From Paragorgia papillata (taxonomy: Eukaryota > Cnidaria > Anthozoa > Scleralcyonacea > Coralliidae), in the NCBI GenBank assembly GCA_035771165.1, contig JAWNZC010000025.1, positions 2,141,501-2,205,500 on the forward strand: a DNA stretch of 64,000 nt, written 5' to 3'. Numbering within the stretch: the stretch's first letter is position 1; the number at the start of each line of letters is the position of its first letter. Of this stretch, positions 1-64,000 are shown piece by piece. The notes under the pieces are model-generated. The model had not been told where the DNA came from and ran no database searches. It saw nothing but the letters and a program-made list of their open reading frames with translations. Position numbers and translations under genes: made by a program.

Positions 1-3000
1 ACCACCGAAAGTGGTCCCTAATAACCATCGGCATATAACAAGGTCAAAATAACCATGGAAAGTGGTCCCTAATAACCATCGCCAAATAACAAGGTCAAAA
101 TAACCACCGAATAACCATCGCCAAATAACAAGGTCAAAATAACCACCGAATAACCATCGCCAAATAACAAGGTGAAAATAACCACCGAATAACCATCGCC
201 AAATAACAAGGTGAAAATAACCACCGAATAACCATCGCCAAATAACAAGGTGAAAATAACCACCGAATAAACCATCGCCAAATAACAAGGTGAAAATAAC
301 CACCGAATAACCATCGCCAAATAACAAGGTGAAAATAACCACCGAATAACCATCGCCAAATAACAAGGTGAAAATAACCACCGAATAACCATCGCCAAAT
401 AACAAGGTGAAAATAACCACCGAATAACCATCGCCAAATAACAAGGTGAAAATAACCACCGAATAACCATCGCCAAATAACAAGGTGAAAATAACCACCG
501 AATAACCATCGCCAAATAACAAGGTGAAAATAACCACCGAATAACCATCGCCAAATAACAAGGTGAAAATAACCACCGAATAACCATCGCCAAATAACAA
601 GGTGAAAATAACCACCGAATAACCATCGCCAAATAACAAGGTGAAAATAACCACCGAATAACCATCGCCAAATAACAAGGTGAAAATAACCACCGAATAA
701 CCATCGCCAAATAACAAGGTGAAAATAACCACCGAATAACCATCGCCAAATAACAAGGTGAAAATAACCACCGAATAAACCATCGCCAAATAACAAGGTG
801 AAAATAACCACCGAATAACCATCGCCAAATAACAAGGTGAAAATAACCACCGAATAACCATCGCCAAATAACAAGGAGAAAATAACCACCGAATAACCAT
901 CGCCAAATAACAAGGTGAAAATAACCACCGAATAACCATCGCCAAATAACAAGGTGAAAATAACCACCGAATAACCATCGCCAAATAACAAGGTGAAAAT
1001 AACCACCGAATAACCATCGCCAAATAACAAGGTGAAAATAACCACCGAATAACCATCGCCAAATAACAAGGTGAAAATAACCACCGAATAACCATCGCCA
1101 AATAACAAGGTGAAAATAACCACCGAATAACCATCGCCAAATAACAAGGTGAAAATAACCACCGAATAACCATCGCCAAATAACAAGGTGAAAATAACCA
1201 CCGAATAACCATCGCCAAATAACAAGGTGAAAATAACCACCGAATAACCATCGCCAAATAACAAGGTGAAAATAACCACCGAATAACCATCGCCAAATAA
1301 CAAGGTGAAAATAACCACCGAATAACCATCGCCAAATAACAAGGGTGAAAATAACCACCGAATAACCATCGCCAAATAACAAGGTGAAAATAACCACCGA
1401 ATAACCATCGCCAAATAACAAGGTGAAAATAACCACCGAATAACCATCGCCAAATAACAAGGTGAAAATAACCACCGAATAACCATCGCCAAATAACAAG
1501 GTGAAAATAACCACCGAATAACCATCGCCAAATAATAAGGTGAAAATAACCACCGAATAACCATCGCCAAATAACAAGGTGAAAATAACCACCGAATAAC
1601 CATCGCCAAATAACAAGGTGAAAATAACCACCGAATAACCATCGCCAAATAACAAGGTGAAAATAACCACCGAATAACCATCGCCAAATAACAAGGTGAA
1701 AATAACCACCGAATAACCGTCGCCAAATAACAAGGTGAAAATAACCACCGAATAACCATCGCGAAATAACAAGGTGAAAATAACCACCGAATAACCGTCG
1801 CCAAATAACAAGGTGAAAATAACCACCGAATAACCATCGCCAAATAACAAGGTGAAAATAACCACCGAATAACCATCGCCAAATAACAAGGTGAAAATAA
1901 CCACCGAATAACCATCGCCAAATAACAAGGTGAAAATAACCACCGAATAACCATCGCCAAATAACAAGGTCAAAATAACCACCGAAAGTGGTCCCTAATA
2001 ACCATCGGCATATAACAAGGTCAAAATAACCATCGAAAGTGGTCCCTAATAACCATCGGCAAATAACAAGGTCAAAATAACCACCGAAAGTGGTCCCTAA
2101 TAACCATCGGCATATAACAAGGTCAAAATAACCATGGAAAGTGGTCCCTAATAACCATCGCCAAATAACAAGGTGAAAATAACCACCGAATAACCATCGC
2201 CAAATAACAAGGTGAAAATAACCACCGAATAACCATCGCCAAATAACAAGGTGAAAATAACCACCGAATAACCATCGCCAAATAACAAGGTGAAAATAAC
2301 CACCGAATAACCATCGCCAAATAACAAGGTGAAAATAACCACCGAATAACCATCGCCAAATAACAAGGTGAAAATAACCACCGAATAACCATCGCCAAAT
2401 AACAAGGTGAAAATAACCACCGAATAACCATCGCCAAATAACAAGGTGAAAATAACCACCGAATAACCATCGCCAAATAACAAGGTGAAAATAACCACCG
2501 AATAACCATCGCCAAATAACAAGGTGAAAATAACCACCGAATAACCATCGCCAAATAACAAGGTGAAAATAACCACCGAATAACCATCGCCAAATAACAA
2601 GGTGAAAATAACCACCGAATAACCATCGCCAAATAACAAGGTGAAAATAACCACCGAATAACCATCGCCAAATAACAAGGTGAAAATAACCACCGAATAA
2701 CCATCGCCAAATAACAAGGTGAAAATAACCACCGAATAACCATCGCCAAATAACAAGGTGAAAATAACCACCGAATAACCATCGCCAAATAACAAGGTGA
2801 AAATAACCACCGAATAACCATCGCCAAATAACAAGGTGAAAATAACCACCGAATAACCATCGCCAAATAACAAGGTGAAAATAACCACCGAATAACCATC
2901 GCCAAATAACAAGGTGAAAATAACCACCGAATAACCATCGCCAAATAATAAGGTGAAAATAACCACCGAATAACCATCGCCAAATAACAAGGTGAAAATA

Positions 3001-6000
3001 ACCACCGAATAACCATCGCCAAATAACAAGGTCAAAATAACCACCGAAAGTGGTCCCTAATAACCATCGGCAAATAACAAGATCAAAATAACCACCGAAA
3101 GTGGTCCCTAATAACCATCGGCAAATAACAAGGTCAAAATAACCACCGAAAATGGTCCCTAATAACCATCGGCATATAACAAGGTCAAAATAACCATCGA
3201 AAGTGGTCCCTAATAACCATCGGCAAATAACAAGGTCAAAATAACCACCGAAAGTGGTCCCTAATAACCATCGCCAAATAAGAAGGTGAAAAAAACCACC
3301 GAATAACCATCGCCAAATAACAAGGTGAAAATAACCACCGAATAACCATCGCCAAATAACAAGGTGAAAATAACCACCGAATAACCATCGGCAAACAACA
3401 AGGTCAAAATAACCACCGAACAACCATCGCCAAATAACAAGGTGAAAATAACCACCGAATAACCATCGGCAAATAACAAGGTCAAAATAACCATGGAAAG
3501 TGGTCCCTAATAACCATCGGCAAATAACAAGGTCAAAATAACCACCGAATAACCATCGCCAAATAACAAGGTGAAAATAACCACCGAATAACCATCGCCA
3601 AATAACAAGGTGAAAATAACCACCGAATAACCGTCGCCAAATAACAAGGTGAAAATAACCACCGAATAACCATCGCCAAATAACAAGGTGAAAATAACCA
3701 CCGAATAACCATCGCCAAATAACAAGGTGAAAATAACCACCGAATAACCATCGCCAAATAACAAGGTGAAAATAACCACCGAATAACCATCGCCAAATAA
3801 CAAGGTGAAAATAACCACCGAATAACCATCGCCAAATAACAAGGTGAAAATAACCACCGAATAACCATCGCCAAATAACAAGGTCAAAATAACCACCGAA
3901 AGTGGTCCCTAACAACCATCGGCATATAACAAGGTCAAAATAACCATCGAAAGTGGTCCCTAATAACCATCGGCAAATAACAAGGTCAAAATAACCACCG
4001 AAAGTGGTCCCTAATAACCATCGGCCAAATAACAAGATCAAAATAACCACCGAAAGTGGTCCCTAATAACCATCGGCAAATAACAAGGTCAAAATAACCA
4101 CCGAAAATGGTCCCTAATAACCATCGGCATATAACAAGGTCAAAATAACCATCGAAAGTGGTCCCTAATAACCATCGGCAAATAACAAGGTCAAAATAAC
4201 CACCGAAAGTGGTCCCTAATAACCATCGCCAAATAAGAAGGTGAAAATAACCACCGAATAACCATCGCCAAATAACAAGGTGAAAATAACCACCGAATAA
4301 CCATCGCCAAATAACAAGGTGAAAATAACCACCGAATAACCATCGGCAAATAACAAGGTCAAAATAACCACCGAACAACCATCGCCAAATAACAAGGTGA
4401 AAATAACCACCGAATAACCATCGGCAAATAACAAGGTCAAAATAACCATGGAAAGTGGTCCCTAATAACCATCGGCAAATAACAAGGTCAAAATAACCAC
4501 CGAATAACCATCGCCAAATAACAAGGTGAAAATAACCACCGAATAACCATCGGCAAATAACAAGGTCAAAATAACCATGGAAAGTGGTCCCTAATAACCA
4601 TCGCCAAATAACAAGGTCAAAATAACCACCGAATAACCATCGCCAAATAACAATGTCAAAATAACCACCGAATAACCATCGCCAAATAACAAGGTCAAAA
4701 TAACCACCGAATAACCATCGCCAAATAACAAGGTGAAAATAACCACCGAATAACCATCGCCAAATAACAAGGTGAAAATAACCACCGAATAACCATCGCC
4801 AAATAACAAGGTGAAAATAACCACCGAATAACCATCGCCAAATAACAAGGTGAAAATAACCACCGAATAACCATCGCCAAATAACAAGGTGAAAATAACC
4901 ACCGAATAACCATCGCCAAATAACAAGGTGAAAATAACCACCGAATAACCATCGCCAAATAACAAGGTGAAAATAACCACCGAATAACCATCGCCAAATA
5001 ACAAGGTGAAAATAACCACCGAATAACCATCGCCAAATAACAAGGTGAAAATAACCACCGAATAACCATCGCCAAATAACAAGGTGAAAATAACCACCGA
5101 ATAACCATCGCCAAATAACAAGGTGAAAATAACCACCGAATAACCATCGCCAAATAACAAGGTGAAAATAACCACCGAATAACCATCGCCAAATAATAAG
5201 GTGAAAATAACCACCGAATAACCATCGCCAAATAACAAGGTGAAAATAACCACCGAATAACCATCGCGAAATAACAAGGTGAAAATAACCACCGAATAAC
5301 CGTCGCCAAATAACAAGGTGAAAATAACCACCGAATAACCATCGGCAAATAACAAGGTCAAAATAACCACCGAACAACCATCGCCAAATAACAAGGTGAA
5401 AATAACCACCGAATAACCATCGGCAAATAACAAGGTCAAAATAACCATGGAAAGTGGTCCCTAATAACCATCGGCAAATAACAAGGTCAAAATAACCACC
5501 GAATAACCATCGCCAAATAACAAGGTGAAAATAACCACCGAATAACCATCGGCAAATAACAAGGTCAAAATAACCATGGAAAGTAGTCCCTAATAACCAT
5601 CGCCAAATAACAAGGTCAAAATAACCACCGAATAACCATCGCCAAATAACAATGTCAAAATAACCACCGAATAACCATCGCCAAATAACAAGGTCAAAAT
5701 AACCACCGAATAACCATCGCCAAATAACAAGGTGAAAATAACCACCGAATAACCATCGCCAAATAACAAGGTGAAAATAACCACCGAATAACCATCTCCA
5801 AATAACAAGGTGAAAATAACCACCGAATAACCATCGCCAAATAACAAGGTGAAAATAACCACCGAATAACCATCGCCAAATAACAAGGTGAAAATAACCA
5901 CCGAATAACCATCGCCAAATAACAAGGTGAAAATAACCACCGAATAACCATCGCCAAATAACAAGGTGAAAATAACCACCGAATAACCATCGCCAAATAA

Positions 6001-9000
6001 CAAGGTGAAAATAACCACCGAATAACCATCGCCAAATAACAAGGTGAAAATAACCACCGAATAACCATCGCCAAATAACAAGGTGAAAATAACCACCGAA
6101 TAACCATCGCCAAATAACAAGGTGAAAATAACCACCGAATAACCATCGCCAAATAACAAGGTGAAAATAACCACCGAATAACCATCGCCAATAACAAGGT
6201 GAAAATAACCACCGAATAACCATCGCCAAATAATAAGGTGAAAATAACCACCGAATAACCATCGCCAAATAACAAGGTGAAAATAACCAACCGAATAACC
6301 ATCGCGAAATAACAAGGTGAAAATAACCACCGAATAACCGTCGCCAAATAACAAGGTGAAAATAACCACCGAATAACCATCGCCAAATAACAAGGTGAAA
6401 ATAACCACCGAATAACCATCGCGAAATAACAAGGTGAAAATAACCACCGAATAACCGTCGCCAAATAACAAGGTGAAAATAACCACCGAATAACCATCGG
6501 CCAAATAACAAGGTCAAAATAACCACCGAACAACCATCGCCAAATAACAAGGTGAAAATAACCACCGAATAACCATCGGCAAATAACAAGGTCAAAATAA
6601 CCATGGAAAGTGTCCCTAATAACCATCGGCCAAATAACAAGGTCAAAATAACCACCGAATAAACCATCGCCAAATAACAAGGTGAAAATAACCACCGAAT
6701 AACCATCGCCAAATAACAAGGTCAAAATAACCACCCCTAATAACCATCGCCAAATAACAAGGTCAAAATAACCACCGAATAACCATCGCCAAATAACAAG
6801 GTCAAAATAACCACCGAATAACCATCGCCAAATAACAAGGTCAAAATAACCACCGAATAACCATCGCCAAATAACAAGGTGAAAATAACCACCGAATAAC
6901 CATCGCCAAATAACAAGGTGAAAATAACCACCGAATAACCATCGCCAAATAACAAGGTGAAAATAACCACCGAATAACCATCGCCAAATAACAAGGTGAA
7001 AATAACCACCGAATAACCATCGCCAAATAACAAGGTGAAAATAACCACCGAATAACCATCGCCAAATAACAAGGTGAAAATAACCACCGAATAACCATCG
7101 CCAAATAACAAGGTGAAAATAACCACCGAATAACCATCGCCAAATAACAAGGTGAAAATAACCACCGAATAACCATCGCCAAATAACAAGGTGAAAATAA
7201 CCACCGAATAACCATCGCCAAATAACAAGGTGAAAATAACCACCGAATAACCATCGCCAAATAACAAGGTGAAAATAACCACCGAATAACCATCGCCAAA
7301 TAACAAGGTGAAAATAACCACCGAATAACCATCGCCAAATAATAAGGTGAAAATAACCACCGAATAACCATCGCCAAATAACAAGGTGAAAATAACCACC
7401 GAATAACCATCGCGAAATAACAAGGTTGAAAATAACCACCGAATAACCGTCGCCAAATAACAAGGTGAAAATAACCACCGAATAACCATCGCCAAATAAC
7501 AAGGTGAAAAATAACCACCGAATAACCATCGCCAAATAACAAGGTGAAAATAACCACCGAATAACCATCGCCAAATAACAAGGTGAAAATAACCACCGAA
7601 TAACCATCGCCAAATAACAAGGTGAAAATAACCACCGAATAACCATCGCCAAATAACAAGGTGAAAATAACCACCGAATAACCATCGGCAAATAACAAGG
7701 TGAAAATAACCATGGAAAATGGGTCCCTAATAACCATCGCCAAATAAACAAAGGTCAAAATAACCACCGAATAACCATCGCCAAATAACAAGGTGAAAAT
7801 AACCACCGAATAACCATCGCCAAATAACAAGGTGAAAATAACCACCGAATAACCATCGCCAAATAACAAGGTGAAAATAACCACCGAATAACCATCGCCA
7901 AATAACAAGGTGAAAATAACCACCGAATAACCATCGCCAAATAACAAGGTGAAAATAACCACCGAATAACCATCGCCAAATAACAAGGTGAAAATTAACC
8001 ACCGAATAACCATCGCCAAATAACAAGGTGAAAATAACCACCGAATAACCATCGCCAAATAACAAGGTGAAAATAACCACCGAATAACCATCGCCAAATA
8101 ACAAGGTGAAAATAACCACCGAATAACCATCGCCAAATAACAAGGTGAAAATAACCACCGAATAACCATCGCCAAATAACAAGGTGAAAATAACCACCGA
8201 ATAACCATCGCCAAATAACAAGGTGAAAATAACCACCGAATAACCATCGCCAAATAACAAGGTGAAAATAACCACCGAATAAAACCAACGCCAAATAACA
8301 AGGTGAAAATAACCACCGAATAACCATCGCCAAATAACAAGGTGAAAATAACCACCGAATAACCATCGCCAAATAACAAGGTGAAAATAACCACCGAATA
8401 ACCATCGCCAAATAACAAGGTGAAAATAACCACCGAATAACCATCGCCAAATAACAAGGTGAAAATAACCACCGAATAACCATCGCCAAATAACAAGGTG
8501 AAAATAACCACCGAATAACCATCGCCAAATAACAAGGTGAAAATAACCACCGAATAACCATCGCCAAATAACAAGGTGAAAATAACCACCGAATAACCAT
8601 CGCCAAATAACAAGGTGAAAATAACCACCGAATAACCATCGCCAAATAACAAGGTGAAAATAACCACCGAATAACCATCGCCAAATAACAAGGTGAAAAA
8701 TAACCACCGAATAACCATCGCCAAATAACAAGGTGAAAATAACCACCGAATAACCATCGCCAAATAACAAGGTGAAAATAACCACCGAATAACCATCGCC
8801 AAATAACAAGGTGAAAATAACCACCGAATAACCATCGCCAAATAACAAGGTGAAAATAACCACCGAATAACCATCGCCAAATAACAAGGTGAAAATAACC
8901 ACCGAATAACCATCGCCAAATAACAAGGTGAAAATAACCACCGAATAACCATCGCCAAATAACAAGGTGAAAATAACCACCGAATAACCATCGCCAAATA

Positions 9001-10852
9001 ACAAGGTGAAAATAACCACCGAATAACCATCGCCAAATAACAAGGTGAAAATAACCACCGAATAACCATCGCCAAATAACAAGGTGAAAATAACCACCGA
9101 ATAACCATCGCCAAATAACAAGGTGAAAATAACCACCGAATAACCATCGCCAAATAACAAGGTGAAAATAACCACCGAATAAACCATCGCCAAATAACAA
9201 GTTGTAAATAACCACCGAATAACCATCGCCAAATAACAAGGTGAAAATAACCACAGAATAACCATCGCCAAATAACAAGGTGAAAATAACCACCGAATAA
9301 CCATCGCCAAATAACAAGGTGAAAATAACCACCGAATAAAAATCGCAAATAACAAGGTGACAATAACCACCGAATAACCATCGCCAAATCACAAGGTGAA
9401 AATAACCACCGAATAACCATCGCCAAATAACAAGGTGAAAATAACCACCGAATAACCGTCGCCAAATAACAAGGTGAAAATAACCACCGAATAACCATCG
9501 CCAAATAACAAGGTGAAAATAACCACCGAATAACCATCGCCAAATAACAAGGTGAAAAATAACCACCGAATAACCATCGCCAAATAATAAGGTGAAAATA
9601 ACCACCGAATAACCATCGCCAAATAACAAGGTGAAAATAACCACCGAATAACCATCGCCAAATAACAAGGTGAAAATAACCACCGAATAACCATCGCCAA
9701 ATAACAAGGTGAAAATAACCACCGAATAACCATCGCCAAATAACAAGGTGAAAATAACCACCGAATAACCATCGCCAAATAACAAGGTGAAAATAACCAC
9801 CGAATAACCATCGCCAAATAACAAGGTGAAAATAACCACCGAATAACCATCGCCAAATAATAAGGTGAAAATAACCACCGAATAACCATCGCCAAATAAC
9901 AAGGTGAAAATAACCACCGAATAACCATCGCCAAATAACAAGGTGAAAATAACCACCGAATAACCATCGCCAAATAACAAGGTGAAAATAACCACCGAAT
10001 AACCATCGCCAAATAATAAGGTGAAAATAACCACCGAATAACCATCGCCAAATAACAAGGTGAAAATAACCACCGAATAACCATCGCCAAATAATAAGGT
10101 GAAAATAACCACCGAATAACCATCGCCAAATAACAAGGTGAAAATAACCACCGAATAACCATCGCCAAATAACAAGGTGAAAATAACCACCGAATAACCA
10201 TCGCCAAATAAACAAGGTGAAAATAACCACCGAATAACCATCGCCAAATAACAAGGTGAAAATAACCACCGAATAACCGTCGCCAAATAACAAGGTGAAA
10301 ATAACCACCGAATAACCATCGCCAAATAACAAGGTGAAAATAACCACCGAATAACCATCGCCAAATAACAAGGTGAAAATAACCACCGAATAACCATCGC
10401 CAAATAACAAGGTGAAAATAACCACCGAATAACCATCGCCAAATAACAAGGTGAAAATAACCACCGAATAACCATCGCCAAATAACAAGGTGAAAATAAC
10501 CACCGAATAACCATCGCCAAATAACAAGGTGAAAATAACCACCGAATAACCATCGCCAAATAACAAGGTGAAAATAACCACCGAATAACCATCGCCAAAT
10601 AACAAGGTGAAAATAACCACCGAATAACCGTCGCCAAATAACAAGGTGAAAATAACCACCGAATAACCATCGCCAAATAACAAGGTGAAAATAACCACCG
10701 AATAACCATCGCCAAATAACAAGGTGAAAATAACCACCGAATAACCATCGCCAAATAACAAGGTGAAAATAACCACCGAATAACCATCGCCAAATAACAA
10801 GGTGAAAATAACCACCGAATAACCATCGGCAAATAACAAGGTCAAAATAACC
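1..10852. repeat. Satellite domain dominated by 39-bp monomers
   Basis: Long homogeneous 39-bp runs lie at about 100-1978, 2146-3040, 3507-3896, 4591-5448, 5590-6600 and 6740-10,850. They are interrupted by short 51-bp blocks (1979-2145, 3040-3260, 3895-4215, 4445-4490, 5445-5490). Around 3261-6740 there are hybrid monomers: 39 bp long but carrying the CGGC/GGTC pair of the 51-bp class, or CGCC with GGTC. These look like recombinants between classes. The final run (6,740-10,850) has roughly 100 near-identical units. Recurrent minor variants are AATAATAAGG and CCGTCGCC. Confidence 0.9.
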
Positions 10853-13800
10853 ACCGAAAGTGGTCCCTAATAACCATCGGCAAATAACAAGGTCAAAATA
10901 ACCACCGAAAGTGGTCCCTAATAACCATCGGCAATTAACAAGGTCAAAATAACCATCGAAAGTGGTCCCTAATAACCATCGGCGAATAACAAGGTCAAAA
11001 TAACCACCGAAAGTGGTCCCTAATAACCATCGGCAAATAACAAGGTCAAAATAACCATCGAAAGTGGTCCCTAATAACCATCGGCAAATAACAAGGTCAA
11101 AATAACCACCGAAAGTGGTCCCTAATGACCATTGGCAAATAACAAGGTCAAAATAACCACCGAAAGTGGTCCCTAATAACCATCGGCAAATAACAAGGTC
11201 AAAATAACCACCGAAAGTGGTCCCTAATAACCATCGGCATATAACAAGGTCAAAATAACCATCGAAAGTGGTCCCTAATAACCATCGCCAAATAACAAGG
11301 TCAAAATAACCACCGAATAAGCATCGCCAAATAAGAAGGTGAAAATAACCACCGAATAACCATCGCCAAATAACAAGGTGAAAATAACCACCGAATAACC
11401 ATCGCCAAATAACAAGGTGAAAATAACCACCGAATAACCATCGCCAAATAACAAGGTGAAAATAACCACCGAATAACCATCGCCAAATAACAAGGTGAAA
11501 ATAACCACCGAATAACCATCGCCAAATAACAAGGTGAAAATAACCACCGAATAACCATCGCCAAATAACAAGGTGAAAATAACCACCGAATAACCATTCG
11601 CCAAATAACAAGGTGAAAATAACCACCGAATAACCATCGCCAAATAATAAGGTGAAAATAACCACCGAATAACCATCGCCAAATAACAAGGTGAAAATAA
11701 CCACCGAATAAACCATCGCCAAATAATAAGGTGAAAATAACCACCGAATAACCATCGCCAAATAACAAGGTGAAAATAACCACCGAATAACCATCGCCAA
11801 ATAACAAGGTGAAAATAACCACCGAATAAACCATCGCCAAATAACAAGGTGAAAATAACCACCGAATAACCATCGCCAAATAATAAGGTGAAAAATAACC
11901 ACCGAATAACCATCGCCAAATAACAAGGTGAAAATAACCACCGAATAACCATCGCCAAATAATAAGGTGAAAATAACCACCGAATAACCATCGCCAAATA
12001 ACAAGTGAAAATAACCACCGAATAACCATCGCCAAATAACAAGGTGAAAATAACCACCGAATAACCATCGCCAAATAACAAGGTGAAAATAACCACCGAA
12101 TAACCATCGCCAAATAACAAGGTGAAAATAACCACCGAATAACCGTCGCCAAATAACAAGGTGAAAATAACCACCGAATAACCATCGCCAAATAACAAGG
12201 TGAAAATAACCACCGAATAACCATCGCCAAATAACAAGGTGAAAATAACCACCGAATAACCATCGCCAAATAACAAGGTGAAAATAACCACCGAATAACC
12301 ATCGCCAAATAACAAGGTGAAAATAACCACCGAATAAACCATCGCCAAATAACAAGGTGAAAATAACCACCGAATAACCATCGCCCAAATAACAAGGTGA
12401 AAATAACCAACCGAATAAACCGTCGCCAAATAACAAGGTGAAAATAACCACCGAATAACCATCGCCAAATAACAAGGTGAAAATAACCACCGAATAACCA
12501 TCGCCAAATAACAAGGTGAAAATAACCACCGAATAACCATCGCCAAATAACAAGGTGAAAATAACCACCGAATAACCATCGCCAAATAACAAGGTGAAAA
12601 TAACCACCGAATAACCATCGGCAAATAACAAGGTCAAAATAACCATCGAAAGTGGTCCCTAATAACCATCGGCATATAACAAGGTCAAAATAACCACCGA
12701 AAGTGGTCCCTAATAACCATCGGCAAATAACAAGGTCAAAATAACCACCGAAAGTGGTCCCTAATAACCATCGGCAAATAACAAGGTCAAAATAAACCCC
12801 GAAAGTGGTCCCTAATAACCATCGGCAATTAACAAGGTCAAAATAACCATCGAAAGTGGTCCCTAATAACCATCGGCGAATAACAAGGTCAAAATAACCA
12901 CCGAAAGTGGTCCCTAATAACCATCGGCAAATAACAAGGTCAAAATAACCATCGAAAGTGGTCCCTAATAACCATCGGCAAATAACAAGGTCCAAAATAA
13001 CCACCGAAAGTGGTCCCTAATAACCATCGGCAAATAACAAGGTCAAAATAACCACCGAAAGTGGTCCCTAATAACCATCGGCAAATAACAAGGTCAAAAT
13101 AACCACCGAAAGTGGTCCCTAATAACCATCGGCATATAACAAGGTCAAAATAACCATCGAAAGTGGTCCCTAATAACCATCGGCAAATAACAAGGTCAAA
13201 ATAACCACCGAAAGTGGTCCCTAATAAGCATCGCCAAATAAGAAGGTGAAAATAACCACCGAATAAGCATCGCCAAATAACAAGGTGAAAATAACCACCG
13301 AATAACCATCGCCAAATAACAAGGTGAAAATAACCACCGAATAACCATCGCCAAATAACAAGGTGAAAATAACCACCGAATAACCATCGCCAAATAACAA
13401 GGTGAAAATAACCACCGAATAACCATCGCCAAATAACAAGGTGAAAATAACCACCGAATAACCATCGCCAAATAACAAGGTGAAAATAACCACCGAATAA
13501 CCGTCGCCAAATAACAAGGTGAAAATAACCACCGAATAACCATCGCCAAATAACAAGGTGAAAATAACCACCGAATAACCATCGCCAAATAACAAGGTGA
13601 AAATAACCACCGAATAAACCATCGCCAAATAACAAGGTGAAAATAACCACCGAATAACCATCGCCAAATAACAAGGTGAAAATAACCACCGAATAACCAT
13701 CGGCAAATAACAAGGTCAAAATAACCATCGAAAGTGGTCCCTAATAACCATCGGCATATAACAAGGTCAAAATAACCACCGAAAGTGGTCCCTAATAACC

Positions 13801-16800
13801 ATCGGCAAATAACAAGGTCAAAATAACCACCGAAAGTGGTCCCTAATAACCATCGGCAAATAACAAGGTCAAAATAACCACCGAAAGTGGTCCCTAATAA
13901 CCATCGGCAATTAACAAGGTCAAAATAACCATCGAAAGTGGTCCCTAATAACCATCGGCGAATAACAAGGTCAAAATAACCACCGAAAGTGGTCCCTAAT
14001 AACCATCGGCAAATAACAAGGTCAAAATAACCATCGAAAGTGGTCCCTAATAACCATCGGCAAATAACAAGGTCAAAATAACCACCGAAAGTGGTCCCTA
14101 ATAACCATCGGCAAATAACAAGGTCAAAATAACCACCGAAAGTGGTCCCTAATAACCATCGGCAAATAACAAGGTCAAAATAACCACCGAAAGTGGTCCC
14201 TAATAACCATCGGCATATAACAAGGTCAAAATAACCATCGAAAGTGGTCCCTAATAACCATCGGCAAATAACAAGGTCAAAATAACCACCGAAAGTGGTC
14301 CCTAATAAGCATCGCCAAATAAGAAGGTGAAAATAACCACCGAATAAGCATCGCCAAATAACAAGGTGAAAATAACCACCGAATAACCATCGCCAAATAA
14401 CAAGGTGAAAATAACCACCGAATAACCATCGCCAAATAACAAGGTGAAAATAACCACCGAATAACCATCGCCAAATAACAAGGTGAAAATAACCACCGAA
14501 TAACCATCGCCAAATAACAAGGTGAAAATAACCACCGAATAACCATCGCCAAATAACAAGGTGAAAATAACCACCGAATAACCATCGCCAAATAACAAGG
14601 TGAAAATAACCACCGAATAACCATCGCCAAATAACAAGGTGAAAATAACCACCGAATAACCATCGCCAAATAACAAGGTGAAAATAACCACCGAATAACC
14701 ATCGCCAAATAACAAGGTGAAAATAACCAGCGAATAACCATCGCCAAATAACAAGGTGAAAATAACCACCGAATAACCATCGCCAAATAACAAGGTGAAA
14801 ATAACCACCGAATAAACCATCGCCAAATAACAAGGTGAAAATAACCACCGAATAACCATCGCCAAATAACAAGGTGAAAATAACCACCGAATAACCATCG
14901 CCAAATAATAAGGTGAAAATAACCACCGAATAACCATCGCCAAATAACAAGGTGAAAATAACCACCGAATAACCATCGCCAAATAACAAGGTGAAAATAA
15001 CCACCGAATAACCATCGCCAAATAACAAGGTGAAAATAACCACCGAATAACCATCGCCAAATAACAAGGTGAAAATAACCACCGAATAACCATCGGCAAA
15101 TAACAAGGTCAAAATAACCAGCGAAAGTGGTCCCTAATAACCATCGGCAAATAACAAGGTCAAAATAACCACCGAAAGTGGTCCCTAATAACCATCGGCA
15201 ATTAACAAGGTCAAAATAACCATCGAAAGTGGTCCCTAATAACCATCGGCGAATAACAAGGTCAAAATAACCACCGAAAGTGGTCCCTAATAACCATCGG
15301 CAAATAACAAGGTCAAAATAACCAACGAAAGTGGTCCCTAATAACCATCGGCAAATAACAAGGTCAAAATAACCACCGAAAGTGGTCCCTAATAACCATC
15401 GGCAAATAACAAGGTCAAAATAACCACCGAAAGTGGTCCCTAATAACCATCGGCAAATAACAAGGTCAAAATAACCACCGAAAGTGGTCCCTAATAACCA
15501 ATCGGCATATAATAAGGTCAAAATAACCATCGAAAGTGGTCCCTAATAAACCATCGGCAAATAACAAGGTCAAAATAACCACCGAAAGTGGTCCCTAATA
15601 AGCATCGCCAAATAAGAAGGTGAAAATAACCACCGAATAAGCATCGCCAAATAACAAGGTGAAAATAACCACCGAATAACCATCGCCAAATAACAAGGTG
15701 AAAATAACCACCGAATAACCATCGCCAAATAACAAGGTGAAAATAACCACCGAATAACCATCGCCAAATAACAAGGTGAAAATAACCACCGAATAACCAT
15801 CGCCAAATAACAAGGTGAAAATAACCACCGAATAACCATCGCCAAATAATAAGGTGAAAATAACCACCGAATAACCATCGCCAAATAACAAGGCGAAAAT
15901 AACCACCGAATAACCATCGCCAAATAACAAGGTGAAAATAACCACCGAATAACCATCGCCAAATAACAAGGTGAAAATAACCACCGAATAACCATCGCCA
16001 AATAACAAGGTGAAAATAACCACCGAATAACCATCGCCAAATAACAAGGTGAAAATAACCACCGAATAACCATCGCCAAATAACAAGGTGAAAATAACCA
16101 CCGAATAACCATCGCCAAATAATAAGGTGAAAATAACCACCGAATAACCATCGCCAAATAACAAGGTGAAAATAACCACCGAATAACCATCGCCAAATAA
16201 CAAGGTGAAAATAACCACCGAATAACCATCGCCAAATAACAAGGTGAAAATAACCACCGAATAACCATCGCCAAATAATAAGGTGAAAATAACCACCGAA
16301 TAACCATCGCCAAATAACAAGGTGAAAATAACCACCGAATAACCATCGCCAAATAATAAGGTGAAAATAACCACCGAATAAACCATCGCCAAATAACAAG
16401 GTGAAAATAACCACCGAATAACCATCGCCAAATAACAAGGTGAAAATAACCACCGAATAACCATCGCCAAATAACAAGGTGAAAATAACCACCGAATAAC
16501 CATCGCCAAATAACAAGGTGAAAATAACCACCGAATAACCGTCGCCAAATAACAAGGTGAAAATAACCACCGAATAACCATCGCCAAATAACAAGGTGAA
16601 AATAACCACCGAATAACCATCGCCAAATAACAAGGTGAAAATAACCACCGAATAACCATCGCCCAAATAACAAGGTGAAAATAACCACCGAATAACCATC
16701 GCCAAATAACAAGGTGAAAATAACCACCGAATAACCATCGCCAAATAACAAGGTGAAAATAACCACCGAATAACCGTCGCCAAATAACAAGGTGAAAAAT

Positions 16801-18512
16801 AACCACCGAATAACCATCGCCAAATAACAAGGTGAAAATAACCACCGAATAACCATCGCCAAATAACAAGGTGAAAATAACCACCGAATAACCATCGCCA
16901 AATAACAAGGTGAAAATAACCACCGAATAACCATCGCCAAATAACAAGGTGAAAATAACCACCGAATAACCATCGGCAAATAACAAGGTCAAAAATAACC
17001 ATCGAAAGTGGTCCCTAATAACCATCGGCATATAAACAAGGTCAAAATAACCACCGAAAGTGGTCCCTAATAACCATCGGCAAATAACAAGGTCAAAATA
17101 ACCACCGAAAGTGGTCCCTAATAACCATCGGCAAATAACAAGGTCAAAATAACCACCGAAAGTGGTCCCTAATAACCATCGGCAATTAACAAGGTCAAAA
17201 TAACCATCGAAAGTGGTCCCTAATAACCATCGGCGAATAACAAGGTCAAAATAACCACCGAAAGTGGTCCCTAATAACCATCGGCAAATAACAAGGTCAA
17301 AATAACCATCGAAAGTGGTCCCTAATAACCATCGGCAAATAACAAGGTCAAAATAACCACCGAAAGTGGTCCCTAATAACCATCGGCAAATAACAAGGTC
17401 AAAATAACCACCGAAAGTGGTCCCTAATAACCATCGGCAAATAACAAGGTCAAAATAACCACCGAAAGTGGTCCCTAATAACCATCGGCATATAACAAGG
17501 TCAAAATAACCATCGAAAGTGGTCCCTAATAACCATCGGCAAATAACAAGGTCAAAATAACCACCGAAAGTGGTCCCTAATAAGCATCGCCAAATAAGAA
17601 GGTGAAAATAACCACCGAATAAGCATCGCCAAATAACAAGGTGAAAATAACCACCGAATAACCATCGCCAAATAACAAGGTGAAAATAACCACCGAATAA
17701 CCATCGCCAAATAACAAGGTGAAAATAACCACCGAATAACCATCGCCAAATAACAAGGTGAAAATAACCACCGAATAACCATCGCCAAATAACAAGGTGA
17801 AAATAACCACCGAATAACCATCGCCAAATAACAAGGTGAAAATAACCACCGAATAACCATCGCCAAATAACAAGGTGAAAATAACCACCGAATAACCATC
17901 GCCAAATAACAAGGTGAAAATAACCACCGAATAACCATCGCCAAATAACAAGGTGAAAATAACCACCGAATAACCATCGCCAAATAACAAAGTGAAAATA
18001 ACCACCGAATAACCATCGCCAAATAACAAGGTGAAAATAACCACCGAATAACCATCGCCAAATAACAAGGTGAAAATAACCACCGAATAACCATTGCCAA
18101 ATAACAAGGTGAAAATAACCACCGAATAACCATCGCCAAATAATAAGGTGAAAATAACCACCGAATAACCATCGCCAAATAACAAGGTGAAAATAACCAC
18201 CGAATAACCATCGCCAAATAATAAGGTGAAAATAACCACCGAATAACCATCGCCAAATAACAAGGTGAAAATAACCACCGAATAACCATCGCCAAATAAC
18301 AAGGTGAAAATAACCACCGAATAACCATCGGCAAATAACAAGGTGAAAATAACCACCGAATAACCATCGCCAAATAACAAGGTGAAAATAACCACCGAAT
18401 AACCATCGGCAAATAACAAGGTCAAAATAACCACCGAATAACCATCGCCAAATAACAAGGTGAAAATAACCACCGAATAACCATCGGCAAATAACAAGGT
18501 CAAAATAACCAT
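10853..18512. repeat. Alternating 51-bp block / 39-bp run higher-order repeat
   Basis: Five cycles share an ordered 51-bp block with marker monomers: one with CAATTAAC (about 10,932; 12,826; 13,908; 15,199; 17,182), then one with CGGCGAATAAC, and in four of the five cycles a CATATAAC variant shortly before the switch to 39-bp units. The first 39-bp units carry AATAAGCATCGCC and AAATAAGAAGG in most cycles. Each block is followed by a 39-bp run whose length differs between cycles, so marker spacing is about 1.9, 1.1, 1.3 and 2.0 kb. The 51-bp block is stable in order while the 39-bp run expands and contracts. Confidence 0.85.
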
Positions 18513-21220
18513 CGAAAGTGGTCCCTAATAACCATCGGCAAATAACAAGGTCAAAATAACGACCAAAAGTGGTCCCTAATAACCATCGGCAAATAACAAG
18601 GTCAAAATAACCACCGAAAGTGGTCCCTAATAACCATCGGCAAATAACAAGGTCAAAATAACCACCGAAAGTGGTCCCTAATAACCATCGCCAAATAACA
18701 AGGTGAAAATAACCACCGAATAACCATCGCCAAATAACAAGGTGAAAATAACCACCGAATAACCATCGCCAAATAACAAGGTGAAAATAACCACCGAATA
18801 ACCATCGCCAAATAACAAGGTGAAAATAACCACCGAATAACCATCGCCAAATAACAAGGTGAAAATAACCACCGAATAACCATCGCCAAATAACAAGGTG
18901 AAAATAACCACCGAATAACCATCGCCAAATAACAAGGTGAAAATAACCACCGAATAACCATCGCCAAATAACAAGGTGAAAATAACCACCGAATAACCAT
19001 CGCCAAATAACAAGGTGAAAATAACCACCGAATAACCATCGCCAAATAACAAGGTGAAAATAACCACCGAATAACCATCGCCAAATAACAAGGTGAAAAT
19101 AACCACCGAATAACCATCGCCAAATAACAAGGTGAAAATAACCACCGAATAACCATCGCCAAATAACAAGGTGAAAATAACCACCGAATAACCATCGCCA
19201 AATAACAAGGTGAAAATAACCACCGAATAACCATCGCCAAATAACAAGGTGAAAATAACCACCGAATAACCATCGCCAAATAACAAGGTGAAAATAACCA
19301 CCGAATAACCATCGCCAAATAACAAGGTGAAAATAACCACCGAATAACTATCGCCAAATAACAAGGTGAAAATAACCACCGAATAACCATCGCCAAATAA
19401 CAAGGTGAAAATAACCACCGAATAACCATCGCCAAATAACAAGGTGAAAATAACCACCGAATAACCATCGCCAAATAACAAGGTGAAAATAACCACCGAA
19501 TAACCATCGCCAAATAACAAGGTGAAAATAACCACCGAATAACCGTCGCCAAATAACAAGGTGAAAATAACCACCGAATAACCATCGGCAAATAACAAGG
19601 TCAAAATAACCATCGAAAGTGGTCCCTAATAACCATCGGCAAATAACAACGTCAAAATAACCACCAAAAGTGGTCCCTAATAACCATCGGCAAATAACAA
19701 GGTCAAAATAATCATCGAAAGTGGTCCCGAATAACCATCGCCAAATAACAAGGTGAAAATAACCACCGAATAACCATCGCCAAATAACAAGGTGAAAATA
19801 ACCACCGAATAACCATCGCCAAATAACAAGGTGAAAATAACCACCGAATAACCATCGCCAAATAACAAGGTGAAAATAACCACCGAATAACCATCGCCAA
19901 ATAAGAAGGTGAAAATAACCACCGAATAACCATCGCCAAATAACAAGGTGAAAATAACCACCGAATAACCATCGCCAAATAACAAGGTGAAAATAACCAC
20001 CGAATAACCATCGCCAAATAACAAGGTGAAAATAACCACCGAATAACCATCGCCAAATAACAAGGTGAAAATAACCACCGAATAACCATCGCCAAATAAC
20101 AAGGTGAAAATAACCACCGAATAACCATCGCCAAATAACAAGGTGAAAATAACCACCGAATAACCATCGGCAAATAACAAGGTCAAAATAACCACCGAAT
20201 AACCATCGCCAAATAACAAGGTGAAAATAACCACCGAATAACCATCGGCAAATAACAAGGTCAAAATAACCACCGAAAGTGGTCCCTAATAAGCATCGCC
20301 AAATAAGAAGGTGAAAATAACCACCGAATAACCATCGCCAAATAACAAGGTGAAAATAACCACGGAATAACCATCGCCAAATAACAAGGTGAAAATAACC
20401 ACCGAATAACCATCGCCAAATAACAAGGTGAAAATAACCACCGAATAACCATCGGCAAATAACAAGGTCAAAATAACCATGGAAAGTGGTCCCTAATAAG
20501 CATCGGCAAATAACAAGGTCAAAATAACCACCGAAAGTGGTCCCTAATAAACCATCGGCAAATAACAAGGTCAAAATAACCACCGAAAGTTGTCCCTAAT
20601 AACCATCGGCAAATAACAAGGTCAAAATAACCATCGAAAGTGGTCCCTAATAACCATCGGCAAATAACAAGGTCAAAATAACCACCGAAAGTGGTCCCTA
20701 ATAACCATTGGCAAATAACAAGGTCAAAATAACCACCGAAAGTGGTCCCTAATAACCATTGGCAAATAACAAGGTCAAAATAACCACCGAAAGTGGTCCC
20801 TAATAACCATCGGCAAATAACAAGGTCAAAATAACCATCGAAAGTGGTCCCTAATAACCATCGGCAAATAACAAGGTCAAAATAACCATCGAAAGTGGTC
20901 CCTAATAACCATCGGCAAATAACAAGGTCAAAATAACCACCGAAAGTGGTCCCTAATAACCATCGGCAAATAACAAGGTCAAAATAACCACCGAAAGTGG
21001 TCCCTAATAACCATCGGCAAATAACAAGGTCAAAATAACCATCGAAAGTGGTCCCTAATAACCATCGGCAAATAACAAGGTCAAAATAACCATCGAAAGT
21101 GGTCCCTAATAACCATCGGCAAATAACAAGGTCAAAATAACCACCGAAAGTGGTCCCTAATAACCATCGGCAAATAACAAGGTCAAAATAACCACCGAAA
21201 GTGGTCCCTAATAACCATCG
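18513..21220. repeat. Transitional satellite segment
   Basis: Two 39-bp runs (18,670-19,605 and 19,730-20,460, the second briefly broken by hybrid units and one 51-bp unit near 20,280) are separated by short 51-bp stretches. They are followed by an uninterrupted 51-bp stretch from about 20,470. Rare variants such as CCACCAAAAGTGG (near 18,563 and 19,663) and AATAATCATCG (19,710) reappear further right, showing shared ancestry with the 3.9-kb repeat. Nothing other than satellite is seen. Confidence 0.85.
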
Positions 21221-24200
21221 GCATATAACAAGGTCAAAATAACCATCGAAAGTGGTCCCTAATAACCATCGGCAAATAACAAGGTCAAAATAACCACCGA
21301 AAGTGGTCCCTAATAACCATCGGCAAATAACAAGGTCAAAATAACCATCGAAAGTGGTCCCTAATAACCATCGGCAAATAACAAGGTCAAAATAACCACC
21401 GAAAGTGGTCCCTAATAACCATCGGCAAATAACAAGGTCAAAATAACCATCGAAGGTGGTCCCTAATAACCATCGGCAAATAACAAGGTCAAAATAACCA
21501 TCGAAAGTGGTCCCTAATAACCATCGGCAAATAACAAGGTCAAAATAACCACCGAATAACCATCGCCAAATAACAAGGTGAAAATAACCACCGAATAACT
21601 ATCGCCAAATAACAAGGTGAAAATAACCCCGAATAACCATCGCCAAATAACAAGGTGAAAATAACCACCGAATAACCATCGCCAAATAACAAGGTGAAAA
21701 ATAACCACCGAATAACCATCGCCAAATAACAAGGTGAAAATAACCACCGAATAACTATCGCCAAATAACAAGGTGAAAATAACCACCGAATAACTATCGC
21801 CAAATAACAAGGTGAAAATAACCCCGGAATAACCATCGCCAAATAACAAGGTGAAAATAACCACCGAATAACCATCGCCAAATAACAAGGTGAAAATAAC
21901 CACCGAATAACCATCGCCAAATAACAAGGTGAAAATAACCACCGAATAACCATCGCCAAATAACAAGGTGAAAATAACCACCGAATAACCATCGGCAAAT
22001 AACAAGGTCAAAATAACCACCGAATAACCATCGCCAAATAACAAGGTGAAAATAACCACCGAATAACCATCGGCAAATAACAAGGTCAAAATAACCATCG
22101 AAAGTGGTCCCTAATAACCATCGGCAAATAACAAGGTCAAAATAACCACCAAAAGTGGTCCCTAATAACCATCGGCAAATAACAAGGTCAAAATAATCAT
22201 CGAAAGTGGTCCCTAATAACCATCGGCAAATAACAAGGTCAAAATAACCACCGAAAGTGGTCCCTAATAACCATCGGCAAATAACAAGGTCAAAATAACC
22301 ATCGAAAGTGGTCCCTAATAACCATCGGCAAATAACAAGGTCAAAATAACCACCGAAAGTGGTCCCTAATAACCATCGCCAAATAACAAGGTGAAAATAA
22401 CCACCGAATAACCATCGCCAAATAACAAGGTGAAAATAACCACCGAATAACCATCGCCAAATAACAAGGTGAAAATAACCACCGAATAACCATCGCCAAA
22501 TAACAAGGTGAAAATAACCACGGAATAACCATCGCCAAATAAGAAGGTGAAAATAACCACCGAATAACCATCGCCAAATAACAAGATGAAAATAACCACC
22601 GAATAACCATCGCCAAATAACAAGGTGAAAATAACCACCGAATAACCATCGCCAAATAACAAGATGAAAATAACCACCGAATAACCATCGCCAAATAACA
22701 AGGTGAAAATAACCACCGAATAACCATCGCCAAATAACAAGGTGAAAATAACCACCGAATAACCATCGCCAAATAACAAGGTGAAAATAACCACCGAATA
22801 ACCATCGCCAAATAACAAGGTGAAAATAACCACCGAATAACCATCGCCAAATAACAAGGTGAAAATAACCACTGAATAACCATCGCCAAATAACAAGGTG
22901 AAAATAACCACCGAATAACCATCGCCAAATAACAAGGTGAAAATAACCACCGAATAACCATCGGCAAATAACAAGGTCAAAATAACCACCGAAAGTGGTC
23001 CCTAATAAGCATCGCCAAATAAGAAGGTGAAAATAACCACCGAATAACCATCGCCAAATAACAAGGTGAAAATAACCACGGAATAACCATCGCCAAATAA
23101 CAAGGTGAAAATAACCACCGAATAACCATCGCCAAATAACAAGGTGAAAATAACCACCGAATAACCATCGGCAAATAACAAGGTCAAAATAACCATGGAA
23201 AGTGGTCCCTAATAAGCATCGGCAAATAACAAGGTCAAAATAACCACCGAAAGTGGTCCCTAATAACCATCGGCAAATAACAAGGTCAAAATAACCACCG
23301 AAAGTGGTCCCTAATAACCATCGGCAAATAACAAGGTCAAAATAACCATCGAAAGTGGTCCCTAATAACCATCGGCAAATAACAAGGTCAAAATAACCAC
23401 CGAAAGTGGTCCCTAATAACCATTGGCAAATAACAAGGTCAAAATAACCACCGAAAGTGGTCCCTAATAACCATTGGCAAATAACAAGGTCAAAATAACC
23501 ACCGAAAGTGGTCCCTAATAACCATCGGCAAATAACAAGGTCAAAATAACCATCGAAAGTGGTCCCTAATAACCATCGGCAAATAACAAGGTCAAAATAA
23601 CCATCGAAAGTGGTCCCTAATAACCATCGGCAAATAACAAGGTCAAAATAACACCGAAAGTGGTCCCTAATAACCATCGGCAAATAACAAGGTCAAAATA
23701 ACCACCGAAAGTGGTCCCTAATAACCATCGGCATATAACAAGGTCAAAATAACCATCGAAAGTGGTCCCTAATAACCATCGGCAAATAACAAGGTCAAAA
23801 TAACAAGGTCAAAATAACCACCGAAAGTGGTCCCTAATAACCATCGGCAAATAACAAGGTCAAAATAACCATCGAAAGTGGTCCCTAATAACCATCGGCA
23901 AATAACAAGGTCAAAATAACCACCGAAAGTGGTCCCTAATAACCATCGGCAAATAACAAGGTCAAAATAACCATCGAAGGTGGTCCCTAATAACCATCGG
24001 CAAATAACAAGGTCAAAATAACCATCGAAAGTGGTCCCTAATAACCATCGGCAAATAACAAGGTCAAAATAACCACCGAAAGTGGTCCCTAATAACCATC
24101 GGCAAATAACAAGGTCAAAATAACCATCGAAAGTGGTCCCTAATAACCATCGGCAAATAACAAGGTCAAAATAACCACCGAAAGTGGTCCCTAATAACCA

Positions 24201-25121
24201 TCGGCAAATAACAAGGTCAAAATAACCATCGAAAGTGGTCCCTAATAACCATCGGCAAATAACAAGGTCAAAATAACCATCGAAAGTGGTCCCTAATAAC
24301 CATCGGCAAATAACAAGGTCAAAATAACCATCGAAAGTGGTCCCTAATAACCATCGGCAAATAACAAGGTCAAAATAACCACCGAAAGTGGTCCCTAATA
24401 ACCATCGGCAAATAACAAGGTCAAAATAACCACCGAAAGTGGTCCCTAATAACCATCGGCATATAACAAGGTCAAAATAACCATCGAAAGTGGTCCCTAA
24501 TAACCATCGGCAAATAACAAGGTCAAAATAACCACCGAAAGTGGTCCCTAATAACCATCGGCAAATAACAAGGTCAAAATAACCATCGAAAGTGGTCCCT
24601 AATAACCATCGGCAAATAACAAGGTCAAAATAACCATCGAAAGTGGTCCCTAATAACCATCGGCAAATAACAAGGTCAAAATAACCACCGAAAGTGGTCC
24701 CTAATAACCATCGGCAAATAACAAGGTCAAAATAACCACCGAAAGTGGTCCCTAATAACCATCGGCAAATAACAAGGTCAAAATAACCATGGAAAGTGGT
24801 CCCTAATAACCATCGGCAAATAACAAGGTCAAAATAACCATCGAAAGTGGTCCCTAATAACCATCGGCAAATAACAAGGTCAAAATAACCACCGAAAGTG
24901 GTCCCTAATAACCATCGGCAAATAACAAGGTCAAAATAACCATCGAAAGTGGTCCCTAATAACCATCGGCAAATAACAAGGTCAAAATAACCACCGAAAG
25001 TGGTCCCTAATAACCATCGGCAAATAACAAGGTCAAAATAACCACCGAAAGTGGTCCCTAATAACCATCGGCATATAACAAGGTCAAAATAACCATCGAA
25101 AGTGGTCCCTAATAACCATCG
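21221..25121. repeat. 3.9-kb higher-order satellite repeat, copy A
   Basis: First of two adjacent near-identical units of about 3,901 bp. Its order is: a short 51-bp lead-in, a 39-bp run (21,535-22,095), a 51-bp block (to 22,365), a 39-bp run (to 22,975), a brief 51-bp unit and short 39-bp run (to 23,190), then a long 51-bp tract. Private variants recur at the same offset in copy B: CATATAAC at 21,222, CCATCGAAGGTGG at about 21,453 and 23,966, an aberrant short monomer with a doubled CAAGGTCAAAATAA at about 23,800, and CCATGG at about 24,790. Confidence 0.85.
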
Positions 25122-28100
25122 GCATATAACAAGGTCAAAATAACCATCGAAAGTGGTCCCTAATAACCATCGGCAAATAACAAGGTCAAAATAACCACCG
25201 AAAGTGGTCCCTAATAACCATCGGCAAATAACAAGGTCAAAATAACCATCGAAAGTGGTCCCTAATAACCATCGGCAAATAACAAGGTCAAAATAACCAC
25301 CGAAAGTGGTCCCTAATAACCATCGGCAAATAACAAGGTCAAAATAACCATCGAAGGTGGTCCCTAATAACCATCGGCAAATAACAAGGTCAAAATAACC
25401 ATCGAAAGTGGTCCCTAATAACCATCGGCAAATAACAAGGTCAAAATAACCACCGAATAACCATCGCCAAATAACAAGGTGAAAATAACCACCGAATAAC
25501 TATCGCCAAATAACAAGGTGAAAATAACCCCGGAATAACCATCGCCAAATAACAAGGTGAAAATAACCACCGAATAACCATCGCCAAATAACAAGGTGAA
25601 AATAACCACCGAATAACCATCGCCAAATAACAAGGTGAAAATAACCACCGAATAACTATCGCCAAATAACAAGGTGAAAATAACCACCGAATAACTATCG
25701 CCAAATAACAAGGTGAAAATAACCCCGGAATAACCATCGCCAAATAACAAGGTGAAAATAACCACCGAATAACCATCGCCAAATAACAAGGTGAAAATAA
25801 CCACCGAATAACCATCGCCAAATAACAAGGTGAAAATAACCACCGAATAACCATCGCCAAATAACAAGGTGAAAATAACCACCGAATAACCATCGGCAAA
25901 TAACAAGGTCAAAATAACCACCGAATAACCATCGCCAAATAACAAGGTGAAAATAACCACCGAATAACCATCGGCAAATAACAAGGTCAAAATAACCATC
26001 GAAAGTGGTCCCTAATAACCATCGGCAAATAACAAGGTCAAAATAACCACCAAAAGTGGTCCCTAATAACCATCGGCAAATAACAAGGTCAAAATAATCA
26101 TCGAAAGTGGTCCCTAATAACCATCGGCAAATAACAAGGTCAAAATAACCACCGAAAGTGGTCCCTAATAACCATCGGCAAATAACAAGGTCAAAATAAC
26201 CATCGAAAGTGGTCCCTAATAACCATCGGCAAATAACAAGGTCAAAATAACCACCGAAAGTGGTCCCTAATAACCATCGCCAAATAACAAGGTGAAAATA
26301 ACCACCGAATAACCATCGCCAAATAACAAGGTGAAAATAACCACCGAATAACCATCGCCAAATAACAAGGTGAAAATAACCACCGAATAACCATCGCCAA
26401 ATAACAAGGTGCAAATAACCACGGAATAACCATCGCCAAATAAGAAGGTGAAAATAACCACCGAATAACCATCGCCAAATAACAAGATGAAAATAACCAC
26501 CGAATAACCATCGCCAAATAACAAGGTGAAAATAACCACCGAATAACCATCGCCAAATAACAAGATGAAAATAACCACCGAATAACCATCGCCAAATAAC
26601 AAGGTGAAAATAACCACCGAATAACCATCGCCAAATAACAAGGTGAAAATAACCACCGAATAACCATCGCCAAATAACAAGGTGAAAATAACCACCGAAT
26701 AACCATCGCCAAATAACAAGGTGAAAATAACCACCGAATAACCATCGCCAAATAACAAGGTGAAAATAACCACTGAATAACCATCGCCAAATAACAAGGT
26801 GAAAATAACCACCGAATAACCATCGCCAAATAACAAGGTGAAAATAACCACCGAATAACCATCGGCAAATAACAAGGTCAAAATAACCACCGAAAGTGGT
26901 CCCTAATAAGCATCGCCAAATAAGAAGGTGAAAATAACCACCGAATAACCATCGCCAAATAACAAGGTGAAAATAACCACGGAATAACCATCGCCAAATA
27001 ACAAGGTGAAAATAACCACCGAATAACCATCGCCAAATAACAAGGTGAAAATAACCACCGAATAACCATCGGCAAATAACAAGGTCAAAATAACCATGGA
27101 AAGTGGTCCCTAATAAGCATCGGCAAATAACAAGGTCAAAATAACCACCGAAAGTGGTCCCTAATAACCATCGGCAAATAACAAGGTCAAAATAACCACC
27201 GAAAGTGGTCCCTAATAACCATCGGCAAATAACAAGGTCAAAATAACCATCGAAAGTGGTCCCTAATAACCATCGGCAAATAACAAGGTCAAAATAACCA
27301 CCGAAAGTGGTCCCTAATAACCATTGGCAAATAACAAGGTCAAAATAACCACCGAAAGTGGTCCCTAATAACCATTGGCAAATAACAAGGTCAAAATAAC
27401 CACCGAAAGTGGTCCCTAATAACCATCGGCAAATAACAAGGTCAAAATAACCATCGAAAGTGGTCCCTAATAACCATCGGCAAATAACAAGGTCAAAATA
27501 ACCATCGAAAGTGGTCCCTAATAACCATCGGCAAATAACAAGGTCAAAATAACCACCGAAAGTGGTCCCTAATAACCATCGGCAAATAACAAGGTCAAAA
27601 TAACCACCGAAAGTGGTCCCTAATAACCATCGGCATATAACAAGGTCAAAATAACCATCGAAAGTGGTCCCTAATAACCATCGGCAAATAACAAGGTCAA
27701 AATAACAAGGTCAAAATAACCACCGAAAGTGGTCCCTAATAACCATCGGCAAATAACAAGGTCAAAATAACCATCGAAAGTGGTCCCTAATAACCATCGG
27801 CAAATAACAAGGTCAAAATAACCACCGAAAGTGGTCCCTAATAACCATCGGCAAATAACAAGGTCAAAATAACCATCGAAGGTGGTCCCTAATAACCATC
27901 GGCAAATAACAAGGTCAAAATAACCATCGAAAGTGGTCCCTAATAACCATCGGCAAATAACAAGGTCAAAATAACCACCGAAAGTGGTCCCTAATAACCA
28001 TCGGCAAATAACAAGGTCAAAATAACCATCGAAAGTGGTCCCTAATAACCATCGGCAAATAACAAGGTCAAAATAACCACCGAAAGTGGTCCCTAATAAC

Positions 28101-29024
28101 CATCGGCAAATAACAAGGTCAAAATAACCATCGAAAGTGGTCCCTAATAACCATCGGCAAATAACAAGGTCAAAATAAACCATCGAAAGTGGTCCCTAAT
28201 AACCATCGGCAAATAACAAGGTCAAAATAACCATCGAAAGTGGTCCCTAATAACCATCGGCAAATAACAAGGTCAAAATAACCACCGAAAGTGGTCCCTA
28301 ATAACCATCGGCAAATAACAAGGTCAAAATAACCACCGAAAGTGGTCCCTAATAACCATCGGCATATAACAAGGTCAAAATAACCATCGAAAGTGGTCCC
28401 TAATAACCATCGGCAAATAACAAGGTCAAAATAACCACCGAAAGTGGTCCCTAATAACCATCGGCAAATAACAAGGTCAAAATAACCATCGAAAGTGGTC
28501 CCTAATAACCATCGGCAAATAACAAGGTCAAAATAACCATCGAAAGTGGTCCCTAATAACCATCGGCAAATAACAAGGTCAAAATAACCACCGAAAGTGG
28601 TCCCTAATAACCATCGGCAAATAACAAGGTCAAAATAACCACCGAAAGTGGTCCCTAATAACCATCGGCAAATAACAAGGTCAAAATAACCATGGAAAGT
28701 GGTCCCTAATAACCATCGGCAAATAACAAGGTCAAAATAACCATCGAAAGTGGTCCCTAATAACCATCGGCAAATAACAAGGTCAAAATAACCACCGAAA
28801 GTGGTCCCTAATAACCATCGGCAAATAACAAGGTCAAAATAACCATCGAAAGTGGTCCCTAATAACCATCGGCAAATAACAAGGTCAAAATAACCACCGA
28901 AAGTGGTCCCTAATAACCATCGGCAAATAACAAGGTCAAAATAACCACCGAAAGTGGTCCCTAATAACCATCGGCATATAACAAGGTCAAAATAACCATC
29001 GAAAGTGGTCCCTAATAACCATCG
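25122..29024. repeat. 3.9-kb higher-order satellite repeat, copy B
   Basis: Second unit, lying about 3,901 bp right of copy A and directly abutting it. The matching private variants are CATATAAC at 25,123, CCATCGAAGGTGG at about 25,356 and 27,868, the doubled CAAGGTCAAAATAA at about 27,700, and CCATGG at about 28,692. Visible differences are few and mostly single-base indels (copy A lacks one base near 23,652; copy B has one extra base near 28,177). That implies a recent tandem duplication. The array degenerates about 250 bp beyond this unit. Confidence 0.85.
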
Positions 29025-29345
29025 GCAAATAACAAGGTCAAAATAACCACCGAAAGTGGTCCCTAATAACCATCGGCAAATAACAAGGTCAAAATAACCA
29101 CCGAAAGTGGTCCCTAATAATAACCATCGGCAAATAACAAGGTCAAAATAACCACCGAAAGTGGTCCCTAATAACCATCGGCAAATAACAAGGTCAAAAT
29201 AACCACCGAAAGTGGTCCCTAATAATAACCATCGGCAAATAACAAGGTCAAAATAACCACCGGAAGTGGTCCCTAATAACCATCGGCAAATAACAAGGTC
29301 AAAATAACCACCAAAATTTGTCCCGAAGAACCACGGCAAAACAAC
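29025..29345. repeat. Right edge of the satellite array
   Basis: The last few 51-bp monomers include two units lengthened by an extra TAA (TCCCTAATAATAACC near 29,113 and 29,218). The final monomers decay (AAAATTTGTCCCGAAGAAC) before the sequence becomes unique near 29,345. Monomer divergence rises at the edge, as is usual where unequal exchange no longer homogenises an array. Confidence 0.85.
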
Positions 29346-29374
29346 CGTGACAAAATAAGTTTATGTTATTTTTA

Positions 29375-29448
29375 GGCCACGAGGGAATATGTGATTTATT
29401 CACGGATGGCGAAGCCCGAGGTGAATAAACACATATCCCCGTGGGGCC
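29375..29448. repeat. Short foldback element
   Basis: Imperfect inverted repeat with arms starting GGCCAC and ending GGGGCC. The inner stem GAATATGTGATTTATTCAC pairs with GTGAATAAACACATATCCC around a GC-rich loop. It lies between the array edge and the outlying monomers, so it or a larger insertion probably split them. Confidence 0.6.
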
Positions 29449-29574
29449 AGGTTGACATGGGCGAGGTTGACAGGATTCACGAAAAGAAATATTAGGGGAA
29501 TATTAATCTATTGTTTTGCTGAGGCTATTGAATATATTCCCCGAAAAGAACAAAGGAAACCGAGGCATGTGGAA

Positions 29575-29705
29575 ATTAACCCTAATAGCCATGGCAAAAT
29601 AACCAGGAAAGTTGGTCCCTAATAACCACGGCAAAAGAGCCACGGAAGTTGGTCCCTAATAACCACGGCAAAAGAGCCACGAAAGTTGGTCCCTAATAAC
29701 AACAA
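29575..29705. repeat. Diverged outlying satellite monomers
   Basis: Three to four tandem units of about 37-38 bp share GTTGGTCCCTAATAACCA and CGGCAAAA. They clearly relate to the 51-bp satellite unit but lack most of its AAGGTCAAAATAACC part and have AGAGCCAC instead. They retain the TGGTCCCTA box and the CGGC state, which supports those as older features of the family. They are separated from the main array by about 230 bp. Confidence 0.75.
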
Positions 29706-30389
29706 CACAGAAATTGTGCCGGAACAGGCGTTTTGTGTGTGAACAGAAGGCCTATCCGGTATGGTTTTCGTGCCGGCACAAAAGCTATCCGGTATAGTGT
29801 GAACCGGGCCTAATTTCCCAACAAATTAATGGTAATTGTTTGTAATACCATGACAGCATGCATTGTCTGGAATTCTTTTGAGTTTTGGAAATTAGAAATT
29901 TATATTAAAATCTTGGACTGAGAACTAAAAACCAGATTCGTCTGGCTGAAAGTTCACCTCGATGTTCAACTTGTTCCACGGTCTATATTATTATACTCAA
30001 ACTGCATGAGAAATTCCACACAGCCGTTACCATAGGTATTAACTGATACCATAGGTATCAAGCTCAAACAAGATGAATGACGAAACGGATGGAAACTCAA
30101 ACCCTACTGTTTCTGAAAGTTGTAGTAATGTAAAGAAGAAAAAGGTACGGCGACTGAATGTGCTATTTAATAACTCCTTGTGAAATTCATGAATAATTAA
30201 TGAGGTTAAGAAGCAATCAAAACATAGCATTCAAGTCACATGTATACGTCTGTAAATCCCAATAAAGATCATCTTTTGGACAAAGTGATCTGTATCAAAA
30301 GTTAAGAATACTAATTAGCCTTCTTGGTGATCTTTATCAAAAGTTATGAATACTAATTACTTCATTCTATTGTTTCATTTCACAAGTAC
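29706..30389. other. Intergenic, no convincing gene
   Basis: Near 29,720-29,815 a GC-richer patch (CCGGTATGGTTTTCGTGCCGG, then GGTATAGTGTGAACCGGGCC) looks like a transposon end. A + strand reading frame of 36 codons begins at 30,073 with a possible splice donor (AAGGTACGG, about 30,144) after a lysine run. It could be a first exon, but nothing downstream supports it. A short direct repeat (GATCTTTATCAAAAGTTATG type) lies at 30,265-30,360. Confidence 0.35.
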
Positions 30390-30496
30390 GATAAAGCATT
30401 CGCGTCCGATCTGTATGGGGATTTACTTCGGCTCGCCTGCGGCTCGCCTTGTAAATCCCCATACAGATCGGCCGCTCATGCTTTATCTATTACTTA
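30384..30496. repeat. Foldback (palindromic) element
   Basis: The arms GATAAAGCATTCGCG and CGGCCGCTCATGCTTTATC enclose a near-perfect inner stem. CCGATCTGTATGGGGATTTAC pairs with GTAAATCCCCATACAGATCGG around a short loop holding CGGCTCGCC twice. It is a non-autonomous foldback of the MITE type, with no coding capacity. Confidence 0.75.
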
Positions 30497-30554
30497 AAAT
30501 ACTCATTAATAATTCATGACGAAAATTCAAAAGAAATCAATACCGTAGCAGTGG

Positions 30555-30745
30555 TTGTAAATCGGATACAGCATCGTCCTGATTTACATGAACTTTAGCT
30601 TCGATTTTCTCGGCTAAAACAGACTGTATCCCCAAAATAGTTGGTGAACTTGATTACTTTGATGCATTTGTATTTTAAGAAAGATACAGCAGCTCGCCTT
30701 GTAAATCAGATACAGCTCGGCTGCTCATGCTGTATCTATTACTTG
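30555..30745. repeat. Second, diverged foldback of the same type
   Basis: Inverted GTAAATC(G/A)GATACAGC motifs, an AGCTCGCCTTGTAAATC segment and a TGCTCATGCTGTATC end echo the element at 30,384-30,496 (GCTCGCCTTGTAAATC, GCTCATGCTTTATC). The arms are less complete. I infer a related, older copy. Confidence 0.5.
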
Positions 30746-31353
30746 TAATCTTGTTAACCGAGAGTGCGGTCATTCAGTATTACGGAGGAAAATATCAGAC
30801 CAAGGTCTTGACAGTACGGAATGAGCTCAGTTCGTAGAGTGAGTCGATGTTAATACGACGTTTATTATATGGCTTTTTTCAGTCAAAATGGAAATAGCTT
30901 TCCACTTCTTCTTCTGTAGTTCGTGAAGCCTGAGAAAAATTGTTTGTTGAAAACTGTATATAAATAGTATAATTTAGCTTTAAATGGGATTTAATAATAA
31001 TACAAAGGATGTTTATCCCAAATCAATACCAACAGACGAATATACATCAAGAATTGGTGACTTTTATCGCTAGATTTTTCTCACACTTCAGTAGCGGCTA
31101 CAGAAATACAGCATTAAATACACAACAAACTTCAGAAGCGGAAGTGGGAAGGTATTTTTATGTTGACTGTAAAACAACGTATTACCAAAACGATGATGCC
31201 ATGGCCCCCCAAAAACACGTGATGATTTCCGCCCCAAAAATATTATGAATACGTCTGTATTCCTAAACCTTTTTTTATAAATGAACATATTATATCTCAA
31301 CTGTAAATTGTCCAGTCAGAGAGCTTGATTTGTACCACGTGACCAGTTACATT

Positions 31354-31472
31354 ATTTATAGACCTTTCGCTCGGGGAATTCGATGAAATATTACCCCTCG
31401 GGATGATATATCCGTCGGGCTTGGGGTAATATTTCATCGAATTCCCCTCGCTCCAGGCCTAGGTCTATAAAT
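31354..31472. repeat. Foldback element abutting the CDF gene
   Basis: Terminal inverted repeats ATTTATAGACCT and AGGTCTATAAAT flank a long stem. CGGGGAATTCGATGAAATA pairs with TATTTCATCGAATTCCCC around a central CCCCTCGGGATGA loop. The right terminus overlaps the first two bases of the upstream-most ATG of the CDF reading frame. That ATG is therefore partly transposon-derived. Confidence 0.8.
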
Positions 31473-32739
31473 GATATTAATTATCCCAACTCAGATTGTA
31501 TGCGCAGTCGAAACTCCGATTTCACACAAGGCGTATTTAAAAAGCCAAAGATCAGTTTCTAATTATCTGGATTCAGGTCTCGAAGTGGTAAAAATGGAAT
31601 CGGAAAGCCTAACAACGCCGTCACAAGAAGCAGAAGGCAGTCGCAATGCCAACGTAATTGTCAGCCAATCCGCAAGTGCTCAATCTGTAGTCACCCTTGA
31701 AGAAATCGTTCCCTCGCATGAAAAAATAAAGAATAAGAAAGCCAAAATATGGAAAAAGCATGCGAGTTCCCCGAAAAACGTTCGTAAATACTACAAGAAA
31801 CAGGAAGATCTGATAAATATGCTTAACAAAGAGACAGATGAAGGATTTGGTAGTCCTGAAACTGACCAAGATGTGTCTGCCTTTGCTGCGAAAGCTGCTA
31901 AAATTAGCTTGGCTTGTAACATACTGTTACTGATTGCCAAAGCTGTAGCCGCTTATCTCTCAGGTTCTCTGTCCGTCATTTCAAGTCTTGTGGACAGTGT
32001 TGTAGATCTTGTATCTGGGGTGATCATTTGGTTTACAAACAGGTCAATCCAGATGACAAACTTTTATGAATATCCTGTTGGGAAAACCAGATTGGAGCCA
32101 TTGGCAATCACAGTGTTATCAGTGATCATGGCCATAGCATCTCTCCAACTCATTATTGAATCTGTTACATCTATAGTCAAAGATTCTGTAGACTCAAATA
32201 TAACCCTACCAACAATCCTCATTATCTGCAGTACCATTGTAATCAAGATACTACTGTATCTGTACTGTCGCAGACACAAATCGCCATCAACTCAGGCGCT
32301 GCAACAAGACCACAGAAATGATGTTATTTCAAATACAGTTGCTTTGGGATTTGGATATATTGGTGATAAAGTTTGGAAGCCAGGTGATCCCTTAGGGGCA
32401 ATTTTAATAAGTCTGTACATAGCCTATGGATGGTTTAGTATTGGTTGGCAGCAGGTTAAAGCACTCAGTGGTCACGTGGCAACTCCAGAACTTCTGACCA
32501 AATTGCTGAAGGTTTGCTGTACTTTTGATTCAAGGATTCAGTACATTGACACCTTGAGAGCTTATCATTTTGGAAATAACCTAATTGTGGAAGTCCATAT
32601 TGTTCTACCACCAGATATTACCCTTCAGGAGGCACACGACATTGGTGAACCACTGCAACAGAAACTAACAACATTCAGTTTTGTTGAGCGTGCATTTGTT
32701 CACATTGATTATGAGTATGAACATCAGCCAGAATGTTAA
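31471..32739 (+). CDS. Mn-type cation diffusion facilitator (CDF/MTP family)
   Basis: Intronless frame of 422 codons for a membrane transporter that exports divalent metal, by family knowledge a metal/proton antiporter. The N-terminus is hydrophilic with a basic lysine-rich stretch (86-110). The transmembrane part follows at about 145-320 and the cytoplasmic metal-binding domain at about 335-415. TM2 carries D175-SVV-D179 and TM5 carries D280-HRN-D284, the paired DxxxD signature of manganese CDFs (Zn-CDFs have HxxxD). Family landmarks YPVGKTRLEPLA (201-212) and VEVHIVLP (373-380) are present. The likely true start is Met42 at 31,594, in good context (AAAAATGG). The first ATG sits on the edge of a foldback element and the 41 residues after it look unrelated to the family. 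The stop codon is also a transposon target-site duplication. Mn specificity is inferred from the motif, not proven. Confidence 0.93.
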   Translation: MILIIPTQIVCAVETPISHKAYLKSQRSVSNYLDSGLEVVKMESESLTTPSQEAEGSRNANVIVSQSASAQSVVTLEEIVPSHEKIKNKKAKIWKKHASSPKNVRKYYKKQEDLINMLNKETDEGFGSPETDQDVSAFAAKAAKISLACNILLLIAKAVAAYLSGSLSVISSLVDSVVDLVSGVIIWFTNRSIQMTNFYEYPVGKTRLEPLAITVLSVIMAIASLQLIIESVTSIVKDSVDSNITLPTILIICSTIVIKILLYLYCRRHKSPSTQALQQDHRNDVISNTVALGFGYIGDKVWKPGDPLGAILISLYIAYGWFSIGWQQVKALSGHVATPELLTKLLKVCCTFDSRIQYIDTLRAYHFGNNLIVEVHIVLPPDITLQEAHDIGEPLQQKLTTFSFVERAFVHIDYEYEHQPEC

Positions 32740-33123
32740 AGGCCTGGCCAAATGCTTTCAACATCGCATTCAATATCATTGAATGATGTTGAATAATGTT
32801 GAAAGCACAAGTGGCCAAATGAATTCAACATCGTTCAACATTCATGAATGACAATTAATTGAATGCGGGCTACCACAAAAGCTGGAATCGACAATATCCC
32901 ACATGGCGCATGTCTCTGTTCAACAAAGTTGAATGAAATGTGGCCAAATGCGTTCAACACCTTTCAACATTTTGAGAACAATATAAATGTTGAACGCGTG
33001 TTGAACAAAAATTTGAACATGTTCAAATTTCGTTCAACATCATTCAACAGGGGTGGCCAAACACTTTCAACATGTTGAATTCAACGATGTTGAATGAAAT
33101 GTTGAAAGCATTTGGCCAGGCCT
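32740..33123. mobile_element. MITE, PIF/Harbinger-like (TAA target duplication), copy 1
   Basis: 384-bp element with inverted ends AGGCCTGGCCAAATGC and GCATTTGGCCAGGCCT. It is flanked by TAA on both sides (32,737-32,739 and 33,124-33,126), the 3-bp duplication typical of PIF/Harbinger elements. The interior is built of repeated TTCAACAT/ATGTTGAA words and codes for nothing. The left TAA is the stop codon of the CDF gene. Confidence 0.88.
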
Positions 33124-33129
33124 TAAAAC

Positions 33130-33135
33130 AATAAA
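33130..33135 (+). promoter_or_regulatory. Candidate polyadenylation signal for the CDF gene
   Basis: AATAAA lies 6 bp beyond the MITE that follows the CDF stop codon. If used, the mRNA 3' UTR would consist almost entirely of the 384-bp MITE. Position and hexamer are seen; use is inferred. Confidence 0.4.
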
Positions 33136-34150
33136 AGAACTGGATGCACATGCCTTCCTGAAAATAAAAACAGAAAAAAGGACTTTTTCAACTTTGATAG
33201 GCAGGCCAGGCATGTAACAGCTGGTGTGGTCCCATCATTATATTGACTATACATTACAATACTGCCTAAAATTAGCACATATACTTTTTTCATTATTTAA
33301 AATTTAAATACATTTGATTGAATAACCTCCTACTGCACTTAAATGTAGCTTTAGCAATTATAAGCACAAGGGAAATAAATAGTTTCTAATAATAGAGAGT
33401 TTTCTACAATGTACCTAGTACAGTATTGGCTAAGTATAAGGAAGGGAATTTCAATCACTGATTACATTGAAGCAGCTATTTACATAAGTCTATTATTTTT
33501 AGTTAACAGTTCACAATGTGCATGACAGTTACACACTTACACTGTTTGTCCAGAGCATTCTTTACCTAAAGTTTAGGCACTCAGCTAAACAAATAACACA
33601 GCTAAATAGACAGCGGAGTTGCTTCAATCGTAAAAGAACAGCTGTGGAGAAAGCTCAGTGGCAAAAGGTGAAGACCCTTTGTACTGGAAGCTATTCACAA
33701 ACTAATACAATTATTAAAGACTATATATTGAGAATTGTTCTAATTAGGACCATGTCTAATAAAATTTTTTAATGCATTTTGAATCCTAGTCGGATATAAA
33801 GGTTGAGATTTTCTCTGATATAGGATCTAGTTAGCGTTTCCTAGAATAACTTACTGTTTTAAAATAAAGTTTTTAGTAGCATTTGTAGCAGATTTTTTAC
33901 AGGCCAAAAATATTAAGTCTTCCGTTTCTAGTTGGCACTAGTGTTTCTAGTTGGTGTTACATATTCTAGATTTTCTACTCAGCATTGGCCAACAAAAAAA
34001 ACATGACATTTTGAAGGCTTCTCAGCCAGTAAATATGAAACTGTTAATTTTTCTGCACCATTTAGTTTTCATTCAAAAAAATGAAAAACAGTATGTTGAT
34101 TTTGTAGATATCCTCAGACTAGAAACAGAAGACTTATTTTTTGCCTTATT
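33136..34150. other. Intergenic between convergent transporter genes
   Basis: AT-rich sequence between the end of the CDF gene (+) and the end of the SLC49-type gene (-). Frames of 67-84 codons here show no recognisable domain and no conserved flanks. I see no gene. It probably holds the 3' UTRs of both genes. Confidence 0.5.
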
Positions 34151-35527
34151 TTAATACACTATGCTTGTAACATCTTCAGCAAGGCGTCGGAAATCAGATC
34201 TTACAAATGGGGTGAGTAAGGCGGCTACAAAACACGCTCCCGCCAGCAGAAAGTTCACAAAATTGACACTGACAGCAGTTATTGCATAAGATGTGAAACC
34301 CAGTAGAATAACTCCAAAAAACTGCCCACTAGTGAGCAAGACTCCTGACGATAAAACTTCTGGTACAGGGTAGGTTAGTTCACCACCAAGCACAAATCCC
34401 ATGGTGGTTAGCGCCGATGCAAAGAAACCAAAGCAGCCAACCAGTATGAAGAGAACCCATACTGGAGCACTATACATAATAGCGAAAGTGAAACTCAAAG
34501 TAATCACGGCAATTAATGCTGAACAGGCCATAAATGACTTTTTGAAAGACTTGGTTGTATCTAGCCAAAACCCAGCCAAAATCATACCAGGGATTCCGAT
34601 TACAGAGCCCAGAATACCCATCCAACCCATTATGTCTTCTTTCACAGAGTACTTGGACAGCACAATTTCGCTCAGGAGACTGAAAAATGAATACAGGACG
34701 CCCGTTATGATTCCAAACGTCAACACAGAGAAAATATAGGAACGGTTTTCAAATAAAAGCCGTATGGATTCTAAATAGGTCATCCTTGGCTGCTGATTGA
34801 GAGCAATGGCTGCTTGTGAGGGACTTGGCGGTGCTGGTGGCTTCTTTTCGAAAACAGCAACAGCCGCAACAACCGTGATAGAACATATCATGGCTTGAAC
34901 GAGGACACTCAGTTGAATGCCGTTCTCAATAGCTTTGTGGTTTTTCGAATCGGGTACAAATTGTACGGCGAATAAATAAGCGAAACCCATACCAACAGAC
35001 AGGCCGCTAGCAGCGACGGAAGTGGCAGTCGAACGTTCGAAAATACCGAACCACATCGAAGCGAGTTGAGCTGGCAAGGGCAGAACGAAACATGTACCGA
35101 ATGAAGCAACAATTTGTCCACACAACGTTAGATGAAAGCCGTTTTCACCTGCGCCGAAGAACTTGATCCACAAAGCGATGAGACTGAGGACACCACTGAT
35201 AAGACAACCCGCTTTCAAGTCGGTCTTGTTTACGACAAAGATAGAAGGTAGACCAAAAATAAAAATGACAGCGATATTGTTGAGTGAGAGTAACTGAGCG
35301 AGAAAGGATGATACGTTGTAATGATACATCACAATGTTACTAATAGCGCTGTAGAACAGCCATTGAGTTAGGTTTTCAGCCGTGAGCAAGGTAAGGATGG
35401 CCAGCATAACCCACCGCCTTCGGTACAATTGTGGTTCTTTTTCAAATTCATCGACATCCCCACCTACTCTGTTTATTAATTTCTTCGTTTCGGGAGAATC
35501 GGCAAGCAAAGGAGAAGTACCATCCAT
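34151..35527 (-). CDS. SLC49-family MFS transporter (FLVCR/DIRC2-like)
   Basis: Intronless 458-residue major facilitator protein with about 12 predicted membrane segments, starting near residue 38. RRRWVML (36-42) leads into TM1. The segment around residues 137-161, ending LPAQLASMWFG, followed by ERSTATSVAASG, is the TM4-TM5 region characteristic of the SLC49 family. A proline-rich cytosolic loop (PPAPPSP, about 230-237) separates the two halves. The motif ELTYPVPEVLSSG near TM10-TM11 matches FLVCR and DIRC2 proteins. The N-terminal TSPLLADSPE resembles the PLL sorting region of DIRC2, which would suggest an endolysosomal site; this is only suggestive. SLC49 members transport heme, choline or pyridoxine-type substrates. 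The substrate here cannot be called. Full length is usual for the family. It is convergent with the CDF gene. Confidence 0.9.
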   Translation of the reverse strand: MDGTSPLLADSPETKKLINRVGGDVDEFEKEPQLYRRRWVMLAILTLLTAENLTQWLFYSAISNIVMYHYNVSSFLAQLLSLNNIAVIFIFGLPSIFVVNKTDLKAGCLISGVLSLIALWIKFFGAGENGFHLTLCGQIVASFGTCFVLPLPAQLASMWFGIFERSTATSVAASGLSVGMGFAYLFAVQFVPDSKNHKAIENGIQLSVLVQAMICSITVVAAVAVFEKKPPAPPSPSQAAIALNQQPRMTYLESIRLLFENRSYIFSVLTFGIITGVLYSFFSLLSEIVLSKYSVKEDIMGWMGILGSVIGIPGMILAGFWLDTTKSFKKSFMACSALIAVITLSFTFAIMYSAPVWVLFILVGCFGFFASALTTMGFVLGGELTYPVPEVLSSGVLLTSGQFFGVILLGFTSYAITAVSVNFVNFLLAGACFVAALLTPFVRSDFRRLAEDVTSIVY

Positions 35528-35749
35528 TTCAACCGACTTTCGAAAATTGAATTATTGAATATTGACCACGTCGAATGTTTCCAATTTTAATTGCATTCCG
35601 GCTTCGGCACATGATCAACATCTGTATAGCCTGCAATGCAGGTGTTTCCGCCTTGGTCTTGCAAACTATTAATTCATTATTCATGTACTTTCACTGACCT
35701 ATGTGTGTGCAGCAATTTTTAATGCTGCAAATGCCCATTTGAGGTATAA
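35528..35749. other. Upstream region of the SLC49-type gene
   Basis: About 220 bp between the gene's ATG and a MITE. No clear TATA box is seen on the minus strand. The promoter, if here, is short or extends through the MITE. Confidence 0.3.
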
Positions 35750-35972
35750 AGGCCTGGCCAAACGCTTTCAACATTTCATGCAACATTGTTGAACGCATGT
35801 TGAACGAAAATTTGAACATGTTCAAATTTCGTTCAGCATCATTCAACACCATTCAACAACGTTCAACATCATTCAACAGGGTGGCCAAACGCTTTCAACA
35901 TGTTGAATCACGGTTGAATTCAACATTGTTGAACGATGTTGCATGAAATGTTGAAAGCGTTTGGCCAGGCCT
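35750..35972. mobile_element. MITE, PIF/Harbinger-like, copy 2
   Basis: 223-bp relative of the element at 32,740-33,123. It has ends AGGCCTGGCCAAACGC and GCGTTTGGCCAGGCCT, TAA duplications at 35,747-35,749 and 35,973-35,975, and the same TTCAACAT-rich interior. The two copies bracket the SLC49-type gene. Confidence 0.88.
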
Positions 35973-36042
35973 TAAGAAAAGACACAAAGATTACATTAGC
36001 ACCAGGGTCCGATTCCAGGCATTGTGCGAGCATGTGTTCAAC

Positions 36043-36251
36043 TAGCCTGGTTCCCTGGCCCAATTTCAAAAGAAATAAGGGCCAGGTAACCACTAATCTC
36101 ATTCTCGCGTCATCAGGGCTAAATCCACTTATGACGATTGCAGTTTTACTCATAGCCACTAAAAACGCGCGAAATTTCAACCAATAGGAAAGCAGAAGTC
36201 TTTAGTGGTTACCTGGCCCATATTCTTTGATTGGGCCAGGGTACCAGGCTA
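36043..36251. mobile_element. Foldback element with 9-bp target duplication (Mutator-like?)
   Basis: 209-bp inverted-repeat element with ends TAGCCTGGTTCCCTGGCCCA and TGGGCCAGGGTACCAGGCTA. GTGTTCAAC is duplicated exactly at 36,034-36,042 and 36,252-36,260. A 9-bp duplication is typical of Mutator-like transposons. The arms extend inward (GGTAACCACTAA against TTAGTGGTTACC). Confidence 0.8.
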
Positions 36252-36257
36252 GTGTTC

Positions 36258-37281
36258 AACCTCGTACCCAGGGTCTTATCTCCGCTGCTCCGCCCATCGC
36301 TGCGAAAAGACCCTGGTTGCGGCTGGTCACGTGCCCCCTAAAAATTGGGGGGTTTTCAATTAACGATTTAAAAAATTCTCAGGGAGGAGTGACAAAGGCA
36401 CAATTACAACCGCTTCACCGTTTTGTTTATACAAATAATATATTACGTCTGGCGTCGTTGTCTGGCGCCAGGCTGTTGATCGCAAAATATCTGTTGAAAT
36501 GAAAACAACAAAAAACAAACGTACTCGGTGTTGACAAAACATATCTCGCTTTCTTCTTTGGTGTACGTCGTCGAAGAACAAAAGATCATGTCGAATCCAA
36601 CAGTTAAAGAAATCCCGAAGAAGATATACCAATCGACTCGAATCGACTATTAAATGCACCGTCGAATGCGTGTCGACTTCATCGCAGTGTTGGTGATGTG
36701 AACTGTGAAGTACCTTAAGCATTTGTACAAGGCAAATTTTGAACTGCATTATTTGGCCGAAATGCCTTACGGTAAAAGACTTCCTTGCGACGAGTGCTCT
36801 TCCTCGTTTAATCTAAAGGCCATGTGAAAGAAGATTACAAAATTTCACAAAGTTCAAGACGTTGGTTTGCGAGAGCCAAACCGCTTTCTCTCGCATCAAA
36901 AAATGCATTGACATTTCAGCCAATGCCCCGATAACCGCGGCGAAAAGTGCCGAAAGAAGCGATTCAGGAAAGATTGCAACTATACAATATCAAGCCGACT
37001 AGTACTGTCCTTTCACGTGCATTTGTCATCAACAGAAAGTCAGGTAAATGCAGTTGTTGAATCGCGTTTTTCATTCTTTCAGTGAACTTTATAGTTCGCC
37101 TAAATCTAATATCAGATTTTAGAATATGAGTATTAAAACTGGACTTGTGTTGTAGCATTGTCATTGAGTGTGCAGCTTACTAAAGCTAACCACCCCTCCC
37201 ATGATTTAAAATTTGTTTAGGCGGCACGTGACCAGCCGCAACCAGGGTCTTTTCGGAGATAAGACCCTGGGTACGAGGTTG
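36258..37281. mobile_element. Repeat element with long inverted ends
   Basis: About 65 bp near the left end (AACCTCGTACCCAGGGTC ... GGCTGGTCACGTGCC) reappears in reverse complement at 37,217-37,281. The left copy has an extra stretch of about 20 bp (GCTGCTCCGCCCATCGCTGC). The roughly 0.9-kb interior has no recognisable coding region. I read it as a non-autonomous DNA element, or two solo ends. Confidence 0.6.
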
Positions 37282-37341
37282 GCATGTGTTCCTCTATCCC
37301 CCTCCCAAAAAAAATAATTCCACTCCAAATAGTTTCCACTT

Positions 37342-38319
37342 AGGGACGGACCATTTGATTTTTGAGGGGGGGGGGGGGGGGGTTGGCCAATTTTTTGGTG
37401 CAGGTATATTTTTTTTTCGCTCGAGGTTGTGCAGGATTTTTTTTTTTCGACATCATTTGCTTGCAGGATATTTTTTTGTGAGCCTATGTTTGTTAATGTC
37501 CGACACATACAATACGTTTATAGCAATACTAGAAAGGATACAGATACAACCACAAAGCAATTACGGAATGGGCCATATCAGTCATTAACCAATGGATACC
37601 GAGATTTTAATAATTTATGACAAACATTTTTTATGTTAATGATGCAATTTGTGACAGTAAAAGAAGGGTACACCCCCCTGAAAAATATGCACCCTCCTAT
37701 CAGATGAGTCTGAACCACCCCTGACTATATATGATATGAGATGACACTTAATGCCTTGTGTGGCCACACAGTGCTTTAAATTAAGTGTCATTGAATATAT
37801 CTATGTTTTCACAAATGATGTTTTGCTATACAAATGTTGAGTTTATCATAAAAACAAGAAAGTATTTGAATATATAGACAATCATAAATTATGCGCTAAA
37901 AAGACTAATAATATTTGTTTTTACAATGCAAAATAATATCTTTGTACTTAGTGAGCAGCTGCTCTACATTGTTAAAATGGAAGTAAACTGCAGAATGTGT
38001 TTGTTGCTGCTTAAAAATTGTTCCACTTGTTTTGTAGGACAAGTACTTGTTTTCTAACACTATTTAATAGCAGTGACCTGACAAGTCTGTGTTTAATATT
38101 AACAACAAGATGGATTCATAGCTTGTGATTTATTTTGTGTTCTGGCAATCTGCTCCTCTATATAAATATTTTTCTATTTTTAGAAAACATGGTACTTTGC
38201 AGGATATTTTTTTCTGGGGGTTTTGTTGTGCACGATATTTTTTCCCCGGGATAAGGCTGTGCTCGAATTTTTTTTGGTAATTGCCCAACCCCCCCTCAAA
38301 AATCTAATGGTCCGTCCCT
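37342..38319. mobile_element. DNA-element-like repeat with AGGGACGGACCAT ends
   Basis: Inverted ends AGGGACGGACCAT and ATGGTCCGTCCCT, each followed inward by TTTTTGAGGGGGG or its complement, enclose about 950 bp. The interior is AT-rich with the repeated word TGCAGGATATTTTTTT near both ends. A long G run lies at about 37,367-37,382. There is no coding capacity. A partial relative is at about 63,050-63,205. Confidence 0.7.
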
Positions 38320-38322
38320 TAT

Positions 38323-39260
38323 TACCTTACTTATATTAATATTCGCGCGGTATTAGAATTCGCGCAGAGCCAAGGTGCGCGAAATTAAAACTGAGCGAAA
38401 AATAATCCGCGCTAAAAGGCAAAGAGAACTGGAGAAAATGTTGATGATTCGGCAAAAAAAGGGGAGATGAACAGGAAAAGAACGCAAAATAGTGCACATT
38501 ATACACCGTTATCGTTAAAAAACAAATATGCTGTCCTTTTCATCTACCCCTCCTGTTGTTTCTATCGGGATATTTTCGTGTTTCCTGCAATCGTAAAGGT
38601 AATACGAATCTGTCAGACCTCCTTTGGGGTAAAGAAGATCTCCTAAACTTTGAATCACACACAATTGCAGTCAGAATTCCAATTCATACTCAAAATAAAA
38701 TTTGCAAAATCTCTAAATTTATCTAGGTAAATGTCCTACCAAGGACATATTTTCGATCTTTCCCGATCTGATTTTGGTATACAAACCAATTGCGTGTGGG
38801 ATATAGATTTCCTTTTAATCCCTGCTTTCGTCGCTGATATAACGACTGGTTGATCTTTGATGCCCATATTTTTTCTGTATTCGTATAGTTATAGGAGATC
38901 TGCATAACTTAGCGAAAATTAACCACGTTGAAGCGGAATTAGGTTCTTCCTTGGTGTCCTGTTGTCCCATGCAACTGACAAGTTGCATGGTTACATGTAC
39001 AAATTTACTTGCTTGTTTATGCCATACACAGGTTTCCTTCGACACCTCTTTATGCGGTCACGCTTTGTATATTTTCCAAAAACGGTAAACCAGGGCAACA
39101 CTAGTAACGCGAATGAATTTTACTAGTATGCTCTCTTTGAAAGGTGCGCGAAATTAAAACTGAGCGAATATATCGTGTTCAGGGTGCGCGAAATTAAAAC
39201 GCGCGAATTTATGGCTGAGCGAAAATTAGTACTAAGCGAATTTAAATACAAGCAAGGTAC
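38323..39260. repeat. Probable transposable element (GCGCGAAATTAAAAC repeats)
   Basis: Three copies of GGTGCGCGAAATTAAAAC occur (about 38,371; 39,144; 39,183), with many GCGAA/TTCGC words. Loosely matching inverted ends TACCTTACTTATATTAATATTCGC (left, in two parts) and GCGAATTTAAATACAAGC then AAGGTAC (right) are visible. A 76-codon minus-strand frame inside resembles no family I know. Boundaries are uncertain. Confidence 0.45.
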
Positions 39261-40232
39261 TTAAAATAGGATAAACTATCAATGAATGATCTTTGAAACT
39301 CTAGATACTTTGCAATATTACCCTGCCGTAACACATACCACCATATCCTTCATACGACTACCAGAACACCATAATCGTAATACAGTAGATGATATTTGGA
39401 TAAAAAAAGGTTAGGAAACCATCCAAGGTTATAATGGCGAAATGTGGTGTCCAGTAATTTCTCCAACTTTATATCAAATTTTGGTCAAATTTTCACCTTT
39501 TATTAGATTATCATCCATTTACTGTACTGCTGCCACTCCTCCATTTAATACCAATGGCAATGGTGGGACTGGCTGAAGATATACACAGATTAAAATACTT
39601 TAGAGTAATAATGAAAATGGAAGAAAGAAAACTTGCTTCATGGCATGTAGTCCTGCAGTACAATAAAGGTTGGGAGACAAAAATGCTTTATGCTTGTACA
39701 TGGACAGGTAGATACCAGAGACTTTTCCACCATCAGAAAAAGTAAATGTTGCAGTCTGCCAATGAGACATGCTTCACAAACCACCACCCCCTCCAAGGTA
39801 AATATTAGTATACTAGAAATACATGAATGCAACTGCTTTTTTGAAATACCCACCCCCAATTACAATAAGCACTCTTACATGTAATTTTAATTAAAGACCT
39901 GATTACGGTCTTTGGAATTCAAAGACTTTTTAAAAACTTTCCAAAAAATTCACCTTTTTTCAAAATTAATTTTCTGAAATGCTTAGATTTTGCCAGGTTT
40001 CTCAAAAAAGCAGTTTTTTTATAGAATTCATATCAAATTTATTTCATATTTCCCTAAACATTATATAATCACAAACATTTATGACAGATATTTATAATAA
40101 ACTTATAAAAGACGTTGTTTATCATACACTTCAAAGACTTTTCAATGACATAGTAATTACAATTGAAAACTTCCAAGGAATTCATTTAAGACCACTTTGA
40201 GCATGTACCATTATTATTGGTACTTTAGCAAA
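39261..40232. other. Intergenic, no gene seen
   Basis: AT-rich sequence with short frames of 63-73 codons lacking recognisable domains. A weak internal repetition around CAAAGACTTTT (39,920 and 40,130) suggests decayed repeat sequence. Confidence 0.4.
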
Positions 40233-40640
40233 CAGTAAACACCCATGTGTAAGAACCTAGATTTTTTCAAGTCTGGCAAAATAGGTTCTTATATTTTGGG
40301 GTAATTACTGACAATTTAGGCAAAATAGGTTCTTAAAAGGGAAATGCTATTGTTATATGACCAGATATATAAACCACTTTGTTATAGAGAGATTATACTG
40401 TACGTATGTAATTTCTGTAATGATATTTTTATGGAAGGGCCAAATATATAGCAAATTTATATTTTATAGTCCCACATTTTGGCTACAGCACTGTTTTATT
40501 TAATATTCAGAGTGACTCTTCATATAAGAACCTTGTGGCTTTGGTTGGCTAACAGCTTCTTATATTTTGGGGTATTAAAATCCAAAATTTCTGCCTACAG
40601 GTTCTTAAATCACTAGGTTCTTACACGCAGGTGTTTACTG
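40233..40640. mobile_element. MITE with CAGTAAACACC ends
   Basis: About 408 bp with inverted ends CAGTAAACACCCATGTG and CACGCAGGTGTTTACTG, then GTAAGAACCTAG/CTAGGTTCTTAC. GGTTCTTATATTTTGGGGT recurs inside in direct copies. No clear target duplication is visible. It is non-coding. Confidence 0.7.
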
Positions 40641-41689
40641 TATTCTAAATTGTCTACCATCATCCAAAAGGGGGCATAATCCATTGCTTCCAACATCCAT
40701 ATTTGCACCACTGTCTGGAAATTATACACACCAATATGAACACTACAGACATGGTATTTTTTGTAGACTCGCACACAGAGTTTATTTCATGAATATTTAA
40801 GAAGTTATCTATCAAAGTTGTACTTTACATTTTAGTTAAAACAAAACAAGGAAGGCCATTAGGGAGTAATAGAGTAACTTAAAATTAAATCTATTTGACA
40901 AGAACTAGATGTAACATAGAAATGTTTTTTCTTTTTTACCCCAATTAAATATCCTCCAGTGCACAGTAATTCAAGCTAACATAAATAAGAATAAAACTAA
41001 CAAAAACAAATATTTAATAATACAGAAAAATATATTTAAAGTTGGTATTGTTTTCGATACTAAAAAACATCCGATCCAGTCTAGTTTAAATTATTTTCTT
41101 TTGTCATAAAATAATTATATGAAACTAATTAAACTGTAATAGCTAGTTTCTGCAGACTATTAACATGTTTAATATAGTACATGTAGTTCTGTCTGTTTGT
41201 CAATTTAATTTAAATAACACAAAGTGCTACACACTGAATCACACCCTAACAGGCCTTAAATGTTTTACAGAATCATCAGATATTTGTGTTGGACAATTTT
41301 GCAAATAGTTATAGGTCAAACAATGCCCATGTTTGACCCTTTCACTCCCACTATGTTAGATGATCTAGCTCTCATTCACAATTGCATTAGACAGAGTAAA
41401 ATAACAAAATTGCCAAATGGCACTATTCAAATGGAAGGTCAATTAACCCATTGCTGCCTTGGGTGTCTGAGGGTTCTCCCATTGATAAGGAAAAGTGTCT
41501 GGTGTTTAGACAAAGTAAAACAATAAAAGAGCTGTTTTTTGCTCAGGCAAGAATGGGCTAAGCCACTCGTTTTAGAAATGGGTAAAACATGTTGCCAAGA
41601 CACACGTAACTTCTACTAAACAGAGAACTATAACCTACACTAAATTAGCTTTTTACAGGAAAGTGAGAAACATGCAATGTGAAAACATT
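40641..41689. other. Region 3' of the SLC7 gene
   Basis: AT-rich. It probably contains the 3' UTR and flank of the SLC7 gene. An 88-codon + strand frame at 41,260-41,526 has a cysteine-rich tail (THCCLGCLRVLP) that I suspect is repeat-derived. I do not call it a gene. Confidence 0.4.
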
Positions 41690-44600
41690 TCACCCAACTA
41701 TTGCGTCTTCAGATTCTGGATATGAAATGTCTGCAAATTTCTGTAGCCAAAATGTGAACTTCTCTGTAAAAGATAAATAGATTAAAATAATTAATAAGTA
41801 CCATACAATTAAATTCGTAATGATGACTACAACTAAGTCAACTGATGAATACAATTTTCTACAAACATTTTCATTACTTTATTAGATTTCAATCAGTGTT
41901 ATTATAGGTATAATCTGTCTGCTCAGAAATTGCAAAAAAGAAGATACAGTGATGTTCTTACCTATTCCTCTATCAAGCCACATTGGACTCAGCTTGTAAT
42001 AGATAAAAACAAAATAAACAGGAATACCAGCAAGAATGAACAAAACACAGAAGAAAGAAGGTAGCGGACTGGCATAAAATGGAGCTACGATCAAATAGAC
42101 TGCAGCTACAGCAACCACGATTGGGAAGAGAATAAATACCTAAAAAAAACACATTTGTTTTGTTTAAAAAAAGCTAGCCTCCAATCCATGTGGGATATAG
42201 CTCAAACCAGAATCCTAAAGGTGCAAGTTCAAATCCCATTTGAGTCAATGTAAAACTAATGTGTAATACTTACAGAGTGACCATACAAAGTACATAACTA
42301 AATTTACATTTCTTCATGTAGTATACCTAATTACTTAGACTGCGTTTACACTAAGAGCAAAAGTATCTGGATTCACATTGTTTTTCATCCTCATGGGAAT
42401 AAAAAACAATGTGAATCCAGATACTTTTGCTCTAGTGTAAACGCAGTCTTAGTCTGTAGGTACAATATTCATGTACATACAAGTTGTATACAGTACCTAT
42501 GTAATTATGTATTACCTGGGTATAGGTTGTTTTGAGAAACTAAATACTGTACGGTATGCTGTTGTATTATATGAAAGATAACTGATCGTAATTATTACTG
42601 ATAACTATTTATGTGCAATTTGGTTATATTCTACTATGGCAGTCATTTACTTACTTGAAAAGGTCGTTCAACATCTGATTTAGTGAATCTCATGTACAAG
42701 AGTCCAACTATGGTGGATCCATAGAAAACCCATGAGGCGAAAGTGAAGTAATCAATAAGAGTAGAAAAACTGCTTGCGTCTGGAAGCAACATAATCCAGG
42801 CAATAATACTCTAAAAAGAATTTGAATGGTGAAGCAGTTTTTGTAAAAAAAACTAAAACCACCATGAAAACACTTCATATCCAAATATTGTTTGTTTGTT
42901 TGTTTGTAAAGATAAAATAGCAGTTGACAATAAGTTGCATATTCTACTTTTAACCTCAAAATGAATTCTACTACACAATAAATATAATATATATATATAT
43001 ATATTATTGTAGTTACTTGTAATATCAGCCCAGGTAATGGTGTAAACCGTGAGTTGTGGATCATTGCCAAAAATTTTGGAAGCTCACCATTTTTGGAAGA
43101 TGCATAAAGGATTCTAAACAAAAGCAAACCAGTAAACCTTAGTGAACAAACCCACTTTTCTGGGCCCTGAGGGTCACTAATAGTACTTTGTCACTAATAT
43201 TAATATTAAATTTCATTATCAGTTCATTGTTTGACTTTCTAGATACTGTATTTGTTGAAGTCATGCCATCTCATAGCTTCAAACTTCCTGATACACAGCA
43301 AATAAAATGATTTACTGTACCGTCCACTTGCTAGAGCAGATCCATTTGCAGCACCAAATGTTGAACACGCAACAAAAACAGGGATGATCCAACTCATTAC
43401 ACCAAACATACGGTTGGCAAAAAGCTAAAATTAATGAAAACAAAATTGACATTAAAGCTAGTACTGTACATGCACAGGTAAAGTACCAATCTGGCTACAA
43501 TGTCTTATAAAAGAAATCTACAAATAATATAAATGGATCTTTGGGCAATTAAAGACAATGAATTGTGTAAAAACAGTGTTGTCTGAACAAGCCACTATAT
43601 TAATGCATACAGTGGCATCATAGTGCTGTTCAACTGGGGGGGGGACTCAAGTTCAAAATCTTCTAACACGTGTATACCTGCACCCCGAGTCAGCATGCGT
43701 GAAAATGCCACCAACGCGACCGCACTATGCACGCTAATGCACAGCGGATGTTGAACAAAATACAGCATTTTGCAATATGATATTTTGGTCACCCTTGAAA
43801 TTTTCAACTTGTATCCCAAGTATCAACTCTGTAGGCTTAATAAAATTGCTTTAAAAAGCAATTATGTTTGAGTATTTGACCAAGATGGCCTCCCATTGAA
43901 ATTTGTTGGTGTTAATTGTAATTGTTTTCGCTTCTAGTGCTTGACGCATTAAAGGTGATGCACAGTCCATTCTGGCATGACCGCAATGTGGTCCCCAAAA
44001 CATGACATTTGTAGATAATTACATGAAGTACTCAGCTCAATGTAAACCGTTAGGAACACCATCATGGCAGAAAACCAAGCGATTCAGCGAGGATATCTCT
44101 TCGGATTTCTCCTGAAAATGTTTTGTTTTGGGTACAAGTAATGAACGGGAACCAAGAAAAGCTTACAATCTTGAATAAGCTACAGTATAGACCTTATTCA
44201 AAAATGGCCACCGAATTAAAATTCTTTTATATACATATAAATTAGCCCTTATGAACTTGTTTTCATGTGTGAAATTCAAAAGAATTTTTACTTTAAAACG
44301 AGGTCATAAGGGCTAATTTATATGCACATAAAATAATTATAATTCGGCGGCATTTTTGAATAAGGTCTATTACCGGTAGTATTTTTTTGTAAATTTAGAT
44401 GTAAACATTAGTTTCATACATGCGCAGAATGGACTGTACATCACCTTTAAATTAGAATTAATATAATTCACACCATTAGACAACGCTTTCCAAGGGCTTT
44501 CATTTGCTGTGTCTTAGACATTTGTAGCATATTTTAAAAAACTATTTTCGTGTCCATATTTCTGACCTTGCTTGAAAATAATATTTAGCTGCTGTAATTA

Positions 44601-47600
44601 AATATTTTTGAGACAAGGATCAGAAATCTGAAGTCAAAAATAGTTTTATAAGTGATATACCAGTGTATACTGCACATGACATGAAAGCCCTTGGAGGGAC
44701 AATCCGAATGATTTATATTATATTATTTCTGATTGAACATGTCAAGCGCTATACGCGAATACATGTTGAAATCAACACCCACATCTATCGAGGTGGCCAG
44801 GTTGGCTTTGTATAGAAAGCCTTTACAGACGCATAACACTTTCAACAGCAGCCTTCAACTTCAATCAACTTTCATTTTATGTATCAGACAGATCAGAGTA
44901 GACCAACTCACTTTAAGCGTTGGTCAAAGAAAGTAACGACATCCAACAACAAAATGGAGGAACATCCCTGAGAACCACGCCAGAAATGTTTGATTAATGC
45001 TTGATTAAAGGAATTTAAGCAAAAACAAAAAACATACGATTCTAATGTTCATAGAGCAGAAATACATTCTCGTGTCTTCTTAAATCATTTTACAAAAAAA
45101 CTTTATTGGAGCTGAACTTCATCGATTTTAACAGATCTGTCCAAGTATGTCCAAAGACGTTGAAGCATCGGTGAAATTAACAATTAAAACTACTCGCCAA
45201 CATAGTAAGTTTGGTATCATACGAAAGCTAAAGGCCTTATCTGTTTGGATTCCCTTCCAATTTTCATGCCCCAAGTATCTATAATTACCATAAATCACAC
45301 TATATTTATGGCAAACTAGCTAGTGCCCAGGCTCTCAATAGAGAATGCCGTATTGAGAAGGAATTTTGGCTTCAACCTTATGGCGGTAAATCGACGTATG
45401 TTGACCCAGCGTGCTGCAAGGGCTCACAAAGCACATTTCACTGACAACCACAAAATTTCGAACAAATATCAAATTGTAGGAGAGGTTGTAGCCCCTCTGC
45501 CCCTGTCACCATGCACTGAATGCATCATGCACTGATTATACATGCATGTGTTTCAACTTTTGACATTTCAGGGTCTGAGTGCAACCCTCTCTTCACAAAA
45601 GTCAAAGTGCATGGATACCCCACTGTATACATGGATACAACTGAGTTCCAAAACCAACAAACTGCACAGTCCTATAATATTTACCACAGCCACAGCTCCA
45701 CCCGTTAAAATTTCCTGTTCTGACAGTACTGCAAAATAGGCAATGTTCGTCAACAAGTAAATAAATGTCACCAAAGGAATTCCAATTCCAATAGCTCGAG
45801 GAATATTTCTATAAAATATCAAATTAAGATTAATTGACACAAGTTCAACGCAGACAAAAAACACCTACCGTATTTTCTGGGTGATAACCTGCATGGCGTA
45901 TAACCTGCACAGCAACAAAAATATCACTTTGGGAAAAATAAATCGGTGTATTACCAAGCACCATTGGATAACCCGCAGCTGCTAATAGGGACTTTAAGAT
46001 GCTAGGATGACGACGGCGGTTAAAACACAAGATAAGTTTTACAATTTAAAGAAGTCACGGTTAACTGACTATTATATTTGGTATTTGAAGCTAGTTTAAT
46101 GACTTCCAAAACACACCAGTATTGCTAAAATGATTGTAGTGTCCGTATTGAAGTCAATCTCAAGCAACAGTTCACATCTTTTGGCCGTTTACGTCCTCCC
46201 AAAAACGTGAAAATGCTCTAAGTGGCGTTGTATAAAGAACGAGGACGGTGTTGAAATTACTCTTGGGACTAAAACTTATTCATTCTCTTTGTTTTGCAAA
46301 AAGAATTATTTTGTTTAGAGAACATCGTCATTGAGGTTGATCTTAAAGTCCCTATTAATAAGTTTGGGACCACAAAATTTAAAAAAAGTACAGTACTGGG
46401 AGTTGAAAGTAGAATCCTTGGTCTCCGGTCTTCGTGATGGCGTCACCTTAAGAATTCAACAGATTACCCGCACCACCCTATTACCTGCACTATAATTAAG
46501 TTTCCTAGCAAAATCACCCAGAAAATAATTATGGTAATTACATACTCCTATAATTGTATTGCTGAACTGTTAGGACATACTTGTTAGGATCACGAACCTC
46601 TTCTGAAATGTAATTTAGATTATTCCTAAATGAAAGATAAAGTGAATTATAAATTTACACAACCATGACAGTTTTCTATATTTTATTCCATAGTTCACGA
46701 CACAAGAACGTTGTACACAAGTAAAGCTGCATATTACCATCCATCATATGCCCAAAGACCGTTATAAAAAGCAGTGCCAATTAACCCAATTGATTTTGTA
46801 GTACCAGTAAACGAACGTGAAGAATCAAATTCTGTAGTGTAACCTGGCAAAAAAAAGAAAAATGCTAAATTGTGTACCGTATTTTCTGGGCGATAACCCG
46901 CACGGCGTATAACCCGCACAGCAACAAAAATGTCACTTTTGGAAAAATAAATCAGCGTATTACCCGCACCATCGTATAACCCGCAGCTGCTAATAATAGG
47001 TTTGGGCAAGGGAGCATGCCAGACTGACTTGTATTTCTTCTTTGTTCGGTGTTCCTTCATTTATATTCAGCCATTTTGAATAATGCGGTATATTCATAAG
47101 CGTATCGCAGGCGCGGGGCCCCGTAGCCCGCGCCTGCGATACGCTAATGATATATACCGCATTATTCAAAATGGCTGAATATAAATGAAGGAACGCCGAA
47201 CAAAGAAGAAGAAATACAGGTCAGTCTGGCGTGCTCCCTTGGTTTAGGACCACAAAATTATAAAAAAGTACAGTACCAGTAGTTGAAGGATGAAAGTAGA
47301 ATCCTTGGTCTCAGTCTTCGTGATGGCGTCGTCTTAAGAATTCAACAGATTACCCGCACCACCCTATTACCCGCACTAATTATGTTTCCTAGCAAAATTA
47401 ACAGATAACCCACGGGTTATCGCCCAGAAAATACGGTACACTAGTCACTATCCAAGATTAGATGAGGCTCTTACAAAGTTGGGTTACCATCATCTAAATA
47501 ATACTGGCAGATACAAGAAATACGCAATCTCTACCATGCATGAGCTGCAGATATCAAAGAACTTCCTTCATTAACGCTTTGACTATCAGACCCTGTAATG

Positions 47601-50600
47601 TTATGCTGTCTAACAGGAAACAATTAACCTTGTTTAAAGGAAACTGCTAGGAGCTGGATATTACGTTCAAAGTCAACCATTTTAAGCTGAAGTGTTTCAG
47701 TCTCTGTTTACAAAAGCAGACATTGGCTGGAAAAGTGTCTATTGCCTGGGAAAGCACTGATCACCTGTAGAAGCACCCACTTCTGTATAAGCACTGATAT
47801 TACAGATAAATGCCCATTTCATTATTTATGCTCCTATTTTTCTTATTTACATGTCAGTTACCGTTGCAGGTGAGTGGTTAATGCCAGTGTTTACTTGCAT
47901 AGAGAACATTTAATTTTACTTCTGCTAAAAATGTCTATAGTTATATACCTTGACAGAGGCGGACTATTCCAGTAAGGATAATCAAAGCAAGAGCAATAAG
48001 TTTAGCTCCTGTGAAGAATACTTGAACTCGGGTTGCAAACTTCACACTTACACAGTTAATAACAGTGATCACAGCTAAACAGGAAAAACAAGAGAAAATG
48101 TTAAATACCATTGGGAGAGGAGTGACACATTCCAAAATCAACATTTCTTATAGGGAGGAGGATATACGGTATCCCCAATGCACCACCCTGAATGCACCAG
48201 AGACATAATTATTATTCGGGCTACCTGCGAGTCTAAATTTCGGCTCTGTTATTATTATTTTTTGTGTCAACAACTTGACCCGACAGGCTTTGCGAAACCA
48301 AGATTTCACTTTCATGGCGAGTTGTCTCTTGAACGAAGCTTTTCTTGCCATTTTATCAGTTTCATCTCAAACAAAGATGTCAGAGTAGTTGGACTGTCAG
48401 CGAATCAAGGTGTATTAAAAATAATTGGAAACTTTAAACTGAAGGAGTGAAGGATGTCAGAGAACAGGCATGTTTAATAATTGCAAAACTGAGGGTTGGC
48501 TGAGTTGTCTCCAGATGATCAGTGGTTGTCTCTTTTGAACGAAGCTTTTATTGCCATTTTATCGATGTTTTTGAATATTTGAAAGACATTTCACTGTTTC
48601 TCAGTTGTTTACTTGTTATATTTAGATCTGGGTTATATTCTGCCATCCCGATCAAGACAAACTGATTATAAACGATTTATAAACGTTTATATTAAAAAAA
48701 TTATATTATATGCTGTGTTGACATTTCGTGCTGAAGAGACTCAAGTTTAATACACTAAATGGGAAACTTTAAATGTATTGAGGTAAGCTTAATTTTAATG
48801 TAAATTTGCTTTGTTATTGCCTGGATTACGTATTTTTGTGTTAATAGTTCCTGGGTAGCACCAAATAATGCAAAAAATACTGATAAACATGTACTATGTC
48901 GAACTGTTTGCATGTCTAGATTAACGCTGTGATGTTAGCTGCCAGTTCGCCGCTGCACTGTAGCTCGTTCAAGCCAGCTTTTTCACTAACAGCAGGTGAA
49001 CTGGCAGCTAACTTAACGGGGTTGTCTAATGATCGCTTGAATCTACCAAATCTAGCACTGTATATTGCACTGTAGGTTATTTTGTACTTTTTAACAAACA
49101 CGTAATATGTACACGCTGTTTCATGCATAGGCTATGCCAAGCTCCATTGCTATGGGTAGCCCGAGTGAACGACTAAGCAGGCGTCTTGTTAGAAATAAAA
49201 ACAAATAAATCAATTTTATTCCAAGAAGGATTTTGATTTATAACAGGAAAATGTTGTTCAACTTGGTTCCAGAAAAAATTGTATTCTTGGTCACCCAAAA
49301 CAAAACTATGACAGAGCTTGAGAATTTTCTTATACAGACCTTTTAAGTAACTTATACTCGCTTACTGAAACAATGCCATATAATTATAAGCCTGGCAGAG
49401 GTTTCATTATTGTATCATAGCAGGCTACGTTTCAAAAATAGACATCTGTATATATATATATATACAATTATATCTAAAATTACAGTACATGAAAAAATAG
49501 CTGGTGGTAAGAGGCAAAAAGAGTCAAAACAGGCAGCGGTAAACTGCTGGTAACCACCTATTAATGAAACCTCTGCCTGGGAGAGCACCTTCTGGTAGAT
49601 GATGCAGTCCTTACCCAGCAAAAAATTATGAGTCAGTCATCAGCAAAAATACTGAAAAAAACCCCCCCAAATTCAAAGTACCCACAAAAACCCTGGCCCT
49701 TACCTCAATTTGTGCCTTCACAGCATAAGAGAAGGGGCACAAGGGTATTGGTGATATGAGCAAAGTAAAAAGGTGGAAAAACCACCAATATTTTAGCAAC
49801 AAAATACTGATGTTTCAAACAGAGCCATTCATTAGTACCTTTATTGTATTAACTCTGTCCAAAAATTTTTACACATGGAAGAGCGTGATCAGAACTACTC
49901 TGGCTGAAAAGTTATTTAAATTTAAATTTATGTTTAAAGAACTTTTAAGCCAGAGAAGAATTAAACTATGTCTGATTCTTCACCTGGCAGCATTGGGAAT
50001 CTATAAATTTTGTTGAAAACTAGGAAGTGAGATCATAAAATTATATAATTATTGAGTGATCAGATATCTTGGATCTCTGATATCCTGACTTTGCTAGCTT
50101 CGAAAGTGCTCTTTTAATAAAATTTTGAGGAGGCATCATAAAAGCCAATAATGGCAATGAAAGCATTTCATTTTGGACTCTCACCCCCCTCTGACATTAA
50201 TCTCTTTTTGACACTTGTTGTGCCTCTCTTATCAGACTGGGGGCACACCCAGAAATCTGAAGCCACCCAAGTATTTAGTACTGTAGGCTTGTAGCATGCT
50301 CAACCAGAAAAATATCAGAATATATTAAATAAAAGAAGTTTTGTACGAATACCATGACAACTTCATTTGTAGACAGGAATGAAAAGATTATGTTTTATCT
50401 ACATAGCAACCAAACCCAACAATTTGGTCCTTATTACAAACACAAGTATTCTTAGTAATATATTTTAGAGCACAACAGTATTTTGTAGGTTTTATGTTTC
50501 CCCTAAATCATATCTTTATACTTTAATAATGTAGATACAATGTAAGAAATTTCATTTCTGACGACTTACGGTGACTTTCAGCACACTGAAAGTGTTCTTA

Positions 50601-51902
50601 TATTAAAACACAAACTGGAACTGTAGTTTAAGTTATATTTATACAGATACTTTGCAACGTCTCGCCAGAGATAAAATGTTAATACCAGGTCAAAGTATGT
50701 GGGAAGTAAGTTGATTTTATTACTAGTAAAGAGCGATAACTATGTCGTTTGGGATTGACGATCATTTTTTTACGTCTCTAAGGTCTCTAAGGGCAGCCTT
50801 GATAAGATTTAGGGGTGGATATTCATCCACTTATTCAAAAACACGTGAAGGACGCATGGCAGCTCGTTTAATTTCATCATCCTTCACGAGATATTGATAC
50901 AGCAGAGCTTGCTTAAACAAAAACTAAAGGTTTTTTTTTGTCTGCCTACGTTCAAGATATTAGCCAATAAACCTAGTTTAATATTTAAAACCAATTTCAG
51001 GAATGATTCAAACGTTCATGCACTGCTATAATCGAGTCACGCAAATCTATTTCGCCTCAACCATAAATAATAAACAAAAATTATGAAAGATAAACTAGCC
51101 TACTATGCTTTACTTCATAAATCCTAATTCTTAACACTACAAATATTAGTTGAAGGTAAATGATTTTGTTGTAGACAGTGACATGTTTTTTTTGTTTTGT
51201 ACTTTAAATGAATTATGATGTCTTATAAAAGAACCCGATATGGTATTTGGCGCGAAATTACCCCCAACTAATTATAAAGAAGCGACAAAACACATTACAT
51301 ATTACACGACATATTAAACTATTTCGTTACACTTTTACTTGTCATTATAAACATACACTGTAGGTAACCGAAGAGAAACCAGAAATATCAGAGATCTTAC
51401 CTATCGCAAACGCAGCCAATAATTTTATGATCTGTTGAACATCGGAGCGTTCCGTGCAATCAGGAAAGAATGGCGTAACGATGTATTCGCCGAATATGAG
51501 ACATATAATGGCCAGTTGAGAGGGTTTAATAACGATACAGGCAGTCCATGTGTAAAGGAAACCCGGTAGTGCCCCAAAAGATTCACGCATATAGGTGTAC
51601 TCGCCACCAGAAACGGGAATCATCGTACCCAATTCGGCATACGACAAGGCGCCACAAACAGCCAACACGCCACATAAACCCCACACAAACAGAGCCATTC
51701 CAACAGATCCCGATGCTTCGAGGACATATTTCGGTGAAGCGAAAATCCCACTGCCGATCATGGTACCCACAATAACAGCAATACCGCCAATAAGACCAAC
51801 TTCTCGTTTCAGCGAAACACCTTTGTCGCCGCTATCGCTCAACAAATTCTGTGTTGTTGGCGAACTTGGCGGTCGTTCTTCGTTGGGTATAATTTCAGAC
51901 AT
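41690..51902 (-). CDS. SLC7A9-like: SLC7A9-like (b0,+-type) amino-acid transporter light chain, 10 coding exons
   Basis: Complete gene of 503 residues, reconstructed with GT-AG introns and consistent phases. Exons in transcript order: 51902-51401, 48074-47949, 46843-46738, 46625-46581, 45808-45685, 43424-43321, 43113-43017, 42810-42655, 42139-41962, 41763-41690 (1,512 bp with stop). It encodes a 12-TM APC-superfamily exchanger, the light chain of a heteromeric amino-acid transporter. GSGIF (50-54) in TM1 is the substrate-backbone motif. FFPDC places Cys149 where light chains form the disulfide to an SLC3 heavy chain. IKPSQLAII in TM3, [11 protein letters not shown] in TM6 and YCVLFIL-type sequence near the end resemble SLC7A9 more than LAT1. 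The ATG at 51,902 is chosen because it aligns with the ATG of four paralogous exons; an in-frame ATG 16 codons upstream is not conserved. Introns run from 112 bp to 3.3 kb and hold several MITEs. Substrate range (cationic/neutral, cystine) is inferred. Confidence 0.93.
42338..42448. mobile_element. Perfect-hairpin MITE in SLC7 intron 8
   Basis: 111-bp hairpin with ends GACTGCGTTTACACTA and TAGTGTAAACGCAGTC, and inner arms GTATCTGGATTCACATTGTT / AACAATGTGAATCCAGATAC. It is flanked by TTA on both sides (42,335-42,337 and 42,449-42,451), so it is PIF/Harbinger-like. The near-perfect arms suggest a young insertion. Confidence 0.85.
42884..43010. repeat. Microsatellites in SLC7 intron 7
   Basis: A TGTT/TTTG run at about 42,888-42,908 and a TA run at about 42,984-43,005, within 30 bp of the splice donor at 43,016-43,015. 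Both are simple repeats. Confidence 0.8.
44187..44370. mobile_element. Foldback MITE in SLC7 intron 5
   Basis: 184-bp inverted repeat with ends ATAGACCTTATTCAAAAATG and CATTTTTGAATAAGGTCTAT, plus inner arms around TAAATTAGCCCTTATGA / TCATAAGGGCTAATTTA. It is non-coding. The rest of this 2.26-kb intron (43,425-45,684) shows no exon or other gene. Confidence 0.8.
45866..46533. mobile_element. Non-autonomous element in SLC7 intron 4 (TACCGTATTTTCTGGG family, copy 1)
   Basis: The left end TACCGTATTTTCTGGGTGAT and inverted right end ATCACCCAGAAAATAATTATGG enclose about 670 bp with internal words CGTATAACCTGCAC and ATTACCCGCACCACCC. It almost fills the intron between exons 4 and 5. Its left edge lies about 58 bp from the acceptor of exon 5 and its right edge about 47 bp from the donor of exon 4. 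Confidence 0.7.
46873..47440. mobile_element. Non-autonomous element in SLC7 intron 2 (same family, copy 2)
   Basis: About 568 bp with inverted ends TGTACCGTATTTTCTGGGCG and CGCCCAGAAAATACGGTACA and the same internal words as the copy in intron 4 (CGGCGTATAACCCGCAC). A second palindrome (47,009-47,241) is nested in its middle. The left edge lies only about 30 bp from the acceptor of exon 3. Confidence 0.8.
47009..47241. repeat. Long near-perfect palindrome nested in the intron-2 element
   Basis: Arms of about 105 bp run from GGGAGCATGCCAGACTGAC to GTCAGTCTGGCGTGCTCCC. They pass through ATTCAGCCATTTTGAATAAT and the GC-rich centre CGCAGGCGCGGGGCCCCG. The arms differ at only a few positions. 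Such a structure would form a strong hairpin in RNA. Confidence 0.85.
48075..51400 (-). other. SLC7 intron 1 (3.3 kb)
   Basis: This intron separates the variable first exon from constant exon 2. It holds a duplicated segment with GAACGAAGCTTTT near 48,334 and 48,539, an inverted pair GTTAGCTGCCAGTTC / GAACTGGCAGCTAAC (48,931-49,014) and an inverted pair AGGTTTCATTATTG / TATTAATGAAACCT (49,398-49,570) with a TA run inside. The remainder to 51,400 is AT-rich with short frames (up to 90 codons) and no recognisable product. Confidence 0.6.
51401..51902 (-). CDS. SLC7 variable first exon, copy 1 (proximal)
   Basis: 502-bp coding exon giving 167 residues plus one base, with donor GATAG/GTAAGATC. 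It encodes the N-terminal tail, TM1 with GSGIF, TM2, TM3 with IKPSQLAII, and the start of TM4, including Cys149. Joining to exon 2 restores the family sequence across the junction (AAFAIG then [12 protein letters not shown], with an alanine codon split by the intron). Its tail is eight residues longer than in the other copies (LLSDSGDKG region) and it is the most divergent, so it is probably the founder. It is also part of the full gene entry. Confidence 0.93.
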
Positions 51903-52028
51903 CTTTTTTAAGAACCAGAAGAAATAAGTATTCACGAAGCAGATGTACACAGAGTATACGAGTATACCTGCACTGTAGTAAAAATACGACTACACGAAGA
52001 TCTGCCAGCTGGTTGGTACACGTGTGTT

Positions 52029-52036
52029 CTTTTATA
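52029..52036 (-). promoter_or_regulatory. Candidate TATA box for SLC7 copy 1
   Basis: On the minus strand the sequence reads TATAAAAG about 130 bp upstream of the ATG at 51,902. That would put transcription start near 52,000 and give a 5' UTR of about 100 bp. Only position and consensus support it. Confidence 0.4.
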
Positions 52037-53390
52037 ATCTCGAATGGCTTTGTCGGGAGCTGAAAGATATTTATATTTTTGTTTTCGTTAGCCAATCAGA
52101 GACCAGGAAGAAGACAGTGGTCGGCATTTGCCGCCGTTTCGCGGTTTATCTCATGACCTGAATACGACAACAAAGCCTCCTTTTGCTTTCCTTTCAATAA
52201 ACATAAAACTTTAATATTCTGAAGTGACACATGAACTCGTTGTAAATAAGTGTTGTGAACTTGCGAAGTTTACAGTTTATGGGCTTGTGTTCATATTGTT
52301 CAAAGCACGTGCATGTGACGTGTACGCCACGGAAGTACAAAGTTCAGAGATTTGAAAGACATCAGCCACATGAGGCGTAACAGGCGGTGAACAGAGGGGG
52401 GAGGGGAATTGCCCATATTTGAAAAAGAAAAATTTTAGGAATTTCGGACAATTTTGACATGTCTTGCTGTGAAATGTTGAAGAAAAATTCATGAAGATTG
52501 AAAAATACGACGACTTAAAAATCAATATTTAACCCTAAATTTTTCGGGCAAAAATTCTGCCCCCCCCCCCTCCAAACAGAATTAATATTGGCTGCTACGC
52601 TCGGCTACGCCTATGCGCGCGGTTTTAATGCGGAGTAAGAAATAGATGAAATATAGATTTCTATTTTGATCTGTTGTTCTAGTCTAGAAACATCTGAAAA
52701 GTTCATAGTAAATAAAACATTTTATTATATAGATGCGAGTGTTTTACTAGAGAATATACAGTGTCGTATTTTCCATATCCTCACTAGTGAAGATATCGAT
52801 GACGTCATTAAGAATTTTACCCCTTTTTGCATTGAATCTATATAATAAAATAAAAGAAAATTACACGCTGGCTTGAAGATATGAATTTTATCTTCTCGTG
52901 GTAAAAACGATATTTTACTCATTCGCTACGCTCATTCGTAAAATATTGTTTTCACCACTCGAAGATAAAATCCATATCTTCGCACCACCGTGTAATATCC
53001 TCTATATACGCCCACATACGTCAGGAAGCCCATAAAGTTTACCCACTTAACAAAAGAGGTTGAAGGTAATTTAAATATGATACACGGAACTATTTTCCTT
53101 ACCGAAGTAATAATTTTCAGAGCTCTGCCAAGTTTTTGAACGACACGGCCATGTCCATGCACTAATCCGCGGAGACCTCGTATCGAAAACGTATCAAAAG
53201 CTTTCCACACTATCGTTTCCGAATCGTTTTCGCCGTTTAGTAAAACGCTAAAAAGATCTACAGGGGTATGAATGAATAGTTCTAGGTGACTGAAACCAAG
53301 TTCAAAAACTCATTAATAATTCATGAGGAAAACACAAAGGAAATCAGTACCATGTCCGTGGTTTTATACCTGATAAAACTTGACGTCAGA
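52037..53390. other. Repeat-rich intergenic segment upstream of SLC7 copy 1
   Basis: No gene is seen. 52,380-52,620 is an inverted relative of sequences at 57,340-57,540 and 59,850-60,060 (shared words include AACCCTAAATTTTTCG and CATGTCAAAATTG in opposite orientation). 52,720-53,000 has inverted TTATTATATAGAT / ATCTATATAATAA and GAAGATATG...CATATCTTC words. 53,150-53,290 (AAACGCTAAAAAGATCTACA) matches 57,560-57,625. Confidence 0.5.
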
Positions 53391-53502
53391 AAGAATACTA
53401 ATGAACATACAATTTTATATAAAGAATACTAATGAACATACAATTTTATATAAAGAATACTAATGAACATACAATTTTATATAAAGAATACTAATGAACA
53501 TA
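53391..53502. repeat. 31-bp minisatellite, 3.6 copies
   Basis: Exact tandem repeats start at 53,391, 53,422, 53,453 and 53,484 (unit begins AAGAATACTAATGAACATAC and ends TTTTATATA); the last is partial. It is non-coding and unrelated to the large satellite. Confidence 0.95.
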
Positions 53503-53524
53503 ACATCCAATAACGAATCATCTC

Positions 53525-53612
53525 GCATCACGTGTTTTATCAGATCTAAAACACTCGGGCTGCGCCCTCGTCGTTTTAAATCCGATAAAACACTCCTGCT
53601 CGTGTTTTAAAT
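53525..53612. repeat. Short foldback
   Basis: CACGTGTTTTATCAGAT and ATCCGATAAAACACTCC-type arms enclose a GC-rich centre (GGGCTGCGCCC), with a further GTGTTTTA word at the right. Similar in style to the other foldbacks here. Confidence 0.5.
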
Positions 53613-54454
53613 ATTACATAACATAATCGTGACATCGTTTTCCAAAAGCTTCGTTTTTGCTGTCCACACTGGTGGAGAAAAACGACGTCTTCGAATGTCT
53701 CCACTCTGCAGAGCGTTTTCGAAAAGCTCCGTTCTCGGCACCGAATTAGTGTGGACGAAAGGTCTAACCGATCAAAAAGTCTCCGTTTAGTTTTTTAATG
53801 CGCATGCTCAGATACTCTTGGTCCGCCATCTTCCTAGCCAAATAAGCCTTTTAGTTTCTTATTTAGGTTTTTTCACCCCTTGTCTATGGGTCGTTTTCAC
53901 ATACGAGATATTAAAGAATAGAGCTTATTCGATCACTATAGATCGTTTTCATCTGACGTCACGGCGGCCATATTGGTGTACCATCTGCGAAAATGTGTGC
54001 GAAAATACCGAAGTCAAATACTTTCAAGTTCAGACCAAACAAACGAGTCAATAATAAGCCATTTATTATATGGCTTTAAATTTTGTTTTAACTCACCGTT
54101 CGCGTTTCCGGATGTTGCTGTTTACCTTATTTTTGAGTTTGTTTGTTAGTCATTATATTGTCTAACCCATATTACCATACACTGTACTCCTAGCTATATT
54201 ATTTAACTCACATTACTATACCCTTTACACTTTTAACCATAGTTTGTATGGTATTATCTAGTTCATGTTACGTTCTGTACTTTTATGTAAATATATTTTC
54301 ATATGTGCCTGTATTGATATTTGATGAATAAAGTATTATTATTATCACTGTTTACACGTGTGTTAGTTAATTAAAATAGTTAAGCATTTATTTTCTAAAT
54401 AAGTAGTTTTTATACGAAGAAACACTCATGTTCCAGAGCGTATTATTGTTCAAA

Positions 54455-54615
54455 TAATAATCAATTATTGGACGAGTCTGAGCAAAATATCATGATTTGT
54501 CAGTGGCGAGCTACTAGTTATTTGCCGATGCCGAAGGCAGAGGCAAATAACTGGTAGCGAGACACTGACAAATCATGATATTTTGCGATAGACGAGTTCA
54601 ATAATTGATTTATCA
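54455..54615. repeat. Foldback element
   Basis: About 160 bp with arms CAATTATTGGACGAGTC / GACGAGTTCAATAATTG, AAAATATCATGATTTGTCAG / CTGACAAATCATGATATTTT and AGTTATTTGCC / GGCAAATAACT. It is non-coding. Flanking sequence from 53,613 to 54,454 and from 54,616 to 55,000 shows no gene. Confidence 0.8.
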
Positions 54616-55129
54616 TTCATAAAATAGTTAAAAATCTGAAATGCCTGAAGTTAGAGATCGCCACTCTCCTCTGTGTCTTCGGCATACTAAAATCTTCGTA
54701 AAACTTACTTTTTGTTGGCACGAGTGTTGCTTTTTATCTCACTAAATCTTCCTTTTAACTATTTCTTTTCTAAAGTACATTGTCGTTATGAATGCTTCCA
54801 AATACTCTCGATTATTTCCTCGGATAGCTCAGAACTAGCCGCCATGTTTACGAAAATTATTTGCAGTCAGCAGCGCCATTGCTAATGCGCATGCTCATAA
54901 CATTATTTGCAGCAAAAAAATTATTTGCACTCAGTTATTTGCAGGTGAATTAACCAATCAGAATGCAGGATAGAAAGGAAATGAATGATAATAGTAATTA
55001 TTTATCTCTAAATATCTAATTCTCTCTAGCTTATTTTCAATTCAAATCAATTCCGAAATTTTCCCGCCAAAACCTTTTCGGACCTCTCAGCAACCAATCA
55101 CCGTGTGCCATTTGGCGTGATGCCTCATC

Positions 55130-56050
55130 AGATCATAGTCAATCGAGATATTGTCTGGAAACTCAGCTAAAGTCTTCGGGTATCTTTTTGTTCGCCTTTA
55201 TGCATTTTTGTGCACGGTGTACGGTCACTGAACACATTGTATTTTAATATAATGAACGAGTTGTCCAATAGCAACGTTTCAGTTCAATCACTCAACCGTG
55301 CTATTTAAATATTAATAAACCTAAAACAAAGGATGTGCACGGTGTAAGGTACGGTTCAACATAAAATCACAGCTCATTATAGGCGCTTTGACGTTTGCCG
55401 AGTTTCCAGACCATATCTTGATTGACTATGATCAGATTTTACGTATAGACATAATCAAAGCGCCTATAATGAGCTGTGATTTTATGTTCAACCGTACCTT
55501 AAGCCCCGCACAGACGACCAAGTTTTTCTTGACAAGTTCCTTGGTAACTTTCCTTGCTCGTGTGTATGATGAACACGTTTTTTTCAAACAATTTTCCTTG
55601 ACAAGTTATAATTGCTCGTGTGTACGGTTGGACAAGTTTTCCTTGACAGTAATGATCGCGTGATAAGCTTCGGAGATGAGTTGTCAAGTTTTCCTTGACG
55701 ACTATACACACGAACAAATTTCCTTGTTCAAAAGCTGGCATGACCAGCTTTTGAACAAGGCTCCTTGTCAAGGAAAAACTTGTCAATTTGTGTCGTGCAC
55801 ACGAACAAATAAAACTTGTCAAGGAAAAACTTGTCAAGGAAAACTTGGTCGTCTGTGCGGGGCTTTACACCGTGCACATCCTTTATTTTAGGTTTATTAA
55901 TATTTAAATAGCACGGTTGAGTGATTGAACTGAAACGTTGCTATTGGACAATTCGTTCATTATATTAAAATACAATGTGTTCAGTGACCGTAGCTACACC
56001 GTGCACAAAAATGCATAAAGGCGAACAGAATGATAATCTTGATTGACTAC
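55130..56050. repeat. Long palindromic repeat interrupted by a MITE
   Basis: Left-arm words CACGGTGTAAGGTACGG, AACCGTGCTATTTAAATATT and AATGAACGAGTTGTCCAATAG return in reverse complement to the right of 55,865. The centre is near 55,430 (GGCGCTTTGACG ... CAAAGCGCC). Block B carries essentially one arm only. This is probably a transposon remnant. Confidence 0.7.
55502..55864. mobile_element. MITE, Harbinger-like, with proven empty site
   Basis: 363-bp element with ends AGCCCCGCACAGACGACC and GGTCGTCTGTGCGGGGCT. It is flanked by TTA at 55,499-55,501 and 55,865-55,867. The interior is made of CTTGACAAG/CTTGTCAAG words. The paralogous sequence at about 57,890 reads ACCTTACACCGTG without the element or the second TTA, which is the expected empty site. 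Confidence 0.92.
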
Positions 56051-56302
56051 GACATAATATACTCCCTATGGTTTATAGTTCGCACCCTAAAACTATGCTC
56101 CATGCAGAGCCAATCTCTTGTATTGATATTTTCCAAGAAACATAATAGACATAAACATTAATATCGCATTTGGCACGTAAATTGCCCAACTAATACAGTA
56201 AAGTGGCGAGAAACACGACATAAACAGTTTCCGTTTAGATTTTTTCTTGTCACTATAGACGTAGATAACCAGATATACCATGTATAACCAAAGAGACCTT
56301 AC

Positions 56303-56780
56303 CTATCGCGAAGGCAGCCAACAATTTTATGATCCGTTGAACATCGGAGCGTCCCGTGCAATCAGGAAAGAATGGCGTAACGATGTATTCGCCGAATATG
56401 AGACATATAATGGCCAGTTGAGAGGGTTTAATAACGACACAGGCAGTCCATATGTAAAGGAAAGCCGGTAGTGGTCCATAGGCTTCACGCATATAGGTGT
56501 ACTCGCCACCAGAAGCGGGAATCATCGTTCCTAATTCGGCATAGGACAAGGCACCACAAACAGCCAACAGGCCACATAAACCCCACACAAACAGAGCCAT
56601 TCCAACAGATCCCGATGCTTCGAGGACATATTTCGGAGAAGCGAAAATCCCACTGCCTATCATACACCCAACAATGATAGAAACCCCGCCAAGAAGACCA
56701 ACTTCTCTTTTCAACGAAACACCTTTCTGCGACTTTGGCGAACTCGCTGGTCGTTCTTGGAGCGCTGTGTGTTCAGACAT
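56303..56780 (-). CDS. SLC7 variable first exon, copy 2
   Basis: 478-bp open exon giving 159 residues plus one base, with the same phase-1 donor (GATAG/GTAAGG) as copy 1. It keeps GSGIFASP, the paired glycines of [16 protein letters not shown] in TM3 and the FFPDC cysteine. No exon resembling SLC7 exons 2-10 is visible between this copy and copy 1. It is therefore either an alternative first exon of the downstream gene or a partial duplicate. The frame is undamaged. The 5' flank is shared with copy 3. Confidence 0.85.
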
Positions 56781-57110
56781 CTTGTAATGACAGGAAATCT
56801 CTCTCTTCACGTATACGACATTAGAATGTCAAGAATGTAATTTAAACATCGGATTTGTGTATAAAAGAGAGGCTAGAGATAAAGCAGGTTTCAACTTTTT
56901 TGCATGCAACTAAACTGCGCCAAAAAACGCAACAGTACAAAATCAGCCTTCATTATCCTGTTGCTAAACCACAAAGGAATGTAGTAGCTACGAGAAGAAC
57001 ATCTTTAGTCTCAGAATACTACAGTAAAAATCCGCGTGTTTCTAGAAACACTATTTTCTCAACGAGGTTATTCAATGACCAGGGCACTGCGCGCGAAAAT
57101 ATGGGAAGAA

Positions 57111-57250
57111 CCCACTGACCTGTATATAAGAACAGGTCTGCCGTCAGTGGAAAAACCCAGCGCATTCGTCAGTTTTTAGATGGCGTGTTTCGTCTTTTCG
57201 TTTTGCGTGGTGATGAGTAATTTTAATAAATTTCTATTTTTGAGGTAAGC
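57111..57250 (+). promoter_or_regulatory. Candidate divergent promoter and small first exon (block A)
   Basis: TATATAAG at 57,123-57,130 sits in a palindrome (CCACTGACCTGT ... ACAGGT ... CAGTGG). 57 bp from the start of the TATA motif an ATG (57,180) opens a hydrophobic peptide starting MACFVFSFCVVMS, ending at a good splice donor (TTTGAG/GTAAGC, 57,244/57,245). It points away from the SLC7 exon. The whole arrangement recurs in block B. No downstream exon was recognised, so this is tentative. Confidence 0.3.
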
Positions 57251-57909
57251 ACCATGTATTTAATTTTCTATGCTGAGCTTTTGTCTTGTGAGCTCTAATG
57301 AAGTTCTGAGCTCACAGGCACTCACAGGCATAGAGGCGTAGCAGCCCAATTCTGTTTGGGGCAGAGATTTTTGCACGAAAAATTTAGGGTTAAATATTGA
57401 TTTTTAAGTCGTATTTTTCAGTCTTAGCTTAATAACGTATGAATTTTTCTTGAACATTTTACAGCAAACATGTCAAAATTGCCCGAAATTTCTAGCAGAA
57501 AATGCCTGAATTTTCCTTTTTCAAACATTTTCGGAAATTCCGTCCACGTCGTTTTCGATAATCGTTTCGCCGTTTAGTAAAACGCTAAAAAGATATACAG
57601 GGGTATGAATGAATAGTTCTAGGGCATATTATTATTGTTCAAATAATACTAATTCTTTATCTCTAAATGTCTAATTCTCTCTAAATAATATTTTTAATTC
57701 AAATCAATTCCGAAATTTTCCCGCCAAAACCTTTTCGGACCTCTCAGCAACCAATCACCGTGTGCCATTTGGCGTGATGCCTCATCAGATTTTACGTATA
57801 GACATAATCATAGTCAATCGAGATATGGTCTGGAAACTCGGCAAACGTCAAAGCGCCTATAATGAGCTGTGATTTTATGTTGAACCGTACCTTACACCGT
57901 GCACATCCT

Positions 57910-58411
57910 CAGTGGCGTAGCCAATGGGGGGGGGGGCGAGGGGGGCGACCGCCCCCCCCCAATGGTCTTCCAGGCCATTCCTGTGAAAAGTTTAAATCCG
58001 GGGAGAAACTTGTTGAGGGGGGGGGGGGGGGGGTAATGATGTTACGTAGTGAAGCCTTCAAGGGAGAAGCAAGTTGACTCGTAATGATATTACTATATAT
58101 TACTGTTTTATTTTCTATGGAAAATATAGCATTACAAGGTCCACATACATACGACTTATCATAAATAATTCTCAATAAATTTTGATATGTGTACTACATT
58201 GTTTTGGTTTGGAGACAACAAAACTTTGCTATTTATGGCGATCAGTTATTTTTTTAAATCTCGCCTCAGAATGCGGGAAATGCAGTCTGAGAGATTCTAG
58301 AATTCAAAAAATTTCCGAGGGAGCATACCCCCGGACCCCCCTAGGAGGGTCGCGTCTTCGACGCTCGACCAATTTCGCTCCCCCAAAGACAGAACCCTGG
58401 CTACGCCACTG
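57910..58411. mobile_element. Non-autonomous hAT-like element with 8-bp target duplication
   Basis: 502-bp element with inverted ends CAGTGGCGTAGCCA and TGGCTACGCCACTG. CACATCCT is duplicated exactly at 57,902-57,909 and 58,412-58,419. The 8-bp duplication and CAGTGGCG-type terminus fit hAT transposons. Homopolymer G/C runs lie inside. The paralogous site near 55,875 (CCGTGCACATCCTTT) is uninterrupted. Confidence 0.92.
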
Positions 58412-58839
58412 CACATCCTTTGTTTTATGTTTATTAATATTTAAATATAGCACGGTTCAGTGATTGAACTGAAAGTTCAAAGTTCAAACGTTGCTATTCA
58501 GGACAATTCGTTCATTATATTAAAATACAATGTGTTCAGTGACCGTAGACCGTGCACAAAAATGCATAAAGGCGGAAAAAAAGATAGACCAAAGACTTTA
58601 GCTGAGTTTTCAGACCATATCTCGATTGACTATGGCATAATATACTCCCTATGGTTTCATTGTTCGCACCCTAAAACTATATGCTCCATGCAGAGCCAAT
58701 CTCGTGTATTGATATTTTCCAAGAAACATAATAGACATTAAACAGTTTCCGTTTACACTCTTTCTTGTCACTATAGACGTAGATAACTAGATATACATGT
58801 ATAACCAAAGAGAAAACAGAGCTAGGAAAAAGATCTTAC

Positions 58840-59317
58840 CTATCACGAAGGCAGCCAACAATTTTATGATCTGTTGAACATCGGAGCGTCCCGTGCAATC
58901 AGGAAAGAATGGCGTAACGATGTATTCGCCGAATACGAGGCATATAATGGCCACTCCAGAGGGTTTAATAACGACACAGGCAGTCCATATGTAAAGGAAA
59001 GCCGGTAGTGGTCCATAGGCTTCACGCATATAGGTGTACTCGCCACCAGAAGCGGGAATCATCGTTCCTAATTCGGCATAGGACAAGGCACCACAAACAG
59101 CCAACAGGCCACATAAACCCCACACAAACAGAGCCATTCCAACAGATCCCGATGCTTCGAGGACATATTTCGGAGAAGCGAAAATCCCACTGCCTATCAT
59201 AGACCCAACAATGATAGAAACCCCGCCAAGAAGACCAACTTCTCTTTTCAACGAAACACCTTTCTGCGAGGTTGGCGAACTCGCTGGTCGTTCTTCGTGC
59301 GCTGTGTGTTCAGACAT
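58840..59317 (-). CDS. SLC7 variable first exon, copy 3
   Basis: 478-bp open exon, 159 residues plus one base, donor GATAG/GTAAGATC. It differs from copy 2 at about nine residues. Two adjacent changes are in TM3 (IKPSGVAII for IKPSQLAII), one is in TM1 (VGSMIG for VGCMIG) and one is just before the donor (AAFVIG). The GSGIF motif and FFPDC cysteine are kept. No reading-frame damage is seen. As for copy 2, constant exons are absent nearby. Confidence 0.85.
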
Positions 59318-59629
59318 CTTGTAATGACAGGAAATCTCTCTCACGTATGTCAAGAATTTAATTTAAACGTCGGATTTGTGTAGGCTAGAGATAAAACAGG
59401 TTTCAACTTTTTGCATGTACAACTAACCTGCGCCAAAAAACGCAACAGTACAAAATCAGCCTTCATTATCCTGTTGCTAAACCACAAAGGAATGTAGTAG
59501 CTACGAGAAGAACATCTTTAGTCTCAGAATACTACAGTAAAAATCCGCGTGTTTCTAGAAACACTATTTTCTCAACGAGGTTATTCAATGACCAGGGAAC
59601 TGCGCGCGAAAATATGGGAAGAACCCACT

Positions 59630-59770
59630 GACCTGTATATAAGAACAGGTCTGCCGTCAGTGGAAAAACCCAGCGCATTGGTCAGTTTTTAGATGGCGTG
59701 TTTCGTCTTTTCGTTTTGCGTGGTGATGAGTAATTTTAATAAATTTCTATTTTTGAGGTAAGCACCATGT
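59630..59770 (+). promoter_or_regulatory. Candidate divergent promoter and small first exon (block B)
   Basis: Duplicate of the arrangement at 57,111-57,250. TATATAAG at about 59,636-59,643 lies inside the same palindrome, followed by ATGGCGTGTTTCGTC at 59,693 and the donor GAG/GTAAGC near 59,758. Sequence is nearly unchanged between blocks. That may reflect recent duplication rather than selection. Confidence 0.3.
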
Positions 59771-60060
59771 ATTTAATTTTCTATGCTGAGCTTTTGTCTT
59801 GTGAGCTCTAATGAAGTTCTGAGCTCACAGGCACTCACAGGCATAGAGGCGTAGCAGCCCAATTCTGTTTGGGGCAGAGATTTTTGCCTGAAAAATTTAG
59901 GGTTAAATATTGATTTTTAAGTCGTATTTTTCAGTCTTAGCTTAATAACGTATGAATTTTTCTTGAACATTTTACAGCAAACATGTCAAAATTGCCTGAA
60001 ATTCCTAGCAGAAAGCGCCCGAATTTTCCTTTTTCACACATTTTGGGAGGACAATTGCCC

Positions 60061-60651
60061 CAGGGCGAAAGCGCAGCATAAAAAATTAAAACTGATGGAA
60101 CACTTCTAATATGTCAGCCTTTTCCGTTTCACTTAGGAAGTGGCTAGGGACATAACCGCATTTTCGAGAAATCATTGCCAGTTCTCTGAAAAGTGCTCAG
60201 GTGAAAACTGTACAGCTCTCAGCCAATCAAAATTCATGCACGTTATTAAAATGGTAATTTAATAGCACTTGAATTATACAGTGACATGCAGGCAACAAAG
60301 AAGACATTTAATCTAATTTTATTTCTATACATTTAATTTTACCCGTACTCTTCCCTACATGCTTAACTTTAATACAACATCGGATTTGTTGTATTAAAGT
60401 TAAGCATATATGGTTTCATCGTTCGCACTTTGCCCCATGCAGAGCCAATCTCTTGTATTGATAATTAATTTTCAAGAAACATAATAGACATAAATATTAA
60501 TATCGCATTTGGCGCGAAAATTGCCCAACCAATTAGTAAAGTGGAAAGCAGCAAACGAGAAACACAACATAAACAGTTTCCGTTTAGACTTTTTCTTGTC
60601 ACTATAGACGTAGATAACTAGATATACCATGTATAACCAAAGAGACCTTAC
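60061..60651. other. Intron-side flank of first-exon copy 4
   Basis: No gene is seen. A short perfect palindrome lies at about 60,362-60,404 (TTAACTTTAATACAACA then TGTTGTATTAAAGTTAA). From about 60,270 the sequence matches that at 63,290-63,740 (ACATGCAGGCAACAAAGAAG, TTGTATTGATAATTA, CAATTAGTAAAGTGG), so intron flank was copied together with the exon. Confidence 0.6.
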
Positions 60652-61129
60652 CTATCGCGAAGGCAGCCAACAATTTTATGATCTGTTGAACATCGGAGCG
60701 TCCCGTGCAATCAGGAAAGAATGGCGTAACGATGTATTCGCCGAATATGAGACATACAATGGCCATTCCAGAGGGTTTAATAACGACACTGTCAGTCCAT
60801 ATGTAAAGGAAAGCCGGTAGTGGTCCATAGGCTTCACGTATATAGGTGTACTCGCCACCACAAGCGGGAATCATCGTTCCTAATTCGGCATAGGACAAGG
60901 AACCACAAACAGCCAACACGCCACATAAACTCCACACAAACAGAGCCATTCCAACAGATCCCGATGCTTCGAGGACATATTTCGGAGAAGCGAAAATCCC
61001 ACTGCCGATCATACACCCAACAATGATAGAAACCCCGCCAAGAAGACCAACTTCTCTTTTCAACGAAACACCTTTCTGCGAGGTTGGCGAACTCGCTAGT
61101 CGTTCTTCAAGCGCTGTGTGTTCAGACAT
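60652..61129 (-). CDS. SLC7 variable first exon, copy 4
   Basis: 478-bp open exon, 159 residues plus one base, donor GATAG/GTAAGG. Distinctive residues are IKPSGMAIV in TM3, ACGGEYTYIR for [16 protein letters not shown] for VWGLCG, and WTDSVVIK for WTACVVIK. GSGIF and the FFPDC cysteine are kept. Five bases upstream of the ATG the sequence departs from the other copies and a transposon-like element begins. Its 5' UTR and promoter have therefore been replaced. Confidence 0.82.
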
Positions 61130-61137
61130 CTTGTCCC

Positions 61138-62765
61138 CTAGCCTGCGAGCAGGCTCTTGGGTAGGAGCGGGAGGTGACTATTTGTCAGGCCCAGGGCGCC
61201 CTGGTCAGGCCTTTATTTGTTCCCGCCTTCCGCTAAACCCGGCAGCGCGGGCAGAGGTGCGGGCGAGCGAGAAGGCGAGAAAATGGTTATAAATCCATGT
61301 CCTATATATATTTACGAATTTATTGGTTAGGATTAGGGTGTGTGTTGGAGTCAGGCTTTCATGAAGTACCTGGGTTATTTAGGACATGGAATTATTACCA
61401 GAAAAATAAAGGCCTGAGGAAACTCTTAACAAAACTGTCTTCCGCCCACTTTGCTATTTTTAAACATGAACGAGTATGATTGATATGATCATGAGTTGTC
61501 AAAAGAACAAAGCGTATGTTTTGATTTCATCCCACATGGACGGAGTCCCCACAGTTTTGTTAAGAGTTTCCTCAGGCCTTTATTTTTCTCGCCTTCTCGC
61601 TCGCCCGCACCTCTGCCCGCGCTGCCGGGTTTAGCGGGAGGCGGGAACAAATAAAGGCCTGACATTCAGGTTAGAGGTGACATAGCTATTTTGAATGCCG
61701 CCCCTTCTAACGGGTTGTCAAAAGCGACCAATCACAAACCAGACACGCAATGTAAACAAAGAAAACGGTTTTACTTCCTCGCCAGACTGATACGCCAATG
61801 AAATATTATTTGGAACAGTGGTTCGCACATTTTGGACAGTATAACAAGTTTTATAAAACGCAGAATCTTGAACTCTACATCAAATGAAAGCTCATTCAAC
61901 ATATAACAACATACGTACACAATATATTTCAACGATGCGTAGTTCTGAAATTACTAGTCATCTTGTTCCACAAATGACAAGATAATGATTAGCCTGAGAA
62001 AACATAGATAATGATATGCCGTATAGCCGTCGTGCCACTTCGGTACGTCCTGTCTGACTTTTTCCTATCTATATATATTTTCACATATCGAGTGGAAGAA
62101 CTGAAAAGAAGGAGCCGGAGTCTTTCAGACTTTAACTTTGCCTGGCCATAGGAACTTCAGTCATATAAATAATAATTAAGTTGGAATTAATATAAAAAAT
62201 ATTCTGTGGTATCCCGCGAGCTTTATAACAAATCATTTGATTGCTATTCAAAACTGTTGAATTTGGTAAATCCTGGGTCTAGCCAATCTCGTTCCCAGAG
62301 CCCACGTTCCCCACCTGGGAAACGAGAGACTCTGGGATAATCCGTTTCACATCGATATTTCATTGGCTGATGAACACAGTGAACTCTATATATAAACTCT
62401 TCTTCCGGATAACAAGAATCCTGTGATGGCGCGAACGGATTATCCCAGAGTCCTAATATGATTTTAATACGGTTTGTACAACCCTTGATAAATTATCAAA
62501 AATATTAAAAATATTTACCTGATGGAAATATCTTTCAGACACAAATGCACTTAATATTTTACAAATTACCAGCAGTCTATTAATATATGGTTGTGCGTCA
62601 ACAATCAGCATCTCGTCCAATCAGTGAGCTGCGTCCCAATTTGGAACGCTACTACCACAGAATAAAGAACTGAGCTACTACTCAAAAAACATACTGCGCG
62701 TGCAGGTTCTCCTTCTCCTCCTCTCTCTCCCCAATCCCCCAAAGGAGAGCCAGCTCGCAGGCTAG
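61138..62765. mobile_element. Composite element with CTAGCCTGCGAGC ends
   Basis: Inverted ends CTAGCCTGCGAGC and GCTCGCAGGCTAG lie 1.6 kb apart. An internal inverted pair (about 61,200-61,285 against 61,585-61,665) includes GGCGGGAACAAATAAAGGCC and GCGGGCAGAGGTGCGGGCG. A third pair, ACTCTGGGATAATCCGTTT / AACGGATTATCCCAGAGT, lies at about 62,327-62,453. No protein is recognised. It begins nine bases from the ATG of first-exon copy 4. Confidence 0.65.
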
Positions 62766-63746
62766 TACAGATTGTAGCCATATTTTTTGGGCACCTCAGT
62801 TTGGGCGCCCAAACCAGTGTACCGACGTCTCAAACCCCCTCGATACGGCCCTGCGAACAACTGCATTGAGCCAAAACAAACTTACTCAATACTGTAACTA
62901 CTAAAAAAAATATAAGATAAATTTAAACAAAATAACAGTTATTATAATACAGTTTATCGTTTAAGAGATATTGAGACCATCCCACATGTTTACTTTTTAA
63001 AATAATAAACTATTAACATTCAACTTTGGTTTTGAAAAGTGATGCAATTTTTTTCTTGCTCAAACTTGATGTAGGATATTTTTTTCTCTTTGTGGTTCAA
63101 TGCATGCCTTTTCCCCCCGTCCCAAACCACCTTGCAGGATTTTTTTTTCTGAAATCACCCCCCCCCCCCCCCCCCCCCTCAAATGTCAAATGGTCGGCCC
63201 ATAAGGAGAGGCTACGTTCGGAGGTAACCACGTCAGTTATTTACCAAGGGCGGGTTCGGTAACTAAACTATACTTAAAAAAACAAAACTTGAATTATACA
63301 ATGACATGCGGGCAACAAAGAAGACATTCAATCTAATTTTATTTGTTTCAATTAAAAGTTTCATTTAATCTAACACATTTAATTTTACCCGTATTCTTCC
63401 CTATTAATTAATCATGTTGTATTAAACTTAAGCATAGGGAAGAGTACGGGTAAATACTATACTCCCTATGGTTTCATCCGTCGCACCCTAAAACCTTGCC
63501 CCATGCAGAGCCAATCTCTTGTATTGTCTATTTTATAATGATAATTTTCAAGAAACATAATAGACATAAACATTAATATCGCATTTGGCCCGTAAATTGC
63601 CCAACCAATTAGTAAAGTGGAAAGCAGCAAACGAGAAACACGACATAAACAGTTTCCGTTTACACTCTTTCTTGTCACTATAGACGTAGATAACTAGATA
63701 TACATGTATAACCAAAGAGAAAACAGAGCTAGGAAAAAAACCTTAC
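62766..63746. other. Intergenic / intron-side flank of first-exon copy 5
   Basis: About 63,050-63,205 is a partial relative of the AGGGACGGACCAT element (CTTGCAGGATTTTTTTTTC, a long C run at 63,158-63,178, then TCAAATGGTC). From about 63,290 the sequence matches the flank of copy 4. A perfect inverted pair around GTATTCTTCCCTA / TAGGGAAGAGTAC lies near 63,391-63,450. No gene is seen. Confidence 0.5.
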
Positions 63747-64000
63747 CTATCGCGGAGGCAGCCAATAATTTTATGATCTTTTGAACATCGGAGCGACCCG
63801 TGCAACCAGGAAAGAATGGCGTAACGATGTATTCGCCGAATATGAGACATATAATGGCCACTTGAGAGGGTTTAATAACAATACAGGCAGTCCATGTGTA
63901 AAGGAAAACCCGGTAGTGGTCCATAGGCTTCACGCATATAGGTATATTCCCCACCAGAAAAGGGAATCATCGTTCCTAATTCGGCATAGGACAAGGCACC
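63747..64000 (-). pseudogene. SLC7 first exon, copy 5 (partial, frameshifted)
   Basis: The 3' half of a fifth first exon, cut by the window edge, with an intact donor (GATAG/GTAAGG). TM3 reads IKPSQVAII and the cysteine (FFPGC) is kept. One extra A within AAAGGAAAACCCGG (about 63,901-63,914), compared with AAAGGAAACCCGG in copy 1, shifts the frame between the SGGEYTY region and TM3. Nearby CAGAAAAGGG also differs from CAGAAGCGGG in other copies. It is either a decayed copy or an assembly error in a homopolymer. Confidence 0.75.

Follow-up and report, generated by a model that had tools for sequence, protein, structure and literature searches.

A candidate variable-first-exon locus for a b0,+AT-like amino-acid transporter in the octocoral Paragorgia papillata

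Organization of the locus

The 64,000-nucleotide stretch of Paragorgia papillata DNA analysed here, referred to as the window, carries on its minus strand five copies of a first coding exon, behind which exons 2-10 of the gene follow as a single set; the gene, here called gene A, is SLC7A9/b0,+AT-like. Exon 1 and exons 2-10 (48,074-41,690) read as one 503-residue frame with GT/AG in all introns, in keeping with the join from exon 1 to the exon-2 acceptor at 48,074 that a preliminary description of this DNA had proposed. Tandem first exons of like length and frame on one strand, followed by constant exons that occur once for the gene, are the arrangement of a variable-first-exon cluster. The exons are as follows.

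63747..64000, minus strand: exon-1 copy 5, in-window part; frameshifted; extends to ~64,228
60652..61129, minus strand: exon-1 copy 4, open; 5' flank unrelated to those of copies 2, 3 and 5 until ~5 nt before the ATG
58840..59317, minus strand: exon-1 copy 3, open
56303..56780, minus strand: exon-1 copy 2, open, 159 codons + 1 nt
51401..51902, minus strand: exon-1 copy 1, the gene A first coding exon; phase-1 donor; presumably spans the N-terminus to near the beginning of TM4
47949..48074, minus strand: exon 2, first constant exon, acceptor TTTAG/CTGTG at 48,074
46738..46843, minus strand: exon 3, constant; encodes the counterpart, by alignment, of Asp233 in human b0,+AT
46581..46625, minus strand: exon 4, constant
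45685..45808, minus strand: exon 5, constant
43321..43424, minus strand: exon 6, constant
43017..43113, minus strand: exon 7, constant
42655..42810, minus strand: exon 8, constant
41962..42139, minus strand: exon 9, constant
41690..41763, minus strand: exon 10, constant, TGA at its end

The best solved-structure match of the gene A product is b0,+AT (E 6.7e-143), and the protein matches Pfam AA_permease_2; with this APC-fold permease character and best match, gene A is clearly assignable by sequence to the SLC7A9/b0,+AT family. Light chains of the b0,+AT type transport cationic amino acids and cystine together with rBAT. Counted on the alignment, Cys149 in exon 1 falls on Cys144 of human b0,+AT, which we take to be the cysteine bonded to the heavy chain, and it is kept in all five copies. 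The preliminary description had assigned TM1 to TM3 and this cysteine to the variable exon, and the assignment holds on assumed TM limits that let exon 1 begin at the N-terminus and stop close to where TM4 starts. By alignment, the EL2 cysteine for the heavy-chain disulfide is present; PMC9110406 describes an EL2-linker disulfide.

That description had also placed five exon-1 copies on one strand, four of them open and all with a common phase-1 donor, and had seen no exons 2-10 between them, all of which was recovered. The donors of copies 1-5 lie at 51,401, 56,303, 58,840, 60,652 and 63,747, and ATAG/GTAAG in phase 1 closes every copy (5/5). Copies 1-4 have an open frame and copies 2-4 each start at their own ATG; copy 5, which is frameshifted, crosses the window edge, its ATG lying at ~64,228 (window coordinates, from the neighbouring stretch). 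No match to exons 2-10 was found between the copies by tblastn (E 1e-3, 51-64 kb interval). Inverted repeats are present among the exon-1 copies.

Exon 1 of gene A has eight matches in the 618-Mb assembly (13 candidates scored), seven at the locus and one distant (C241, 31% identity). Chance similarity of the copies is excluded because their pairwise identity is 88.1-97.5% (ten pairs, 478 aligned nt) and the exon-1 family is nearly confined to the locus. Haplotype or repeat mis-assembly could in principle have multiplied exon 1, and some of the stretches between copies are indeed 95-99% identical; spacing, flanks and private substitutions nevertheless differ among the copies, Ks between copies 1 and 2 is ~0.2, and the constant exons are single, unlike a mis-joined haplotype. 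We regard an assembly artefact as very improbable. No second haplotype copy, from which alleles might have been compared, was found elsewhere in the assembly among the eight exon-1 matches.

Gene B and the flanks of the copies

Just beyond the window, on the same strand, lies gene B, a second, diverged tandem gene of the same family.

77,222-76,728 (window coordinates), minus strand: gene B exon 1

Individual matches to its exons 2-10 fall between ~75,206 and 67,826, and the gene ends 3.6 kb past the start of copy 5. The constant part is found genome-wide in genes A and B and at three distant places, and nowhere else. The preliminary description had suggested examining the sequence right of 64,000 and had named further complete SLC7 genes there as a refutation: a gene of the family is indeed present, but with an exon 1 of its own, and the array is not explained by it. 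Exon 1 of gene B has 74% identity to that of gene A, below copies 2-4, and gene B was rejected as the source of copies 2-5, to which it is less similar than copy 1, the tree agreeing for copies 2-4.

The proximity of gene B is what would favour the idea that complete gene-B-like duplicates once stood here and later lost exons 2-10. Against such whole-gene remnants stand the 51-64 kb interval without an exon 2-10 match, the closer similarity of copies 2-5 to copy 1 than to gene B, and the extent of homology between copies 2 and 3, most of which, measured from the donor, covers ~1.2 kb upstream and 0.4 kb downstream, while short pieces reach ~1.3 kb; there is little chance that this explanation is correct. 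A retrocopy or processed pseudogene was likewise rejected, as intron-1 flank and donor are present in the copies. Between copies 1 and 2, identity is 89.5% in the exon vs 67.7% in the intron, a conservation of exon over intron that favours the variable-first-exon reading.

Upstream of the copies, the following candidate promoters were delimited.

59318..59650, minus strand: 5' flank of copy 3, candidate promoter and leader, common to copies 2 and 5
56781..57115, minus strand: 5' flank of copy 2, the same candidate promoter and leader, common to copies 3 and 5

The copy 2 flank has 95.7% identity to that of copy 3 in 305 aligned nt and 86.6% to that of copy 5 in 298, and copy 4 does not have this flank. 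Copy 1 has a TATA-like box, with TATAAAAG ~130 nt upstream of its ATG, although such TATA-like words are anecdotal as promoter evidence.

Selection and age of the copies

Ks among copies 2-4 is 0.01-0.02, and their pairwise comparisons from codon 28 hold 7-12 nonsynonymous vs 1-2 synonymous changes per pair. The dN/dS among copies, which the preliminary description had put forward as a check, is not below 1 for copies 2-4, and no purifying selection is shown by the counts; they fit neutrality and speak against strong purifying selection since duplication. As dN/dS alone is not decisive, a profile-based test was made. The 13 distinct changes in copies 2-4 that are not copy-1-like cost 18.4 profile bits vs 56.0 +/- 10.7 expected (p 0.0006), and three other row sets gave p ~0.0001 or less, whereas the frameshifted copy 5 gave p 0.11-0.32 by the same measure for its non-copy-1-like changes. 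With copy-1-like states kept, p was 0.20 for copy 2, 0.02 for copy 3, 0.0004 for copy 4 and 0.05 for copy 5, the last value making the contrast to copies 2-4 one of degree. The signal is carried by copies 3 and 4, and copy 2 alone offers one informative change (p 0.27-0.55). A first form of the test, with another choice of ancestor and copy-1-like states counted, gave p 0.054, 0.040 and 0.006 for copies 2, 3 and 4, respectively, and a plain BLOSUM62 score for the changes in copies 2-4 was weak (p 0.053). Copy 4 is changed at a near-invariant serine (157/162 rows). The profiles suggest that the amino-acid changes of copies 2-4 are milder than neutral and those of copy 5 not clearly so; copy 5, and perhaps copy 4, would be decaying members of a birth-and-death process.

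It is possible, if rather doubtful, that the array reflects partial duplication without function, in which unequal exchange multiplied the 5' flank, exon 1 and some of intron 1 and left copies 2-5 as silent relics, one of them broken so far. The youth of copies 2-4 and their nonsynonymous rate, no lower than neutral, would be expected of such relics, as would the frameshift in copy 5, the differing 5' flank of copy 4 and the inverted repeats. Copies 2-4 nevertheless keep open frames, donors and phase, their changes are milder than random, and the annotations of five other cnidarians include isoforms of this gene with exchanged exon-1 parts.

Exchanged exon-1 parts in other cnidarians

Isoforms or gene models with differing exon-1 parts and one constant part occur in Actinia, Nematostella, Pocillopora, Rhopilema and Hydractinia, so that annotated alternative starts extend over anemones, stony coral, jellyfish and hydroid. 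Within species, identity after the exon-1/exon-2 boundary is 99.7-100%, but only 44-67% in the exon-1 part. Among 19,701 protein pairs compared, 65 had a constant part at least 95% identical; the exon-1 part differed strongly in 12 of these, 10 cnidarian (one a jgi pair falling among cnidarians) and 2 starfish, and did not in the other 53 (36 mosquito, 7 mammal and 10 others). Judging by their length, the 'lgn' and 'jgi' contigs are presumably transcript-like. The change point lay at window residue 165-167, within two residues of the exon-1/exon-2 boundary, in all 10 cnidarian pairs. The count excludes Clytia P0087/P0122, whose constant parts are 100% identical and whose N-termini differ, as P0122 is without most of the exon-1 part. 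The Hydractinia variant P0032 is without the loop cysteine. Counting against the variable-first-exon reading, the Porites isoforms X1 and X2, in a sister group, have their exon-1 part in common.

A clade of same-species exon-1 variants was rejected in 6/6 AU tests at p 0.0086 or less (Actinia 0.003, Nematostella 0.0024, Pocillopora 0.0021, Hydractinia 5e-66, Rhopilema 0.0086, jgi pair 0.0019), indicating that the variants are old; the constant parts, by contrast, group by species. Likewise against that reading, among the best 120 rows neither a second exon-1 variant for the two octocoral rows, P0001 from Dendronephthya and P0002, nor a public octocoral isoform with a copy-2-like exon was found, although the database is clustered at 90% identity, which would hide variants as similar as copies 1 and 2. 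The sampled octocoral exon-1 parts form one clade, so the old variants of other cnidarians were not directly passed on to this array; judged by sequence, the extra copies in the window stem from a recent expansion of a single variant within octocorals.

Interpretation

The locus is probably a variable-first-exon gene in which TM4-TM12 is constant and is joined by alternative versions of TM1-TM3 with the heavy-chain cysteine. Of this claim, already made in the preliminary description, the layout has proved real and isoforms or models of the same form are annotated in five other cnidarians, while the broken copy 5, the 5' flank missing from copy 4 and the synonymous and nonsynonymous counts among copies 2-4 tell against it; the cnidarian comparison supports such a layout more strongly than could be judged from the window alone. 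Each exon-1 copy would be a complete start, with ATG, cytosolic N-terminus, TM1-TM3, the cysteine-bearing extracellular loop and a phase-1 donor, and exons 2-10 would supply TM4 to TM12 of a b0,+AT-type light chain from the single set behind the exon-1 row. A promoter ahead of each working copy would produce a transcript whose donor is spliced to exon 2, a transcript from copy 2 or 3 skipping the copies further downstream. The side-chain pocket (the Asp233 equivalent, TM6) would then be constant, and TM1, TM3 and the heavy-chain contact would vary.

A wider proposal, for which we see roughly even chances, is that the cnidarian b0,+AT-type gene has had variable first exons from a time before sea anemones and stony corals parted, and also within Hydrozoa, one gene giving light chains that differ in substrate handling or heavy-chain pairing, and that the window holds an octocoral array which new duplications are rebuilding, at least copies 2 and 3 being in use. 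The split would cut across a transporter's membrane core, separating substrate-backbone helices from side-chain-reading helices. If true, the variants would form a natural series of domain swaps, suited to finding out which part determines the choice of substrate and partner in the cystinuria transporter family. For animals whose amino acids are absorbed in dissolved form or come from symbionts, they would also represent a new source of diversity among transporters. As the variant exons seem to predate their host species, it becomes of interest how they are kept distinct beside a constant part that remains single.

Comparison with known systems

The best-known variable-first-exon clusters are those of vertebrate cell-adhesion and detoxification genes, and exchanged starts look like a little-noticed way to several transporters from one gene; a literature search found, among the records listed, no published report of such a first-exon arrangement for this transporter. 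Gene A belongs to the same family as SLC7A9/b0,+AT, but the 7 mammal and 36 mosquito pairs compared had no variable exon-1 part. The starfish b0,+AT-like isoforms Patiria P0067/P0129 also differ directly upstream of the same boundary; their N-terminus, TM1 and TM2 are common, however, and only the TM3 part is switched, a pattern that resembles a mutually exclusive exon inside the gene rather than at its start.

In PMC1885805, UGT1 is described as having large first coding exons arranged in tandem and equal in frame, one downstream constant set and birth-and-death evolution with pseudo-exons, and the abstract calls the organizations studied there vertebrate-specific. The gene A locus resembles vertebrate UGT1 in its tandem first exons, single constant set and pseudo-exon turnover, but encodes another protein, and the distinct promoter of each UGT1 exon has here a counterpart only in putative promoters. 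The same paper describes the clustered protocadherins alpha and gamma, in which many variable first exons are spliced to three constant exons (PMC1885805). Gene A likewise has variable first exons ahead of constant ones, but its copies are few and its product is a multi-pass transporter, whose membrane core would itself be split between variable and constant parts.

Gene Structure and the First-Exon Array

The assembly comprises 618 Mb in 473 contigs, and the window covers C25:2,141,501-2,205,500. In the window, gene A encodes an SLC7A9/b0,+AT-like transporter, and upstream of its own first exon (c1, donor 51,401) lie four extra copies of exon 1 (c2-c5). These and two other transporter frames are as follows:

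51,902 to 41,690, minus strand: gene A, ten coding exons, 503 residues without a stop, GT/AG at every intron
Donor 56,303, minus strand: c2, exon 1 alone
Donor 58,840, minus strand: c3, exon 1 alone
Donor 60,652, minus strand: c4, exon 1 alone
Donor 63,747, minus strand: c5, exon 1 alone
31471-32739, plus strand: 422-aa open frame of the cation-efflux family (zinc-transporter-like), carrying Cation_efflux and ZT_dimer domains
34151-35551, minus strand: MFS_1 transporter frame, 466 aa, without a stop

The gene A protein matches Pfam AA_permease_2; its best match among the best 120 rows of the protein search is from the octocoral Dendronephthya gigantea (77% identity), and b0,+AT is its top match among solved structures (E 6.7e-143). 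The preliminary description had proposed five same-strand first exons before one constant set, four of them open, and both points hold: the copies and single exons 2-10 were located, c1 lies within the 503-residue frame, c2-c4 are open from their own ATG to a phase-1 donor, and c5, which extends beyond the window edge, is frameshifted. Elsewhere in the window, a giant minisatellite of about 29 kb (71-29340; 39-, 51- and 117-bp units, consensus AATAACCATCGCCAAATAACAAGGTGAAAATAACCACCG) yields long, meaningless open frames.

In the window together with 50 kb to its left and 100 kb to its right, gene A exons 2-10 are present once. Further copies had been envisaged right of 64,000, where complete SLC7 genes would have told against the array; c5 does continue past the edge, and the neighbor found there, gene B (a diverged tandem gene of the same family), has its own exon 1 (77,222-76,728 in window coordinates, same strand as gene A) and tblastn matches to all remaining exons. 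Since transcription runs from gene B through copies 5 to 1 into gene A exons 2-10, the family acceptor downstream of c2-c5 belongs to exon 2 of gene A. Genome-wide, eight matches to gene A exon 1 were among those listed, namely c1-c4, c5 as two pieces, gene B and a distant one on another contig (31% identity); for the constant part, 15 of the 18 matches listed are genes A and B, the other three being distant and elsewhere (21-24% identity).

Origin of the Copies

Because they retain the donor and intron sequence, c2-c5 are DNA duplications. Homology between c2 and c3 mainly covers ~1.2 kb on the upstream side of the donor and 0.4 kb on the downstream side, and c1 and c2 are 89.5% identical in the exon and 67.7% in the 160 nt of intron that follow it. 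A 5' flank is common to c2, c3, and c5; in c4 it reaches only ~5 nt before the ATG. Just upstream of c4 lie two 80-bp inverted repeats that are 99% complementary to each other (61204-61283 and 61584-61663), possibly a short transposon linked to c4's loss of the shared flank. The flank of c2 and c3 also carries a palindrome, GTGTTTCTAGAAACAC (57036-57051 and 59549-59564), which resembles a heat-shock element core.

Content of the Variable Part

Alignment with human b0,+AT, using transmembrane limits that we assume, assigns to exon 1 the helices TM1 (including its unwound loop), TM2, and TM3, together with the EL2 cysteine for the heavy-chain disulfide (Cys149, aligned with human Cys144), as had been anticipated. 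The residue aligned with human Asp233, which has been tied to cationic substrates (PMC9110406), falls in constant exon 3. An exon-1 swap would accordingly be predicted from the alignment to leave the side-chain pocket intact and to change TM1, TM3, and the contact with the heavy chain. At residue 47, immediately ahead of the conserved TM1 loop, c1 has T, as do 127 of 162 relatives; c3 has S, and the remaining copies (c2, c4, and c5) have C. Hydractinia X6 (P0032) is without a cysteine in EL2 (present in the 15 other rows inspected), suggesting that pairing with the heavy chain could depend on which exon is chosen.

Selection on the Copies

The dN/dS comparison proposed in the preliminary description gave a divided answer. 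By Nei-Gojobori counts from codon 28, c1 against each of the other four copies has Ka/Ks of 0.24-0.43 (Ks about 0.2), but pairs among c2, c3, and c4 (Ks 0.01-0.02; 7-12 nonsynonymous versus 1-2 synonymous changes per pair) are not below neutral, their counts showing no departure from neutrality in a hand binomial estimate. Amino-acid changes were also scored on a profile of the relatives' exon-1 parts against random nonsynonymous mutations. The 13 distinct non-c1-like changes in c2-c4 cost 18.4 bits versus 56.0 ± 10.7 for random ones (p 0.0006; about 0.0001 or less with three other row sets); BLOSUM62-only scoring gave p 0.053. Singly, p was 0.27-0.55 for c2 (one change), 0.005-0.02 for c3, and 0.001-0.002 for c4. 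Frameshifted c5 gave 0.11-0.32, and 0.05 with c1-like states retained, making it a soft control. The pattern suggests, indirectly, that c2-c4 were read as protein.

Divergent Exon-1 Parts in Other Animals

Three protein searches (best 120 rows of each) supplied 198 relatives, giving 19,701 pairs with the window protein. Constant parts were near-identical (at least 95% identity over at least 200 residues) in 65 pairs, and in 12 of these, 10 cnidarian and 2 starfish, the exon-1 part differed by at least 12 points more.

Cnidarian pairs with exchanged exon-1 parts (identity of the exon-1 part)
Actinia X1/X4: 57%
Nematostella, three pairs: 55-66%
Pocillopora, one pair (two rows without isoform name): 67%
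Rhopilema X4/X6: 51%
Hydractinia, three pairs among X2/X5/X6: 44-47%
jgi pair: 44% (constant part 97.6%)

In the named cnidarian pairs, constant-part identity is 99.7-100% (332-335 residues compared), and all 10 cnidarian pairs change at window residue 165-167, exon 1 of the window ending after residue 167. The named isoform sets have rows on contigs of matching size, save Nematostella P0013 (another assembly). The jgi pair, which lies near Rhopilema in the constant-part tree, looks to come from spliced transcripts, since its proteins, 531 and 519 residues long, are encoded on contigs of 2.4 and 2.1 kb; the first residue of P0020 is not Met. The starfish pairs (Patiria P0067/P0129, and P0059/P0062 from two Asterias species) change at 168. 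The Patiria N-terminus is common and the TM3 part alone differs; the starfish isoforms resemble products of a mutually exclusive TM3 cassette whose end falls on the same boundary between exons. No such exon-1 difference was seen in the other 53 of the 65 pairs (36 mosquito, 7 mammal, and 10 others, including Porites X1/X2 and an Acropora pair).

The literature searched contained no report of the arrangement, in keeping with the earlier remark that none was known for a heteromeric amino-acid transporter; the isoforms exist in public annotation, without remark as far as searched.

Age of the Variants

Exon-1 trees, with long branches on some rows, were built from 39 rows (exon-1 parts) and 44 rows (N-termini added). 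In the 39-row tree, a clade of same-species variants was rejected in 6 of 6 sets tried, which were picked by species (p 0.0086 or less), and Hydractinia X2 groups with Hydra (100/97). Pocillopora b and a Nematostella variant cluster in the 39-row tree (95/83), a group unresolved in the 44-row tree; Actinia X1, Pocillopora a, and Acropora group in the latter (97/87) and are left open in the former. The constant-part tree groups by species.

The variable-first-exon reading is supported by the architecture and by this comparison with other cnidarians, as far as sequences can speak. Octocoral exon-1 parts, including those of c1-c4, gene B, Dendronephthya, and P0002, fall into a single clade (100/99). 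The window array therefore represents one variant type that has recently expanded in octocorals; elsewhere in the phylum, the gene appears to carry several old variant types.
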